A stretch of DNA of 50,040 nt, taken from a virus. How positions within the stretch are numbered: position 1 is the stretch's first letter; each line of letters opens with the position of its first letter. Positions 1-50,040 of the stretch are shown piece by piece. The stretch is from IMG/VR virus record IMGVR_UViG_3300028920_000096, positions 1-50,040 of that record; one strand, given 5' to 3'. The notes below the pieces were generated by a model. It did no database searches. It saw only the letters and a list, made by a program, of their open reading frames with translations, and had not been told where the DNA came from. Both the position numbers and the translations under genes were made by a program.

Positions 1-27
1 CTTTCACCAGATCGGCTCAACCGTCCC

Positions 28-80
28 CCGAATCGGGGGGGCCGCTCCTGATCCCCCAACGGCCCCCCGATTCGGACTTT
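28..80 (+). terminator. Rho-independent terminator hairpin upstream of the replication genes
   Basis: Positions 28-44 and 60-75 are inverted repeats that pair over 16 bases with one bulged G, leaving a 15-base loop (45-59). The sequence ACTTTTATAG follows directly. The very GC-rich stem and the T-tract are typical of an intrinsic terminator. It probably closes transcription from genes before the window. No gene is seen in bases 1-96 apart from this hairpin and the GGGAG ribosome-binding site at 85-89. Confidence 0.8.
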
Positions 81-96
81 TATAGGGAGCACTTTT

Positions 97-1302
97 ATGA
101 AGGGATTTTGGATACCAGTTCAGGTTGTGGAAAAAACTGACACGTTAACAGAAGCGGCGGTTCTGTCGATATTATTATCGAATCAAATATGGAATAAACC
201 CCCCCTAAGTAATTTAGAAATATCCCGAAGAATAAATAACACGCCCCGTACCGTGCGGGAGATTATCACTAAGCTGGAGAAAAAGAAATTATTAAAGAGG
301 AAATGGAAAAATGGTGAAAGGCATTTTACAATAAAGGTTCCGGAGGATACTTTTATTGTTTTTGAAAATGGGAAAAAGCCTAGACCGGAAACTTCCACCG
401 TACTTGAAACTTCCACCGTACCGGAAACTTCCCCCCCTACTGAAAAGTTCCCCCCTAGCAGAAAATTCAAAGACCCTATAAACAGGGCTGATTCTAATTG
501 TTCGACGAATAAATTAAATTCAAAAAATGGAGAAGGCCAAGGGTCTTATATATCTTATAAGAAGAAGAGAGAAATGAAGAAGATAACCCAAGGCCCCCTG
601 ACCCGGAGTTTTGTAGGAATTTTAGAACGGAAAAGAAAAATTAAAATATCCCCCGAAAAAATGATGGAGTTTGATGTACAAATAAAGGCAATGGTTAAGG
701 AGGACGGCATCAAACCGAACCGAATAAAATTCCTTTTGAATTGGTGGGAATTAAGAATGGGGCAAAAATACATGCCCCGAATAAATTCCGGAAAAGATTT
801 GCGGGACAAGTGGTTGAAATTAGAGGATGCTTATAGGCGTTCCGCAGAAAAGAAAGGAGGGCCTGATAAATTTGTTGGGAGAAAACCTTGGTTGAAGTTA
901 ATAGAAACTCCGGAACAGTTGGGCTTGGCATCGTTCCCGCGAGAAAAGGCGGCAAAAATAATTGGGGATGGTCTTTCCGAAATATGGGGTTCTGACTTGC
1001 GGGAGGCCGGGGCTTCTGTGGAGGCCTATTATCGGGAGTTGAGAGCATGGGCAGTCTACCATTGGACTGAATTTTTCAAGCAAAAGGATTTAGAAAAATA
1101 CTTTGCGGCAGAATGGGTCAAAAAAGACTTGACGGCAACACCGAATACCTTTGCAGAGTATTTTGGAACGTGGTTGGTTTATCAGAGAGGATGGTTACAA
1201 AATGTAGACCCGAAAATGTTAGGTTCTGGGCAAGGACTGTTGGGACGGTTCATTTCACAATACTGCAAAGATAAGGGGATCAAAAAAGCATGGCCGCATT
1301 GA
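97..1302 (+). CDS. Winged-helix DNA-binding protein, probable replication initiator or helicase loader
   Basis: The 401-residue product begins with a winged helix-turn-helix region (about residues 15-85). It carries the pattern of an HTH recognition helix (NLEISRRINNTPRTVREII) followed by a basic turn and a beta wing. A Thr/Pro/Lys-rich linker follows (about 90-160), then a helical C-terminal region of unknown fold with many Trp and Tyr residues. It lies directly upstream of, and overlaps by 13 bases, a DnaB-like helicase gene. That position is typical of phage initiator or helicase-loader (DnaD/O-like) proteins. The DNA-binding domain is seen in the sequence; the replication role is inferred from the neighbour. 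No primase motifs were recognised. A GGGAG ribosome-binding site precedes the ATG. Confidence 0.6.
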   Translation: MKGFWIPVQVVEKTDTLTEAAVLSILLSNQIWNKPPLSNLEISRRINNTPRTVREIITKLEKKKLLKRKWKNGERHFTIKVPEDTFIVFENGKKPRPETSTVLETSTVPETSPPTEKFPPSRKFKDPINRADSNCSTNKLNSKNGEGQGSYISYKKKREMKKITQGPLTRSFVGILERKRKIKISPEKMMEFDVQIKAMVKEDGIKPNRIKFLLNWWELRMGQKYMPRINSGKDLRDKWLKLEDAYRRSAEKKGGPDKFVGRKPWLKLIETPEQLGLASFPREKAAKIIGDGLSEIWGSDLREAGASVEAYYRELRAWAVYHWTEFFKQKDLEKYFAAEWVKKDLTATPNTFAEYFGTWLVYQRGWLQNVDPKMLGSGQGLLGRFISQYCKDKGIKKAWPH

Positions 1303-2705
1303 CAAAATTAGATAATTCCAGAGCATTGCTTGAAAAAAGCATTGTGGTTGGGTTGATTACAAGCGACGAATTTATTTCTAAAGTCAGGGAAAAAATAATC
1401 CCGAATGAAACTTTTGAAACACCGTTCGCGCAAAGTATTTCAGAGTGGTGCATTGAATTTTATGACCAGTATGGCAAGGCCCCCGGCAAAACTTTGGAGG
1501 CCATTTACTCCGCCAAAAAAAGGGAAACCCCCGAAGTAAAGTCTACATTGATTGCCCGCACCTTGCGGGATTTGAGCACAGAATATGACAAGGGTGTTCC
1601 GATAAACATACCTTATTTGTTGGCAGAATCGGAAAAGTATTTTAATCATAGGCGGTTGAAAAGATTAGCCGAAGATTTAGAAATGAATTTGCTATCAGGC
1701 AACACGGAAGGGGCCGAGCGGCTTTTATCGTCGTATCATAAAATTGATTTGGGTGTGGAGTCGGCAGTTAATCCGTTTCAAAATGTGGATGCTATTCAGG
1801 AAGCGTTTGAACGAAGAGAGGAAAACATTCTGAGAATGCCGGGGGCTTTGGGGGAATTTTTTGATGGGCAATTATTGCGGGAGGGGTTTATAGCTTTCCA
1901 AGGCCCGGAAAAAAGGGGAAAGTCTTGGTTCTTGCTCGAAATGGCTTACAGGGCTTTGAGACAGCGGAGAACCGTGGCATATTTTGAGGCGGGGGACATG
2001 GGCCGTAATCAAACGATCCGGCGGCTGATGGTACGATTGACAGGGGTTCCGGACAGAATTTCATACTGTGGCCCCGTGGAGGTTCCTGTCACAATTGCAC
2101 GGGAAGAGGATGAGGAATACGCACGGGTATTAACCGAAACGCGGATGCTTGAAAAATGCTTAACTTGGAAACAGGCATATAGAAAATCAGAGCGGTTTAT
2201 GAAAGCATGCAAAATAGCGGGGAGGGATACTTTCAAGTTAATTAGTTATCCGAATTCTACATTGACTGTGAAAACAATGGCGGCACGGTTACAGCAATGG
2301 GAACGGGAAGAGGGATTTATTCCAGATGTGATCGTGGTGGATTACGCAGACATATTGGCTCCGGAAGATTCGGGCAAGGATTTTAGAAACCAAGTAAATG
2401 ACACTTGGAAAGCATTGCGGAGATTATCACAAGAAAAGAAGGTTTTATTATTCACTGCAACACAAGCAAATACTGCATCATATTCGACGGGGGTTCAGGG
2501 CATGGGAAATTTTTCAGAGGACAAACGAAAGTTGTCGCACGTCACGGGAATGGTTGGACTGAACCAAAAGGAGGAAGAAAAACGGGTAGGGGTCATGCGG
2601 TTAAACTGGATTGTATTGCGGGAGGGAGAGTATTATACTTCAAAATGTTGTTTCGTTTCTCAATGCTTACGAATTGGAAGACCAATGATGCAAAGTTGTT
2701 GGTAA
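1290..2705 (+). CDS. Replicative DnaB-like DNA helicase
   Basis: This 471-residue protein has the two-part layout of DnaB helicases. The N-terminal helical domain (about residues 5-110) contains the family-like stretch on a lesser subunit near KIIPNETF. The RecA-like C-terminal motor follows: Walker A as GPEKRGKS at about 202-209, Walker B as VIVVDYADIL at about 345-355, and a sensor region LLFTATQAN at about 386. It would unwind DNA 5'-3' ahead of the phage polymerase encoded at 39.6-42.1 kb. The gene overlaps the upstream winged-helix gene, suggesting coupled translation. No primase domain is fused to it. The C-terminus is rich in Cys and may be divergent, but the frame is open throughout. 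Confidence 0.85.
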   Translation: MAALTKLDNSRALLEKSIVVGLITSDEFISKVREKIIPNETFETPFAQSISEWCIEFYDQYGKAPGKTLEAIYSAKKRETPEVKSTLIARTLRDLSTEYDKGVPINIPYLLAESEKYFNHRRLKRLAEDLEMNLLSGNTEGAERLLSSYHKIDLGVESAVNPFQNVDAIQEAFERREENILRMPGALGEFFDGQLLREGFIAFQGPEKRGKSWFLLEMAYRALRQRRTVAYFEAGDMGRNQTIRRLMVRLTGVPDRISYCGPVEVPVTIAREEDEEYARVLTETRMLEKCLTWKQAYRKSERFMKACKIAGRDTFKLISYPNSTLTVKTMAARLQQWEREEGFIPDVIVVDYADILAPEDSGKDFRNQVNDTWKALRRLSQEKKVLLFTATQANTASYSTGVQGMGNFSEDKRKLSHVTGMVGLNQKEEEKRVGVMRLNWIVLREGEYYTSKCCFVSQCLRIGRPMMQSCW

Positions 2706-2718
2706 AGGAGAAAACAAA

Positions 2719-3027
2719 ATGAGATTGCAGTGGATTAAAGTAGATGGTACCTTTGAAGTGGACAGGCGGGAGGAGCGAGCATCATTCGGCCCGTTTTTGT
2801 TTATAGTTCGTAGAATTTTTCCGGGCCGGACATATTCAGAAGTGGAATTGCAGATCAAAATTCATGTGCAGAAAACTAAGAGGACACTTGTCCCGATAAT
2901 GTTTTTTTCGCACCCGTTTGCCCGGAAGAATGTGGCAAAGGCGACGGCAGAAAGAATTTTGCAGGAGTTTTGTGTTAGTATGGAGAAAGCGGAGTGTGGA
3001 GAGAGCCGTAATGGAGCAGGAAAATGA
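2719..3027 (+). CDS. Hypothetical protein between helicase and ParB-like genes
   Basis: The 102-residue product is not recognised. It looks like a small beta-rich fold with a basic middle and no membrane segment or motif. It starts 13 bases after the helicase gene with the ribosome-binding site AAAGGAG and its stop overlaps the start of the ParB-like gene by four bases, so it belongs to the same operon. The bases and codons match its neighbours. Confidence 0.65.
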   Translation: MRLQWIKVDGTFEVDRREERASFGPFLFIVRRIFPGRTYSEVELQIKIHVQKTKRTLVPIMFFSHPFARKNVAKATAERILQEFCVSMEKAECGESRNGAGK

Positions 3028-3593
3028 AAATTAGAGACAGGGTTGTGGAAATTCGTAAGGTAAAAGCAAAAGAGCTTTTGGACAATCCAAAAAATTGGAG
3101 GAAGCATTCTAAGTACCAGAAGAGGGCTTTTCAAGGGCTTTTATCTGAAATTGGAAATGCCACAATTCCGCTGGTATACGAAACACCGGACGGGCTGATG
3201 CTTATTGATGGGCACTTGAGAAAAGAAATGCTGGGAAGTAAAACAATCCGGGTGGCCGTTCTGGATGTGACAGAGCAGGAGGCAGATAAATTGCTTGCCA
3301 CTATTGATCCTTTGACAGCGTTAGTGGATCAGGATTCGGAGGCTTTTCAGGAGCTTGTGGAACGGCTGGAATTTCAAGCGGGGGAGGTTCAGGCCTTAGT
3401 TGCGGGGGTATTGGAGAACTCTGAATTTATTTCATGGGAGGGCGAAGTAGACGCAGACCCACGTTTTGATCCTAATAAGAGAAAGGTTTCTAAATTGGTT
3501 ATAAAGTTTCCAAGAGCAAGGGAAAAGGATTTGGTTCCAAAGTTAAAGGAACTTATTGATTCATTAAATATAGAGGGTTTGTCCTATGGCTGA
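3024..3593 (+). CDS. ParB-like (ParB/Srx superfamily) domain protein, copy 1
   Basis: The 189-residue product has a ParB N-terminal-like domain in its first 110 residues. It shows the conserved start pattern (VKAKELLDNPKNWRKH at 13-28), the catalytic-type box IDGHLR at 61-66 and the closing helix EADKLLATIDPLTAL. A second copy of the same architecture lies at 6766-7422. In phages, such ParB-like domains often sit beside DNA-modifying enzymes, and some are nucleases or nucleotide-binding proteins. Here the gene overlaps the start of dpdA by eight bases, which suggests a role in base modification rather than plasmid partition (inference). There is no ParB helix-turn-helix domain; the last 70 residues are unassigned. 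Confidence 0.75.
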   Translation: MKIRDRVVEIRKVKAKELLDNPKNWRKHSKYQKRAFQGLLSEIGNATIPLVYETPDGLMLIDGHLRKEMLGSKTIRVAVLDVTEQEADKLLATIDPLTALVDQDSEAFQELVERLEFQAGEVQALVAGVLENSEFISWEGEVDADPRFDPNKRKVSKLVIKFPRAREKDLVPKLKELIDSLNIEGLSYG

Positions 3594-4467
3594 GAAAAGA
3601 TTCAAGCCGGGGATATTGATTTCATATGCGTATATTGAAAAGCAAAAGGGATTGTTTTCCAAGTTGTTGTCATATGATCCGAATAGTTATACCTTTTTTT
3701 TGGATTGCGGAGCATACTCAGCATGGAATTGTGGGATGAAAATAAATTTGAAAGATTTCGCTTTATTTGTCCGTGACATGCCAAAATTGCCGGGGATGAT
3801 TATAAGTCAGTTAGATGTTGTTTATAGTCCTGAAAAGACAAGGGACAATTTTTTTCGGTTGTTGGACATGGGATTGGATGTGAAGCCAGTCATAACAGCG
3901 GGGACAACAGAAGAAGAGATTTTAGAACTTGCCCCATATTCTGATTATTTTTTGGTGGGTGGTGTTTGGGCAATGGTCAATTCCTTGAGGGATACGGGTT
4001 ACTTGGGAAAAATAAAGCAATTGCTTCCCGGTAAGAAGATACATTGGTTTGGTTATACGAATTTGAAAGCAATTAAAACATATCGCCCCGCCAGTGTTGA
4101 TAGTTCTAGCATAGACGGGTGTTATCGTTTTGGCACAATAGAGTTTTTTTTGAATGCCCATAAAATAGGACTGACCAGAAAAAATGCACAGAACCCTATT
4201 GATTATCGGATTGTAAAGCATTTGTTGAAGATAGGGTTTACTGTGGACGAAATTAAGAAACTTAGTAAATGGGAATCATGGAGTTATAAGGATAAAGAAA
4301 GAACATTGTTGAGAATGAGTTGCGCGTCAAGATTACATGCTGGATATTTTATGCAGAAGAATTGTGGTACAATTTATTTTCAGTCAATACTTGTCCCAAA
4401 GGTTTTGCAGACAATTTTTGAAACGGTAGAGTTTTTGGAAGAACATTTTAATGAGAATGTTCTATAA
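3586..4467 (+). CDS. dpdA: DpdA-like DNA guanine transglycosylase (TGT superfamily)
   Basis: The 293-residue product resembles DpdA, the enzyme that exchanges guanine in DNA for a 7-deazaguanine base. Visible hallmarks are FLDCGAYSAW (Asp40), ISQLDVVYSPEKT (Asp77), the glycine-rich FLVGGVWAM near 122-130, and HWFGYTNLK followed by SVDSSS (Asp172). They are in the order expected of a TIM-barrel tRNA-guanine transglycosylase relative. It lacks the zinc site and C-terminal region of bacterial tRNA TGT, consistent with a DNA-acting form. It is directly followed by folE, queD and queE, which make its substrate, and preceded by a ParB-like gene. The assignment is strong from motifs plus context. 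Which of guanine's substitutes (preQ0, preQ1 or archaeosine-like) it inserts cannot be read from the sequence. Confidence 0.88.
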   Translation: MAEKRFKPGILISYAYIEKQKGLFSKLLSYDPNSYTFFLDCGAYSAWNCGMKINLKDFALFVRDMPKLPGMIISQLDVVYSPEKTRDNFFRLLDMGLDVKPVITAGTTEEEILELAPYSDYFLVGGVWAMVNSLRDTGYLGKIKQLLPGKKIHWFGYTNLKAIKTYRPASVDSSSIDGCYRFGTIEFFLNAHKIGLTRKNAQNPIDYRIVKHLLKIGFTVDEIKKLSKWESWSYKDKERTLLRMSCASRLHAGYFMQKNCGTIYFQSILVPKVLQTIFETVEFLEEHFNENVL

Positions 4468-4480
4468 AAGGAGAAGGATT

Positions 4481-5092
4481 ATGACCGGGTTTTTTGCGAA
4501 TGAAAATAAAACTTTGACAAAGGAAGAGATGGAGGAAATGCAGTCAGAATTGGAGGGGCTTTTTGCAAAAATGTTGGCTACAATGAAAATAGCTCCGGAT
4601 CATAATACAAGGGAAACTCCCGCACGAATGGCAAAAATGTATTTGGAAATTTGCCGGGGAAGATATGAGCCGGAACCAAAAGCAACGGTTTTTCCGAATA
4701 CTAATGAATTGAATGAAATTATGGTGATTGGGCCTATTGAAGTCAATTCGTTGTGTTCGCATCATTTTGTTCCAATACAGGGGGAAGTTTTTGTGGGGGT
4801 TATACCGGGGGACTTTTTGTTGGGGGCAAGTAAATTTCATCGTCTTGCAAAATGGGTTTTCGCAAGGCCACAGATTCAGGAAGAGGCAACGGTTCAATTG
4901 GCAAATATATTAGAGCAAAAATTGGGCAATGCAGAAGGATTGGCCTTGGTGGTCAGGGCAAAACATTTTTGCATGAACTGGAGAGGAGTGCAGGACAAAG
5001 ACACAGAAATGGTCACGTCAATTATGCGGGGTGTTTTCCATGACAAGCAAACGGCAAGGATGGAGTTTTTGGAACTCTTGAAAGGACACTAA
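4481..5092 (+). CDS. folE: GTP cyclohydrolase I
   Basis: FolE opens GTP to dihydroneopterin triphosphate, the first step of 7-deazaguanine synthesis. The chosen start at 4481 follows AAAGGAGAAGG and gives 203 residues; an upstream in-frame ATG at 4451 overlaps dpdA and has no ribosome-binding site. The zinc-site motif is SLCSHHFVP (Cys92, His95), and the second cysteine lies in KHFCMNWRG (Cys164). The family pattern GASKFHRLAKW is present at 115-125. The length fits the family. It lies 13 bases after dpdA and one base before queD. Confidence 0.96.
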   Translation: MTGFFANENKTLTKEEMEEMQSELEGLFAKMLATMKIAPDHNTRETPARMAKMYLEICRGRYEPEPKATVFPNTNELNEIMVIGPIEVNSLCSHHFVPIQGEVFVGVIPGDFLLGASKFHRLAKWVFARPQIQEEATVQLANILEQKLGNAEGLALVVRAKHFCMNWRGVQDKDTEMVTSIMRGVFHDKQTARMEFLELLKGH

Positions 5093-5093
5093 A

Positions 5094-5513
5094 ATGAACC
5101 ATATTTTAGAAGTAGTAAGATGGCATGACATTTCTTGTGGGCATCGTGTTTATGGGCATGAGTCAAAATGCCAGCATTTGCACGGTCATAATTACCGCAT
5201 ACATTTCACATGCAGGGCTGAATTGGATGATTTGGGAAGGGTCATTGATTTTGGCATCATAAAAGAAAAATTGTGCAAGTGGTTGGAAGAGAATTGGGAT
5301 CACAAGTTTTTGATATATCACAAAGACCCGCTGTCTGGTAAATTATTTGAACTTGACCCGGAAGGCATTTATTTTATGCCAAGCAACCCCACAGCAGAAA
5401 ATATGGCTATATTTTTGATGGAAGCCGGGGATAAAATTCTTGGCAATCCGAGTGTTCATTTGGTCAAAGTAAAGGTTGAGGAGACAGCAAAATGCGCGGC
5501 AGTATGTATGTGA
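5094..5513 (+). CDS. queD: 6-carboxytetrahydropterin synthase QueD
   Basis: QueD turns dihydroneopterin triphosphate into 6-carboxy-5,6,7,8-tetrahydropterin, the second step of the 7-deazaguanine pathway. The 139-residue product has zinc ligands His17 in DISCGHRV and His30/His32 in HLHGHNY, with the catalytic Cys26 four residues before His30. The acidic motif VKVEET near the C-terminus is the substrate-binding glutamate region of the T-fold family. The gene sits between folE and queE with overlapping or adjacent junctions, so the set is translated as an operon. Confidence 0.95.
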   Translation: MNHILEVVRWHDISCGHRVYGHESKCQHLHGHNYRIHFTCRAELDDLGRVIDFGIIKEKLCKWLEENWDHKFLIYHKDPLSGKLFELDPEGIYFMPSNPTAENMAIFLMEAGDKILGNPSVHLVKVKVEETAKCAAVCM

Positions 5514-6205
5514 GACAATATCCGATTAATGAAATTTTTTGCAGTTTTCAGGGGGAGGCAAGTTTCGCCGGAACTCCCGCTGTGTTTATTCGGACACAAG
5601 GTTGCCCCGTGGGATGTATTTTTTGTGACACGAAAGAAACATGGGATGAACAAGCAAAAAATGAAATAACAAGAGAAAAGTTATTAGAAAAAAAAGGAGA
5701 AAAGACCCCAGAATTTGCCCGGTTTACTTTGCTGGAATTGCAAACGGTAATTGCAGAAATTAGAGAAGGTGAAAAGCATGTCGTAATTACCGGGGGAGAG
5801 CCAGCGTTGTTTGATTGGACAGATTGGAAAAGTTTTCCATATAACAGAATTCAGATGGAGACAAGCGGAAGGTATCCGTTAAAAGTCCCATTAACTTGGT
5901 TTGTGACAGTTTCCCCGAAAATAGTGAACGGGGATTTATCTTTGATAAATACGGAAGCGTTGGAAAGGGCCAATGAAATTAAATGGCCCATATTAAATAA
6001 CGAAGATGTGAAAGTATTTGAAAAGGCAAGGGAGGAAGGTCTGCTTTACAGCTTCGGTGAAAGGGCGTCTTTTAATTTTCCAAAGGAAGTGTTTTTGCAT
6101 CCGATATTCGGTTCAAAGACTGCCTTGAAGTTGTCAATTAAACTGGCAAAGAAGTATGGGTATCGTATTTCTTTGCAAACGCATAAATTGGTTGGAGTGC
6201 GATAA
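5492..6205 (+). CDS. queE: 7-carboxy-7-deazaguanine synthase QueE (radical SAM)
   Basis: QueE converts 6-carboxytetrahydropterin to 7-carboxy-7-deazaguanine with a radical SAM cluster. The 237-residue product starts with the family motif around SFQGEASFAGTP, then carries the [4Fe-4S] cysteine motif CPVGCIFC (Cys38, Cys42, Cys45). The SAM-binding GGEPAL stretch follows near residue 100. The start at 5492 has GAGGAG nine bases upstream and overlaps queD by 22 bases. The product is the substrate for QueC, whose gene lies about 10 kb downstream in the head gene cluster. Confidence 0.95.
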   Translation: MRGSMYVRQYPINEIFCSFQGEASFAGTPAVFIRTQGCPVGCIFCDTKETWDEQAKNEITREKLLEKKGEKTPEFARFTLLELQTVIAEIREGEKHVVITGGEPALFDWTDWKSFPYNRIQMETSGRYPLKVPLTWFVTVSPKIVNGDLSLINTEALERANEIKWPILNNEDVKVFEKAREEGLLYSFGERASFNFPKEVFLHPIFGSKTALKLSIKLAKKYGYRISLQTHKLVGVR

Positions 6206-6211
6206 AATAAA

Positions 6212-6769
6212 ATGGAAAATAAAAAAGAAAATAAAAAAGAGGGCAGAAATGGTGCAGATTCCACGGATGTCATGAGCAATGCGGAAAAGAAAAAAAAGGG
6301 ATACTCGAAAAAGGTTACTCCGGCAAGGAGAGCCATAATTATGGAACGGAGGAAAAAGGTAGCGGCATTATATATGAGGCGGTTTACACAAGCTCAGGTC
6401 GCGGAACAATTAGGGGTAGGTCTGAGAGTTGTTGAACAAGATTTGGCATATATGAGAAAACTTTGGGCAAAAGAGGCCATGCAAAGTATGGGTACTCTGA
6501 TTGCAAGGGAATTGGCAGAAATACAGCATATCGAAAATGAAGCGGGAATGGGATATATCAGAACACAAGATATGAAGTATTTAGAACTGCGGTTAAAATG
6601 CAAGGATCGCAGGGCAAGGTTATTGGGGCTGGATGCTCCGGAGAAAATAAATCCGGAAACGGTCAAAAATATCCACGAAACGAATATAGAGGTTAATTTG
6701 CACAAGTTGTCAGAAAGCGAATTGAATTTGCTTGAGAAACTACTGGACGGAAAGGAAAATACAGAATGA
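6212..6769 (+). CDS. Helix-turn-helix protein, possible terminase small subunit
   Basis: The 185-residue product has a very basic N-terminal tail (about 1-50) and a helix-turn-helix of sigma-70 region 4 or terminase small-subunit type. The relevant segment, YMRRFTQAQVAEQLGVGLRVV, lies around residues 54-74. A long helical region rich in Arg, Lys and Glu follows. It could be the small terminase subunit, since no other candidate is seen before the large subunit at 12250. The distance of about 5.5 kb and the neighbouring ParB-like and glycosyltransferase genes make a regulatory or modification role also possible. No clear ribosome-binding site precedes 6212; an in-frame ATG at 6272 is an alternative start. 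The stop overlaps the next gene by four bases. Confidence 0.55.
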   Translation: MENKKENKKEGRNGADSTDVMSNAEKKKKGYSKKVTPARRAIIMERRKKVAALYMRRFTQAQVAEQLGVGLRVVEQDLAYMRKLWAKEAMQSMGTLIARELAEIQHIENEAGMGYIRTQDMKYLELRLKCKDRRARLLGLDAPEKINPETVKNIHETNIEVNLHKLSESELNLLEKLLDGKENTE

Positions 6770-7422
6770 AAAATTACAAAGACAGAATAATCGGGTTGGA
6801 ACGGGTGAAGGCTTCGCAATTAACTCCGCACGAAAAGAATTTTAGGCGGCACAATGATAAACAGAAACAGGCATTGGCCGGGGTTTTGAGAGAGGTGGGT
6901 TATGCCGACGCATTACTTGCTCGAAAGGACAAAAAAGGCAATCTGATTTTAATTGACGGACATTTGAGAGCAGAGATTTCCCCGGATCAGGAAGTCCCGG
7001 TCTTAGTTTTGGACGTGGATGAAAAAGAAGCAGATTATATTCTGGCGACTTTGGATAATTTGGCGGGACTGGCAGACACAGACGAAGGGGCTTTTGAGGA
7101 CCTTGTGATGGATTTAGAAGTCCAGAGCAAGGTGGTTAGGGAAATGCTGTTGGGTATTTTTGACGATACGGAAACAGTGGACGAAAAAACAATCCCCGTG
7201 GACAAGGGGGAATTGTTTGGGAAAGCCCTACAATTAAAGCCCCGCAGGGAATATGTTGTGGTGGTTTGTGAAAACGAGCAGGAGTGGAATTTATTAAAAG
7301 AATTCTTAGAATTGAAAGACACGCGCAAGGGGGGACAAAAGAAAAAGGCCCCATTTGAAACCATAGACACGGAACGGGTGGTCACAGCTTCTCGTTTATT
7401 CGCGGCATTGGAGGATGATTAA
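6766..7422 (+). CDS. ParB-like (ParB/Srx superfamily) domain protein, copy 2
   Basis: The 218-residue product repeats the layout of the protein at 3024-3593. It has the start VKASQLTPHEKNFRRH (14-29), the box LIDGHLR (62-68), then EADYILATLDNLAGLADTD, which parallels the first copy closely. The C-terminal third is unrelated to the first copy and ends in a Lys-rich stretch. It overlaps the HTH gene by four bases and abuts the glycosyltransferase gene with no gap, so these three are one translational unit. Partnership with base modification is inferred from gene order. Confidence 0.75.
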   Translation: MKNYKDRIIGLERVKASQLTPHEKNFRRHNDKQKQALAGVLREVGYADALLARKDKKGNLILIDGHLRAEISPDQEVPVLVLDVDEKEADYILATLDNLAGLADTDEGAFEDLVMDLEVQSKVVREMLLGIFDDTETVDEKTIPVDKGELFGKALQLKPRREYVVVVCENEQEWNLLKEFLELKDTRKGGQKKKAPFETIDTERVVTASRLFAALEDD

Positions 7423-8142
7423 ATGTTAGTGGCAATTTTAAGCTCAGGCAGGGTAGGGAAAACGACCACGGACAAATTATTGCCATTTGCCACAATGTTT
7501 GTTCCGGCAAAGGAGGTGGCAGAATACAAGGCCCATATTAAATGTGACAAGCTGGTGGAGGTACCGAATAAAATAAAGGGGGTGGCGGCAACCAAGAATT
7601 ATATTATTGAAAAAACACAAGAGGAGGAAATAGTATTCGCAGAGGACAACGTTAAAAGCTCCGGTTATATTGAGTTTTTGGATGATTTTACAAAAGCCCA
7701 TAAAATGACTGGGGCAGAATTATACATGGAGTTTGTTAAATTATTTCAAGTGGCACGGGGGATGAAATATAGGATGTGGAGCATTCCCGAATCCCGGTCT
7801 GCAAAGGACTGGATACCACAAAGACCCCTGCAATGGCATCCGAAATTAGCAGGGGGGATTGTGGGATTTTTGAGAGGCACTGGGGCAAGGTACGATGAAG
7901 GGTTTTTGCTTCATACGGAAACTGAATTTCTGCTTCGGGCTTTGGTTGAGGATGGTGGTGTGGTTGGGGCCAATTATCTTTATTGGGAGAATTTCCATTG
8001 GACGGATGCAGGGGGTGTTTCACAATACCGGACAAAAGAAAATGAATGGGATTGTGCCCAGCAGATGATGGTGAAGTATCCCGGTCTAGTCCATTGTTCC
8101 ATGGACGGGGGAATTAAATACAAGTTAACTTTGAAGACATAA
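7423..8142 (+). CDS. Glycosyltransferase-like protein resembling TET-associated glycosyltransferases
   Basis: The 239-residue product follows the pattern I associate with the phage TET-associated glycosyltransferase (TAGT) family. An N-terminal beta strand runs into SSGRVGKTTTDKLLP; FVPAKEVAEY follows at 26-35; GVAATKNYIIE at 53-63 and an acidic AEDN at 73-76 stand where a GT-A enzyme has its metal-binding DxD. The C-terminal half has TETEFLLRAL, then GGVSQYRTKE and KYPGLV, also as in that family. Such enzymes add sugars to modified bases in phage DNA. Here no TET oxygenase is seen, and the modified base nearby would be a 7-deazaguanine. The family call is from memory of motifs, not a search. 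The GKTTT string is not treated as a P-loop. Confidence 0.6.
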   Translation: MLVAILSSGRVGKTTTDKLLPFATMFVPAKEVAEYKAHIKCDKLVEVPNKIKGVAATKNYIIEKTQEEEIVFAEDNVKSSGYIEFLDDFTKAHKMTGAELYMEFVKLFQVARGMKYRMWSIPESRSAKDWIPQRPLQWHPKLAGGIVGFLRGTGARYDEGFLLHTETEFLLRALVEDGGVVGANYLYWENFHWTDAGGVSQYRTKENEWDCAQQMMVKYPGLVHCSMDGGIKYKLTLKT

Positions 8143-8156
8143 TTCAGGCAGAAAAG

Positions 8157-8166
8157 TCTATACTAT
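8157..8166 (+). promoter_or_regulatory. TCTATACTAT element, probable -10 region (copy 1)
   Basis: The ten bases TCTATACTAT occur here and at 37986, 43190 and 47061, each in a gap before a gene. This copy ends 19 bases before the ATG at 8186, with AAGGAGG between. TATACT is close to a sigma70 -10 box; the best -35-like bases are AAGACA, 19 bases upstream. It probably starts a transcript for the small-gene cluster. Confidence 0.5.
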
Positions 8167-8185
8167 ATCAAAGGAGGCTTTGGAA

Positions 8186-8500
8186 ATGGATGGTTTGAGT
8201 ATTACTTCAAGTGTTGGACATGGACAGGCAAGCCCCCCAAAAAATATGAAAGGAAAGTGGATTTTTGAAGTCAAGGGGACTGGGAACATAGTGGAGGTTA
8301 CTCCAAAGGTTTTGGATGACGGGAGCATTTTTTTTGAAACAAGGGAAACGTTTATTCGCACAAAATATGAGGATGGAAAATTCAAAGCAAATGGACGGGC
8401 CTGTTACAGTATAGGTCTTTTTGCTACGGGGGAGGAAGTTTTGGAGAATGCCATACGGGGGAGGGCCGGGGTATGGCGACCTATCATCCAGACAAAGTAA
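8186..8500 (+). CDS. Hypothetical protein, first of the small-gene cluster
   Basis: The 104-residue product is not recognised. The start at 8186 was chosen because AAGGAGG lies eight bases upstream; the earlier TTG at 8180 would be too close. The predicted protein is beta-rich with no membrane segment. It is the first gene after the promoter-like TCTATACTAT element and its 3' end overlaps the next gene by 28 bases. Confidence 0.65.
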   Translation: MDGLSITSSVGHGQASPPKNMKGKWIFEVKGTGNIVEVTPKVLDDGSIFFETRETFIRTKYEDGKFKANGRACYSIGLFATGEEVLENAIRGRAGVWRPIIQTK

Positions 8501-8694
8501 AATGGTTCGTGGTTCGGAATAAGCCGCATGTTTGGGTTCTGTGGTCAGGGCCGGGAACATATGCCCCCATTTATTCAGTGGCATTTGGCCGATTTGTTTG
8601 GTTCGCCCAAAAATGGGGGGAATTTGAAGAACGCATAGCAGAGGAATGGATTCGGGTAGACAACGTTCCGTTAGCTTCTGGAATTTTGAACTAA
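8473..8694 (+). CDS. Hypothetical Trp-rich small protein
   Basis: This 73-residue product has seven tryptophans and several aromatic clusters (WFVV, VWVLWSG, FVWFAQKW). It overlaps the previous gene in another frame, and a GGGAGGG sequence upstream can serve as ribosome-binding site. It is followed 12 bases later by another small gene. It is not recognised. Confidence 0.55.
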   Translation: MATYHPDKVKWFVVRNKPHVWVLWSGPGTYAPIYSVAFGRFVWFAQKWGEFEERIAEEWIRVDNVPLASGILN

Positions 8695-8706
8695 AGGAGG
8701 ACAGAC

Positions 8707-8889
8707 ATGGTCTTCGTGGTGGGAAAAATATATCGGCATAAAGTAAACGGAGCCAAATACAAAATAAAGGCAAAATTGAATCCAAAGGAATATACGGTGC
8801 TCAAGAAGGGGGCCGATGGATTGCGGGAGAGAAAGACACTTGGAAAAAAATACTTAGAAAGTTTATTCGGGAAAGAAAAGGGCAAGTAG
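8707..8889 (+). CDS. Hypothetical basic small protein
   Basis: The 60-residue product is strongly basic, with Lys-rich stretches and a short beta-like pattern (GKIYRHKVNGAKYKIKAKL). An excellent AAAGGAGG lies nine bases before the ATG. A nucleic-acid-binding role is possible from charge alone, but no family is recognised. Confidence 0.65.
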   Translation: MVFVVGKIYRHKVNGAKYKIKAKLNPKEYTVLKKGADGLRERKTLGKKYLESLFGKEKGK

Positions 8890-8890
8890 T

Positions 8891-9118
8891 ATGAAGTGGA
8901 AACAGATTAGGCCGGACTGGCATCAAGCCGTGGGTAAGGGTTTAATTTTTGCCTTAACTCAGGATGCGGGAAAACTGTGGAGATGGGATGCCATGGTAAA
9001 CCTGAACACAATGGGCAATTATTTTTTCAAAGTGGAGTCAGTCAGGGCCAGGCCCTTTGAAATGGCAAAGCAGGATGCGGAAAACTTTTTGAGATTATAT
9101 GTGGGGATTATCAAATGA
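8891..9118 (+). CDS. Hypothetical protein
   Basis: The 75-residue product is unrecognised. It begins at the base after the preceding stop plus one and ends in an ATGA overlap with the next gene, which supports it as a real member of the small-gene operon. Two Trp-Arg patterns and no membrane segment are seen. Confidence 0.55.
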   Translation: MKWKQIRPDWHQAVGKGLIFALTQDAGKLWRWDAMVNLNTMGNYFFKVESVRARPFEMAKQDAENFLRLYVGIIK

Positions 9119-9348
9119 AGTGGAAGAGAAAGCCTAATCAAAAGCATTGCTTTTATTTTGAAAATAGTGAAGTTTGTTTATTAGGGCATCGGGCACAATT
9201 GGACACGATTTGGTATGGGCATGTGTGGTTAAAGGAAAGTAACCATAGAGTATGTTTGCCCGTGAATTTTGAAAATAAGGAAGACTGTAAAAGGGGATTG
9301 GTCTCTTTTGCAAAATTTGTCTTGAAATGGAAAAAGGAGTTTGAGTAA
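9115..9348 (+). CDS. Hypothetical protein
   Basis: The 77-residue basic product has an N-terminal Lys/Arg-rich start, a Cys and several His residues, and ends with KFVLKWKKEFE. It is joined to both neighbours by overlaps (ATGA upstream, one-base overlap downstream), which supports translation. No family is recognised. Confidence 0.55.
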   Translation: MKWKRKPNQKHCFYFENSEVCLLGHRAQLDTIWYGHVWLKESNHRVCLPVNFENKEDCKRGLVSFAKFVLKWKKEFE

Positions 9349-9653
9349 TGGAAGAAAATAAATCAGACAAGATTGAGATGCGAGGGAAGGTGTCCCAAGA
9401 GCAGATCGTTGAAGCCTTGAAAAAGGAACCGCATGTCAGTATTCAGGACATGGCGGGAAACACGCATTTAATCCCCATTTCAGTTTTCTATAAAATAATT
9501 ACGGGGGAAATGAAAATTGAACAGTTGGATGATTGGGAGAAACTTCTGCCGAGGATCATTAAAGATTGGCTCTTTTTTCTGGAACAGGCTAACGCAACAA
9601 GGGTTGTGGGAAATTTGGAAGATAGAATAAGGGAAAAAAGAAAGGATAAATAA
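9348..9653 (+). CDS. Hypothetical protein
   Basis: The 101-residue product is acidic-basic mixed and mostly helical. A segment around residues 15-55 looks like a short helical bundle (VSQEQIVEALKKEPHVSIQD). AAAAAGGAG precedes the ATG. It is one base from the next gene. No family is recognised. Confidence 0.6.
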   Translation: MEENKSDKIEMRGKVSQEQIVEALKKEPHVSIQDMAGNTHLIPISVFYKIITGEMKIEQLDDWEKLLPRIIKDWLFFLEQANATRVVGNLEDRIREKRKDK

Positions 9654-9654
9654 A

Positions 9655-9999
9655 ATGAGGCTGAAAAATAAACCGAGGAGGGCGGGTTCTCGTTGGTTGG
9701 AAGGGGCACCGGAATATGTCCGGGATTGTTTTCACAACACGAAAAAATGGCACGGCACTTCTGAGGAATGGGAAGTTTGGCTTGGCACTGCTTACGATTC
9801 GGTTATTGACGGGGCAGTTGTGGAGGTACAGGGGATTGCCAGTAGCACGAACGGAACGCATCATTTCTTAATCATGATCCCCAGAGAGTTTGCGGCCCAT
9901 CGTTACAGGTCGAAAAATAGGAGGATTAAATGGAAGGATTTGCCAAAAGCGGTTTGTGACCTTGTTGAGCAAGTGGATTGGGAAGTTTCTAATTTATAG
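9655..9999 (+). CDS. Hypothetical protein
   Basis: The 114-residue product has a basic N-terminus, an alpha-beta middle with YDSVIDGAVVEVQGIAS and a His pair (GTHHFLIM), and a helical C-terminus. No catalytic motif or membrane segment is evident. It follows the previous gene by one base. Confidence 0.6.
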   Translation: MRLKNKPRRAGSRWLEGAPEYVRDCFHNTKKWHGTSEEWEVWLGTAYDSVIDGAVVEVQGIASSTNGTHHFLIMIPREFAAHRYRSKNRRIKWKDLPKAVCDLVEQVDWEVSNL

Positions 10000-10026
10000 T
10001 GGCAAGAAAAAGAAAGGACAAATAAA

Positions 10027-10230
10027 ATGCCAATTCGACAGTTGAGTGAAAACAGGTCCGATGTTATAAAACCATCGGAAGATAAATATGAGTTGGAGCA
10101 ATTCGATCAGGATTGCATTGAAGCGGCGGCACGTGTTTGGGTAGAGCAAGGAGGAACCAAGGGTTTATTTGGGTGTTTAGATAGTTTGGTCTATGAACGT
10201 ATTGGGGAATTGGAAAAGGAAGAGAAATGA
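10027..10230 (+). CDS. Hypothetical small acidic protein
   Basis: The 67-residue product is acidic and helical, without a recognised family. AAAGGAC upstream is a modest ribosome-binding site and the stop overlaps the start of the membrane-protein gene (ATGA), supporting coupled translation. Confidence 0.55.
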   Translation: MPIRQLSENRSDVIKPSEDKYELEQFDQDCIEAAARVWVEQGGTKGLFGCLDSLVYERIGELEKEEK

Positions 10231-10622
10231 CTACTTTCACGGTATTTGAAAACTATGAGGGGAAATTGAAAGCAGTCCCGAAGGGGGCCAGTATGGGGGG
10301 TGCGCTTTTCTCTGCAATATGGGCTGTCTCAGTGGGGCTATATGTTCCGGCAATTGCATGGCTGGCAGGGTATTTAATAGTCAATGCGTATGATTCATGG
10401 GCGGGGCCTGTGGTTGACACAGGGGACGGGTTCCCGATATATCATACGTTTTTCTATGGGATAGTTATGTGTGTGGTATTCGCGGCCTTTGGTAATCAGT
10501 GGCTCGAAAAAGAATTGCTCAGGAAGGGATATATTCGCCGGGGGACAATCAATACGAAGAGCAAGGGACAGGCTTGCGCCCTTTACAAGCAATGGAAAGA
10601 TTCGGTGAAAAAAAATGATTGA
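10227..10622 (+). CDS. Small membrane protein
   Basis: The 131-residue product has three likely hydrophobic helices: about residues 25-45 (ALFSAIWAVSVGLYVPAIAW), 46-56, and 72-90 (TFFYGIVMCVVFAAF). It then has a basic C-terminal tail of about 40 residues that would face the cytoplasm. It is coupled to both neighbours by overlaps. No homologous family is recognised. Its position among early-type small genes suggests host-membrane modulation rather than lysis (inference). Confidence 0.6.
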   Translation: MTTFTVFENYEGKLKAVPKGASMGGALFSAIWAVSVGLYVPAIAWLAGYLIVNAYDSWAGPVVDTGDGFPIYHTFFYGIVMCVVFAAFGNQWLEKELLRKGYIRRGTINTKSKGQACALYKQWKDSVKKND

Positions 10623-11241
10623 AAAAACTAAAGTAGCTCAGGTTTTCACAGAAATTTATAAGCACAATAAATGGGGAGGCGACGAAAGTGCTTCCGGGAA
10701 AGGTAGCGGCACATTGGCAACGGAAATTCTTAGAGCGAGGTTGCCTAAATTTCTCAAGAATTTAGGAATTCATTCAATGTTGGATGTACCTTGCGGGGAT
10801 TTCTTTTGGATGAATCAAATGTTAAAAGACCCCGACATGCAGGGCATAAGTTATGTAGGCGGGGATATTGTGGAGGAAATAATTGCCTCGAATCGTTCCA
10901 AGTATCAGCAGACTTTTGTACAGATGGATATTCTACAACACCTAATAAGAAGTGCTGATTTGATTTTTTGCAGGGATTGTCTGGTATATTTTTCTAATCA
11001 GGACATATTTAGGGCCATATTGAACTTTAGATTGTCAAGAAGCAAGTATCTTTTGACAACGAATTTCTTTAGACCAGAACAAGCCCCAAATATCCAGACT
11101 GGCAACGGGTGGAGGCCCCTGAATTTATGCCTGGAGCCTTTTAATTTCCCCGTACCATTAAAAGTAATTCCAGAGGGGAATAAAGAGAAGGGTTTTGAGG
11201 ACAAGGCAATGGCATTGTGGAAAATTGCGGACATATATTAG
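10615..11241 (+). CDS. Class I SAM-dependent methyltransferase
   Basis: The 208-residue product has methyltransferase motif I as LDVPCGDFFWM (56-66), a second acidic strand end in YVGGDIV, and the segment FCRDCLVYFS, followed by KYLLTTNFF and NLCLEPF. These together match a family of class I methyltransferases often found with glycosyltransferase and surface-polysaccharide genes. The family's N-terminal pattern (IYKHNKWGGDESASGKGS) is also present. The substrate is unknown: it could act on a sugar or on a modified base. It lies 13 bases before the QueF-like gene, so a role in base modification is worth testing. The gene overlaps the membrane-protein gene by eight bases. Confidence 0.8.
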   Translation: MIEKTKVAQVFTEIYKHNKWGGDESASGKGSGTLATEILRARLPKFLKNLGIHSMLDVPCGDFFWMNQMLKDPDMQGISYVGGDIVEEIIASNRSKYQQTFVQMDILQHLIRSADLIFCRDCLVYFSNQDIFRAILNFRLSRSKYLLTTNFFRPEQAPNIQTGNGWRPLNLCLEPFNFPVPLKVIPEGNKEKGFEDKAMALWKIADIY

Positions 11242-11254
11242 GAGGAAAATTAAA

Positions 11255-11599
11255 ATGGACAGAATACAGTTCCAGAGAAAAGCAAATCCTGAAACAGACA
11301 TTTTCATAAGTTATGGGAGAATAGCTCCATTTTATAATATATGCAAAGTGGCGAATATAAGGGAGGAATTTAATATAACAATGGAATACATTCCGGATAA
11401 ATACTTGTTGGAGGTGGGGACATATCGCAAGTATTTTCAGCAATTGTTTAATTTGTATATAGAAGAATTGGTGGAGGATGTTTTCAGTCATTTGTGGGAG
11501 TTATTGGAGCCGAAGTATTTGAAGGTGACAATTCATGTGGATGACAAAAATTTAACTTATTGGGACGTTACAATGCAGAAAACAAAGGAGAAAAATTAA
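11255..11599 (+). CDS. Divergent QueF-like T-fold protein, possibly amidinotransferase-type (QueF-L)
   Basis: The 114-residue product aligns by eye with QueF, the preQ0 reductase. NICKVANIREEFNITMEYIP (28-47) corresponds to the active-site block LCPxTGQPDF and following strand, so Cys30 matches the nucleophile, although one residue is inserted before the acidic Glu38. In QueF the next motif E-S-K-S-x-K binds NADPH; here it is EVGTYRKY (53-60), which lacks the lysine and serine pattern. The FHE motif is also altered. Loss of the NADPH motif with the cysteine kept is the known feature of crenarchaeal QueF-L, which amidinates preQ0 to archaeosine. Start chosen at 11255 because GGAGGAAAA lies upstream. 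Confidence 0.65.
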   Translation: MDRIQFQRKANPETDIFISYGRIAPFYNICKVANIREEFNITMEYIPDKYLLEVGTYRKYFQQLFNLYIEELVEDVFSHLWELLEPKYLKVTIHVDDKNLTYWDVTMQKTKEKN

Positions 11600-11600
11600 A

Positions 11601-11849
11601 ATGGATAACGTGGTTAATGCAGACAATGGAATTAAATTAGGTGGGGTACGGGAGGAAGGCTCTTTATTTATTTCACAAGAGGCAATGGATAATTGTGATT
11701 CAATGTGGGAGGCTGTAATTTATTCTATTCTTGAAAGTGGAGAAAATCCTATGGATTTGGTAAGGAGGGGACTTAGAATTTTGGAGCAAAAAGGGTTGAT
11801 TGAATTCACGTTCAACACGACAGGGGAATGGAAGGTGAAAAAGTCATGA
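11601..11849 (+). CDS. Hypothetical protein with possible winged-helix C-terminus
   Basis: The 82-residue product is not firmly recognised. Its last 35 residues (DLVRRGLRILEQKGLIE, then a short beta hairpin ending GEWKV) could be a small winged-helix element. It starts one base after the QueF-like gene and its stop overlaps the next start as ATGA. Confidence 0.5.
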   Translation: MDNVVNADNGIKLGGVREEGSLFISQEAMDNCDSMWEAVIYSILESGENPMDLVRRGLRILEQKGLIEFTFNTTGEWKVKKS

Positions 11850-12250
11850 AAGAAAAAATATGTAGCAGTTGTGCGGGTCGGGGGTTCGTATTTATTGGCA
11901 GTGAGGGGGACACAATAGATTGTGACCATTGTTCTGCCACGGGGAAGATTACTATCCAAAATGCAAAGGAATCAGCTGTAATGCAAGAGGTCACTTGTGC
12001 CATATCAGACTGGCACGACATTCCAGATTACTATAAAATTCAATTGACAGGAATCAATGAGCAGGGGGAGCGGGTACAAGTTTTGGTGGAATGTGATACA
12101 ATAGCTCACGCACTTGGTTTTCATCAAGATGCCTATATATATCAGGCATTCACGAATTTGTTTAGATTTGACCGGAAAGGAACGGCTTTGGATAATGTAA
12201 AGAAAGTGGCTCATTATTTGAAATGGTGGATAGCTCGGGAAGGTAAATAA
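11846..12250 (+). CDS. Protein with DnaJ-type CxxCxGxG zinc motifs
   Basis: The 134-residue product begins with CSSCAGRGF and, 20 residues later, CDHCSATG. These are two cysteine pairs of the kind found in the DnaJ zinc-binding domain, enough for one zinc ion. The rest has a WHD and a Tyr-rich alpha-beta region of unknown fold. The start at 11846 is preferred because it makes an ATGA overlap with the previous gene; 11828 is an in-frame alternative. There is no J domain. It lies one base before the terminase gene. Confidence 0.65.
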   Translation: MKEKICSSCAGRGFVFIGSEGDTIDCDHCSATGKITIQNAKESAVMQEVTCAISDWHDIPDYYKIQLTGINEQGERVQVLVECDTIAHALGFHQDAYIYQAFTNLFRFDRKGTALDNVKKVAHYLKWWIAREGK

Positions 12251-13713
12251 TGAAGGCTTTGGCAGTAAATCAGAATTTTAATTTTATAGAAAATGTTTCC
12301 TTGTCTGATATTCGGAGGGAGCAATGCAGGAGAAGTCTTCGTCGTTTTGCATATAAGGTAAAGACGGATTTCATGGAGGGGCTTCCACAAAAGAGACTGA
12401 TCCAAGTTTTGACAGACGTATACCATGGGAAATTGGATCGGGTTATCGTTTCCATGCCCCCCCGACATGGGAAAAGTTTAATGGTCTCGCAGATTTTTCC
12501 ATGTTGGGTTTTAGGCAATCGGCCAAAGACTCAAATAATTCAGACAGGGTATTCTCATGATATATCTTTAGAACAGTCCCGTCATGCACGGGATTTATTT
12601 GTGTCTGAGGAATGTAGAGAAGTTTTCCCGCATATTTATTATACGCCGCAACGGGCCAGTCAGAATAGAATTCCAGTGGAAAAACAGGCGGCACACGAAT
12701 GGGGCACTTTGCAAGGGGGCCGATATTATTCAGTGGGCGTTGGTGGTGGTTTGACGGGGCGTGGCGCAGACATTGGCATTATTGATGATCCTGTGAAAAA
12801 TAGAGAGGAAGCGGAGTCGGCCACTGTCCGGGAAAAAGTTTGGAATTGGTATTGCTCGACATTTTATACTAGGCTTTCGCCTACGGGTGCAGTTATTTTG
12901 GTGATGACCAGATGGCACCCTGATGATTTAGCGGGACGGCTTTTGAAGCAAATGGCAGAGGGGGAAGGGGAAAAATGGGAACTTGTGGAACTTCAAGCCG
13001 AGCAGGGAAATGGTAAAGAAGCGTTATGGCCTGAACGGTGGCCCCTGAATAAATTACATCAAATTAAGAAGGCAATTGGGCAGAGGGAATATACGGCACT
13101 TTACATGCAAAAGCCCACGTTACAGGGCGGGAACATTTTTCATATTCAAGGTGTGACAGAAATAGACATTAAAGATTTTCCAGACACAAGGTATGCCCGT
13201 ATGTGGGATTTGGCTTCCAGTGAAAAACAAAGAACGAAAGGTGATCCGGACTTTACAGTGGGGGCCTTGGGCACCGTAATTAAAAGGGATGATCTGGATC
13301 ATTTGTATATAAAAGATTTACAAATAATGCAAAAGGAAAAACCTGCACGGGATGCAATAATTAGGAAGACAGCGGAGCAGGACGGGGCAAGTGTGATTAT
13401 TGGTGTGGAGGCAAACGGTGGATATAAGGATGCGTATGTGGACATAAGACATGCCTTAGCTGGAAAAAGAATTGTTATGAAAGTAATTTCTAGCAGGGAT
13501 AAGGTTGTCAGGGCCTCGCCATTGGAACCATTATTTGAGCAGGGACATATTTTTGTGCCAAGAGGAGCTTGGTGGCTCCCCCGGTTTTATCAGGAGTTTG
13601 CGGACTTTCCCAGCACCGCACATGATGACGTGGTGGATGCGGTGACTACGGTATATCATTATTTCCTTAGAAATTCAGTGGGGGCAATTGACAGGGAAAG
13701 TCTAAGAATTTGA
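12250..13713 (+). CDS. terL: Terminase large subunit
   Basis: The 487-residue product is the DNA-packaging motor. The ATPase domain has Walker A PPRHGKS (70-76), a Walker B ending IGIIDD (175-180), and a coupling-type motif around VILVMTRWHPDD. The nuclease domain follows with MWDLASSEK (about 315), IIGVEANGG and a final HDDVVDA (about 465), giving the acidic RNase H-like site. It feeds DNA through the portal encoded directly downstream. Length and motif order are normal for the family. Confidence 0.96.
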   Translation: MKALAVNQNFNFIENVSLSDIRREQCRRSLRRFAYKVKTDFMEGLPQKRLIQVLTDVYHGKLDRVIVSMPPRHGKSLMVSQIFPCWVLGNRPKTQIIQTGYSHDISLEQSRHARDLFVSEECREVFPHIYYTPQRASQNRIPVEKQAAHEWGTLQGGRYYSVGVGGGLTGRGADIGIIDDPVKNREEAESATVREKVWNWYCSTFYTRLSPTGAVILVMTRWHPDDLAGRLLKQMAEGEGEKWELVELQAEQGNGKEALWPERWPLNKLHQIKKAIGQREYTALYMQKPTLQGGNIFHIQGVTEIDIKDFPDTRYARMWDLASSEKQRTKGDPDFTVGALGTVIKRDDLDHLYIKDLQIMQKEKPARDAIIRKTAEQDGASVIIGVEANGGYKDAYVDIRHALAGKRIVMKVISSRDKVVRASPLEPLFEQGHIFVPRGAWWLPRFYQEFADFPSTAHDDVVDAVTTVYHYFLRNSVGAIDRESLRI

Positions 13714-13768
13714 TTGTTTATTTTGCAAAATGCTAAGATACAGGCACCAAAAAAGAAAGGGTTTTACA

Positions 13769-15256
13769 ATGGATTTGCAAAGTTACTTGGGAATAGAAAT
13801 AAATACGGACGATGTGGAAGCCTTGTGGGATGGGGATGCAACGGCAAGGGCGTTCAGGGCCGAAAAGAAAAAGTATTATGATGGGAAACATAAAATACTA
13901 GAACGCAAAGAAAAATATGGGGACGGCACAGAAAAAAGCAATACGGTCATGAATTGGATTGACCATATTGTCTCTGAACATGCCGGGGCTATTTCGTCGT
14001 ATCAGGTATCGTCTGAATCCGAAGAGGAAAAACCCGCCACGGACGAATATAAGAAAGTGGCCGAGAATAATTTCTTAGACTCCAAAGATTTGAATAATCG
14101 AAGGAAGGCTATTTTATACGGATATGGTGTGGAAGTACATTCATTTGATCCCAAAGAGAAGAAAATAATAATTAAGAATTATGATTCAAATGAATGGTTG
14201 TTTTTGCGGGATTCAGACGATGTTTTAACTCTTGCAATTCGATGGGTTACGCTTCCGGACAACACAATTCATAATGGGAAATTACTCAAAGACCCTTTGG
14301 AGGTGGTTTCTGTTTATAGTCAGCAGGGGTTCGTCCACTTAGAAAGGTTGTCAGAAACGGAATGGGCTGTTTCAAGCAATGGCAGACATTCGTATGGCAG
14401 AATACCAGTTGTGCAATGGCGGGTGGACGAAGATTCGTTGGGAATTATAACCAAGGCGTTGATTTCCCAGAATGATGAATATAATGTAGTCGATTCTGCA
14501 AACGGGGACAGCGTGAAAATAGACGTGGACAGTGTTCTAAAATTGAAGGGTGTGGATTCGTCTTGGGCAAATGAAAATGAGACTACAATCCGGGAAAAAA
14601 GAATGCTCCCCCTGCCATTTGATTCAGATGCCGAATATATGTCCCGCACTTTTGATACGGTCAGAACCCAAGATCGTTTGGACAGGACACGAAAACATAT
14701 TCACATTATGGGCCGGATTCCGGATGTGGCAAATATAGTTGGAACCACTGGAGCCACGTCCGGAATTGCTTTGAAGCTAATGTTTTCTCCAATGCAACGG
14801 GAAGTGGAGAGCATGATTTCTTTTCTAAAGCAAGGTGTTGCTGACAGAATTGCTTTGATGAATGCCATCTGGGCTAAATTAGGCCAACCTGTTTTGACGG
14901 ATTTTACAACCACGATACAATTCTTGATGCCCGTAAATAGAATTGAAGAGTGGCAGAATATAAATGGGCTGGAAGGTGTGGTCAGCAAGAAAACAAAATT
15001 GGAACTTTTGACGGATATTATAGACCCCGAAAAAGAGTATGAAGCGTTAATGGAAGACGGGGCCGTGGGAATGGAGGCAGAGGAAATTCCGTCTGATGAA
15101 CAGGCCAAAAATACCGAAGCACGACAAAATGAGAATGATATTCGGGCCATTGATTTTGAGGGCATGGTTGGGGACATAGTTGAGAATTTAAGTATGGGGG
15201 TTATTGATTATTTGGTCAAAACAAAGGCCATTGAACGGCTTTCACCGGAAGGCTAA
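13769..15256 (+). CDS. Portal protein (SPP1 gp6-like)
   Basis: The 495-residue product (start chosen at 13769 after AAAGGG; the upstream ATG at 13730 lacks a ribosome-binding site) fits a phage portal of the SPP1/DUF1073-like type. It has the N-terminal region with WDGDATARAFRAEKKKYYDGKH, the NTVMNWIDHIVSEHAG helix, a central beta domain, the TSGIALKLMFSPMQREVES helix-rich stem region, and an acidic C-terminus. It lies between terminase and a MuF-like head protein, the standard order. The fold call rests on pattern plus position. Confidence 0.85.
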   Translation: MDLQSYLGIEINTDDVEALWDGDATARAFRAEKKKYYDGKHKILERKEKYGDGTEKSNTVMNWIDHIVSEHAGAISSYQVSSESEEEKPATDEYKKVAENNFLDSKDLNNRRKAILYGYGVEVHSFDPKEKKIIIKNYDSNEWLFLRDSDDVLTLAIRWVTLPDNTIHNGKLLKDPLEVVSVYSQQGFVHLERLSETEWAVSSNGRHSYGRIPVVQWRVDEDSLGIITKALISQNDEYNVVDSANGDSVKIDVDSVLKLKGVDSSWANENETTIREKRMLPLPFDSDAEYMSRTFDTVRTQDRLDRTRKHIHIMGRIPDVANIVGTTGATSGIALKLMFSPMQREVESMISFLKQGVADRIALMNAIWAKLGQPVLTDFTTTIQFLMPVNRIEEWQNINGLEGVVSKKTKLELLTDIIDPEKEYEALMEDGAVGMEAEEIPSDEQAKNTEARQNENDIRAIDFEGMVGDIVENLSMGVIDYLVKTKAIERLSPEG

Positions 15257-15259
15257 ATT

Positions 15260-16063
15260 ATGCTGAAGAAGAAAAATTTTTTGCGGTTAACCAAAACTGA
15301 AATAGCCGCGATATTGAAGGAATTGGGACTTGGCACACTTGGGCAGGATGAATTGTTCAAGACGTATATTTTACAAGTGGTTGAGCAACAGCAAATGATG
15401 GCAGAGCAGGTTTACAACGACATGCTCCGGGGATTGAAAATTGACATAACAGATGTGGACAGGAAGGCGGCAAGGGCACAAGTAGAGCGGGATGCAAGGA
15501 CACTGATTACGAATTTATTCAAGACTGAGATGCGTAAGGTGGCCGAAAGAATTTTAGAGGGGGTTGAAAAAGGAAAAGACCCCTTGACCATTGCCCGAAC
15601 TTTGGACATGATAAAAGGCTTGGATAATCCGAGGGCACACCGTTTGGAAACATACGCAAATTTAATAAATCAGTTGAATTTGACGGAAGAGGAGAAGGCC
15701 AAAAAAATAGAAAAGTATAGGGCACATTTATTGAAGCAACGGAAGGAAACCATAGCCAGAACAGAAATGGCCTTTGCGGATGGACAGGCTTCGCATATTG
15801 AGGCAAAGGAAGAAGGAAAAAAATGGAAGGCTTGGATGACTTCCAGAGATGACAGGGTTTCGGATATTTGTGCAGGAAATGAGGCCGATGGCTGGATCAG
15901 AATCGACAGGCCCTTTTCGTCCGGGCACGACACAATTCCGGGGCATCCGAATTGTAGATGTACTTTGGCATATCGGGGGATTACGCCGGGGGAAGAGGAA
16001 ATAAGCAGACAGGATCAGAGAATCCAACAAACGGCATTGGCAAGAAAGGAAGCAGGGAAATAA
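15260..16063 (+). CDS. MuF-like minor head / head morphogenesis protein
   Basis: The 267-residue product has a helical N-terminal half and a C-terminal MuF-type domain (about 165-250). The conserved segments ETIARTEMAFADGQ, WMTSRDDRVSDIC, DTIPGHPNCRCTL are seen in order. MuF proteins (SPP1 gp7 relatives) attach to the portal and are present in few copies in the head. The gene sits between portal and queC, one base from the latter. Confidence 0.9.
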   Translation: MLKKKNFLRLTKTEIAAILKELGLGTLGQDELFKTYILQVVEQQQMMAEQVYNDMLRGLKIDITDVDRKAARAQVERDARTLITNLFKTEMRKVAERILEGVEKGKDPLTIARTLDMIKGLDNPRAHRLETYANLINQLNLTEEEKAKKIEKYRAHLLKQRKETIARTEMAFADGQASHIEAKEEGKKWKAWMTSRDDRVSDICAGNEADGWIRIDRPFSSGHDTIPGHPNCRCTLAYRGITPGEEEISRQDQRIQQTALARKEAGK

Positions 16064-16064
16064 A

Positions 16065-16733
16065 ATGTTTATGAAAAAAGATTCAGTAGTGGTTTTGCTC
16101 AGTGGTGGAATGGATTCTGTGACGGCATTATATGATTCCGTCGAAAAGCATTCCGTGGGTTGTTGTATTAGTTTTGACTACGGCTCCAAGCATAATGAAC
16201 GCGAAATTCATTATGCAAAATACCACAGCAAAAGGCTACTGATCCCGCATGTCACAATTCCGTTGGCATTTATTGGACAGTTTTTCAAGTCTAATTTGCT
16301 AAAGTCAGGTGGGGAAATACCGGACGGGCATTATGAAGACAAAAGTATGCAAAAAACAGTGGTGCCATTTCGTAATGGGATCATGTTGTCCATTGCGGCG
16401 GGGTTTGCGGAAAGTGCAGGGGCAGGGGGAATTGTGATTGCGGCTCATGCCGGGGATCATGCAATATATCCGGATTGCAGGGAAGAATTTATGTTTGCCA
16501 TGGCCTCCGCAATTGCCACGGGGACATATGCGGGCATAGAAGTGATTCGACCATTTATAAACATTGGCAAGGAAGGCATTGCCCAGAGAGGGGCCGAATT
16601 GGGAGTTGATTATAGCAAAACGTGGTCATGTTACAAGGGAGGGGAATTACATTGTGGGACTTGTGGCACATGCGTGGAAAGAAAGGAGGCGTTTGAACTG
16701 GCAGGAATCAAAGACCCGACACAGTACATTTGA
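16065..16733 (+). CDS. queC: 7-cyano-7-deazaguanine synthase QueC
   Basis: QueC makes preQ0 from 7-carboxy-7-deazaguanine with ATP and ammonia. The 222-residue product has the P-loop SGGMDS (13-18), FRNGIMLSIAAGFAE, IAAHAGDHAIYPDCRE, and the zinc-binding tail with Cys189, Cys197, Cys200 and Cys203. No glutamine amidotransferase domain is fused, so it is ordinary QueC rather than the GAT-QueC of phage 9g type. The gene is away from the other que genes, between a head gene and the scaffold gene; its stop codon overlaps the -35 box of the promoter for the capsid genes. Confidence 0.95.
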   Translation: MFMKKDSVVVLLSGGMDSVTALYDSVEKHSVGCCISFDYGSKHNEREIHYAKYHSKRLLIPHVTIPLAFIGQFFKSNLLKSGGEIPDGHYEDKSMQKTVVPFRNGIMLSIAAGFAESAGAGGIVIAAHAGDHAIYPDCREEFMFAMASAIATGTYAGIEVIRPFINIGKEGIAQRGAELGVDYSKTWSCYKGGELHCGTCGTCVERKEAFELAGIKDPTQYI

Positions 16734-16758
16734 CAGGAATTTTGAAATGTAGTAGAAT
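16730..16758 (+). promoter_or_regulatory. Sigma70-type promoter for scaffold and capsid genes
   Basis: TTGACA at 16730-16735 and TAGAAT at 16753-16758 are separated by 17 bases, a near-consensus host-type promoter. The -35 box overlaps the queC stop codon. Transcripts would start around 16765 and cover the scaffold gene at 16815 and the major capsid gene. It probably boosts the most abundant virion protein. Confidence 0.75.
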
Positions 16759-16814
16759 AGAATTAACGTGAACGGCACATGGTCAATTTGCCGGAAAACC
16801 AAGGAGAAAATACA

Positions 16815-17480
16815 ATGGCTGATGATGCCAAGAATGCAGAAGAGAACGAGGCTCAGGACAAGGCTGGAAATTCCAAAAACGAACCCAAGCCTAAAGACTC
16901 GGACAAAAATTTGTCTGACGATTCCACGTCTACAAATGACGGGGCAGAAAAGCGTTTTGCTCAGGAGGATGTGGACAGAATTTTGAACGAGCGTTTAGAG
17001 CGGGAACGCAAAAAGATGGAGAGAACCATTTCCGAAAGGCTCCGCAAGGAATCTGAGGAACAAAAACTCTTGGAAGAACAGCAGTGGAAGGAGCTTGCGG
17101 AACGGCGGGAACAGGAGCTTGCGGAACTTCGTAAAGCAAATGATTTGGCCGAACGCGAAAAGAAAGTCACGGCACTACTTGACAAAAAGAACGTCACCGA
17201 TCCGGGTTTGCGGAAAATCTTTTATCAGCATTCCGGGGACTTAACCGATTTGAATGACGTGGTGGACGGCTTTTTGGGAGTTTTCAATTCTGTGGTTGAC
17301 AGGGCCGTTGCGGAACGCCTTGGATCGAATCAGCCTCCGTCAAAGGGGGATGCGAAGACAAACACGAAGCCTATTTCTAAAATGACTGATGATGAAAAGA
17401 TTCAGTTCATAAAAGAAGTGGGTGCGGACAAGTTTGCAGAAATTACAATGAGGGAAACAGAAGCCGACCTAACACAGTAA
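16815..17480 (+). CDS. Probable capsid scaffolding protein
   Basis: The 221-residue product is acidic at the N-terminus, then has a long charged coiled coil (about 50-135) rich in Glu, Arg and Lys with heptad spacing. A small C-terminal domain ends with DKFAEITMRE. This profile and the place just before the major capsid gene are typical of phage scaffolds. Start 16815 was chosen because AAGGAG lies about nine bases upstream; the ORF itself is open from 16779. No protease domain is seen. Confidence 0.75.
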   Translation: MADDAKNAEENEAQDKAGNSKNEPKPKDSDKNLSDDSTSTNDGAEKRFAQEDVDRILNERLERERKKMERTISERLRKESEEQKLLEEQQWKELAERREQELAELRKANDLAEREKKVTALLDKKNVTDPGLRKIFYQHSGDLTDLNDVVDGFLGVFNSVVDRAVAERLGSNQPPSKGDAKTNTKPISKMTDDEKIQFIKEVGADKFAEITMRETEADLTQ

Positions 17481-17506
17481 AGGTTTGGCGGAAAGGAGAA
17501 TAAAAT

Positions 17507-18532
17507 ATGGCTGGTGCAGGAGTATATTCAGACTTCACAATTCTGAATCCGGAATATCATTCCGGACAGTTGGAATTTCTGGCCCGGAATTTGGCAATTT
17601 TCAATTCCGCGTCAAGAAACGCCATCACGTTGACTTCGCAAGCAATTCCGGGGCTGTACGAAAAAAGTACATTTTTTCCGAATGTTTCGGGACTGATCCA
17701 GAGGCGTGATCCGTCCGTTATCACGGCTGTGGATGATCTGAATTTCACGCAAGATGACCACTACAAGATCAAGCTGAATCGTCGGCTTGGCCCTGTGGCG
17801 CACACGCTCGACAGTTGGCGCAAAATTGGGGACACACCGGAAAAAATGTCCTTTATTTTTGGCCGCATGGCGGGTGAGGCAAAGGTTGAGGACAACGTAG
17901 ACCTTATTTTGACCGCTCTTTGCGCGGCAATCGAAGGTGTGTCCAGCGCGTCCGGAACCTATGATCTGGTTCATGATGCAAGGGATGAGGGAACCACTGA
18001 CACCGGAAAAATGTGCGCGGAATTTCTGTCCGATGCCATTTCTCTGATGGGCGACGGTTATGCTCGGATTTCCGCATTTGTGATGCACAGCAAGCCGTTC
18101 TTTGACCTAATCAAAAATCAGATCACCGAAAACATTTTTGGGATCACGAATATGGTTATCCATGGCGGTTCCCCCGCCACGCTTGGCCGTCCTGTGATCG
18201 TGATGGATTCGGATTCGCTGGTCGATGATGCGGCTTCTGGTGTGTCGGCTTATTCCAAAGTTTATAAGACCCTGTGCTTGGTCTCGGGAGCGGCTTCCGT
18301 TGTGGAAACAGAGCGGGAGACTGTGGTTTCCGATATGGTCACGGGGCTTGAAAACTTGGTTGGGCGTGTTCAGGGCGAATATGCCGTGAACATTGGCATG
18401 CGTGGAATTAGTTATAATTATTCCACGGGTGGCGCGAATCCGACATTGGCCGCAATTGGTTCCACGGCCAATTGGGAACAGGTTGCTACGAGCATTAAAG
18501 ACTGCCCCGGCGTGGTCTTGAAGACTCGGTAA
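17507..18532 (+). CDS. Major capsid protein (HK97-fold candidate)
   Basis: The 341-residue product fits a major capsid protein: no signal or enzyme motif, alpha-beta composition, abundant Thr/Ser/Ala, and a GC-richer codon choice than its neighbours, which is expected for a highly expressed gene. It follows the scaffold with a strong AAGGAG site and its own promoter upstream. The sections LNRRLGPVAHTLDSWRKIG and SAFVMHSKPFFDLIKNQ resemble the HK97-fold spine helix and A-domain of related capsids. The fold is inferred. Confidence 0.8.
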   Translation: MAGAGVYSDFTILNPEYHSGQLEFLARNLAIFNSASRNAITLTSQAIPGLYEKSTFFPNVSGLIQRRDPSVITAVDDLNFTQDDHYKIKLNRRLGPVAHTLDSWRKIGDTPEKMSFIFGRMAGEAKVEDNVDLILTALCAAIEGVSSASGTYDLVHDARDEGTTDTGKMCAEFLSDAISLMGDGYARISAFVMHSKPFFDLIKNQITENIFGITNMVIHGGSPATLGRPVIVMDSDSLVDDAASGVSAYSKVYKTLCLVSGAASVVETERETVVSDMVTGLENLVGRVQGEYAVNIGMRGISYNYSTGGANPTLAAIGSTANWEQVATSIKDCPGVVLKTR

Positions 18533-18562
18533 TTCCAAAAAATAGAGCGGAGGGTTCTGGTA

Positions 18563-20113
18563 GTGAAGATCGGAGTATATTGTAGTGGGGTCAAGACAGT
18601 AAAAAATCTGCCTTGCCCGAAACAAGCGGCGATTCTAAACTACCGGAACCCTTCGTTCTGGAGAAAATCAGATTTAGAAAATTTTGATGTGGTCATAGTT
18701 GATCCGGAAACAAAAAACAGTGTTGCAATTATTGCGGCCTACGAGGAAAGAAAAGTCCCCGTGGGCCAGTTTACTTTGGGCGGGGCCGTGCAATATGGGG
18801 AAATGAATTTGTCTCAGGATTATGGCAAGTTTCGGCAGGGCATGTGGTCTGGTTCCCCCTGTTTAATTATTGGGGGAGGGCCGTCTGTCAAGATTTATGA
18901 GGAGGAAGTTAGGAAATTTATTTCTCAATTTCCGTCCATCGGCATAAATCGGGTATTTGAAACTTTTAATTGTGACGTGGCCTTTGGTACAGACCGCAGA
19001 TGGTTGCAATGGATAGTTTCTGGACAATATGGGAAGGAAGCGCAAAGGGCTTGGAAGAAATTCCGGGGGATTCGGGCCATTTTGCGGGGAAGCAAGTGGC
19101 CTGTTCCCGGAGGCATGGAGGTTTTCGACCCATATCGAAATGCGAATGAATTTTCCCCTAATTTACATGAGGGACTGACACGTTCCAGCAATAGCGGAAT
19201 CCCTGCAATAAATTTGGCAATCCTTTTGGGGGCGAATCCTATTTATTTGATTGGCTTTGACAGCAAGCCCACAGAAAATGGTTTGCAGAATCATTTCCAT
19301 TCCGGGCATCCAGAAACGCAAAAAGACTCAGTGTTTAATAAATTCATAGAGGCATTTGACAAGTTTGCGAAAAAGGTTCCGGAAAATGTGGAGGTGATTA
19401 ACCTATATCCAGCCTCCGGAATTAAAAGTTTCGCTTTTGGAAAGTGGGCAGATATTGAGTATCCGGCTCCAAAGACCCCGCCCCCTACTCAAGACCCCCC
19501 GAAGGCTCCAAAACCCCCGGAGAATCCAGTGGGGAATTTTGTAGAGGCAGAAAAAATTGTCTTTGTGACAGCTTTTACTCCGGATTATGAGCCACTTGCC
19601 GTTCAATTGCAGACGGACTTTGAAAAATGGGGTTTGCCCCATGAAATGATCCCATTGGAAGACCTTGGAAAATGGGAGCATAATTGCAATTTGAAGCCTT
19701 GGGTTCTGAAATGTATTCGGGAGGAATTTCCGAATAAAATTATAGTGTGGGTGGATGCGGATGCTCGAATTCTAAAGTTCCCGGAAAAGATCGTTTCATT
19801 AAAAGCCGGGGAATTTGACATAGCGTACCACGAATTAGGTTCGGAATTACTTTCGGGCACTTTGGTATTTTCTCCGACAGAAGCGGCAAATAGTATTTTG
19901 GATCAGTGGGAGGAAGAGGTTACCAAGTTCCCGGATGTATGGGATCAAAAGTCTTTACAGAAAATTTTGAAGAAGCAATCCAAGGTGGTCAAATATAATC
20001 TGCCTGTGGAGTATTGCAAGATTTTTGATAATAAGAAACAGAAGTGCAAAACTCCGGTCATTCAGCATATGCAACAAAGCCGAGTGCGCAAAAAAAGGGA
20101 AAAGGTTTCATGA
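18563..20113 (+). CDS. Two-domain protein: DUF115/MptE-like domain fused to GT-A glycosyltransferase domain
   Basis: The 516-residue product starts with GTG and a GGAGGG site. Residues about 90-290 have the pattern CLIIGGGPSV, SIGINRVFE, VAFGTDRRW, and NPIYLIGFD. This is the DUF115/6-hydroxymethylpterin pyrophosphokinase MptE-like family, also found in Maf glycosyltransferases and archaeal pterin enzymes. A Pro-rich linker (about 303-325) follows, then a second domain with KIVFVTAFTP, KPWVLKCIREE, and the acidic WVDADA motif near residue 397. That motif is typical of the metal site of nucleotide-sugar transferases. The gene follows the major capsid gene, so it may glycosylate capsid or the modified base. 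Both roles are inferences. Confidence 0.7.
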   Translation: MKIGVYCSGVKTVKNLPCPKQAAILNYRNPSFWRKSDLENFDVVIVDPETKNSVAIIAAYEERKVPVGQFTLGGAVQYGEMNLSQDYGKFRQGMWSGSPCLIIGGGPSVKIYEEEVRKFISQFPSIGINRVFETFNCDVAFGTDRRWLQWIVSGQYGKEAQRAWKKFRGIRAILRGSKWPVPGGMEVFDPYRNANEFSPNLHEGLTRSSNSGIPAINLAILLGANPIYLIGFDSKPTENGLQNHFHSGHPETQKDSVFNKFIEAFDKFAKKVPENVEVINLYPASGIKSFAFGKWADIEYPAPKTPPPTQDPPKAPKPPENPVGNFVEAEKIVFVTAFTPDYEPLAVQLQTDFEKWGLPHEMIPLEDLGKWEHNCNLKPWVLKCIREEFPNKIIVWVDADARILKFPEKIVSLKAGEFDIAYHELGSELLSGTLVFSPTEAANSILDQWEEEVTKFPDVWDQKSLQKILKKQSKVVKYNLPVEYCKIFDNKKQKCKTPVIQHMQQSRVRKKREKVS

Positions 20114-20763
20114 AAAACATTGCCTTGCTAATTCCGACATTGGACAGGCCGAAGGAACTGAATCGGCTATCGACAAGCATTGAAAAAGCAATGACGTGGC
20201 TTGCCGTGGATGAATTGGTTCAGGTATTTATTTCCCGTGAAGTAGCTCCACGCCCCCTGCCAGTAATTGTGAATGAGCTTGTGGCGAATGCCATGGAAAT
20301 TGAGTCATTAGATGGTGTGGTCATTCTTGCGGATCATTTGGTTTTGGGATGTCTTTGTTTGCGGGAAGTATTTACTTTTTTTGGGGACAATATCGACACG
20401 GACATTATGGGAGGTTTGAATATAGCCAATTTGCCATTTAATCCTAATATATCGGAATTTTGTTTTCCAGTAATCGGGAGAAAATTTATAGAGCGGTTCC
20501 CCGAATATCAGGTGTTTTGTCCTGAGTATCATCATTTTTGTGCAGACACCGAATTAGGCATTTTTGCAAAAAGAATTGGAAAATTTAAGTTTTTGAGAGA
20601 TGCGAGAGTGGAGACATATCATCCAAATGTAGGGAATGCCCCAAAAGACAATACTTATTGGGCGAGTCGAAAAAATTCACAAGAGGACCAAAGGATTTTC
20701 ACTGCTCGAAAAACGGCTGGGTTTTTGTGGGGGGACAATTTTGAAAGAATTGGCGAATCATAA
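20110..20763 (+). CDS. Glycosyltransferase family 2-like protein
   Basis: The 217-residue product opens with IALLIPTLDRPKELNRL, the usual GT2/GT-A nucleotide-binding start. DGVVILADHLVLG stands near the place of the metal-binding acidic motif. HHFCADTELGIFAKRIGKFKF follows, as in phage GT2-like proteins. The start at 20110 gives an ATGA overlap with the preceding fused glycosyltransferase, so the two are translated together. It would act with that protein on the same unknown acceptor. The DxD is degenerate. Confidence 0.65.
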   Translation: MKNIALLIPTLDRPKELNRLSTSIEKAMTWLAVDELVQVFISREVAPRPLPVIVNELVANAMEIESLDGVVILADHLVLGCLCLREVFTFFGDNIDTDIMGGLNIANLPFNPNISEFCFPVIGRKFIERFPEYQVFCPEYHHFCADTELGIFAKRIGKFKFLRDARVETYHPNVGNAPKDNTYWASRKNSQEDQRIFTARKTAGFLWGDNFERIGES

Positions 20764-20780
20764 TTTAGATATGTTATAAT
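20750..20780 (+). promoter_or_regulatory. Extended -10 promoter ahead of the distinct cassette
   Basis: TATAAT at 20775-20780 is preceded by TG at 20772-20773 (extended -10), and TTGGCG at 20750-20755 is a weak -35 with a 19-base spacer. It starts in the end of the GT2 gene and serves the gene at 20828. The bases after it are unusually rich in CG. Confidence 0.6.
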
Positions 20781-20827
20781 TAAGACAGGTTCGAAACAGC
20801 GCGGGCGACGCGCAGGAGAAATGAGAG

Positions 20828-21139
20828 ATGGCGATTGATAACGCAGAGGCAATCCGGTTCAGCAATGAGGTGGTGCGTCCGCTTGCGGAGCGGGTGCGTG
20901 ACCTGAACGTGTTATGCGAAAACGCTATGGCCGTTTGGTACGGGGGCATGAACTCTGACTTTCCAAACGACAGCACGGCTGTGGACGATGGACGCGAAGC
21001 GGAGGGCGTGTCCCGCCTTACGGGTGGTGATGTGAATTCGTTCATGGGCCAGCTTGCAACGTTTGTTTCGCAGATGGACGGGGCTGGTGTGTCGGATGTG
21101 GTGCTGAAGCCTTGCGTTCGCAACCTTATGGTGGGTTGA
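20828..21139 (+). CDS. Hypothetical protein, start of GC-richer cassette
   Basis: The 103-residue product is helical at the N-terminus and unrecognised. A CAGGAG site lies 10 bases upstream. Base use (many GCG, GTG codons) differs from the neighbouring glycosyltransferase genes and is shared with the next gene. It may be a virion decoration or fibre-associated protein, inferred only from position. Confidence 0.6.
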   Translation: MAIDNAEAIRFSNEVVRPLAERVRDLNVLCENAMAVWYGGMNSDFPNDSTAVDDGREAEGVSRLTGGDVNSFMGQLATFVSQMDGAGVSDVVLKPCVRNLMVG

Positions 21140-21142
21140 TAG

Positions 21143-22249
21143 GTGGCTACCTATTATGTAGACGCGGCAACGGGTGATGATGGCGACACGGGCTTAACGG
21201 AAGCCCTTGCGTTTGCCACCATCGGCGCGGCCATGACTGCAAGTAGCGACCACGACTTTATCTACGTTAAGGGTGGAACAGATTATAGCGAGGCTGTTGT
21301 GTTTCCGTCTAATAGCGGAAAGCGTTGCTTCCTGATAGGATACTCTAGCACTCCCGGTGACAGCGGTAGGGCGGTGTTGGATTGCGCGGACACATATGCC
21401 GGAATATCCATGCCAGGCAACGGAAACTTTGCCAACATGGCCTTGATAAACTTTGAGATAAAGGGAGCCACGAATAGCGGTATAACATACACCACAAGCA
21501 ATACCAACATAAGCCTATTATTCCATAACTGTTATGCGCATGATTGCGCGACGCACGGTCTGTATGTGAACGGAACCGCACAATATGGGGTAACCGTATC
21601 AGGATGCACGTTTGCCGGAAACACCTCTTCAGGTATCGCTACGGGCAATAATGGCAACAGTTTCGTTATTTCAGATTCGCTTTTTTACGGAAACGGGGGA
21701 TATGGTGTATTTATTGATGGCTATGGCGATGCGCAGTCATGTTCAAACTGCGTTTTTGTGCGTAACACTATAGGTTTTGAGTATGATATTTTTGGAAGAC
21801 ACGTACTTATTTATGGGTGTACTTTTGCGCAGAACACGTCACATGGATTGAAGATCACGAATGGCTGCGTGAGGAACTCACACTTTTATGCAAACGGAGG
21901 GTATGGAATAACAAGTGGTCGCACTGATGGGATTGTTGTGCTGGATAATATAAATTCTGTGTCCAATGTATCTGGAGATGTTGTTAGTTCGCTCACCACA
22001 CAGATCGTGAACGCAATAACTAGCGTTACGCCTTCATTCACCGCGCCTTATAATTCCAGCACGAATCCAACTTATACAAATTGGGATTACACAGAAAACA
22101 CAAGTGCTTTGCAACAGGTTGCGGGGGAAATCGGTGCGTTGAGTGTTGGCGAGAACTCCACTTATCACAGGATTGGCGCACAGTTCCCTGAAATCACAGG
22201 TGGTGGCGGTGGAATCTTCCGGCGTGTGCCGAGAATCATAGGAGCGTAG
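21143..22249 (+). CDS. Right-handed parallel beta-helix virion protein
   Basis: The 368-residue product starts with GTG and carries the pattern of a pectate-lyase-type beta-helix: repeated short coils with Asn and Gly turns (SGITYTTSNTNIS, SGIATGNNGNS, YGVFIDGYG, HGLKITNG, YGITSGRTDG). Such folds form phage fibre or decoration proteins and polysaccharide depolymerases. No catalytic Asp pair can be assigned, so enzymatic activity is not claimed. The codon use is distinct from flanking regions. It lies three bases after the preceding gene. Confidence 0.75.
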   Translation: MATYYVDAATGDDGDTGLTEALAFATIGAAMTASSDHDFIYVKGGTDYSEAVVFPSNSGKRCFLIGYSSTPGDSGRAVLDCADTYAGISMPGNGNFANMALINFEIKGATNSGITYTTSNTNISLLFHNCYAHDCATHGLYVNGTAQYGVTVSGCTFAGNTSSGIATGNNGNSFVISDSLFYGNGGYGVFIDGYGDAQSCSNCVFVRNTIGFEYDIFGRHVLIYGCTFAQNTSHGLKITNGCVRNSHFYANGGYGITSGRTDGIVVLDNINSVSNVSGDVVSSLTTQIVNAITSVTPSFTAPYNSSTNPTYTNWDYTENTSALQQVAGEIGALSVGENSTYHRIGAQFPEITGGGGGIFRRVPRIIGA

Positions 22250-22251
22250 GC

Positions 22252-23517
22252 ATGGCTTTTTACAAGAACAAAGCGAGCCAGTATTTCGTGGTCTACGCTT
22301 ACGATGGCACGGACGGGACTCCCGTTACAGGGGATGCCGATAATATCACCGCGCAGATCAGCAAGGACAAGGGCGCGTGTGCGGCAACCAATGACACCAA
22401 TCCTAGCGAGCTTGACGCTACCGATGCGCCCGGAATCTATGTATTCGATGCGGCAACTGCCGAGTCTAACGCTGACATAATTGTGGTTGCGCCTGTGTCT
22501 GAAACAGAGGATGTGCTGATTGATCCGCTCATCATCTACACCGAGCCTGAGCAGCGGGTTGCTGCAAGCGTGACGGGTGCGGTTGGTAGCGTTACTAGCC
22601 CTGTCTCACTCACCTCTGCTTACGATGCAGCCAAAACAGCGGCTCAAGCAGCTACTGCACTTAGCACGGCGGTCTGGACTAACACTATCGCTGGATACAT
22701 CGACGCGGCTATCTCTTCACGCAGCACTCTAGCGGCAGGAGCGGCGATGACGCTCACGGGAGCCTATGACGCGGCCAAGACGGCGGCGCAGGCTGGCACG
22801 GCGTTAAGCACAGCGGTATGGACGAATACCAAAGCAGGGTATCTTGATGCGGCTATCTCTGGAAAAAGCACATTAACAGCGGCTCAGGTTTGGGCGTATG
22901 AGGGAGCGCGTACCCTTACTTCGTTTGGCACCCTTGTTTCTGATATATGGACTGGTGTGGCAAATAGTTCGGGTGTGAATACGTTATTGGAAAGATTGTC
23001 GGAGTTAAGGGCAGGGTATCTTGACAAACTTAATATAGGCGGGGCGAATGCTCTTGCCCATAGCGGAGCGGCTGATTATTACAAGGCAGATTTATCCGAT
23101 GTGGCATTAGAAAATACTTCGCAAGGTATTTTGACTGCTATGGGAGAAATAGGTACAGGATCGGCACCCACGACACAAGAAATTGATGACAAATTAACCT
23201 TGTCACATGGTACAGGATTATGGACTGCATCTGCAACGGGTAGTGGAAATGTATATATAAATCATTTGACTAAGGATGATTATGGCGAAACAATGTATTT
23301 TCAATTGGGAAACGGGGCTGGAATAGTTGGTGCCACGGTTACGGCATTTGTAAAAAGTGAATATGATGCGGGATTACGACTTTCTAATGGCACAACGGCA
23401 ACCATAGCTGGGGGTGCTTGGTTAGAACCTTTGAAATTGTTTTCTGGTGTAGAATATGTTATTGAATTTTATGATGCTGAATACAATATCGCGTCTACGG
23501 TTGTAACACCTTCGTAA
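22252..23517 (+). CDS. Virion-associated protein with internal repeat, apparently chimeric
   Basis: The 421-residue product starts with a Thr/Asp-rich beta domain. Two copies of a 40-residue repeat follow (about residues 122-161 and 167-206), sharing AYDAAKTAAQA, ALSTAVWTNT and LDAAIS-type segments. The C-terminal half (about 235-421) ends in a beta-rich domain with GATVTAFVKSEYDAG and a C-terminal VIEFYDAEYN. The codon choice changes near 22,900-23,000, from GC-rich to the AT-richer style of the downstream genes. It follows the beta-helix gene by two bases. Structural role inferred from position; not recognised as a known family. Confidence 0.6.
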   Translation: MAFYKNKASQYFVVYAYDGTDGTPVTGDADNITAQISKDKGACAATNDTNPSELDATDAPGIYVFDAATAESNADIIVVAPVSETEDVLIDPLIIYTEPEQRVAASVTGAVGSVTSPVSLTSAYDAAKTAAQAATALSTAVWTNTIAGYIDAAISSRSTLAAGAAMTLTGAYDAAKTAAQAGTALSTAVWTNTKAGYLDAAISGKSTLTAAQVWAYEGARTLTSFGTLVSDIWTGVANSSGVNTLLERLSELRAGYLDKLNIGGANALAHSGAADYYKADLSDVALENTSQGILTAMGEIGTGSAPTTQEIDDKLTLSHGTGLWTASATGSGNVYINHLTKDDYGETMYFQLGNGAGIVGATVTAFVKSEYDAGLRLSNGTTATIAGGAWLEPLKLFSGVEYVIEFYDAEYNIASTVVTPS

Positions 23518-23529
23518 AGGAGTAGAAAA

Positions 23530-24531
23530 ATGCCTATTATTGGGATTCCATTAACTCCCCCGGCATATGATTCAGATGCAGTAAGTTATACGAATGGGGC
23601 TTTGATTTACAAGGGTTTTTTCGAGGAAATAATTTTGACAGGCAGTTTTGAAATTCCTTCCGGAGAAGATTTTACAACCGTTTCCGTGGAATCTTCCTTG
23701 GAAGGGTTTGTTTTTGGAACCCCTGAAATTTCGAGTGGTGGCAGTTATTCTTTTACAGTAAATTATGGGGCGTTGCAAAGTGCAGGAACAATAACGGTCA
23801 CAGCTTCGTGGGGTGATACAGAAGAATATAAAATTGTGGTTGGCACTAATTCATATCTTGAGTTAGTCAAAAGCGCTTTTTTGAATCCGACAATTAAAGT
23901 TGAAAGATATGAATTGCTTGGGTCTATTGTTCGGGGGGCTTTAGAATATGTTAGAGCAAATTGCAACAAGGAATTTCCTGATAATTTCCCGTGCATTTTA
24001 ATGGGGGGCCGCGCCCCTGTGACGGACATAAGTTCATTTGTGGATGGGAATTTGAGGTTGTCAATTTTGAAGGGACAATCCTTTGACATAGAATTGGCCC
24101 CTGCCGGGAAAACTACTGGGGATTTAATTGCGGCAGAAATACAAGAAAAAATAAGGGCTGAGGCAACTGAAACTGTAACAGCTTATTTGGCCGATGTTGA
24201 AGTAGTTTATAACGGCGTTAGATACATTATAAACTCGAATTTAATAGGCTCTGAGGTGGGCATTGTTGTTGAACGGTCAGAAAATTATGCTTTGAATAGG
24301 GCATTAAAATTGGGACAGACTTTTGGCGCAGAAGTCTTTTATTTTTCAATGCTTGGAGAAAGAAATTCACAGTTAATGGTGGCGGCTTCCCGTTTGACTT
24401 CGGCAATGTATGCTTTGATAGGTTCTGAGGGATTTTCAAGTGTCAGTGTGGGGGAGGTTTCTTATCAAACATTGGCAGATATTGATCCCATTTTGAGGCA
24501 GATTTTATCTTCGCATAGAAGATTTTTTTAG
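23530..24531 (+). CDS. Probable head completion or connector-associated protein
   Basis: The 333-residue product has a beta-rich, Ig-like N-terminal part (about 15-100, ending ITVTASWGDT). A helical stretch resembling head-tail adaptors (LELVKSAFLNP to VRGALEYVRANC) follows, then an alpha-beta region, and the end SSHRRFF. The mixture suggests a connector protein with an added domain. No family was recognised with certainty. It follows AAAGGAG and begins the connector/tail module. Confidence 0.45.
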   Translation: MPIIGIPLTPPAYDSDAVSYTNGALIYKGFFEEIILTGSFEIPSGEDFTTVSVESSLEGFVFGTPEISSGGSYSFTVNYGALQSAGTITVTASWGDTEEYKIVVGTNSYLELVKSAFLNPTIKVERYELLGSIVRGALEYVRANCNKEFPDNFPCILMGGRAPVTDISSFVDGNLRLSILKGQSFDIELAPAGKTTGDLIAAEIQEKIRAEATETVTAYLADVEVVYNGVRYIINSNLIGSEVGIVVERSENYALNRALKLGQTFGAEVFYFSMLGERNSQLMVAASRLTSAMYALIGSEGFSSVSVGEVSYQTLADIDPILRQILSSHRRFF

Positions 24532-24542
24532 AAGGGGGTTTT

Positions 24543-24899
24543 ATGATTTCGGCACAAGGATTTGCAGAGACTCGTATGATTGACACGATGAAAATCGGGG
24601 TCAGGACGGGTGATGAATGGTCTGATGATCCCGGAAATTTTACTTACACTTTCGGGGAGGAAGTTTTTTGCTTGGTCATGGACAACAAGGAAGGCCGTGA
24701 AACAGTAGACGGGTCACAGTATCCAGTAAAGGCCGTTGAAATTATGATTCCTGTGGATGAAGTGGTGGACAGCACGAATGTTCTAAAAGTTTATTCACGT
24801 TACGGGCATATTTTATCTGCTCCGATTTTGTATAGGGTTTTGGGATCGCCTGTAAATCGCCCCGGTTTTCAGTTAATTATGGCGGAGCAAGTCCTATGA
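24543..24899 (+). CDS. Probable head-tail connector protein
   Basis: The 118-residue product has a small beta-rich fold with VKAVEIMIPVDEVVDSTNVLKVYSRYG, typical in size and order of head closure proteins. It precedes the HK97 gp10-like gene with an ATGA overlap. The ribosome-binding site is AGAAGGGGG. The call is positional. Confidence 0.55.
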   Translation: MISAQGFAETRMIDTMKIGVRTGDEWSDDPGNFTYTFGEEVFCLVMDNKEGRETVDGSQYPVKAVEIMIPVDEVVDSTNVLKVYSRYGHILSAPILYRVLGSPVNRPGFQLIMAEQVL

Positions 24900-25246
24900 G
24901 TAATTCAGCTTTTCAGTTAAATATGAATGTGGTCATTGATCCGTATTTGGCTAGAAAATTAGGTTTGCGATTGGATCAAATAGTCAAGGAAGATTTTGTT
25001 GACACGGCTATTGAAATAGCCAAGGCAAAGTCCCCGTATTTGACAGGGAATAATCGCAGAAAAATAAAGTCACAAAAAATCCCCAGAGCATCGGGTTGGT
25101 GGATCGGATCAAAAAGTGGGTACGGGGGTTATTTAGAGTTCGGAACGTCAACGATGCCAGCAAGACCTTATTTTTTTCCGGCATTATATGAGGCAATGGA
25201 TGTCATGCGGAGAAAATATGGGGCTAAGAAAGGGTATGTGACATGA
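24896..25246 (+). CDS. HK97 gp10-like neck/tail completion protein
   Basis: The 116-residue product carries the characteristic SPYLTGNNRRKIKS, GYGGYLEFGT, and MPARPYFFPAL stretches of HK97 gp10-type proteins, which join tail to head. Length is normal. It overlaps both neighbours by ATGA. Confidence 0.88.
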   Translation: MSNSAFQLNMNVVIDPYLARKLGLRLDQIVKEDFVDTAIEIAKAKSPYLTGNNRRKIKSQKIPRASGWWIGSKSGYGGYLEFGTSTMPARPYFFPALYEAMDVMRRKYGAKKGYVT

Positions 25247-25626
25247 ACCCCTTTGAAGTCTTAACAAGTCATTTGACAAAGACAGGGACGGCACTTTATG
25301 TGCTGAATAAAAATAGGGTAAATGCTGTCCAATTGCCCGCTGGATATAAGAACACTGAATCTGGTATAGTAGTATCGTTGCAGACGATCACGGCACAATT
25401 GAATGCAAGTATGTGGACTGGGCAGGTTCAATTTCGTTGTTATGGCGGGAGCAGTAAAATAGACGATGTTGTGTCTATTTTCAATGCTTTGCATTCCAGA
25501 CTGCAAAATGCCCATGAACCGAATAATTTAGTGTTGGCGTATTTGGTGTCGATGAATTTAATTATTGAACCGGAAACGGAATGGCCTTCGGTTTTGTCAG
25601 TGTACACCGTACACTTAGCCGAGTAA
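25243..25626 (+). CDS. Tail completion/terminator-like protein
   Basis: The 127-residue product lies between the gp10-like and tail tube genes, the standard site of the tail terminator. It is alpha-beta with FRCYGGSSKIDDVVSIFNALHSRLQN and an EPETEWPSVLSVYTVHLAE end, resembling gpU-type proteins. The call rests on order and size. Confidence 0.6.
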   Translation: MNPFEVLTSHLTKTGTALYVLNKNRVNAVQLPAGYKNTESGIVVSLQTITAQLNASMWTGQVQFRCYGGSSKIDDVVSIFNALHSRLQNAHEPNNLVLAYLVSMNLIIEPETEWPSVLSVYTVHLAE

Positions 25627-25642
25627 ACGAAAGGAAAAAATT

Positions 25643-26203
25643 ATGAGTTGGCAGGAAAACATAAAGACGGGTGTAACGGCGGCAATAGCATTTGCCGCAG
25701 AGGAAGCATCAGCCCCCACAGCCCCGGCGTTGGGGGTAAGTGTGGATTTCACCAAAACAGCCTCCGGGCAGGAGGCCTTCGGTTGGACAGTGGGCGATTT
25801 TAAGTTGACTGAGGATGCCTTTGATTTTGTCGAACCGAATGAAGATGTGATCGAAGTTAAGGCCCCGCTTAGTGAGAAAAAGGTTGCGAAAATTAGGTTT
25901 GGCGTGGACACGCCGGATGCCGTTGTTTTTTCGTCTTTTGAAGTTGGGGCAAAGGTTCTGGATTTCGCAACGAATGTTTCGGAAACGTCCGGGGTCTATA
26001 CAAAAAGCACGACCCATACTCGCAAGGCCATGGTCATTGAAATTCAAGGACTGGGCATGCACTATTTCCCGTCCGTCGAAGTTTCTGCCGGACAGATTAC
26101 GGGTGGGGTAAAGTCTCTTGCAACCCAGCAAGTCCGGGTAGACATTTTTGGGACTGAGGATATTCCGAGCGGGTATCAGTGGATTCAATACGAGGCGGCA
26201 TAA
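25643..26203 (+). CDS. Major tail tube protein
   Basis: The 186-residue product precedes the tail assembly chaperone and tape measure genes, the standard site of the tail tube gene. It is beta-rich with SEKKVAKIRFGVDTPDAVVF and a C-terminal beta region ending in QWIQYEAA, as in tail tube proteins. The coding sequence uses more GC-ending codons, consistent with high expression. AAAGGAA precedes the ATG. Confidence 0.8.
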   Translation: MSWQENIKTGVTAAIAFAAEEASAPTAPALGVSVDFTKTASGQEAFGWTVGDFKLTEDAFDFVEPNEDVIEVKAPLSEKKVAKIRFGVDTPDAVVFSSFEVGAKVLDFATNVSETSGVYTKSTTHTRKAMVIEIQGLGMHYFPSVEVSAGQITGGVKSLATQQVRVDIFGTEDIPSGYQWIQYEAA

Positions 26204-26205
26204 AG

Positions 26206-26601
26206 ATGAGCTTTGAAGAACAAGCATTGGAAAATCCGAAAACCGAAATTATTTTGGGAGGTGAGGAATTTTCTTTTGTGGAGCCATGCAAGCGGGAATG
26301 CGTTCGCTTATTCGCAAAAGGTCTGAAAATTCTGATGGATCATGGGATAATGGAGGTTGCTGGATTAACTGCCGAGGGAGTTGTGGACGTGGAGAAAGTT
26401 TCTCCGGAGTCCATGGCAAATGTCTTGGAGGCAGTTCCAGAACTTTTGGATTTTCTATACGAGCTTTTGAAACTGCCCCCGGAAAAGATTTCGATGGTGG
26501 AGGAAAAGTTTGTATTGACTGAGGTCTTCGAAGCATTTACAGTGGCAATTCAAAGACTTGGTGAGCCTTTTTTTATTGGGAGTCAAGGAGGAAAAGTTTA
26601 A
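26206..26601 (+). CDS. Tail assembly chaperone, short (G-type) form
   Basis: The 131-residue product has the acidic, helical profile of gpG-type tail chaperones and lies between tail tube and tape measure genes. The start at 26206 was taken because it is the first ATG after the tail tube stop. In the zero frame it ends at 26601. A slippery T TTT TTT at 26568-26574 allows a longer product (see the next entry). Confidence 0.85.
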   Translation: MSFEEQALENPKTEIILGGEEFSFVEPCKRECVRLFAKGLKILMDHGIMEVAGLTAEGVVDVEKVSPESMANVLEAVPELLDFLYELLKLPPEKISMVEEKFVLTEVFEAFTVAIQRLGEPFFIGSQGGKV

Positions 26602-26825
26602 CGGAGGAGGCTCCCCACAGTCTGACAGAGTGGTGCTTTATTGATGTTTTAATGCGGAGGTGGCATATACCTTTTCATATCATGGAATATGAATGGACTA
26701 TGAGTCAATGGGTATGTGCCATTTCCGCTGTTTTAATAAATGAGAATGAGATGATGGAGAGGCCCAAGAATATGATTTCCGCAAGGGAATTTAGGTTAAG
26801 GATGATGAAAAAATGTCAGGAATGA
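26206..26825 (+). CDS. Tail assembly chaperone, long (GT-type) form by -1 frameshift
   Basis: At 26568-26574 the zero-frame codons CCT TTT TTT give a perfect T TTTTTT slip. Moving back one base (join 26206-26574, 26574-26825) opens a frame of 83 further codons. It runs through the otherwise empty gap to a TGA at 26823-26825, overlapping the tape measure start at 26813. The extension begins YWESRRKSLTEEAPH, contains HSLTEWCFIDVLMRRWHIP and ends LRMMKKCQE. The expected total is 206 residues. Lambda-type tail chaperones use exactly this arrangement to make a G:GT ratio. The open frame and slip site are seen; the frameshift itself is inferred. Confidence 0.82.
26568..26574 (+). promoter_or_regulatory. 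Programmed -1 frameshift slippery site
   Basis: Seven consecutive T residues sit in the phase X XXY YYZ as T TTT TTT, with TTT TTT as the zero-frame codons of the tail chaperone. It lies 27 bases before the zero-frame stop. The -1 frame is open for 83 codons after it. Confidence 0.8.
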
Positions 26826-28969
26826 GCGGCATATTCGGCGGGGATGTTTTTTTCGGGGCAAAGGTCGATTTGGGTTCCTTGCAAAGAACCGTAGGACAGA
26901 TGGGCGGTGTCTTGCAATCCAGCATGTCCTCGATTGCTGGTAAATTGCAGTCTACGGGGGCCGCTTTGGGGAGTTTTGGAAGGTTGGCCGCAGGGGCCAT
27001 TGGATCGGCTGTAAAAGAAACAGTTAGTTTCCAAGAGGGCATGGCGAATATAGCCACTTTAGGTGTGCAGGATTTAGACACGCTTGGTGGTGAAATTCGG
27101 GATGTGACAAAAGAATTTGGCCTAGATTTGGGTAATGCAGTCACGGCAACGTATCAGGCAATATCAGCAGGAGCGGATTCTGCCGAGGTGCCTAAATTAC
27201 TTGCAGAGTCGGCAAAAGCGGCCACAGCGGCCCAAGTGGATTTGCAGACCGCAGTAGAATTGGGAACTGCCACTACAAACGCCTATGGTTTGGAATTGGG
27301 GAAGGTAAATAAGGTTTACGATCAGGCATTTATAGCGGTGCAAAAAGGTGTGACCACTTTCGGGGAATTGTCCGGGGCTGTTGGACAATTGGCCCCTATT
27401 TTCTCAGCGGCAAAAATTCCCACAGAAGAATTGTTTTCGTCCATAGCGGCATTAACTTTGGGGGGTGTTCAGACTTCCAGAGCTGTGACACAATTAAAAG
27501 CGGCAGTTTCTAATGTAATTAAGCCCACAGCAGAAGCCTCGAAAATGGCAGAGAGTCTTGGTTTAGAATTTAATAGCACTGCTTTGGCTTCCAAAGGGCT
27601 TGCGGGATTTTTGCAAGACGTTAAAGAAAAGACGGGCGGTAACGTTGACAAAATGTCTGTGTTATTTGGCAGTGTGGAAGGACTCCAAGCAATTTTAGCC
27701 TTGACTGGTAATCAGGCCGGGGCATTTGCAAGTATTTTGCAGGATATGGAAAATGAAGTTTGGGGCAGTACCCAAGCATTTCAAGCCTTTGTAAAAGCGA
27801 ATCCGTCACATGCTTGGAAAATTCTAAATGCTCAGGTAAAAGATTTGAAGGTGGGGATCGGAACACAATTATTGCCCGTATTAAATTCGTTGGTCAGGGA
27901 TCATGTTCAGCCGATGGTGAAAAGTATGGGGGAATGGGTAGAAAAGAATCCTGAATTAACAGCACAGATTGGGAAATGGACAATAGCGGCCACTGGATTG
28001 TCCTTGGTACTTTCCCCGCTTTTAAGTAGTCTTGCATCCATTTCGATAATTATGACAAATGTTTCTAGTGGAATTGCATGGTTGGCTGGGACTTCTGGAT
28101 TCGTGGCATTATCGGCGGCAATTACTGCGGGAGCGGCGGCAGTAATTGTTGCTACCACGACCTATGCAGTTATGGCAATGACTTTGTATAAATTACAGGA
28201 TGCTTTTGTTGGGGCATATGAAGCGTGGCAGGGAAAAAAGAATGCCGAAGTGGAAGCGGAAGCCGCAGAATTAAGAATGATAAATACTTTGAGGGCGCAA
28301 GGGGTAGCGGTTGATTATGTCACATACAAAAGTATGAACCAAGCCGATGCAATGCGATATGTCAAAAAGGCTCAGGACAGTGCGAGGGAATCGACCCTGC
28401 TTGCTACGGCCACAGCAAAAGGACAGGGGGATACATATTGGCAGGTTTCCCAATATGCAAAAAAGATGGGGATTTCTGTTGGACAGGCAATGCAAAAAAT
28501 CGAATACTCGACGGACGAAAGCACGGCAAGTATAAGAGAATCTTTGAAAAGACTTTCGTTGGATCATAGAGAAAGCCCGTCAATAAATGACTTAGTTTCA
28601 AGTTCTCTGAATAATTACTTGGAAATTTGGCATTCTCGTTTATCGTCATTGCAAAAATTTGTAGGGGGATTTGCTTCATGGATGCGGGAAACGTTAGGTG
28701 ATTTGGCAAAAATGTTTGGTGTGGATGGTTTGGGCGGCATGATGGGAGCGGCCATGTCCCCCGTTGCACCGATGGCGGGAAAATTGGCAAGCAATGCCAG
28801 CACTTCCGGCGGGATTGTTATGAATTCTTCGTTAGAAAATGTGACGGTGCAAGTCAGTGGGGTTTCCGGGGCCTCCGTGGCCGAAAGTATTGCACGGGAA
28901 TTGCCTAAAATTCTAATGAAGCAGACCAGACTACGGGCACAGCAACGTGGAATTTCTTTTGGAGTTTAA
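26813..28969 (+). CDS. Tape measure protein
   Basis: The 718-residue product has the TP901-type core: KETVSFQEGMANIATLGV (about 65-85), VTKEFGLDLGNAVTATYQ and ALTLGGVQTSRAVTQLKAAVSN. Hydrophobic segments (about 388-410 and 425-455) would cross or insert in a membrane, as tape measure proteins do at DNA ejection. The C-terminus has MFGVDGLGGMMGAAMSP and a final basic region. Length suggests a fairly short tail. Its start overlaps the -1 frame extension of the chaperone gene. Confidence 0.92.
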   Translation: MSGMSGIFGGDVFFGAKVDLGSLQRTVGQMGGVLQSSMSSIAGKLQSTGAALGSFGRLAAGAIGSAVKETVSFQEGMANIATLGVQDLDTLGGEIRDVTKEFGLDLGNAVTATYQAISAGADSAEVPKLLAESAKAATAAQVDLQTAVELGTATTNAYGLELGKVNKVYDQAFIAVQKGVTTFGELSGAVGQLAPIFSAAKIPTEELFSSIAALTLGGVQTSRAVTQLKAAVSNVIKPTAEASKMAESLGLEFNSTALASKGLAGFLQDVKEKTGGNVDKMSVLFGSVEGLQAILALTGNQAGAFASILQDMENEVWGSTQAFQAFVKANPSHAWKILNAQVKDLKVGIGTQLLPVLNSLVRDHVQPMVKSMGEWVEKNPELTAQIGKWTIAATGLSLVLSPLLSSLASISIIMTNVSSGIAWLAGTSGFVALSAAITAGAAAVIVATTTYAVMAMTLYKLQDAFVGAYEAWQGKKNAEVEAEAAELRMINTLRAQGVAVDYVTYKSMNQADAMRYVKKAQDSARESTLLATATAKGQGDTYWQVSQYAKKMGISVGQAMQKIEYSTDESTASIRESLKRLSLDHRESPSINDLVSSSLNNYLEIWHSRLSSLQKFVGGFASWMRETLGDLAKMFGVDGLGGMMGAAMSPVAPMAGKLASNASTSGGIVMNSSLENVTVQVSGVSGASVAESIARELPKILMKQTRLRAQQRGISFGV

Positions 28970-28971
28970 TT

Positions 28972-29787
28972 ATGGATGGATTTACTTTTAATGGCGTGGA
29001 ATACAGCAAGGACAACGGCATTTTACTCATGAAATTGCCGGGGTTCTTTAATATGTCCCCGAATAAGTTTTCTGTTCAGGATAACGCAAGTAAAGGGGGA
29101 TCATTATATTCTTTTCAAGGGAATCGTGGGAAGCAAATAGCAATTAATTTTGCAGTTGTGGCAGACTCTTTGCAGGAATTGTATAATCGGGTGGATGAAT
29201 TAAAATTAGAGTTGGATAGTTCGTTGGGGGAAAAGGTACTGTCACTTTGGTTTGAGGATGATTTGGAAATTCCTCGACAATACAGGGCTTTTGTGCAGGA
29301 TGAGCTTTTGGTGGATTTTATTTCTAATTATTCTGCCACATGCTCAGTCACATTTTTTGTGACCACAGGTTTTGCCGAAACACAATCGGAATACGAAGAA
29401 TCGTACACGATTACCACGAACCCCGAAACTGTGTCCGTCCCGGAAACGTCTGGTGAAGTTGTGCCGGGAACAGTTGAGGCATTGCCCGTAATAGTAATTA
29501 AGAATACAGGGACTTTGACTTCACAGATTATAATTTCCAATGCCACAAGCGGTAAATCCTGCACATGGAACGGGACACTTGAGAATGGGCAATGGTTGCG
29601 AATGGATGCCCAAAGAATTCATGTTGAAAAAAGCGTTGATTCCGGAAGTAATTGGGTAAGCGTGGTCAGTGGTTTATCTGAAACGGACAGGCCCATAAAA
29701 TTAAGCCCGAATGTTGTAAATGAGATAACATTAGAGGGAATTTCCGGAGGCACGATGGAAGTAACTTATAGAGGAAGGTATAAATAA
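28972..29787 (+). CDS. Distal tail protein (Dit-like)
   Basis: The 271-residue product is the gene after the tape measure, where the Dit hub is usual. It has the family-type N-terminal layout FTFNGVEYSKDNGILLMKLPG, a beta core with RGKQIAINFAVVADSLQELYNRVDELK, and a C-terminal galectin-like domain starting at about 150 (PVIVIKNTG). It forms the ring at the tail tip. It starts two bases after the tape measure stop. Confidence 0.82.
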   Translation: MDGFTFNGVEYSKDNGILLMKLPGFFNMSPNKFSVQDNASKGGSLYSFQGNRGKQIAINFAVVADSLQELYNRVDELKLELDSSLGEKVLSLWFEDDLEIPRQYRAFVQDELLVDFISNYSATCSVTFFVTTGFAETQSEYEESYTITTNPETVSVPETSGEVVPGTVEALPVIVIKNTGTLTSQIIISNATSGKSCTWNGTLENGQWLRMDAQRIHVEKSVDSGSNWVSVVSGLSETDRPIKLSPNVVNEITLEGISGGTMEVTYRGRYK

Positions 29788-31014
29788 ATGAGCACTGATT
29801 TTCTAGTAGCCAAAAATTTTGCTTCGTCATACCTTGCAGAAGATATAAATGCAAGTGTGACTGAATTCACAGTGGCAACGAATACCGGGGATCGTTTTCC
29901 GGCGACATTTCCATTTCATGTGGTGATTGATGATGAAATAATTGAGGTTGCGGCTGTTGATGGGATGGACACTAAATCGTCTTGCACAAGGGGGGCAGAA
30001 GGCACCACAGCGGCGGCTCATGTGGCAGGGGCCGAAGTAAAACTTTGTGTGACTGCGGAGTATATTTCAGAGTTACAAGAGGCAGTAAATACTTTGGAAG
30101 GGCAAGTATTAGACCCTGATGAAATGCCGAATCTTACTTTAGGTGACGGCACAGCGGATATGCAGATTGAATTGTATGATGACGGTGGGAACAAAGCAAA
30201 AATATCTGTAAATGGCAGTGTTTTAGAAGTATTTGGGCCGGGGGATACTTCGGCGGCTTTATTTTATGATGGACATATGAAATTGCAGGGGGGAAGTCTA
30301 CTCGGGCCTACTGATGGGGATTTGAAATTAGCATCTGATAAAGATATTGAATTTTATCTGGATTATGATAATGACACAACGGGGTCGGCTTTTAGAATTT
30401 ATAATGGCCCCGGATATGAAATTTTCTCTGTAAACGAATCTGGTCAAATAACAATACAAAGGAAAGATGCCGGTACATCACAAGAATCGACAGTTTATCA
30501 AGTAGGGGCGGCGAGGACTTTCTATTGGAGCACATTGTCGTCCAATTTGAGACTCTTAGATTCAACATATGGGGAAGTTGTAAGGTTTAATTTTTCAGGC
30601 ACAAGGTTTCCAAAGGATTTGAAACCGCTCTATAATTGGGATTCTGCCACAAGCCCCGCAAATTTAGGAAGTGATACAGAAATTTGGTTAACGGCATTTG
30701 TTAAAAACATTAAAAATTATGGGGAATTAATTTCTCCGCCACAAACTTTAGATACCACTACAACCCCTTCGGTTGCGAATGGCAGGGTATTCAAGGTTCC
30801 TGTATTGACCAGTGCGGCAGTCGATATTGGCGCGTTTGATGATTCAGTAGACGGGCAGGAAATAATTTTGTTAGGCGTAGCGCAAACATATGCTTGGACT
30901 ATTTATGCAACAAATTCGTTTGCTCAGTTGGATGGAACTTGGGTCAGTGCGGCGGGGGCATCTTTGCATTTGATAAAAGATGGCGTAAATTGGCGAGAAA
31001 TTTCGCGTAAATAA
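29788..31014 (+). CDS. Tail tip or fibre protein, unrecognised
   Basis: The 408-residue product begins MSTDFLVAKNFASSYLAEDINASVTEFTVA. Its beta-rich N-terminal domain (about 10-90) looks like a phage tail-tip attachment domain. The middle has repeated short strands (LYDDGGNKAKISVNGS, ALFYDGHMKLQGGSLLG). The C-terminal domain ends with the AGASLHLIKDGVNWREIS type of motif common in phage fibres. It directly abuts the Dit gene. It may bind host surface, but no receptor-binding family is assigned. Confidence 0.6.
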   Translation: MSTDFLVAKNFASSYLAEDINASVTEFTVATNTGDRFPATFPFHVVIDDEIIEVAAVDGMDTKSSCTRGAEGTTAAAHVAGAEVKLCVTAEYISELQEAVNTLEGQVLDPDEMPNLTLGDGTADMQIELYDDGGNKAKISVNGSVLEVFGPGDTSAALFYDGHMKLQGGSLLGPTDGDLKLASDKDIEFYLDYDNDTTGSAFRIYNGPGYEIFSVNESGQITIQRKDAGTSQESTVYQVGAARTFYWSTLSSNLRLLDSTYGEVVRFNFSGTRFPKDLKPLYNWDSATSPANLGSDTEIWLTAFVKNIKNYGELISPPQTLDTTTTPSVANGRVFKVPVLTSAAVDIGAFDDSVDGQEIILLGVAQTYAWTIYATNSFAQLDGTWVSAAGASLHLIKDGVNWREISRK

Positions 31015-31035
31015 CGTGATAGAAAGGAAAAGAAA

Positions 31036-31356
31036 ATGAGCAGGGAAAATTGGGTTGATTTTGCGGGAACATATGAAGCGGTTGTAAATAACCCTTTGAT
31101 TGCCATAGAATTTTTTGAAACTGTGGCAATGGATAGAATGACACAATTTGAAAACTACATTAACCCTTTGACAATAAAACGCAAAGAAGAATTGGCCGCA
31201 CTTGCTGAAAAGGCTTTGGAAAACCTAAATAAAGCGGAGGCATTGCCCAAAACTGAATATGATTCCTTGATTGGCACAATCAAAGAAATGAAAAAAAAGG
31301 AAGTCATAGATGAAAAGCCCAAAGAGGAACCTGTTGGGGAAATGAAAAATGGCTGA
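31036..31356 (+). CDS. Hypothetical helical protein in the tail module
   Basis: The 106-residue product is helical with a Lys/Glu-rich coiled C-terminal half (RKEELAALAEKALENLNKAE). It has a GAAAGGAA site upstream and overlaps the following gene by eight bases. It could be a fibre chaperone or structural linker; this is unsupported beyond position. Confidence 0.6.
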   Translation: MSRENWVDFAGTYEAVVNNPLIAIEFFETVAMDRMTQFENYINPLTIKRKEELAALAEKALENLNKAEALPKTEYDSLIGTIKEMKKKEVIDEKPKEEPVGEMKNG

Positions 31357-33178
31357 GTTTGGCGTACCTTTATTTGGACGGGAATTGTTTGGATCAGGGT
31401 GGGAAACTTCCCTGATCCAAAGTTCCATAGACCCCTATTTGTATCAATTGGAGCTTTGGGATACTCAAAAAAGAGTCAAAGTAATTGAGGATTGGATTGC
31501 GGGAGAGTGGATCACAACAAAGAATATGGCTTCGGAATTAACATTCAAAATGCCTTTGGATTTGGACACTTTGGATGATTTTGCTTTCCCGAATCGCATT
31601 TGTTTGACGGACAGCACTTCCGTTTTGGAATGGTTTTATATTACCAGAGTCACGAAAAATAATTCCGTGGATGGGCCTTATATAGAAGTTTTTTGTACTG
31701 GGGCAATTTGGAGTTTGGGGCTTGAAACCATAGTGGCAGAAACCGTCATGGAGGACACGGTTGGGAACATTATAGACAGTCTTTTGGCCCTGCAACAAAA
31801 TACAAAATTGAGGACAATTTCAAGGGGGAGCATTTCGAGTGTTTATTCCACAGCCTTGAGAAAATTAGTCTTGGAAAAGACCACTATTTTGAGAGGCTTG
31901 CTTTCCTTGCAGGAGGCTTTGGGGGGATGGATTTGGGTAGATGAAAATTATGCCCTAAATTGGCAGTATGAAATTACAGGAAGGAAAATTCAGCAAATAA
32001 GGCTGGATAAGAATTTGGTTGATGTGGAATTGGAGGAGGATCATTCCACAATTAGAACCAAAATAATTGGGTATAGTTCGGCTGAATCCGGGCTGTCCAG
32101 TGAAGCAGAAAATAACGTAGCCACCTATGGTGAAATTGTCGAGATTTTGAATTTTGATTCCGTGCATGACCAAGATACTTTGGATGCCTTGGTTGCGATA
32201 GAGGTGGCAAAAAGAAGTGTGCCTTATAAGGTGGTGGATTGTAATGCAATTGACCTATCTTATTTTGTCGGGGAACTGGATTATTCGCATGAAAGGCTTT
32301 TTGTTGGAAATAAGATTCGTCTTGTGGATGAAATACTGGATGTGTCAATAGACACTTGGATTACGAAAGTCACAAGGGATTTGGCCTCGCCAATTGCTGT
32401 GAAGATTGAGATTGGGGAAAGACCGTCTTTTTTGGATTATGTTTTGGACACAGAGGAAAGTATCCCGCCTCCGTTTAATGATGATATAGAAGATTTAATT
32501 TTAGATGAACTGGGAATTGTTCCGGCACCTTCTGGTGAAGAATTTGATTGGGAGATGGATGAAGGCCCTTTGATGGAGGCTATTTTAGAGGCTTTCAGAG
32601 GGGGCACGGTACAAATAATTTCAAGCACAAACATTATAGGGGAATCTGATGAATGGTCTAGGGTAGACCACAGACACGCCTTGCCGCACGGGGAGGATGA
32701 CCCTGATGATCCGGAAGCAACAGTAGACCTAAGTGAAGGGCCAATTGATGACAATGCCCCTATTTATTTGATGGGGGATGAAACTGATGGATTTTCGCTT
32801 AGAATTTGGGGGGGTTCTACTTTAGGTTGGCGAAAAATTTGGTATTTGAATTCAGGAGTGGATGCCCCGGAGGATGCCCCTGACACAGAAACTTTGAATG
32901 AATTGCCCCTATATTTGCAGTGCAATTATGGGGAACCGTCTATACTTTGGAAATGGAAATTTCCTGAAACTGATGATGAGGAAGATGCAGATACGGGGGA
33001 ATGGGTTGCACAAAAAGAAATTATAGAAGTGGAGGAGACAGCGGATTTGCCCGAAGAATTAAATGATGGGCAAGCCTCTTTGGGACTTGTTGGAAAATAT
33101 GGGTATATTTATGATGCGAATGCCCCTAGTGGCGAAGAGAAATGGACGTGCTTCACGCATTATTTAGGAACAGCATAA
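31349..33178 (+). CDS. Siphovirus ReqiPepy6 Gp37-like tail protein
   Basis: The 609-residue product has the arrangement I associate with the Gp37-like tail-tip protein family. An N-terminal hub-like domain includes DPYLYQLELWDTQKRVKVIE and ASELTFKMPLDL, followed by IGERPSFLDYVLD (about 350). A Glu/Asp-rich insert follows, then a C-terminal beta domain with DDNAPIYLMGDETDGFSL and KYGYIYDANAPSGEEKWTC. Such proteins sit at the baseplate hub and often bear the receptor or peptidoglycan end. No peptidase motif is seen. The assignment is by resemblance. Confidence 0.7.
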   Translation: MAEFGVPLFGRELFGSGWETSLIQSSIDPYLYQLELWDTQKRVKVIEDWIAGEWITTKNMASELTFKMPLDLDTLDDFAFPNRICLTDSTSVLEWFYITRVTKNNSVDGPYIEVFCTGAIWSLGLETIVAETVMEDTVGNIIDSLLALQQNTKLRTISRGSISSVYSTALRKLVLEKTTILRGLLSLQEALGGWIWVDENYALNWQYEITGRKIQQIRLDKNLVDVELEEDHSTIRTKIIGYSSAESGLSSEAENNVATYGEIVEILNFDSVHDQDTLDALVAIEVAKRSVPYKVVDCNAIDLSYFVGELDYSHERLFVGNKIRLVDEILDVSIDTWITKVTRDLASPIAVKIEIGERPSFLDYVLDTEESIPPPFNDDIEDLILDELGIVPAPSGEEFDWEMDEGPLMEAILEAFRGGTVQIISSTNIIGESDEWSRVDHRHALPHGEDDPDDPEATVDLSEGPIDDNAPIYLMGDETDGFSLRIWGGSTLGWRKIWYLNSGVDAPEDAPDTETLNELPLYLQCNYGEPSILWKWKFPETDDEEDADTGEWVAQKEIIEVEETADLPEELNDGQASLGLVGKYGYIYDANAPSGEEKWTCFTHYLGTA

Positions 33179-33179
33179 A

Positions 33180-36100
33180 ATGTCTTGGTACAACGGTGGC
33201 GATTGGGATAATTTAAGCCTTCAAGAAATGATGGTTTGTGTCCGAGAATTGATGTGGGCAATTAACGAACGGGAACATGCTTTGGGGAAAAGGGAAGCGG
33301 ATGAATTTGGTTATTCTGCTTCAAGATATTTGGCGGGATTGTCCAGTCCTTATAATTCAACCGTTCAGGAAACAGAGTCAGAAGATTATACTTATGCCCC
33401 ACCTTGGCTTGCAGGGGCAGGGTCTAACAAGGTTTTATTACAGGGATATACAAAATGGCTTTGCTATGCAGACGGGGGGCCATCGGGGTATTCTGCGGAA
33501 GAAAGAGTTTATGAAAATTTAGTGGAGAAGGCATTCCCGGAATTATCTGATTTTCAAAATGTCAGTTTCCCCTTGTTTTTTCAAGAAAATTTGAGAAGGC
33601 TGGGGAATTCTATCATGTTCGTTTATAAATTAACTGAGGGGTATAATTCGACATGGATGTCAATGCTCACTTGTGCCCATAAATTAGAAGGGGAAGATGG
33701 CACAGTAATTTATAACGTTTTAACGGATAAGGATGAAACGATTTGGGACACCGTTTTGTCCGGGGGATTGGGGTTTGATTCGTTTAGAAATTCATGGCAT
33801 GACCGCAGGGAATTGTTGGACAAGGCTTCCGGGGCTACGCCTTATGATGTCAAATGGAATTGGTGCGAATATCAGGGGCAGATTGATTGGCCGTGGGTAG
33901 CCGAATTAAATACAACGGATTTTTCCCCATTTATAGAAATTAAGAATGTATTGGACAAAATGAAATACATTCAAACCACAATACAAATGCCTCTAATGGC
34001 TGAAAAATGTTATGGAAAAATAGCGGCTTTGCCTTTGGAAGAGGTTTCAGGTGTTGGGATTTTAACCCCTGATGGTGAAGATTGTGCAGATGATTATGGG
34101 GATTTGAAAACTACATTTGAAGCATTGTCTTTGGTTCCTGTTTATTATCGCCATGCCCCTAATTTGAATATGTTCAATTCTTTGGCCCCGAGTGGAACTG
34201 TGGGGGCAATTGGTTCTACTGAAACCACAATTATTGTTGATGTAGATGATGTTTCTGGAAAGGATGATTTCCCGGAAGTTACACCGTTTTATATTTATGT
34301 GGGGGAAGTGTACCGATATTTTAATATGGCTTGCGGCCCCTATACGATGTATTGGTATGTAAGTGAAACAGAAATTCAGATATGGTGTTCCTCAATGTAT
34401 GCGGGAATGGAAATTAAAGAAGGGGATACGCTAACTTTTAATTCGGGGCAAACGGCTACCATTTCACAAGACATAACAATACCAGAAGCAAACGAGGCGT
34501 GGCCTAGCAAATGCACATTTGTTATTAAATTTGAATTAGATTCAGGTTGTGATTTTCCCACGGAAGATGAAGCGTGGCAAGGAATGGTCATATCGGCCCC
34601 GGATATGTCACATACAGACCGGGAACTTATGAAAGTAGTCGAATTTACTTCTGGCGGGGATTGGGTAGTTGAAAGATCAGATGATTGTGAATTTACAGGA
34701 ACTTCTAATGTTTATTATATAAATCCTGTTCCTTATTATGAGGGGAACGTTTGTTATGCTAATAGAATTGAAGTGGAAAGTGATACGGTAGTTAATAATA
34801 AAGCATATCCTGAAAGGTATTTTGTGGATGGTTATCAAAACAGTGTAAGAATGGCAATCAGTCAATTTTTTTCACAAACATATGAATTTGATATTCAGGA
34901 TATAACAAAAGTTGGGGGGCAATTAAAATATATTAAAGCCGATTATAGGGCAGAATGTAAAAGACCGCATACGGCTACTTTGGAATTGTCAGCATCGGGG
35001 GAATGGGATTCATTCGCTGTGAATGAATACTTTGAAATGTCGGAAAGTGTTGATGAAGAAATTCCGTATATTGGTTGTATAAATGATGATTCAGTAATGA
35101 ATTGTAGTTTAAGTTTGGATGCAGAATCTTTAGACATGCCTGCAAATGCAGATATGACAACAAGGGAAGTGCAACCATTTTTGTATATTTATAAAGAAGA
35201 TTATGGGCCGGATTTTGCGGATGGGGATTTTTTGAAAAATAGCCAAGCAGAGGAAGCGGGGTATTATTGGGAGATTAAAACTTCATATGCTTCTGGTTCT
35301 TTGACAAAGGATACTACAAGTGAAATTTCAGGTACAACAAGTTGGAAAATAATAGCATTCCCCGCATATTATCATGTAATAGTGGGGCAAACTTCCGATC
35401 AGAAATTTAGTCTGGAACCGAATACTTGGTATAGGGTGCGGATTCAACACAAGGGGGATGCTTTTGATTTAGGAATGACGGATTACAATCGTTCTACTTG
35501 GAGTAGTTATTATGGGGGAACACTTTTGAGTTGTGAAGCATCCGTAAGTGAAACAATAACCGAAGATTTAATTTATACAGGGGATTCAGTCACTTCAGTG
35601 GAACAAATAATTTTTGTTCGCGTTGCTCCGCAACCATATGTAGGGGCAACGGTTTGGGTCGATGGCATTCAATTTTTCAAAGTGCATGGTAAAGATTTTG
35701 TGCGGGAACATTCTGATGATGTTTCAGGCGTGGATAATTCTGTATTGACCGGGGGAATAACCTTGCCTTTTTCTGAATATGTGGCTGATGATTTGGGTTA
35801 TAGTGATCCTTCGGAAGAAGTTTACAGGACAGAAGAAAATGAAATTCTTTTTGTCGGCACTTATTTAGCATTTGAGAGGGGGGATTTAGATGCAATAGGA
35901 GCAGAATCAGGCAAAGTTTCTATATCAGGCATATTTTCATTGCCAAGCGATGCAACGATTGGTTCTATTTCAGGAAATTTCTTAACAATTCCCGTGAATG
36001 ATCCTACTTCCGGGGAAACCGGATATGATGCAGAAAATTATGGGGAAATAACAACGGTTTGGCCCTCGTACAATGGAATTTATGAAGGGAATTTGGGGAA

Positions 36101-36371
36101 CACTTCAAGAAAAGGGGATTACTATGACGGGGATGCTTTTGAACAGGAAGAATGGATTCATAGTAATTCAGAATGGTATTTATATTTGGGGGATTCTGAA
36201 TTAGGGTATACACAAAATAAAGCCCATATAGAATTTTGGTATAAGCCCGAATTAGTTACAGGGGAAGACGAAACACAGACGGCTTATATTGCTTCGTTTC
36301 TTGGAAGTTTTGTAGTTGGCAGACAGGTGTTATTGTCTTATGATTTAGACGACATTTTAACTTATGGGTGA
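33180..36371 (+). CDS. Very large tail-tip/fibre protein, 1063 residues
   Basis: This is the longest gene of the window. The product starts with MSWYNGGDWDNLSLQEMMVCVREL, is rich in Tyr, Trp, Asp and Glu, and has no recognised enzyme motif. A helical N-terminal part (to about 260) precedes several beta-domain segments (about 320-620, 640-780, 850-1063). Ser/Glu/Gly-rich linkers suggest a multi-domain receptor-binding fibre. It starts one base after the Gp37-like gene and is the last gene of the tail module. Base use is AT-rich as in its neighbour. Confidence 0.6.
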   Translation: MSWYNGGDWDNLSLQEMMVCVRELMWAINEREHALGKREADEFGYSASRYLAGLSSPYNSTVQETESEDYTYAPPWLAGAGSNKVLLQGYTKWLCYADGGPSGYSAEERVYENLVEKAFPELSDFQNVSFPLFFQENLRRLGNSIMFVYKLTEGYNSTWMSMLTCAHKLEGEDGTVIYNVLTDKDETIWDTVLSGGLGFDSFRNSWHDRRELLDKASGATPYDVKWNWCEYQGQIDWPWVAELNTTDFSPFIEIKNVLDKMKYIQTTIQMPLMAEKCYGKIAALPLEEVSGVGILTPDGEDCADDYGDLKTTFEALSLVPVYYRHAPNLNMFNSLAPSGTVGAIGSTETTIIVDVDDVSGKDDFPEVTPFYIYVGEVYRYFNMACGPYTMYWYVSETEIQIWCSSMYAGMEIKEGDTLTFNSGQTATISQDITIPEANEAWPSKCTFVIKFELDSGCDFPTEDEAWQGMVISAPDMSHTDRELMKVVEFTSGGDWVVERSDDCEFTGTSNVYYINPVPYYEGNVCYANRIEVESDTVVNNKAYPERYFVDGYQNSVRMAISQFFSQTYEFDIQDITKVGGQLKYIKADYRAECKRPHTATLELSASGEWDSFAVNEYFEMSESVDEEIPYIGCINDDSVMNCSLSLDAESLDMPANADMTTREVQPFLYIYKEDYGPDFADGDFLKNSQAEEAGYYWEIKTSYASGSLTKDTTSEISGTTSWKIIAFPAYYHVIVGQTSDQKFSLEPNTWYRVRIQHKGDAFDLGMTDYNRSTWSSYYGGTLLSCEASVSETITEDLIYTGDSVTSVEQIIFVRVAPQPYVGATVWVDGIQFFKVHGKDFVREHSDDVSGVDNSVLTGGITLPFSEYVADDLGYSDPSEEVYRTEENEILFVGTYLAFERGDLDAIGAESGKVSISGIFSLPSDATIGSISGNFLTIPVNDPTSGETGYDAENYGEITTVWPSYNGIYEGNLGNTSRKGDYYDGDAFEQEEWIHSNSEWYLYLGDSELGYTQNKAHIEFWYKPELVTGEDETQTAYIASFLGSFVVGRQVLLSYDLDDILTYG

Positions 36372-36384
36372 AGTGTGCTATAAT
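36356..36384 (+). promoter_or_regulatory. Extended -10 promoter for the lysis cassette
   Basis: TTTAAC at 36356-36361 and TATAAT at 36379-36384 are 17 bases apart, and TGC at 36376-36378 makes an extended -10. The -35 box lies in the end of the large tail gene. It should drive the lysis genes that begin at 36425. Confidence 0.7.
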
Positions 36385-36424
36385 AGGCCGAGAAGTATGG
36401 AGCAGTAACGAAAGGAATAGTTGA

Positions 36425-36823
36425 ATGAATTCATGGCTGGAACCAGGCATAATCGTGGGTATTTTGGGGATTCTTTTGGCTTTTATGGGGAAGGTCACGT
36501 CGAATATAGATGCAATTAAGAAGGGGGCTGTTTCGGGGGCTAATTTAGATAATTCATTAAAGAATTTGCAAACTAAATTGGCAGAATTGAAGGACGATGT
36601 GGAGGGTGTTAAGAAAATTATAACAAACGGGTTGTCGTCTAAGGTAAATGAAATGTCACATGATTTAACGCGAATTGAATCGGCCCAAAAAATCGTAACA
36701 CTTGGGATGCAAACACATGAAAAGGAAATTGCGGAAATAAAGACCCGTTGTGAAGAACGAATTAAATGGGTTCCTGAAAGAAGCCCCGGAAGAAGGGAAT
36801 ATGACAATGACATTTGCGGATAA
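36425..36823 (+). CDS. Small membrane-anchored coiled-coil protein, XhlA-like
   Basis: The 132-residue product has one N-terminal hydrophobic segment (GIIVGILGILLAFMGKV, about 8-24). A long coiled coil follows (about 40-110), with a basic end. The profile is that of hemolysin XhlA/holin-accessory proteins. It opens the lysis cassette after a promoter and AAAGGAA, and overlaps the peptidase gene. Confidence 0.6.
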   Translation: MNSWLEPGIIVGILGILLAFMGKVTSNIDAIKKGAVSGANLDNSLKNLQTKLAELKDDVEGVKKIITNGLSSKVNEMSHDLTRIESAQKIVTLGMQTHEKEIAEIKTRCEERIKWVPERSPGRREYDNDICG

Positions 36824-37178
36824 TATCCGGTTGTCCAAAAATTTCACAACAAATGAATTTAGATGTAAATGTTGTGGGGCAATTATTATAGAAGTGGGAT
36901 TGATCGGGGGCTTGCAACAGTTGCGGGATTTGATTGGCAAGCCCATAATAATTAACAGCGGTTATCGTTGTGAAAAACATAATAAAGAAGTGGGGGGTAG
37001 TCCCAAGAGCCAGCATTTATTGGGGAAAGCGGCAGATATTAGAACCCTTGATATGAGTCCGGTCGATTTGGCTTATTATGCCAAAGAAATAGATGTTTTC
37101 AAAAATGGGGGGATTGGCCTTTATCCTAATTTTGTGCATTTAGACGTGCGGGGGTATCCTGCAAGATGGAAGTATTAA
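36801..37178 (+). CDS. M15 family peptidase endolysin
   Basis: The 125-residue product matches the D-Ala-D-Ala carboxypeptidase/M15_3 family used as endolysin. LSKNFTTNEFRCKCCG opens the domain, INSGYRCEKHNKEVGGSPKSQH carries part of the active site, HLLGKAADI follows, and FVHLDVRG ends with the zinc-binding His. The usual SxHxxGxAxD pattern is seen as SQHLLGKAAD (residues near 73-82). It would cut peptidoglycan cross-links. The start 36801 has GAAGAAGGG upstream; a GTG at 36750 is in frame but less likely. Overlap with the previous gene is 23 bases. Confidence 0.9.
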   Translation: MTMTFADNIRLSKNFTTNEFRCKCCGAIIIEVGLIGGLQQLRDLIGKPIIINSGYRCEKHNKEVGGSPKSQHLLGKAADIRTLDMSPVDLAYYAKEIDVFKNGGIGLYPNFVHLDVRGYPARWKY

Positions 37179-37182
37179 AGAA

Positions 37183-37575
37183 ATGTATAAGAATCCTTTG
37201 CGGCGAAAAAGGAAAAAGAAAATTATGGTTCCGGTTTCGGATACCGTTGCAGACTATTCCGAAGAAATTCCCCGCAGAAAAAAGAAAGGAATAGTTGTCT
37301 CCGGGTATAGGGCTTGGAGAGCAATCGAAAGGAGCAAAAAAATGAGTGCGGTGACAAGTAAAACAACACAAAATGTGGCAGTGGGAACATTGGCGGGTGG
37401 TTCCGCAGTGATTGGGGCTTTGGCGTTCTTGAGAAGTTTCGCCCCCGGAATTGTTTTTTGGCCCGAAGATTCGGACACAGCGGTGGCAATTGCCATAGCC
37501 ACAATTGTCGTGCCGGGGGTTTCCCGGCTGATCGCGTTTTGGCGTAACCCTGAAAAAAAGGAAGGTGCAAAATGA
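37183..37575 (+). CDS. Holin-like small membrane protein with possible internal start
   Basis: The 130-residue form has a very basic N-terminal tail of about 53 residues. Two hydrophobic helices follow (about 64-86, NVAVGTLAGGSAVIGALAFL; and about 98-115, VAIAIATIVVPGV). ATG 37342 in the same frame has a much better site (GAAAGGAGC) and would give a 78-residue two-helix holin-type protein without the basic tail. Both could be made from one gene, a known style of dual-start holins. It lies between the endolysin and a lipoprotein gene. Holin activity is inferred. Confidence 0.65.
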   Translation: MYKNPLRRKRKKKIMVPVSDTVADYSEEIPRRKKKGIVVSGYRAWRAIERSKKMSAVTSKTTQNVAVGTLAGGSAVIGALAFLRSFAPGIVFWPEDSDTAVAIAIATIVVPGVSRLIAFWRNPEKKEGAK

Positions 37576-37910
37576 AAAAGTTTATTGTGTTTTTGATTTG
37601 TGGTGTTTTGGTTTTGGCGGGATGTGTAACGACTAAGTTTCCCGATGGCAGAACCGAAACCGAATTCCAGACCGATCAAATGATTGCCGTATATCAGGCC
37701 ACTTTGCCCATGGCTCAGATGGCATTCGATATGTGGTTGCAGTATCAGGAAACCCAAGAGGGTCGGGATGAGATTAAATTCCAGAGGGAAAAGGAACAGC
37801 GGGAGGCGATGATCCAGAATATAAAAGACGCTCTGGAGGCATTGCAGACCATGCGAAATGCCCAAGCCCCGGAATCGGAGCAGGGTACTCCGGAAAAAGA
37901 AACACCGTAA
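37572..37910 (+). CDS. Small lipoprotein, possible outer-membrane spanin
   Basis: The 112-residue product starts with a signal peptide ending in a lipobox (VLVLAGC, Cys17), so it should be lipid-modified at the membrane. The rest is a helical, Glu/Gln-rich stretch (about 45-112) ending in Pro-rich residues. Its position at the end of the lysis cassette fits an Rz1-like spanin or inner lipoprotein of lysis. It is longer than the usual o-spanin. ATGA overlaps the holin-like gene stop. A terminator follows. Confidence 0.65.
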   Translation: MKKFIVFLICGVLVLAGCVTTKFPDGRTETEFQTDQMIAVYQATLPMAQMAFDMWLQYQETQEGRDEIKFQREKEQREAMIQNIKDALEALQTMRNAQAPESEQGTPEKETP

Positions 37911-37934
37911 AGTAAAAGGCACTTTGGAATATCA

Positions 37935-37964
37935 AAAGCCCCTTATATATAGGGGCTTTATTAA
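37935..37964 (+). terminator. Intrinsic terminator after the lysis cassette
   Basis: AAAGCCCCT (37935-37943) and AGGGGCTTT (37951-37959) form a perfect nine-base stem with a seven-base AT loop, followed by ATTAATT. It ends the late transcript before the promoter-like element at 37986. Confidence 0.85.
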
Positions 37965-37985
37965 TTCAAAAAAGGGCGGCGAAGG

Positions 37986-37995
37986 TCTATACTAT
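37986..37995 (+). promoter_or_regulatory. TCTATACTAT element, probable -10 region (copy 2)
   Basis: TCTATACTAT again, 22 bases after the terminator T-tract. The gene at 38106 lies 110 bases downstream, much further than for the other three copies. The gap also holds a strong AAGGAGG (38018-38024) followed by ATG AAT TAA. A -35 box is not clear. Confidence 0.5.
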
Positions 37996-38017
37996 CATTA
38001 AACAAGGCACGACACGT

Positions 38018-38041
38018 AAGGAGGATCAGCACATGAATTAA
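38018..38041 (+). other. Two-codon minicistron with perfect Shine-Dalgarno site
   Basis: AAGGAGG (38018-38024) is followed nine bases later by ATG AAT TAA (38033-38041). A ribosome could load and stop after two codons in the leader of the AT-hook gene. It may be a remnant of a lost gene or a leader that affects the downstream gene; both are guesses. Confidence 0.4.
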
Positions 38042-38105
38042 ACGGAAAGGCTTTTGGTAAACACAATTGAATGAAGCACCGGAAAATGAAAAAGGAGAAT
38101 ACAAA

Positions 38106-38567
38106 ATGGCGAATGATGTAAAGAGTCGGATCAAGGCCAAGATGGAAGCAAAGGCCAAGGCCAAGAAGGCCGAGCAGGAAGACGATCTGGACGATGACGA
38201 TCTGGATGATGATCTGGACGAAGATGATGATCTGGATGACGATGACGATCTGGACGAAGATGATGATCTGGATGATGACGAAGAGGAAGAGGTTGAGCCG
38301 CCCAAGAAGCGTGGTCGTGGACGGCCTCGCAAGTCAGAGTCGGAAACGCCCCCGCCCCCCAAGAAGCGTGGTCGGCCTCGTAAGGTCACCCCGGCAGATG
38401 ATGCCGATGACGAAGAGGTTGAGCCGCCCAAGAAGCGTGGCCGGGGGCGGCCCAAGAAAATCGAAGTAGAGCCGGAACCCGAAAAGAAGCCGTCTTCGAC
38501 AAAGCAGGTCTCCACTTCGGAAGTTGCGGAAGCCGTGATGGTGATCTTGAATTGGCTCCGCGCCTAA
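38106..38567 (+). CDS. Acidic-repeat protein with three AT-hooks
   Basis: The 153-residue product has a basic N-terminus, then a repeat of DDLDDDD-type units (about 26-58). Three AT-hook units follow: PPKKRGRGRPRK, PPKKRGRPRK and PPKKRGRGRPKK, each with the GRP core that enters the minor groove of AT-rich DNA. The C-terminal tail STSEVAEAVMVILNWLRA is a short hydrophobic helix. It could organise phage or host DNA or be a protein-binding acidic domain. Start 38106 has AAAAGGAG upstream; ORF opens at 38067. Base use is GC-richer than its neighbours. A terminator follows within 30 bases. Confidence 0.8.
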   Translation: MANDVKSRIKAKMEAKAKAKKAEQEDDLDDDDLDDDLDEDDDLDDDDDLDEDDDLDDDEEEEVEPPKKRGRGRPRKSESETPPPPKKRGRPRKVTPADDADDEEVEPPKKRGRGRPKKIEVEPEPEKKPSSTKQVSTSEVAEAVMVILNWLRA

Positions 38568-38594
38568 TACCATAGCGACAAGCCCGATTATATG

Positions 38595-38619
38595 AGCGGG
38601 GGGTTTTCCCCCCGCTTTT
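38595..38619 (+). terminator. Intrinsic terminator after the AT-hook gene
   Basis: GCGGGGGG (38596-38603) pairs with CCCCCCGC (38608-38615) across a TTTT loop; flanking A38595 can pair with T38616, and TTTT follows. The AT-hook gene is thus a single-gene transcript between two terminators. Confidence 0.88.
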
Positions 38620-38649
38620 CCTTTACCAAAAAACAGAAGGGAAAAACGA

Positions 38650-39633
38650 ATGAAACAGTTTGTGCATGACTTACAGCTTTTGGCGGCATGTGGCGCAAAT
38701 AAGATTTGTTTTTTGAAAAAAGAATTGAGAGCAGAATCCCCCGCCGGAACTTGGACGGCCCGGATGGGGTTGCCACGGGAACTGATGGGGGTCAGGGGGA
38801 CGTATGATGCGGCCCCCCTTGTGTCCGTCCTGAAAAACACAAGCGAGGGCTGGTCTTTTGAAACGACTCCAAAGTATTTGAAAGTGAGTCGTTCTAGTGG
38901 ATTTGAAGCGAATTTGCCTAAACTTGGCGGGGAATTAAAAATAGAAGGGTTTTCGTGGGGGGATGCAAAAAAGGCAATGCGGGTCATAGAAAAAGAGCAC
39001 CGTACAGCCTTGACAGAATGCTTGAGAATACTTCAAAAGGTTGACAGTTACTCCGGGGAATTGCATTTCCAGAAAGGAAATTTATTTGCTTGCAATGGCA
39101 TTCATTTGAGGCGTAGGGATTTTGTTGAATTTCAAAGGAGTTTTGCTTTTCCTTTGGTGGTCATGGGCCAAAAAGAACGGATATTTAATCGTATCAAAGG
39201 AATAGCCTTGTTGGAAAAAGGCGTGGTTTTATATTATGGCAGGATGATGGTGTTTCATCCGAAGAAGCCTTCTGAATTGAATTTTAATCGGATGGTTGGA
39301 AAAGAACGGGTTTTCTTAACTGAGAATTCCCCCGAATTTTTTGAAGCATACAGTAGGGTGGTGGCTTTGACGGGGACAAGCACGGTCAATCTTTTCTTTA
39401 GGAAGGGGGAGCCTTTGGTTTTGGAATCGTTTGGGGATGGGCAAATTGGCAGGGTTATAGATGAAGTGAAAACCATTGTGGCAAAGCGTGACGTGAACAT
39501 TGCTACGATCCCCAAAAATTTTATAGAGTTTTGTAAAACGCCGGGGAAAATTTATACTACGGCAGACATGAAAGAAAGGTTATTTCTCAGGACGGACACG
39601 GGGTATGATTTAGTGGCTACTGTGAGGTCGTAA
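38650..39633 (+). CDS. Probable DNA sliding clamp (beta-clamp-like)
   Basis: The 327-residue product is beta-rich and ends with LFLRTDTGYDLVATVRS, which recalls the C-terminal strand of DnaN (MPVRL). Its length is close to bacterial clamps (about 366). It is followed by polymerase exonuclease, polymerase and clamp loader genes, where a clamp would be used. Sequence similarity to known clamps is low, so the assignment leans on context. A GAAGGG site precedes the ATG. Confidence 0.5.
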   Translation: MKQFVHDLQLLAACGANKICFLKKELRAESPAGTWTARMGLPRELMGVRGTYDAAPLVSVLKNTSEGWSFETTPKYLKVSRSSGFEANLPKLGGELKIEGFSWGDAKKAMRVIEKEHRTALTECLRILQKVDSYSGELHFQKGNLFACNGIHLRRRDFVEFQRSFAFPLVVMGQKERIFNRIKGIALLEKGVVLYYGRMMVFHPKKPSELNFNRMVGKERVFLTENSPEFFEAYSRVVALTGTSTVNLFFRKGEPLVLESFGDGQIGRVIDEVKTIVAKRDVNIATIPKNFIEFCKTPGKIYTTADMKERLFLRTDTGYDLVATVRS

Positions 39634-39636
39634 GTA

Positions 39637-40737
39637 ATGTTTTTTTCTGAAAATCTTTTTGAACAAACGCCAGAAGACCCCGCTTGTTATTCTTGCGGGG
39701 GTATTGGGAAGTCTATTACGCCCAAGATGCGGCACCGTAGAAATTCGCAGGGGGTCGTGGCGGTCTTCGACAAGCCTTCAGTAGAGGCAGACAGCCGGGG
39801 GAGGCTGGGGACGAATACAGGATTTGTTTTGCGGGGGATTTTCGGGCGTAGGCCCATGTCTGTTTTATATGCTTCTGCCTGTCATGGGGCCTCATGTAAA
39901 AAAAGGGTTCAGTATTGCGCTCCATTTTTGAAAAGTAGGTTGAAAAAATGGGATGCAAAAGTGATTTATGTATTTGGCCCGGAAGCATTGGAAGGGGTCT
40001 TGCAGGGGGTTTGGGATGATATAGGAGTTTATTCAAGATGGGTTGGCGAATGGGTTCCCTTGCACAGCATGAATGCTTGGGTAATTCCGATGTATCCTAT
40101 CAAAGAATACTTTGACAAACGGACGGGCAATGCCGCTTTTGTTCTCAGCAAGCAATGGATACATTCCACAGAAACAGACCCCTATGAATTAAAGCCTAAA
40201 ATTTTCCCCATATATGACAGCCGGGAAATTATAAATGAAATTCGCAGGTATTCGGCTTCGCAGGACATAGTTGTTTTTGATTATGAAACCACTAGCTTGA
40301 AACCGGAGGGGCCGGGACAGAAAATCCTATGTGTGGGTATGGCAGATTCAAAAAGGACAATTGCATTTCCGTTCACTTCGGATGTACGGGAAGAATTTAG
40401 GGCATTTTTGAAAAGCCCTGCAAAAAAAGTGGCGGCAAATATGAAGTTCGAAGATCGGTGGTCAAAGTCTATACTAAAGACACGGGTCAGGAATTGGTAT
40501 TTTGACACAATGCTGAAGGCTCATTTAATAAACGGGAGTCGTGGATATAGTGGATTGAAATTTCAGGCGTTTGTAAAGTACGGCATTCCAGATTATTCTA
40601 AGGAAGTAGACCCGTATATGGAAGCAGACCCAAAGACAGGGTTAAACAGATTGGAATCATTTCCGATACATAAATTATTAGAGTATTGTGGGATGGATGC
40701 TTGGGCAGAATTACATTTGGCTGGAAGGAGTATTTGA
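39637..40737 (+). CDS. UDG-like domain fused to 3'-5' exonuclease (proofreading part of split PolA)
   Basis: The 366-residue product joins two parts. The N-terminal part (about 15-175) resembles family 4 uracil-DNA glycosylase: ACYSCGG (16-22), GVVAVFDKPSVEADSRGRLG, and CAPFLKSRLKKWDAKVIYVFGPEALEGVL. Catalytic residues are not clear, so activity is not claimed. The C-terminal part is a DEDD exonuclease: Asp215/Glu217 in VVFDYETTS, AANMKFEDRW (ExoII), and Tyr350/Asp354 in LLEYCGMDAW (ExoIII). The polymerase core is encoded separately just after it. In trans, the two proteins would make the proofreading DNA polymerase. Start has only a weak ribosome-binding site. Confidence 0.75.
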   Translation: MFFSENLFEQTPEDPACYSCGGIGKSITPKMRHRRNSQGVVAVFDKPSVEADSRGRLGTNTGFVLRGIFGRRPMSVLYASACHGASCKKRVQYCAPFLKSRLKKWDAKVIYVFGPEALEGVLQGVWDDIGVYSRWVGEWVPLHSMNAWVIPMYPIKEYFDKRTGNAAFVLSKQWIHSTETDPYELKPKIFPIYDSREIINEIRRYSASQDIVVFDYETTSLKPEGPGQKILCVGMADSKRTIAFPFTSDVREEFRAFLKSPAKKVAANMKFEDRWSKSILKTRVRNWYFDTMLKAHLINGSRGYSGLKFQAFVKYGIPDYSKEVDPYMEADPKTGLNRLESFPIHKLLEYCGMDAWAELHLAGRSI

Positions 40738-40738
40738 A

Positions 40739-42103
40739 ATGGCCTTATATGGATATGATTTATTTCATAAAGGCACAATAGCTTTGAGCGAGGTTGAATC
40801 AAACGGCATCCGTGTGGATGTAAAATACTGCAAAAGAAAACGGCGGGAGTTATTGTTAGAAGCGGGAATGTTGGATACTGAAATTCAGGGGTCCAAGGCA
40901 GGGAAATTGTGGGCAAAGCATTTTGGAGCAAAGACGAATTATAATTCCAGACAGCAATTGGCAAAGGTCTTGTTTGGTCTGATGGGGCATGTCTCAGTAA
41001 TTAAGACGGCCACGGGGAAGGATTCAGCTTCGGAGGAGGCTTTAGCCAAGGTGGATGATCCGGTAGCCAAGTGGTTCTTGATTTCGCAGAAATTGAAAAA
41101 ATGCGCCAATACTTATTTAGACAATATAATTTTGAACACCACGAAAGGGATTTTGCATCCGTTTTTTCATCTGCATTTTGCGGCTTCGTATCGGTCTTCG
41201 TCTTCTGAACCTAATTTTCAGAATTTCCCCGTAAGGGATGAATTTATTGGAAAGTTAATTCGGGAGGCGTTCCGGGCAAGGCCGGGAAGGTGTTTGGTGG
41301 AGGTCGATTATTCAGCAATCGAAGTCCGGGTCGCGGCTTGTTATCATAAAGACCCCACGATGCTGGAATATATAAATGATCCCACGAAGGACATGCACTC
41401 GGACATGGCTTCCGAGTGCTTTATGATTCCAAAGGATCAGGTCACAAAAGAAATTAGATACTTTGGCAAGAACTGTTTTGTTTTCCCCCAGTTTTATGGT
41501 TCCGTTTATCAGCAATGCGCCCCGTCATTATGGGAGGCCAGACCCCTTGAAATGAAAAATGGAATGACAATTGGGGAGCATTTAATGTACATAAAAGGGA
41601 TTCATAAATTAGGGACATGCTCATTTGACAAGGACACGAAAAAAGGCACTTTTGAAGATCATATCAGAAAGGTGTCTGATAATTTTTGGAATGTTCGTTT
41701 CCCGGTTTATAGTCAGTGGAAAAGAAAATGGTATTCAGATTATTTGGAGACTGGGGAATTTCATTCATTGACGGGATTCAAGTATTGGGGAATTTTTCAT
41801 AAGAATCAAGTAATAAATTATCCAATACAGGGCAGTGCGTTCCATTGTTTGTTGCTGGCTTTGATTTATTTGCAAAGGGCTATAAGAAAGCACCATAAAA
41901 GGACGCTGATCGTCGGCCAAATACATGACAGTATTGTGGCCGATGTCCCGGAAAATGAAATGGAGTGGTATTTAGACATGGTGCAAAAGATTATGGTGGA
42001 TAAAGTAGGTCGGGCATACTCTTGGTTGATTGTGCCTTTGGAAGTGGAAGCGGAGGCTTCCGGAGTAGAAGGAACTTGGTATGAAAAGGAGCGTGTGCTA
42101 TGA
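40739..42103 (+). CDS. DNA polymerase A family, polymerase domain only
   Basis: The 454-residue product has the three polymerase motifs: motif A LVEVDYSAIEVR (Asp190), motif B starting at Arg240-Lys244 (RYFGKNCFVFPQFYGS), and motif C GQIHDSIVADV (His396-Asp397). NYPIQGSAFH (360-369) precedes motif C, as usual. Motif C has HDS where the more common form is HDE. There is no exonuclease part: that is the preceding gene. Start 40739 was chosen because GGAAGGAG lies nine bases upstream; the ORF is open from 40688 in the same frame. It ends with an ATGA overlap. Confidence 0.93.
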   Translation: MALYGYDLFHKGTIALSEVESNGIRVDVKYCKRKRRELLLEAGMLDTEIQGSKAGKLWAKHFGAKTNYNSRQQLAKVLFGLMGHVSVIKTATGKDSASEEALAKVDDPVAKWFLISQKLKKCANTYLDNIILNTTKGILHPFFHLHFAASYRSSSSEPNFQNFPVRDEFIGKLIREAFRARPGRCLVEVDYSAIEVRVAACYHKDPTMLEYINDPTKDMHSDMASECFMIPKDQVTKEIRYFGKNCFVFPQFYGSVYQQCAPSLWEARPLEMKNGMTIGEHLMYIKGIHKLGTCSFDKDTKKGTFEDHIRKVSDNFWNVRFPVYSQWKRKWYSDYLETGEFHSLTGFKYWGIFHKNQVINYPIQGSAFHCLLLALIYLQRAIRKHHKRTLIVGQIHDSIVADVPENEMEWYLDMVQKIMVDKVGRAYSWLIVPLEVEAEASGVEGTWYEKERVL

Positions 42104-42336
42104 CGAATCTGGCAATTATTGTGACGGTGTTTTATATAGGCACTGGGCTTTCCTTTTTTCTAGTGGTGAAAGCTAGTATCGACCGCAAGTATCCTTTGAC
42201 AGTTTGGATCATGGGATTTGTTTCTCTGGTCTTGATGTGGCCCGTGTGGGCAGTTGGGAATTTTGCACAAGCAATGAAGGAGACAGGCACATGGAATTCT
42301 ATAAGAAATATCGTCCGCAGTCTTTGCAAGAAATGA
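42100..42336 (+). CDS. Small two-helix membrane protein
   Basis: The 78-residue product has two hydrophobic segments (about 4-24, LAIIVTVFYIGTGLSFFLVV; and about 33-52, LTVWIMGFVSLVLMWPVWAV) joined by a short charged loop, and a basic C-terminal tail. It overlaps the polymerase gene by ATGA and the clamp-loader gene by 46 bases. The function is unknown; membrane location within a replication operon is odd. Confidence 0.6.
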   Translation: MTNLAIIVTVFYIGTGLSFFLVVKASIDRKYPLTVWIMGFVSLVLMWPVWAVGNFAQAMKETGTWNSIRNIVRSLCKK

Positions 42337-43175
42337 CTTTGACAAAGCCGATGGCGAAGATGTTGGAGAAATGGGAAATGCCCCATTTTACAATGCTGGT
42401 TGGAAAGTCTGGTGTGGGCAAAACTACGTTGGCTAGAATCATGGCTTCCAATATGGGGGATTGCTTATTGAGGGAATTCAATTCGGCAGATTTTCGTGGA
42501 ATAGATTTTGTGAGAGAGATTTGTGACCAGTTACTCAGCCCCCCTATAACCCATGAAAAAATTTGCTATATTTTGGATGAATGTCACAAGTTGACCGGGG
42601 ATGCACAGAATGCGTTTTTGAAAACATTAGAGGATACTCCGGACTGGGCTTATTTAATTTTATGCACAACGGAGCCAACGAAGCTGATTCCGGCGTTGCG
42701 TTCCAGAGCATACGAAGTGAGGATGCCCATAGTTTCCAAAGACAGAATGTTTGGATTACTCGAAAGGGTTTGCAAAAAAGAAGGTTTGGAACCGGAGGCA
42801 GAAGTTTATGAAATAATTATAGAGAAGGCTTTTGGCAACGCAAGAAAAGCCTTGATTTTACTGGAGAATTGGTCGTATTGTAATGATCCGGCGATTTTAG
42901 ATATTGAGGAGGAAGAGGCTTCAAAAGTGATTATAGATTTGTGTAGGCAGTTGATTCGGGGAAATTGGCACAGCACGTCTATAATTTTGAAAACATTAGA
43001 GGATGATCCGGAGACTGTCCGGAGGGTGGTGTGTTCTTACATGACCACGGTATTATTAAATGACAAAAGCAAAGCAGAGGATGCTAGTATAGTTTTGGAT
43101 AATTTTATAAAGCCGTTTTATGAAGGGGGGAAGGCCGCATTGGCAAATGCTTGTTATAAATCTTTTTTGACATAA
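42291..43175 (+). CDS. Clamp loader ATPase (replication factor C small-subunit/DnaX-like)
   Basis: The 294-residue product starts EFYKKYRPQSLQEM, as clamp loaders do. Walker A is VGKSGVGKTT (37-46), Walker B is ILDECHK (94-100) with Cys in place of the usual Ala of DEAH, and the sensor/arginine-finger stretch is ALRSRAYEVRM. The later helical region is typical of RFC/DnaX. No tau extension is present. Start 42291 was chosen for the AAGGAG upstream; the ORF is open from 42204. It should load the clamp-like protein of 38650. Confidence 0.88.
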   Translation: MEFYKKYRPQSLQEMTLTKPMAKMLEKWEMPHFTMLVGKSGVGKTTLARIMASNMGDCLLREFNSADFRGIDFVREICDQLLSPPITHEKICYILDECHKLTGDAQNAFLKTLEDTPDWAYLILCTTEPTKLIPALRSRAYEVRMPIVSKDRMFGLLERVCKKEGLEPEAEVYEIIIEKAFGNARKALILLENWSYCNDPAILDIEEEEASKVIIDLCRQLIRGNWHSTSIILKTLEDDPETVRRVVCSYMTTVLLNDKSKAEDASIVLDNFIKPFYEGGKAALANACYKSFLT

Positions 43176-43199
43176 AATGAACCCATAGTTCTATACTAT
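43167..43199 (+). promoter_or_regulatory. Promoter with TCTATACTAT element (copy 3)
   Basis: TTGACA at 43167-43172 lies 19 bases before TATACT (43192-43197), inside TCTATACTAT (43190-43199). This is the copy with the best -35 box. The ATG at 43217 is 17 bases after the element. It should drive the coiled-coil gene and SSB. Confidence 0.6.
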
Positions 43200-43216
43200 T
43201 TAGAAGGAGATACAAA

Positions 43217-43696
43217 ATGGAATGGATAGATTGGACAAAATTTGTCCAGATAGATGTTTTTGCTTTGGACAAAAATTGGTTAGAGCAACCTGAAAAATAT
43301 ATGGAGGTGGCGGAACAGGCGGCAGATGCAAGGGCCGAAGTGGATGCTTGTAAAATTTATTTAGAAAATTTACAGGCGGCGTTGGACAATAAGATCAGAC
43401 GTGATCCGCAAATGTATGGTTTGGACAAAATTACAGAAGGGGGGGTCAGCACGGCAATTAAAAGATTTAAGTCCTATAAGAAGGCCCAGCAAAGCCTACT
43501 GGATGCAAAAAAGAAGTCTGGTAAATTAGATGCAGTGTTGTCCGCTTTGGATCATCGGAAAAAGGCCCTTGAAAACCTTGTGTTTTTGCAGGGTCAAAAC
43601 TATTTCAGTAAGCCGAGGGAATCCAAGGCAGTAGATCAAAATGTCCGCAACAAAGCAAGAACGCATGGGACAATGAAAAGAAAGGAAGGAAACTGA
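43217..43696 (+). CDS. Coiled-coil protein before SSB, possible recombination accessory
   Basis: The 159-residue product is helical throughout, with heptad-like runs (YMEVAEQAADARAEVDACK; LLDAKKKSGKLDAVLSALD) and a basic C-terminus. It lies one base before the SSB gene, in a recombination block with a RecA-like gene. That place is where UvsY-type mediators sit in some phages, but I do not recognise the family with confidence. AGAAGGAG precedes the ATG. Confidence 0.6.
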   Translation: MEWIDWTKFVQIDVFALDKNWLEQPEKYMEVAEQAADARAEVDACKIYLENLQAALDNKIRRDPQMYGLDKITEGGVSTAIKRFKSYKKAQQSLLDAKKKSGKLDAVLSALDHRKKALENLVFLQGQNYFSKPRESKAVDQNVRNKARTHGTMKRKEGN

Positions 43697-43697
43697 G

Positions 43698-44552
43698 ATG
43701 GTGAAGCGCAGAATCAAACAAAAAAGGCGTAGGTTTTCGTCGGAATCGACCAGAAGGCGGGTGGAGGAACGGAACAAGAAAACCCGTTCCGTTTATGAGA
43801 TTCCGGATGATTTTCAGATGATGCAGATCAAGAAGGCTGGAACATATCGGTTGGATATTTTGCCCTATGTTGTGGAAATTCCCACAGATTATGCAGAGGA
43901 GGGGGATTTGCATTGGGAAAGGACAATCGAAGTTCATTACAATGTGGGGCCGAATCAAGTCCCCCGGCTTTGCCCCCGGACTGTTGGGGAGCGTTGCCCC
44001 ATTTGTGAGAAGGTCGATAAAATGCGCCGTGATCCAGAAGTGGATGATGACGAAATCAGAAGCCTCCAAGCAAAAGAACGTCAATTATTTTATGTGATGG
44101 ACGTTCGCAATCCGGACAACGGAATTCAGATTTTGGAGACAGCGTATTTTAACTTTGGAAAAGCCATTGATCGCAGGGTTTTCCAGTTACAGGAAGATGA
44201 AGATGAAGACTCTGAGGAGAAAATGAATTTTGCCGATCCCGAAAATGGCATGACTGTCAAGGCGTTGTTTGAGGCGGCAAGTTTTGGTGGGAATTCCTTT
44301 TTGAAATGTGACACAGTGGATTTTATTCGCAGGAAAACCCAATACACTGTGGATATTTGTGAGGAATTGCCCAGCTTGGATTCGCTTCTGATTGTTCCGG
44401 AGTATGATGCCCTGAAAGCAGAAATGGAAGGGGAGTCAGAATCGAAAAAAACTAAGAAGAAATCGTCTCGAAAAATTGAGGAGGACGATGAAGACGAAGA
44501 GGATGAAGACGATTTTGATGATGACGATGACGACGAAGATGATGATGATTAA
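43698..44552 (+). CDS. Single-stranded DNA-binding protein (gp32-like)
   Basis: The 284-residue product has a basic N-terminus (MVKRRIKQKRRRF), a zinc-ligand candidate (LCPRTVGERCPICEKVDKM; Cys residues about 95, 103 and 106), and a long acidic C-terminal tail (about 240-284, mostly Asp and Glu). This matches the gp32 architecture: N-domain for cooperativity, OB core with zinc, acidic tail for partners. It lies in the recombination operon. A terminator follows. Confidence 0.85.
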   Translation: MVKRRIKQKRRRFSSESTRRRVEERNKKTRSVYEIPDDFQMMQIKKAGTYRLDILPYVVEIPTDYAEEGDLHWERTIEVHYNVGPNQVPRLCPRTVGERCPICEKVDKMRRDPEVDDDEIRSLQAKERQLFYVMDVRNPDNGIQILETAYFNFGKAIDRRVFQLQEDEDEDSEEKMNFADPENGMTVKALFEAASFGGNSFLKCDTVDFIRRKTQYTVDICEELPSLDSLLIVPEYDALKAEMEGESESKKTKKKSSRKIEEDDEDEEDEDDFDDDDDDEDDDD

Positions 44553-44564
44553 ATTAGGGTGACA

Positions 44565-44593
44565 GGGGGGGATATTTCCCCCCCTTTATTATT
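44565..44593 (+). terminator. Intrinsic terminator after the SSB gene
   Basis: Seven G (44565-44571) pair with seven C (44578-44584) across an AT loop, followed by TTTATTATT. The next gene starts 19 bases later. It should reduce read-through from the abundant SSB gene into recA-like. Confidence 0.88.
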
Positions 44594-44611
44594 GAAAGGG
44601 AGCAGGACAAA

Positions 44612-45667
44612 ATGAGCTTGGAAAAGTATAGGTTGGTTGAAAAGCAAAGTCCAGTGCGAATTGAAAATGGACTACATTCTGGATGCACCTTATTGAACCT
44701 TGCTTGTACCGGGAATCCGTCCGTTGGGTTTTTCCCCGGCAAGTATTATTTTATAGTGGGGGATTCTAGTTCAGGAAAAACATTTCTAAGTATGTCCTGT
44801 TTTGCAGAAGCGGCAAAAAATCCAAAGTTTGAAAATTATAGGCTAATTTACGATGATGTGGAAGGCGGCAATCTTTTTGATTTGAAAAGATTGTTTGGCA
44901 AAAAAACAGCCCGTAGAATCGAAACCCCGTCCAAGGACAGCATGGGTTCCAGCACAATAGAAGAGTTTTATTTCAACGCTTTTGATGCTGTGAAAAAAGG
45001 GGTGCCATTTATTTATGTCCTTGACAGTATGGACGGGTTATCCAGTGAGGCTGAAATAGAAAAATTTGAGGAGAACCGCAAAAAATTTGCAAAGGGTTCC
45101 GAAATGTCTGGCAGTTACGGGGACGGTAAGGCAAAAAAGAACAGTGCAAATATGAGAAGGCTGATGCGGCCTCTGCAAGAGTCTGGAAGCATTCTGATCG
45201 TCATTTCACAGACACGGGATAACATAGGTTTTGGTTTCGAGCAGAAGACACGTTCCGGGGGCAGGGCCTTGAAATTTTATGCTTGCTTGGAAATATGGTC
45301 TAGTGTCAAGGGCCGAATCAAAAAGAAGGTGAATGGCATTGACCGACAGCAGGGGGTCAGGGTTCAGGTCAAGGTAAAGAAGAATCGAATAAATGGATCG
45401 GCTGTGGAAGTGGAGTTTCCGATTTATCCTAGTTACGGTATTGATGATATTTCTGCCAATATACAGTACATGGTCAAGGAGGGGGCTTGGAAAAAGACCG
45501 GAGCCACAATTAACGCAACAGAATTTGAAATGATAGGGACGGAACAAAAAATAGTTTCTTTTATTGAGCAGTATCAATTGCAAAAGGAACTTGCCGAATG
45601 TGTTGGGGAAGTGTGGGCAGGAGTACAGGATCAATTAACATTGAAAAGGAAGCCTCGTTATGAATGA
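44612..45667 (+). CDS. RecA-like recombinase (UvsX/Sak4-type)
   Basis: The 351-residue product has the RecA-like ATPase core: Walker A GDSSSGKT (50-57), YDDVEGG, FIYVLDSMDG as Walker B, and VISQTRDN. It also has a C-terminal region with an ARM-like helical tail. It should promote strand exchange during phage recombination, with SSB and the preceding coiled-coil protein. AAAGGGAG lies before the ATG. The next gene overlaps by eight bases. Confidence 0.85.
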   Translation: MSLEKYRLVEKQSPVRIENGLHSGCTLLNLACTGNPSVGFFPGKYYFIVGDSSSGKTFLSMSCFAEAAKNPKFENYRLIYDDVEGGNLFDLKRLFGKKTARRIETPSKDSMGSSTIEEFYFNAFDAVKKGVPFIYVLDSMDGLSSEAEIEKFEENRKKFAKGSEMSGSYGDGKAKKNSANMRRLMRPLQESGSILIVISQTRDNIGFGFEQKTRSGGRALKFYACLEIWSSVKGRIKKKVNGIDRQQGVRVQVKVKKNRINGSAVEVEFPIYPSYGIDDISANIQYMVKEGAWKKTGATINATEFEMIGTEQKIVSFIEQYQLQKELAECVGEVWAGVQDQLTLKRKPRYE

Positions 45668-46523
45668 CAGCCCTTATTTAATTGTGGATGGGAATTACTT
45701 GTCGCATTTTGTATTTTACGGTATGGGAGGGCTTCATAACATTGAGGGGGAACCGACCGGAGTTATTTATGGGATGCTGGTTCAGGTCAAAAATTTAATG
45801 ATACACTTTAGAACTAAAAGACTTATTTTTTGTTGGGACAGCGTTTCCAGTGTGAGGAAAAAAATTTTCCCAAAGTACAAGGCTTCTCGAAAAAAGACCA
45901 CGCTGGAAGAGAAGCAATTGTTTGGAATTTTATATCAGCAGATTAGAAAACTACAAAACGAATACTTGCCCCGAATAGGGTTTCCATGCTATATGGAAGA
46001 GGGGTTCGAATCGGATGATTGCATGGCATGGTTTGCAAAACAATTAGGCGAAAAAAATAGGGTGTGGTTAATAACAGCGGATGCGGATTTATATCAATGT
46101 TTATCCCCGAATGTTTCCTTATATAGCCCAGCATCAAAAAAAATTATGAATGTAGAAATGTTTAGGGAAAAATATAAAATCGACCCGGAGGATTGGGCCT
46201 ATGTAAAAGCAATAGCGGGGTGTTCCACAGATGGTGTGCCGGGGGTAAAAGGTGTGGGGGAAATGACAGCGGCAAAAATTTTGAACGGTGAAATGACCAA
46301 AGGAAAAAAATATGATGCGGTGTTTCAACAAAACGATCAGTTTTATAGAAACTGGGACTTGGTACATTTGCCGCACGAAGACTTTCCCCCGCAATATGCG
46401 GAGTGGCCCCGCTGGAATATCAAAGCAAAGGAAGTGTCAAAAATAGGCAAGGAAATAGGATCGGCAAATATAGCTGATCCAGATAATGTTTTTGAGTGGC
46501 ACAATATAAACAAGAGGTTTTAA
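45660..46523 (+). CDS. 5'-3' exonuclease (FEN-like, PolA N-terminal type)
   Basis: The 287-residue product has the 5'-nuclease features: Asp10 in LIVDGNYLSH, FCWDSVSS, ESDDCMAW, ITADADLYQ, and the helix-hairpin-helix GVPGVKGVGEMTAAKIL. These metal-binding acidic residues and the H3TH are as in the N-terminal domain of DNA polymerase I and T5 flap nuclease. With the separate exonuclease and polymerase genes it completes a PolA split in three. It would process RNA primers and flaps. Confidence 0.93.
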   Translation: MNDSPYLIVDGNYLSHFVFYGMGGLHNIEGEPTGVIYGMLVQVKNLMIHFRTKRLIFCWDSVSSVRKKIFPKYKASRKKTTLEEKQLFGILYQQIRKLQNEYLPRIGFPCYMEEGFESDDCMAWFAKQLGEKNRVWLITADADLYQCLSPNVSLYSPASKKIMNVEMFREKYKIDPEDWAYVKAIAGCSTDGVPGVKGVGEMTAAKILNGEMTKGKKYDAVFQQNDQFYRNWDLVHLPHEDFPPQYAEWPRWNIKAKEVSKIGKEIGSANIADPDNVFEWHNINKRF

Positions 46524-46525
46524 TT

Positions 46526-47059
46526 ATGAAAAAGAATACAAAAGGCAGTTGTTTTGAACGAGACACTTGTAAGAAATTGTCGTTGTGGGTTTCGAGGGGA
46601 AAGAATCCCAATTTATTTTGGAGGACTCCGAACAGTGGGGGAAGGGCCACAGTAAATCATTCCAAAGGAGGGAAAAATATAGTGGGGTATGGGGATATTC
46701 AGGCCACATGCCGTGAGGGGGAGCCGTTAATTAAGAGGGTGTGTTTTGAATTAAAACGGGGGTACCCGAAAGCGACTCCGACAGATTTGCTCGACAATAA
46801 ATCGGGTAAGGAATGGGGCTTATTTATTGAACAGGCCATGAGTCAGCAAAAAAAGGCCAAGACAAGGTATTGGGCTTTGATTACGAAGAGGGATCGAAGG
46901 GAGACTTTGATAACAAGCACTTTGGAATTTTTCATTGATGGAGATTTGCCTTTTCAAAGTATTGACTACATTGACATGATAGTCAATAATACAGAAATGG
47001 TTTCCATTCGTTTTGAAGATTTTTTGGAAAAAGCGTCGTATCGAAAATTTGTGCGATAA
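46526..47059 (+). CDS. PD-(D/E)XK nuclease, probable recombination or Holliday junction nuclease
   Basis: The 177-residue product carries the PD-(D/E)XK pattern: KGSCFERDTCKKL, FWRTPNSGGRA, VGYGDIQAT (Asp at about 65), and CFELKRGYP (Glu and Lys at about 82-84). This resembles Holliday junction resolvase and phage restriction-like nucleases. The start 46526 follows the 5'-nuclease stop by two bases; an upstream GTG at 46496 is less likely. It lies in the recombination block. Specificity is unknown. Confidence 0.75.
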   Translation: MKKNTKGSCFERDTCKKLSLWVSRGKNPNLFWRTPNSGGRATVNHSKGGKNIVGYGDIQATCREGEPLIKRVCFELKRGYPKATPTDLLDNKSGKEWGLFIEQAMSQQKKAKTRYWALITKRDRRETLITSTLEFFIDGDLPFQSIDYIDMIVNNTEMVSIRFEDFLEKASYRKFVR

Positions 47060-47060
47060 G

Positions 47061-47070
47061 TCTATACTAT
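47061..47070 (+). promoter_or_regulatory. TCTATACTAT element, probable -10 region (copy 4)
   Basis: TCTATACTAT starts just after the nuclease stop (47059). The ATG at 47090 is 19 bases after the element, the same spacing as copy 1. AAAAGGAGG follows as ribosome-binding site. No good -35 box is seen at 17-19 bases. Confidence 0.5.
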
Positions 47071-47089
47071 ACAAAAGGAGGCATATTCA

Positions 47090-47275
47090 ATGGCTAGTAT
47101 GAAATTCTATATCCCGACAGACAATCCGAAGCATGTGACGACCATTTTTCTATTGAGAAATGGAATGCAATTTCCCATGAAAACACTTCGCATGGAAGTC
47201 ACGGGAAATGATATTTCCTTTGAAGTGGATTTGGATGAATTGCGGATACGGTTAAAACAGGTGGGGGCAATCTGA
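47090..47275 (+). CDS. Small hypothetical protein before the SbcCD genes
   Basis: The 61-residue product is beta-rich and unrecognised. AAAAGGAGG upstream and a one-base overlap with the next start support it as real. It may be an early factor of the recombination operon. Confidence 0.6.
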   Translation: MASMKFYIPTDNPKHVTTIFLLRNGMQFPMKTLRMEVTGNDISFEVDLDELRIRLKQVGAI

Positions 47276-48297
47276 TGTTGGAAAAAATAGTCCTTCGCAA
47301 TTTCCAATGCCACAGAACACATTCCTTAGAATTAGATGGTTTATTGACCAAAATTACAGGGACATCGAATTCAGGGAAGAGCGCAATAATTAGGGCATTG
47401 TATTGGGTTGTGACGAATAGGCCCAGAGGAAAAGCCTTTATTTCACATGGGAAAAAGTCTTGCGCTGTCCAGCTTCGTTTTCGGGGCATGGTGGTGACTC
47501 GCAGAAGGGGTCAAAATAATTCATATCAATTGTCTGGCGAGACTTTCAAGGCTGTAAACTCCAAAGTACCGGAGGAGGTGTCCGAGGCCCTTAGAATAAA
47601 TCCTAGACTGACATTCCAATTACAACACGACCCGCCTTTTTTGCTCAGTTCCCCGCCCGTTGAAGCGGGGAATTTTATAAATGAAACCGTTAAATTGACT
47701 CAGATACAGGAATGCTTGGAATGGGTTAAAATTAGGCGCAAAGCGGCCAAAGACAGGTTTGATTCCATAGAAAAAGAAAAGGCGAATCAAGACGGGTTAA
47801 TTAAAGATGCGGACAAGATTCTTGAAATGAGGCCCTTGTGGGAGGAATGGTCAAAAACAGGGCTAGATTTATTGAATATGAAGACAAGCATGGAGGAAAT
47901 GAAAACCCAGTTAACAGCCGCAAAAAAGATAATTGATTCCCCCTTGTTCAAGGTTGATTTGAAGGAAATCATTTCTTATGTTGAGGATATAATTGCAGGG
48001 GAAAAATTTTTGGGGGAATTCAAGACAGACCGCAGTTCCTTGAAAGGGATTTTGAAAGCTATCCGAAATATACAATCTGCTGTGGAAAATCATTACAAGG
48101 CAAATGATTTGACGGAATTGTCAGCTTTGCTGGAAAACGCCAAGGTAAAGGAAAATAAGGCAAAAAGTTTGAGGGCCATTCTGAAAATGGCCTCTACATT
48201 GGATAAAGAAACAGAGCAAAGTGAAATCAAGATTCAGGATTTGAAAAAGAAAACCAAAGGAGAGGTTTGCCCATTATGCAAAAGTACATTGCGTTAA
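47275..48297 (+). CDS. N-terminal half of SbcC/Rad50-like ATPase ending in zinc hook
   Basis: The 340-residue product has the Rad50 N-terminal lobe: LRNFQCHRTHSLEL, Walker A GTSNSGKSA (29-37), FQLQHDPPFLL as Q-loop region. A long coiled-coil arm (about 150-325) ends in the zinc hook CPLC (Cys332, Cys335). It then stops, so the second arm and C-terminal ATPase lobe are not in this chain. The C-terminal lobe is at 49390-49938. It overlaps the SbcD-like gene by 22 bases. Confidence 0.88.
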   Translation: MLEKIVLRNFQCHRTHSLELDGLLTKITGTSNSGKSAIIRALYWVVTNRPRGKAFISHGKKSCAVQLRFRGMVVTRRRGQNNSYQLSGETFKAVNSKVPEEVSEALRINPRLTFQLQHDPPFLLSSPPVEAGNFINETVKLTQIQECLEWVKIRRKAAKDRFDSIEKEKANQDGLIKDADKILEMRPLWEEWSKTGLDLLNMKTSMEEMKTQLTAAKKIIDSPLFKVDLKEIISYVEDIIAGEKFLGEFKTDRSSLKGILKAIRNIQSAVENHYKANDLTELSALLENAKVKENKAKSLRAILKMASTLDKETEQSEIKIQDLKKKTKGEVCPLCKSTLR

Positions 48298-49148
48298 TTG
48301 TTGGGGATTTGCATTTGCATCATTCCCCCCCTAAGAAACGTGTTGGGGAATGGGTTCAGGACATGCAGGGGGTTTTGGATTTTATTGTGGCAAAGGCCAA
48401 TAAATATGAAGTGCCTGTAATCTTTTGCGGGGACGTGTTCCACAGTTCCACAGAAACACCGTTGGTGGAAACCATGCTGGTCAGGGCCTTGGCCGACATA
48501 AACGAAAAAGTTTATGCGATTCCCGGACAGCATGATTTGAGATTCCACAGACAGGACTTGAGAAATACTTCGTATGAGTTAATGGCCGAATATGCAGAGG
48601 GGTTCTACAAAAGAACGGGGGTTGACAAAATAGGGGACGTTTATTTTCATTTTTTCCCGTGGAATTGGAAGAAGGCCACAGAAAGATTGTCTGGAAAGCA
48701 TGTTTATGTGGGGCATGCTTTGACTACGGATGATAATTGCCCCGGAATGATTCCGTTTCGGGAATTTGCTCAAGAAAACGAGGGATATTGTGGTTATATT
48801 TTGGGGGACAATCATAAACCATTTTTTGAGCAAGAAAAAAATTATTGGTTCTTGTCTCCCGGTTCCGTAATGAATCGAGACATTGACCAAGAGGGTAGGG
48901 CACCTTTTTTGTGGCTTATGAAAGAAAATGCGGAAGGGTTTTCCCGGCTGAAAATCCCCAATGAAAGCAGGGTTTTTTTCAGGTCGGTACTAGAGGGCAA
49001 GGGGGTTCCGGAGGCAAAGAAATTTTGTGAGGCATTTAAGAAACAGACAGGGAGGGTTTCTTTTGAAAAGGTTCTAAATAAGAAAATTATGAAGGAAAAA
49101 GGGATGGTCAGAGAATTGCTGGAAGAGATGAAAGGAGTTGTTCTATGA
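48276..49148 (+). CDS. SbcD/Mre11-like nuclease
   Basis: The 290-residue product is a metallophosphoesterase of Mre11 type: GDLHLH (10-15), FCGDVFH (about 51-57), PGQHDLR (GNHD replaced by GQHD), VGHALTTDD and GDNHKPFF. It should act with the split SbcC ATPase to cut blocked DNA ends in recombination. The start 48276 was chosen over a TTG at 48267 because AGGAG lies about 12 bases upstream and ATG is usual. The next gene overlaps by ATGA. Confidence 0.88.
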   Translation: MQKYIALIVGDLHLHHSPPKKRVGEWVQDMQGVLDFIVAKANKYEVPVIFCGDVFHSSTETPLVETMLVRALADINEKVYAIPGQHDLRFHRQDLRNTSYELMAEYAEGFYKRTGVDKIGDVYFHFFPWNWKKATERLSGKHVYVGHALTTDDNCPGMIPFREFAQENEGYCGYILGDNHKPFFEQEKNYWFLSPGSVMNRDIDQEGRAPFLWLMKENAEGFSRLKIPNESRVFFRSVLEGKGVPEAKKFCEAFKKQTGRVSFEKVLNKKIMKEKGMVRELLEEMKGVVL

Positions 49149-49393
49149 ATATCGAGGGAACATTAAAGAAACTTCGCGAGTTGGAGCAAGTCCAAAGTAG
49201 ACAAAAAGGACAGCTTGAATCTTTATTGTCCCGGTTGCGTGAAGAATTCCAAGTAAAGTCATTTGAGGAAGCCGAGGAGTATCTGCAAACCTTGGAAAAG
49301 GAAATAACCAAAACAGAAACAAAATTAGAGGAAATGTCAGAGGAATTGGAAAATAAATTGTCCACGTTGAAAAAGGCGGGGTTGTTGTCATGA
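49145..49393 (+). CDS. Short coiled-coil protein between SbcD and SbcC C-terminal half
   Basis: The 82-residue product is a continuous coiled coil (LRELEQVQSRQKGQLESLLSR first; ETKLEEMSEELENKLSTL last). ATGA overlaps both neighbours. It could supply the missing descending arm of the split Rad50, or a bridge. This is inferred from position and profile only. Confidence 0.65.
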   Translation: MNIEGTLKKLRELEQVQSRQKGQLESLLSRLREEFQVKSFEEAEEYLQTLEKEITKTETKLEEMSEELENKLSTLKKAGLLS

Positions 49394-49938
49394 AATTGGA
49401 ACAATTGGAAGAAACCTTTTCATACTGGTCTATGGCGAAGACAAAGGCAGAGCAGTTCTTGGAAAAATGTATAGAAATGCAACGGGAAGAAAAAAAGGAA
49501 TTGGAGGCATTAGGTAGGGTTGAAGAGGTTGTTTTTGAAGCGGGGAACGAAGCTCAGGAAATGGTTCTGCAAGTATTCTCAGAAATTGGCACGGAATGTT
49601 TGGAAGCAGTTTTCGGGGGGGACTATCGTTATCGGATGCTTGGGAAAATTAGCAGGGGGAGTTTTGCAGTGGAGCATGTGGTTTTTGATGATAACGAAAA
49701 TGAAATCGACCCCTTGCTTGCAATGGGCGGTGGGGTTGTGGATATTTTATCCTTTGCACTTCGGTTTACACTTTTGTTGTTTTCTGGTGATCGCAGACTT
49801 TTAATTCTGGACGAACCGTTTCGTTTCCTGAGCCGGGATCGCGTTCCAATAATGTCGGAGGTGCTGGATAATTTGTGCGAGGAGTACGGGGTGCAGATTA
49901 TCCTAGTAACGCATTGCCCGGAATTATCGGGGACATGA
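49390..49938 (+). CDS. C-terminal half of SbcC/Rad50-like ATPase
   Basis: The 182-residue product has a short coiled-coil start and the C-terminal ATPase lobe: signature region MGGGVVDILSFALR (112-125), Walker B LLILDEPF (137-144; Asp141, Glu142), and VTHCPEL (His175). Together with the product of 47275-48297 it makes a full Rad50 head, with the SbcD-like gene and a coiled-coil gene between them. The two chains total far fewer residues than E. coli SbcC, so the arms are short. Confidence 0.88.
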   Translation: MKLEQLEETFSYWSMAKTKAEQFLEKCIEMQREEKKELEALGRVEEVVFEAGNEAQEMVLQVFSEIGTECLEAVFGGDYRYRMLGKISRGSFAVEHVVFDDNENEIDPLLAMGGGVVDILSFALRFTLLLFSGDRRLLILDEPFRFLSRDRVPIMSEVLDNLCEEYGVQIILVTHCPELSGT

Positions 49939-49999
49939 AAACAGGTTACTATGCCAGCCCCGGTTGAGTCAGGACCTCCCCCTTTACAGGCCCCCCCAC

Positions 50000-50029
50000 A
50001 AGCCCCCCCCCCCCTTATATGGGGCTTTT
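50000..50029 (+). terminator. Probable intrinsic terminator at the window end
   Basis: AAGCCCC (50000-50006) can pair with GGGGCTT (50021-50027), with CTTTTG after it; a C-run makes several registers possible. It is downstream of the SbcC C-terminal gene. The 60 bases between 49939 and 50000 hold no gene and are rich in CCC runs. Confidence 0.6.
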
Positions 50030-50040
50030 GTCCATTATAG

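What the first reader, a model, noticed from the sequence alone, without database searches (positions are those of the whole stretch)
3586..16733. Complete preQ0 pathway plus DpdA in one phage genome
folE, queD, queE and queC are all recognised with their catalytic residues, and dpdA is next to folE. Together they should make preQ0 from GTP and insert it (or a derivative) into DNA. Phages with this set are known to carry 7-deazaguanine bases in DNA, which resist restriction. The genes are split over two separate operons (3.6-6.2 kb and 16.1 kb).
Basis: partly seen in the sequence, partly recalled or inferred. Interest (0 to 1): 0.85.

Follow-up and report, generated by a model that had tools for sequence, protein, structure and literature searches.

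The report
Phage deazaguanine DNA pathway, ParB-partnered

Summary
folE, queD, queE, queC and a dpdA are at the stated positions, each supported by profile searches and intact active-site motifs. DpdA is divergent (at most about 33% identical to any relative), but profile, catalytic residues and predicted fold place it in the DNA/tRNA-guanine transglycosylase superfamily. (1) A sixth pathway gene, a 114-aa QueF-fold protein at 11255-11599, keeps the catalytic Cys and substrate Glu but lacks the NADPH motif. It resembles archaeosine synthase QueF-L, so the likely end product is dG+ rather than dPreQ0 (inferred). (2) A ParB-like gene overlaps the start of dpdA. In 59 other non-redundant dpdA loci a ParB-like gene is next to dpdA in 34, but next to folE only once and never next to queC, queD or queE. 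This parallels the bacterial DpdA-DpdB pair, although membership in DpdB is not shown by sequence. (3) A second ParB paralogue sits beside a TAGT-like glycosyltransferase. (4) The genes lie at three sites on one strand; a related contig lacks the dpdA block, queF-L and queC at the matching places. Verdict: new variant of a known kind.

The parts
3024..3593 (+). ParB1: ParB/Srx-like protein (DGHLR motif at 62-66), overlapping the dpdA start by 8 nt; proposed ATP/DNA-loading partner of DpdA
   Evidence: phrog_620 2.5e-5, phrog_498 4e-7; ParB-like gene next to dpdA in 34/59 test loci
3586..4467 (+). DpdA: DNA-guanine transglycosylase, 293 aa, D40/D77/H153/D172 intact
   Evidence: phrog_887 1e-24; conserved residues in A3/A12; PDB 7ui4; AF2 pLDDT 82.9, TGT/DpdA fold Z about 15
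4451..5092 (+). FolE, GTP cyclohydrolase I
   Evidence: PF01227 4e-43; motifs
5094..5513 (+). QueD, 6-carboxytetrahydropterin synthase
   Evidence: PF01242 6e-27, phrog_2389 3e-44
5492..6205 (+). QueE, radical-SAM 7-carboxy-7-deazaguanine synthase
   Evidence: TIGR04322 5.5e-50, phrog_2076 2e-34
11255..11599 (+). QueF-L-like T-fold protein, 114 aa, Cys30 and Glu70 kept, no ExKS NADPH motif; proposed amidinotransferase giving G+
   Evidence: PF14489 1e-4 (below its cut-off), phrog_5949 7e-6; PDB 5jyx E 0.0017; AF2 pLDDT 83, QueF/QueF-L fold Z 14-15
16065..16733 (+). QueC, preQ0 synthase (no GAT domain)
   Evidence: PF06508 2e-58, TIGR00364 9e-52
6766..7422 (+). ParB2: paralogue of ParB1 (36% identical), next to the glycosyltransferase; possibly a second modification module
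   Evidence: phrog_498 1e-12, phrog_620 1e-11; A4
7423..8142 (+). TAGT-like glycosyltransferase (possible second DNA modification; not part of the preQ0 pathway)
   Evidence: phrog_842 5e-11; PF20691 5e-5, below its cut-off
10615..11241 (+). SAM methyltransferase immediately upstream of the QueF-L-like gene; link to the pathway untested
   Evidence: phrog_3382 1e-41; PF13649 1e-4

Best explanation
A phage DNA-guanine-modification system. FolE, QueD, QueE and QueC turn GTP into preQ0. DpdA cuts guanine out of replicated phage DNA and inserts preQ0, probably with the help of the ParB-like protein encoded just upstream (analogous to bacterial DpdB, a ParB-like ATPase). The QueF-L-like protein then most likely attacks the nitrile with its Cys to form a thioimide, and ammonia gives the amidine, so that the end product is 2'-deoxyarchaeosine (dG+). 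The modified guanines shield the DNA from restriction nucleases. Shown here by sequence and predicted fold: identity of the six enzymes, intact motifs, recurrent ParB-DpdA pairing. Inferred: activity, ParB's role, the exact end product (dG+ about 0.5; dPreQ0 about 0.25; dPreQ1 or another derivative the rest), and protection.
For: Enzyme identities. DpdA: D40, D77, H153, D172 conserved; only PDB hit of the alignment profile is 7ui4; the phage DpdA HMM finds bacterial DpdA beside true dpdB at 2e-10 to 5e-10; fold Z 14.3-15.2 to TGT/DpdA. QueF-L: best PDB sequence hit is archaeosine synthase QueF-Like 5jyx; Cys30 and Glu70 invariant in 18 sequences; ExKS absent in the window and in L009, L131, L119 and L036, the latter four all within about 2 kb of dpdA, but present in Dp-1 and HVTV-1, whose DNA was measured to carry dPreQ1. 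ParB: next to dpdA in 34/59 loci gathered with a DpdA query; next to folE in 1/51, queC 0/47, queD 0/46, queE 0/42. Literature: 7-deazaguanine phages resist restriction and dpdA is essential for the modification in CAjan (PMC6884629).
Against: No biochemistry. DpdA sits on a long branch with no secure place among known subfamilies. The QueF-L-like protein has Glu instead of the usual Asp at Cys+7 and is below Pfam's gathering score. In the model comparison QueF and QueF-L tie (Z 14.9 v 14.4). Phages once annotated QueF-L (Dp-1, HVTV-1) turned out to make dPreQ1, so the class is easily misjudged. ParB1 does not match the DpdB model, and profile-profile comparison with DpdB gives only 14% probability. 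9g-type DpdA works without a ParB gene nearby. queF-L lies about 7 kb and queC about 12 kb from dpdA.
Confidence: 0.72

Rival explanations
1. The end product is dPreQ0; the QueF-L-like protein is inactive or has another role.
For: Four preQ0 genes plus DpdA and no GAT-QueC: CAjan and Rosebush with that set carry dPreQ0 at about 30% of G. The QueF-L-like gene is 7 kb from dpdA and its Asp is replaced by Glu.
Against: Cys30, Glu70 and the fold are kept; four other loci hold an ExKS-less homologue near dpdA, so it looks like a maintained pathway member.
Confidence: 0.25
2. The QueF-like protein is a nitrile reductase, so that the DNA carries dPreQ1 (possibly methylated by the SAM methyltransferase encoded just upstream).
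For: QueF is the closest fold along with QueF-L. Phage QueF homologues tested so far gave dPreQ1. A methyltransferase gene directly precedes it.
Against: The ExKS and RGG motifs that Dp-1 and HVTV-1 carry are both absent here. The methyltransferase has a generic profile match and no tested link to the pathway.
Confidence: 0.13
3. The genes serve tRNA queuosine (host translation boost) and not DNA.
For: folE, queD, queE and queC are the tRNA-Q pathway too, and Hutinet et al. propose this for phages that lack dpdA.
Against: A DpdA is present, overlaps folE, and its profile hits the DNA enzyme and not TGT; no queA, queG or queH match was seen among the proteins scanned.
Confidence: 0.06

Closest known systems
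Phage 7-deazaguanine DNA modification, preQ0 group (E. coli phage CAjan, Mycobacterium phage Rosebush; PMC6884629)
   Same: FolE, QueD, QueE, stand-alone QueC and DpdA together
   Different: Here a QueF-L-like gene is added, dpdA is highly diverged, and the genes lie at three sites
Mycobacteriophage Bipper and subcluster-B gene order (ParB, dpdA, queD, queE, folE, 'RNaseE', terminase; CRB2, PMC6392294)
   Same: A ParB-like gene just upstream of dpdA (Bipper gene 1 matches the ParB HMM at 1.6e-65), followed by the que genes and an 'RNaseE'-annotated gene (the window's 6212-6769 matches phrog_645 'Rnase E')
   Different: Bipper lacks queC; the window has queC inside the head operon and a second ParB with a glycosyltransferase
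Archaeosine synthase QueF-L (PDB 5jyx/5k0p)
   Same: About 110 aa, T-fold, Cys nucleophile, no ExKS motif
   Different: Glu replaces Asp at Cys+7; 17-18% identity; substrate would be in DNA, not tRNA
Bacterial Dpd system (DpdA + ParB-like ATPase DpdB; NF041060)
   Same: A TGT-like insertase encoded beside a ParB/Srx-superfamily protein
   Different: No sequence-level match to DpdB; the phage makes its own preQ0 and shows no further dpd genes among those scanned
Phage 9g type (Gat-QueC, DpdA)
   Same: Same enzymes up to preQ0, and a step beyond it
   Different: 9g uses Gat-QueC and has folE, not ParB, next to dpdA

Membership tests
DpdA (DNA-guanine transglycosylase) | Sequence relation to DpdA rather than TGT | tested here: met
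   phrog_887 1e-24, profile hits only 7ui4 in the PDB, 0/14 control genomes, phage HMM finds bacterial DpdA next to dpdB
DpdA (DNA-guanine transglycosylase) | Catalytic Asp pair and conserved residues in a TIM barrel | tested here: met
   D40, D77, H153, D172 conserved; AF2 model aligned with TGT/DpdA at Z 14.3-15.2, 3.4-3.8 A over about 240 residues
DpdA (DNA-guanine transglycosylase) | Base exchange in DNA | not testable with these tools
   needs LC-MS
Known DpdA subfamily | Placement inside a described subfamily | tested here: inconclusive
   Long branch, no supported set holds it
preQ0 pathway (FolE, QueD, QueE, QueC) | All four enzymes with catalytic motifs | tested here: met
QueF / QueF-L family | T-fold with catalytic Cys and substrate Glu | tested here: met
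QueF nitrile reductase | ExKS NADPH-binding motif | tested here: not met
   absent; present in Dp-1 and HVTV-1
QueF-L archaeosine synthase | Acid (Asp) seven residues after the Cys | tested here: inconclusive
   Glu37 in its place
QueF-L archaeosine synthase | Amidino transfer to preQ0 in a nucleic acid | not testable with these tools
   needs an assay
DpdB | Match to NF041060 | tested here: not met
   no match in the window; hhalign probability 14%, aligned on DGHLR/DGQQR
DpdB | Encoded beside dpdA | tested here: met
   overlaps dpdA by 8 nt; recurrent in other phages

The most novel reading that the evidence does not exclude
ParB-like proteins are general partners that load base-modifying enzymes onto phage DNA: one per enzyme (ParB1-DpdA, ParB2-glycosyltransferase here), with bacterial DpdB as one branch of the same logic. 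This phage would then carry two ParB-driven modifications, a 7-deazaguanine and a glycosylated base.
Probability: 0.25. Interest if true: 0.68.

Novelty: new variant of a known kind. Interest (0 to 1): 0.45.

Why it matters
The base chemistry is known, but the ParB-DpdA pairing turns a remark made for one mycobacteriophage into a quantified and testable rule: in a large part of phage DpdA diversity the insertase has a ParB-like neighbour that the other four pathway genes do not have. If the partner is needed, it may explain why DpdA alone is sometimes a weak insertase and would give a way to program 7-deazaguanine into DNA. The short QueF-L-like family would be a rare candidate for archaeosine synthesis in phage DNA without Gat-QueC or ArcS.

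Tried and rejected
Megablast of 3.0-17.5 kb against 50,697 phage records: no match, so the phage has no close isolate. Searches of viral contigs with the DpdA or FolE sequence alone found nothing; QueC and a DpdA alignment did. A mixed DpdA alignment was too diverse to search with. Host: TerL in genome contigs gave only three distant hits, 26-40%, so the host stays unknown. TGT proper rejected as the identity of DpdA. Plain Foldseek with the DpdA model ranked unrelated TIM barrels first at TM about 0.4 and was uninformative; the second alignment was clear. A first QueF HMM drew in FolE, so QueF work was redone on a hand-picked set. Grouping of the window DpdA with bacterial DpdA in the tree (81/80) was set aside as a join of long branches. 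DpdB membership of ParB1 rejected at sequence level. Promoter and terminator scans were uninformative. Terminal repeats: none found, so completeness is open.
Full report
Setting. The window is the whole of one 50,040-base uncultured virus record, 43% G+C, without terminal repeats. It is a tailed phage: DnaB helicase, PolA, terminase large subunit, portal, MuF, scaffold, major capsid by profile, with clamp-loader, RecA-like and SbcC/SbcD-like ORFs read by eye. The genes discussed are all on the + strand. No isolate is close: megablast of 3.0-17.5 kb against 50,697 phage records gave nothing.

Observation. Profile matches are strong for FolE, QueD, QueE and QueC, and the catalytic motifs are intact. 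DpdA has no Pfam or NCBIfam match but hits phrog_887 (phage 'queuine tRNA-ribosyltransferase') at 1e-24, and known phage DpdAs at 24-32% identity by tblastn.

Is it DpdA? Alignment with 17 other phage DpdAs leaves D40 and D77 invariant, with H153 and D172 nearly so; in a second set of 24 sequences all four are invariant. A profile from that family finds a single PDB chain, DNA-guanine transglycosylase 7ui4, and none of the many TGT entries. A phage DpdA HMM finds bacterial DpdA (2e-10, 5e-10) directly beside genuine dpdB genes that were fetched independently with NF041060. The AlphaFold2 model (pLDDT 82.9) aligns best with TGT and DpdA structures, Z 14.3-15.2 in all of the top 50 rows, including 7ui4 at Z 14.6. 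It is a long branch with no secure subfamily.

A sixth enzyme. ORF 11255-11599 matches QueF (PF14489 1e-4, below the gathering score; phrog_5949 7e-6). Its best solved relative by sequence is archaeosine synthase QueF-Like (5jyx, E 0.0017). Cys30 and Glu70 are invariant among 18 homologues. The AF2 model (pLDDT 83) aligns with QueF (Z 14.9) and QueF-L (Z 14.4). The NADPH motif ExKS is missing (its role is from established knowledge of QueF). That motif is present in Dp-1 (ESKS) and HVTV-1 (ELKS), both measured to carry dPreQ1 (PMC6884629), while the window, L009, L131, L119 and L036 lack it, and in those four loci the gene lies within about 2 kb of dpdA. Isolate phages gave no convincing match to the window's protein and none to the L009 or L131 proteins. 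I therefore prefer dG+ as the end product, with about even confidence. The Asp usually found at Cys+7 is Glu here, and the phage QueF-family proteins tested so far made dPreQ1, so this step is open.

A ParB-like partner. ParB1 (3024-3593) overlaps dpdA. Among 35 proteins scanned (the genes upstream of dpdA in this and other loci, plus ParB2), 30 matched ParB-like phrog_620. An HMM built from those was then applied to loci collected with a DpdA query. Among 59 non-redundant loci a ParB-like ORF was next upstream of dpdA in 28 and next downstream in 6, against 1/51 for folE and 0/47, 0/46 and 0/42 for queC, queD and queE. The loci are related and some contigs occur in both sets, so this is not a formal probability; on a tree of 92 DpdAs the trait needs 12 changes against 27 for shuffled labels, and a supported clade of 16 that holds phage 9g lacks it. 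A dpdB homologue was suggested for mycobacteriophage CRB2 (PMC6392294), and bacterial DpdB is described as a ParB-like ATPase that drives insertion (PMC12839542). By sequence ParB1 is not DpdB: no NF041060 match and a profile-profile probability of 14%, aligned on DGHLR/DGQQR. So it works like DpdB by analogy at best.

Second module. ParB2 (6766-7422, 36% identical to ParB1) abuts a TAGT-like glycosyltransferase (7423-8142). The same ParB-x-glycosyltransferase order occurs in Microbacterium phage Jefe. Whether it acts on DNA, and on which base, is unknown.

Arrangement. Genes from 97 to 8142 are nearly continuous, with overlaps or short gaps; queF-L is at 11.3 kb; queC is wedged between MuF and scaffold with a 1-nt gap to MuF. 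A relative, L092 (TerL 68%, capsid 70% identical), has no queC between MuF and scaffold, no dpdA block between its o2719 and small-terminase-like homologues, and no queF-L stretch before TerL. That record is only 13.4 kb, so the genes could lie elsewhere in that phage's genome; phrog_887 finds none in the record. This fits gain or loss of the pathway at several sites, but does not prove common timing.

Conclusion. Ordinary in kind, with a real addition: a ParB-partnered, diverged DpdA system that probably goes beyond preQ0. Experimental confirmation of every catalytic step is lacking.

Noticed in passing
window 6766-8142; L094:4080-5696: A second ParB-like gene abuts a TAGT-like glycosyltransferase; the same pairing occurs in Microbacterium phage Jefe (genes 83-85), and 33 Microbacterium phages have a matching glycosyltransferase.
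   Followed up: partly
window 18563-20763; L092:8762-10899: Two glycosyltransferase-like genes (MptE/sialyltransferase-like and a second GT) directly follow the capsid gene and are kept at 46-47% identity in the relative L092; perhaps capsid glycosylation.
   Followed up: no
window 10615-11241: SAM methyltransferase (phrog_3382) directly before the QueF-L-like gene, not seen in L092; possible role in modifying the base, untested.
   Followed up: no
L009:7010-8187: Two ParB-like genes in tandem just upstream of dpdA, followed by a QueF-L-like gene, queC, queD, queE and folE.
   Followed up: no
L177 / L189 (genome handle G111): A bacterial genome with two dpdB-type genes around one bacterial dpdA.
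   Followed up: no
L092:4990-6702: The MuF gene of the relative is extended to 570 aa, where the window instead has queC.
   Followed up: partly

Follow-up and report, generated by a model that had tools for sequence, protein, structure and literature searches.

The QueF-like gene and the deazaguanine pathway

The window, that is, the whole stretch of 50,040 nucleotides that was analysed, derives from a tailed phage and carries FolE, QueD, QueE, QueC and DpdA, the full preQ0 pathway together with DpdA. The best match of its terminase was to a Methanomicrobiales virus (37%), and all of the terminase matches were distant. The genes and signals considered here are as follows.

3024..3593, + strand: ParB-like protein, directly upstream of dpdA
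3586..4467, + strand: DpdA-type DNA guanine transglycosylase (phrog_887), with the catalytic Asp motifs LDCGAY and VDSSS both present
4451..5092, + strand: FolE, GTP cyclohydrolase I (Pfam match)
5094..5513, + strand: QueD (PF01242)
5492..6205, + strand: QueE-type radical SAM protein (PF04055 just under the cut-off; homology to QueE of other cassettes)
10615..11241, + strand: class I SAM methyltransferase (phrog_3382), directly upstream of the QueF-like gene; its link to the base is unproven
11240..11245, + strand: Shine-Dalgarno sequence AGGAGG of the QueF-like gene, overlapping the stop of the methyltransferase gene
11255..11599, + strand: QueF-like gene, 114 aa, NADPH signature lost (ATG at 11255, stop at 11599)
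16065..16733, + strand: QueC, 222 aa, no GAT domain

Two further phage contigs encode homologs of the QueF-like protein (41% and 28% identity), and therefore 11255-11599 is a real gene. The score of the protein against Pfam PF14489 was 23 bits (E 9.8e-5), which falls short of the curated cut-off of 27.3, and its PHROG match was phrog_5949, labelled 'GTP cyclohydrolase' (E 5.5e-6). Among PDB sequences, QueF-L (5jyx) was the best match (E 0.0017), followed by B. subtilis QueF. An AF2 model built on the phage homologs showed a T-fold, with a mean pLDDT of 88.2 and a pTM of 0.82. Foldseek ranked B. subtilis QueF first, and the target-normalised TM was highest for QueF-L (about 0.84). The Z scores from VIA-align were 15.2 to QueF, 14.3 to QueF-L (rmsd 1.9 over 104 residues of 5jyx) and about 14 to GTP cyclohydrolase I. 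Because these values are similar, the fold alone identifies a T-fold without specifying the enzyme. GTP cyclohydrolase was rejected as the identity of the protein, since FolE is encoded separately by the phage and it is QueF and QueF-L that the sequence matches. By hhalign, QueF-L had no edge over QueF; these scores do not discriminate the two because the QueF set is more diverse. From the matches and the model, the product is a predicted T-fold protein of the QueF/QueF-L superfamily. The QueF-like assignment of an earlier note on this DNA is supported by these results, and the structure prediction proposed there gave a T-fold (pLDDT 88).

The catalytic Asp motifs of DpdA are conserved across ten phage DpdAs. 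No GAT domain was found in the 50-kb window, a record that is possibly a fragment, and the same holds for the ArcS-type domain (DUF5591, which we take to be part of ArcS), for which three archaeal control genomes were positive. The suggestion in the earlier note that the route differs from that of the GAT-QueC of phage 9g agrees with this result.

Two ParB-like paralogs, 42% identical, are present in the window (3024-3593 and 6766-7422). The product of 7423-8142 is similar to the TET-associated (TAGT-type) and beta-glucosyl-HMC-alpha-glucosyltransferase families (PF20691 below the cut-off, phrog_842), so glycosylation of a DNA base is a further possible activity of the phage. Among the structural genes, 18563-20113 encodes a protein of 516 aa that combines a sialyltransferase-like part (phrog_4603) with a nucleotide-diphospho-sugar transferase part (PF03407).

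Active-site residues and the NADPH motif

Residues were compared with those of 21 motif-intact QueFs, including the Dp-1 and HVTV-1 proteins, and 14 Thermoproteales-type archaeal QueF-L proteins, using the residue roles described in PMC5372742 and PMC5485725. The relevant positions in the gene are the following.

11342..11344, + strand: Cys30 codon, aligned with QueF Cys55 and QueF-L Cys21 (thioimide nucleophile)
11363..11365, + strand: Glu37 codon, at the position of the QueF general acid Asp62
11411..11431, + strand: EVGTYRK, in place of the NADPH-binding ESKSxKL and aligned with A-I-E-E-F-K-K of archaeal QueF-L
11462..11464, + strand: Glu70 codon, aligned with the preQ0-anchoring Glu97 of QueF

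The earlier note had put Cys30 at the position of the QueF nucleophile, and the ungapped alignment to Cys55 confirmed it. Cys occupies this position in all 21 QueFs, all 14 archaeal QueF-L proteins and the window protein, and the spacing from Cys30 to YIP equals that of B. subtilis QueF with no gaps. The residue after the Cys, Pro in QueF-L, is Lys in the window protein. The Glu97 position is likewise Glu in all 21 QueFs, all 14 QueF-L proteins and the window protein, and the Glu70 column was the sole invariant one in a 19-row alignment. At the Asp62 position, Asp was found in 35 of 35 QueF and QueF-L proteins, and Glu in the window protein and both of its phage homologs; this replacement is unique to the window-type clade among the sequences compared.

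The NADPH motif E-S-K-S-x-K is replaced by EVGTYRKY, as the earlier note had stated. Only Glu78 is kept (E53); S79, K80, S81 and K83 are changed to Val, Gly, Thr and Arg, respectively, and the K80 position is Gly, Val or Cys across the three window-type members. E-[SL]-K-x-x-K is kept by all of the motif-intact QueFs (21/21), as are K80, K83 and the Arg of the downstream Arg-Gly-Gly (RGG) taken singly (21/21 each). Neither the motif nor K80 occurs in the archaeal QueF-L proteins (0/14 for both), and the RGG Arg is absent in all three window-type members. At the motif position, the three members have EVGTYRK, DIVDYRK and DICDYRK, versus AIEEFKK in P. calidifontis QueF-L; on its letters, this predicted helix segment resembles most QueF-L in its aromatic-basic-basic pattern. 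The Glu37 replacement, the loss of the RGG Arg and a loop before Glu70 that is shorter by two residues had escaped the earlier note. That note also reported an altered FHE motif. The change is real, the window protein reading YIE with Ile in place of His96, but it is not diagnostic. In the 21 motif-intact QueFs, the His96 position is H in 10, G in 6, C in 3, I in 1 and Q in 1, and the adjoining Glu is kept in 21/21. Because of this variability, the FHE change carries no weight, and it was rejected as evidence. A protein is called QueF when it has Cys55, Asp62, Glu97 and the motif E(S/L)K(S/A)hK(L/Y)(Y/F/W) (PMC5372742). Since Asp62 and the motif are missing, the window protein is not a QueF by this definition.

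Relatives and their cassettes

As a direct query, the QueF-like protein gave no matches in phage records or viral contigs, and the window DpdA and FolE gave none in viral contigs. Relatives were reached by scanning viral contigs with the window QueC, which gave 80 loci. A homolog 41% identical to the QueF-like protein was found in L009 (IMGVR_UViG_3300033463_003866), and a truncated one in L093 (IMGVR_UViG_3300028832_002718). As the truncated L093 copy does not reach its Cys, only two members show this residue; Glu37, Glu70 and YRK are kept in both homologs. The gene order in L009 is ParB-like, ParB-like, DpdA, QueF-like, QueC, QueD, QueE, FolE, and that in L093 is QueF-like, QueC, QueD, QueE, FolE, followed by terminase-type genes. 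The slot between dpdA and queC is empty in four sister cassettes (L004, L006, L010 and L013), and three others (L012, L014 and L016) have a canonical QueF gene immediately 5' of queC. This slot exchange beside queC is good evidence that the QueF-like gene is the tailoring step of the pathway.

The ParB-like pair of L009 lies at 7064-7645 and 7645-8187, and in the window and L009 alike one ParB-like gene immediately precedes dpdA. In Funsized, Mufasa8, L013 and L036, too, ParB-like genes are found next to dpdA or its cassette. The encoded proteins may be DpdA partners.

A profile of the three window-type members gave no matches in bacterial and archaeal genomes under a strict pattern filter. 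In a midpoint-rooted tree of about 85 columns, the three proteins formed their own clade (100/100 versus the rest), outside QueF and archaeal QueF-L; with so few columns and such a root, the tree does not place this clade relative to QueF and QueF-L, and we make no claim on its origin. In the same tree, a second kind of phage QueF-L-type protein, encoded at 4287-4622 of L036 (IMGVR_UViG_3300009502_002607) directly before dpdA and a ParB-like gene, grouped with archaeal QueF-L with weak support. It has lost the NADPH motif (IEVGSLLQYL) and kept Asp62 and His-Glu, and these residues make it a cleaner candidate for an archaeal-type QueF-L that forms dG+. Genomes of the Pyrobaculum phylum encode QueF homologs (L104, L108, L113 and L119) with E-L-x-S-L-R-E-Y/W-L, which have neither motif and fall between QueF and QueF-L. 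A further match, in L126, was a false one to a capsid-like protein.

Proposed chemistry and comparison with known systems

QueF and QueF-L have thioimide formation in common and differ in the attacker, which is the NADPH hydride in the former and ammonia in the latter; QueF-L uses a conserved Asp as acid/base, and turns over preQ0-tRNA only, not the free base (PMC5485725). The window protein retains the Cys and the preQ0 anchor without the NADPH elements, and a non-reductive end of the reaction is therefore expected. We propose, with about an even chance of being right, a Cys-thioimide enzyme that ends in amidination to dG+ and not in reduction. The T-fold enzyme would work like archaeal QueF-L. 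Cys30 would attack the nitrile of preQ0, either as the free base or already put in DNA by DpdA, to form the thioimide, with Glu70 anchoring the base and Glu37 acting as acid/base in place of the usual Asp. The NADPH site being gone, the thioimide would not be reduced, and free ammonia would resolve it to the formamidine, giving the archaeosine base (dG+) in the phage DNA, which might thereby be protected from restriction. To our knowledge, ammonia is the only known alternative to hydride in T-fold QueF/QueF-L chemistry; this favours dG+, and water is the main rival.

Amidination is favoured by the fold, the residue alignment, the absence of the NADPH motif and of the RGG Arg, the resemblance of the replacing segment to QueF-L, the motif kept in the dPreQ1-linked phage QueFs, a complete pathway to preQ0 with DpdA, the lack of GAT and ArcS-type domains in the window, and the place of the gene between dpdA and queC in L009. 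Against it stand the Asp to Glu change in all three members, C-K for C-P, the clade apart from archaeal QueF-L, the lack of any edge for QueF-L by hhalign, the presence of the Cys in only the two members that reach it, and the restriction of QueF-L to preQ0-tRNA. The archaeosine-like base that the earlier note had proposed through a QueF-L-type route is hence upheld in part: the family, the Cys, the motif loss and the preQ0 pathway with DpdA stand, whereas dG+ itself is what we infer, and the separate clade and the Glu for Asp set the protein apart from archaeal QueF-L.

That phages with DpdA and QueF-L make dG+ is a published idea, proposed by Hutinet et al. in 2019, who could not separate phage QueF and QueF-L by sequence; when DNA was measured, that of Dp-1 contained dPreQ1, and in that of HVTV-1 dPreQ1 predominated over traces of dG+; phage proteins called QueF-L by HHpred went with dPreQ1 (PMC6884629). 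In our alignment, the Dp-1 and HVTV-1 proteins keep the NADPH motif, which fits the rule that motif loss goes with non-reduction. The motif-less members are the new part: no description of a phage QueF homolog without the motif was found in the literature covered, to which a 2023 paper on further phage deazaguanines did not belong. In the window-type members the NADPH signature is absent outright, with only the acidic residue at Glu78 and the basic one at K83 remaining, and they are therefore a natural test of the phage QueF-L-type route to dG+, and also of what makes a single T-fold reduce in one case and amidinate in another.

The same Cys-thioimide start could be resolved by water, in which case a nitrile hydratase or nitrilase would yield 7-amido- or 7-carboxy-7-deazaguanine (dADG or dCDG) in the phage DNA. 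Loss of the NADPH site is equally expected here, the clade-unique Glu could reflect a different chemistry, and dADG is already known as a phage base (PMC6884629). The helix segment resembles that of QueF-L, which speaks against hydrolysis, and we consider it unlikely. We know of no T-fold nitrile hydratase or nitrilase of such a kind. A nitrile reductase that still makes preQ1 through a rewired NADPH site is rather less probable again: the residues kept at Glu78 and K83 and the dPreQ1 found with HHpred-called QueF-L proteins would suit it, but none of the three members has K80 or the RGG Arg, and S79 and S81 are replaced as well, whereas K80, K83 and the Arg are present in all 21 motif-intact QueFs, both dPreQ1-linked phage proteins among them. 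There is a slim chance that another amine or partner serves as the nucleophile, or that the product is passed to the methyltransferase or glycosyltransferase encoded nearby; in either case the base would be a 7-deazaguanine not described so far. The class I methyltransferase gene directly upstream and the phrog_842/TAGT-type DNA glycosyltransferase gene at 7423-8142 would suit this, but the search of the other QueC loci, a set with L009 and L036 but without L093, gave no homolog of either, which leaves a link to the QueF-like gene unsupported, and likewise a direct one between the methyltransferase and the pathway. A T-fold protein without catalysis, retained to bind a partner such as FolE, QueD or DpdA, is just as improbable, since for all its shortness and several active-site changes the protein keeps the Cys (two members) and the substrate Glu (three members) at 28-41% identity between phages.

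The window-type proteins would tentatively, at somewhat less than an even chance, represent a third lineage of the QueF superfamily, apart from reductive QueF and archaeal QueF-L, in which a Cys-Glu-Glu site without NADPH turns preQ0 in phage DNA into archaeosine or another non-reduced base. If so, this could be the first T-fold enzyme known to act on DNA.

Archaeal QueF-L, the archaeosine synthase (P. calidifontis, PDB 5jyx/5k0p), shares with the window protein the T-fold, the length (109 versus 114 aa), the Cys and Glu in register, the lack of the NADPH motif and of RGG, and a similar aromatic-basic-basic segment. It differs in being only 17% identical and in a separate clade, and the window protein has Glu for the Asp acid/base, C-K for C-P, Ile for the His before the Glu, and a two-residue deletion. 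Furthermore, archaeal QueF-L serves archaeal tRNA, whereas the window gene sits in a phage DNA-modification cassette. Unimodular QueF (B. subtilis 4f8b) and the phage QueFs (Dp-1, HVTV-1, phiSM, Funsized and Mufasa8) have the T-fold and the Cys and Glu97 equivalents in common with it, and the phage QueFs also have preQ0 genes nearby and, in several phages, DpdA; the window protein is unlike QueF in lacking the E(S/L)K(S/A)hK(L/Y) motif and the RGG Arg and in having Glu for the catalytic Asp. The GAT-QueC route of phage 9g and the ArcS route of Vibrio phage nt-1 likewise lead to dG+ from FolE, QueD, QueE, QueC and DpdA (PMC6884629), but neither a GAT nor an ArcS-type domain accompanies these genes in the window. 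The L036 protein is, like the window protein, phage-borne, motif-less and adjacent to dpdA and a ParB-like gene, and it differs in keeping Asp62 and His-Glu and in its weakly supported grouping with archaeal QueF-L.
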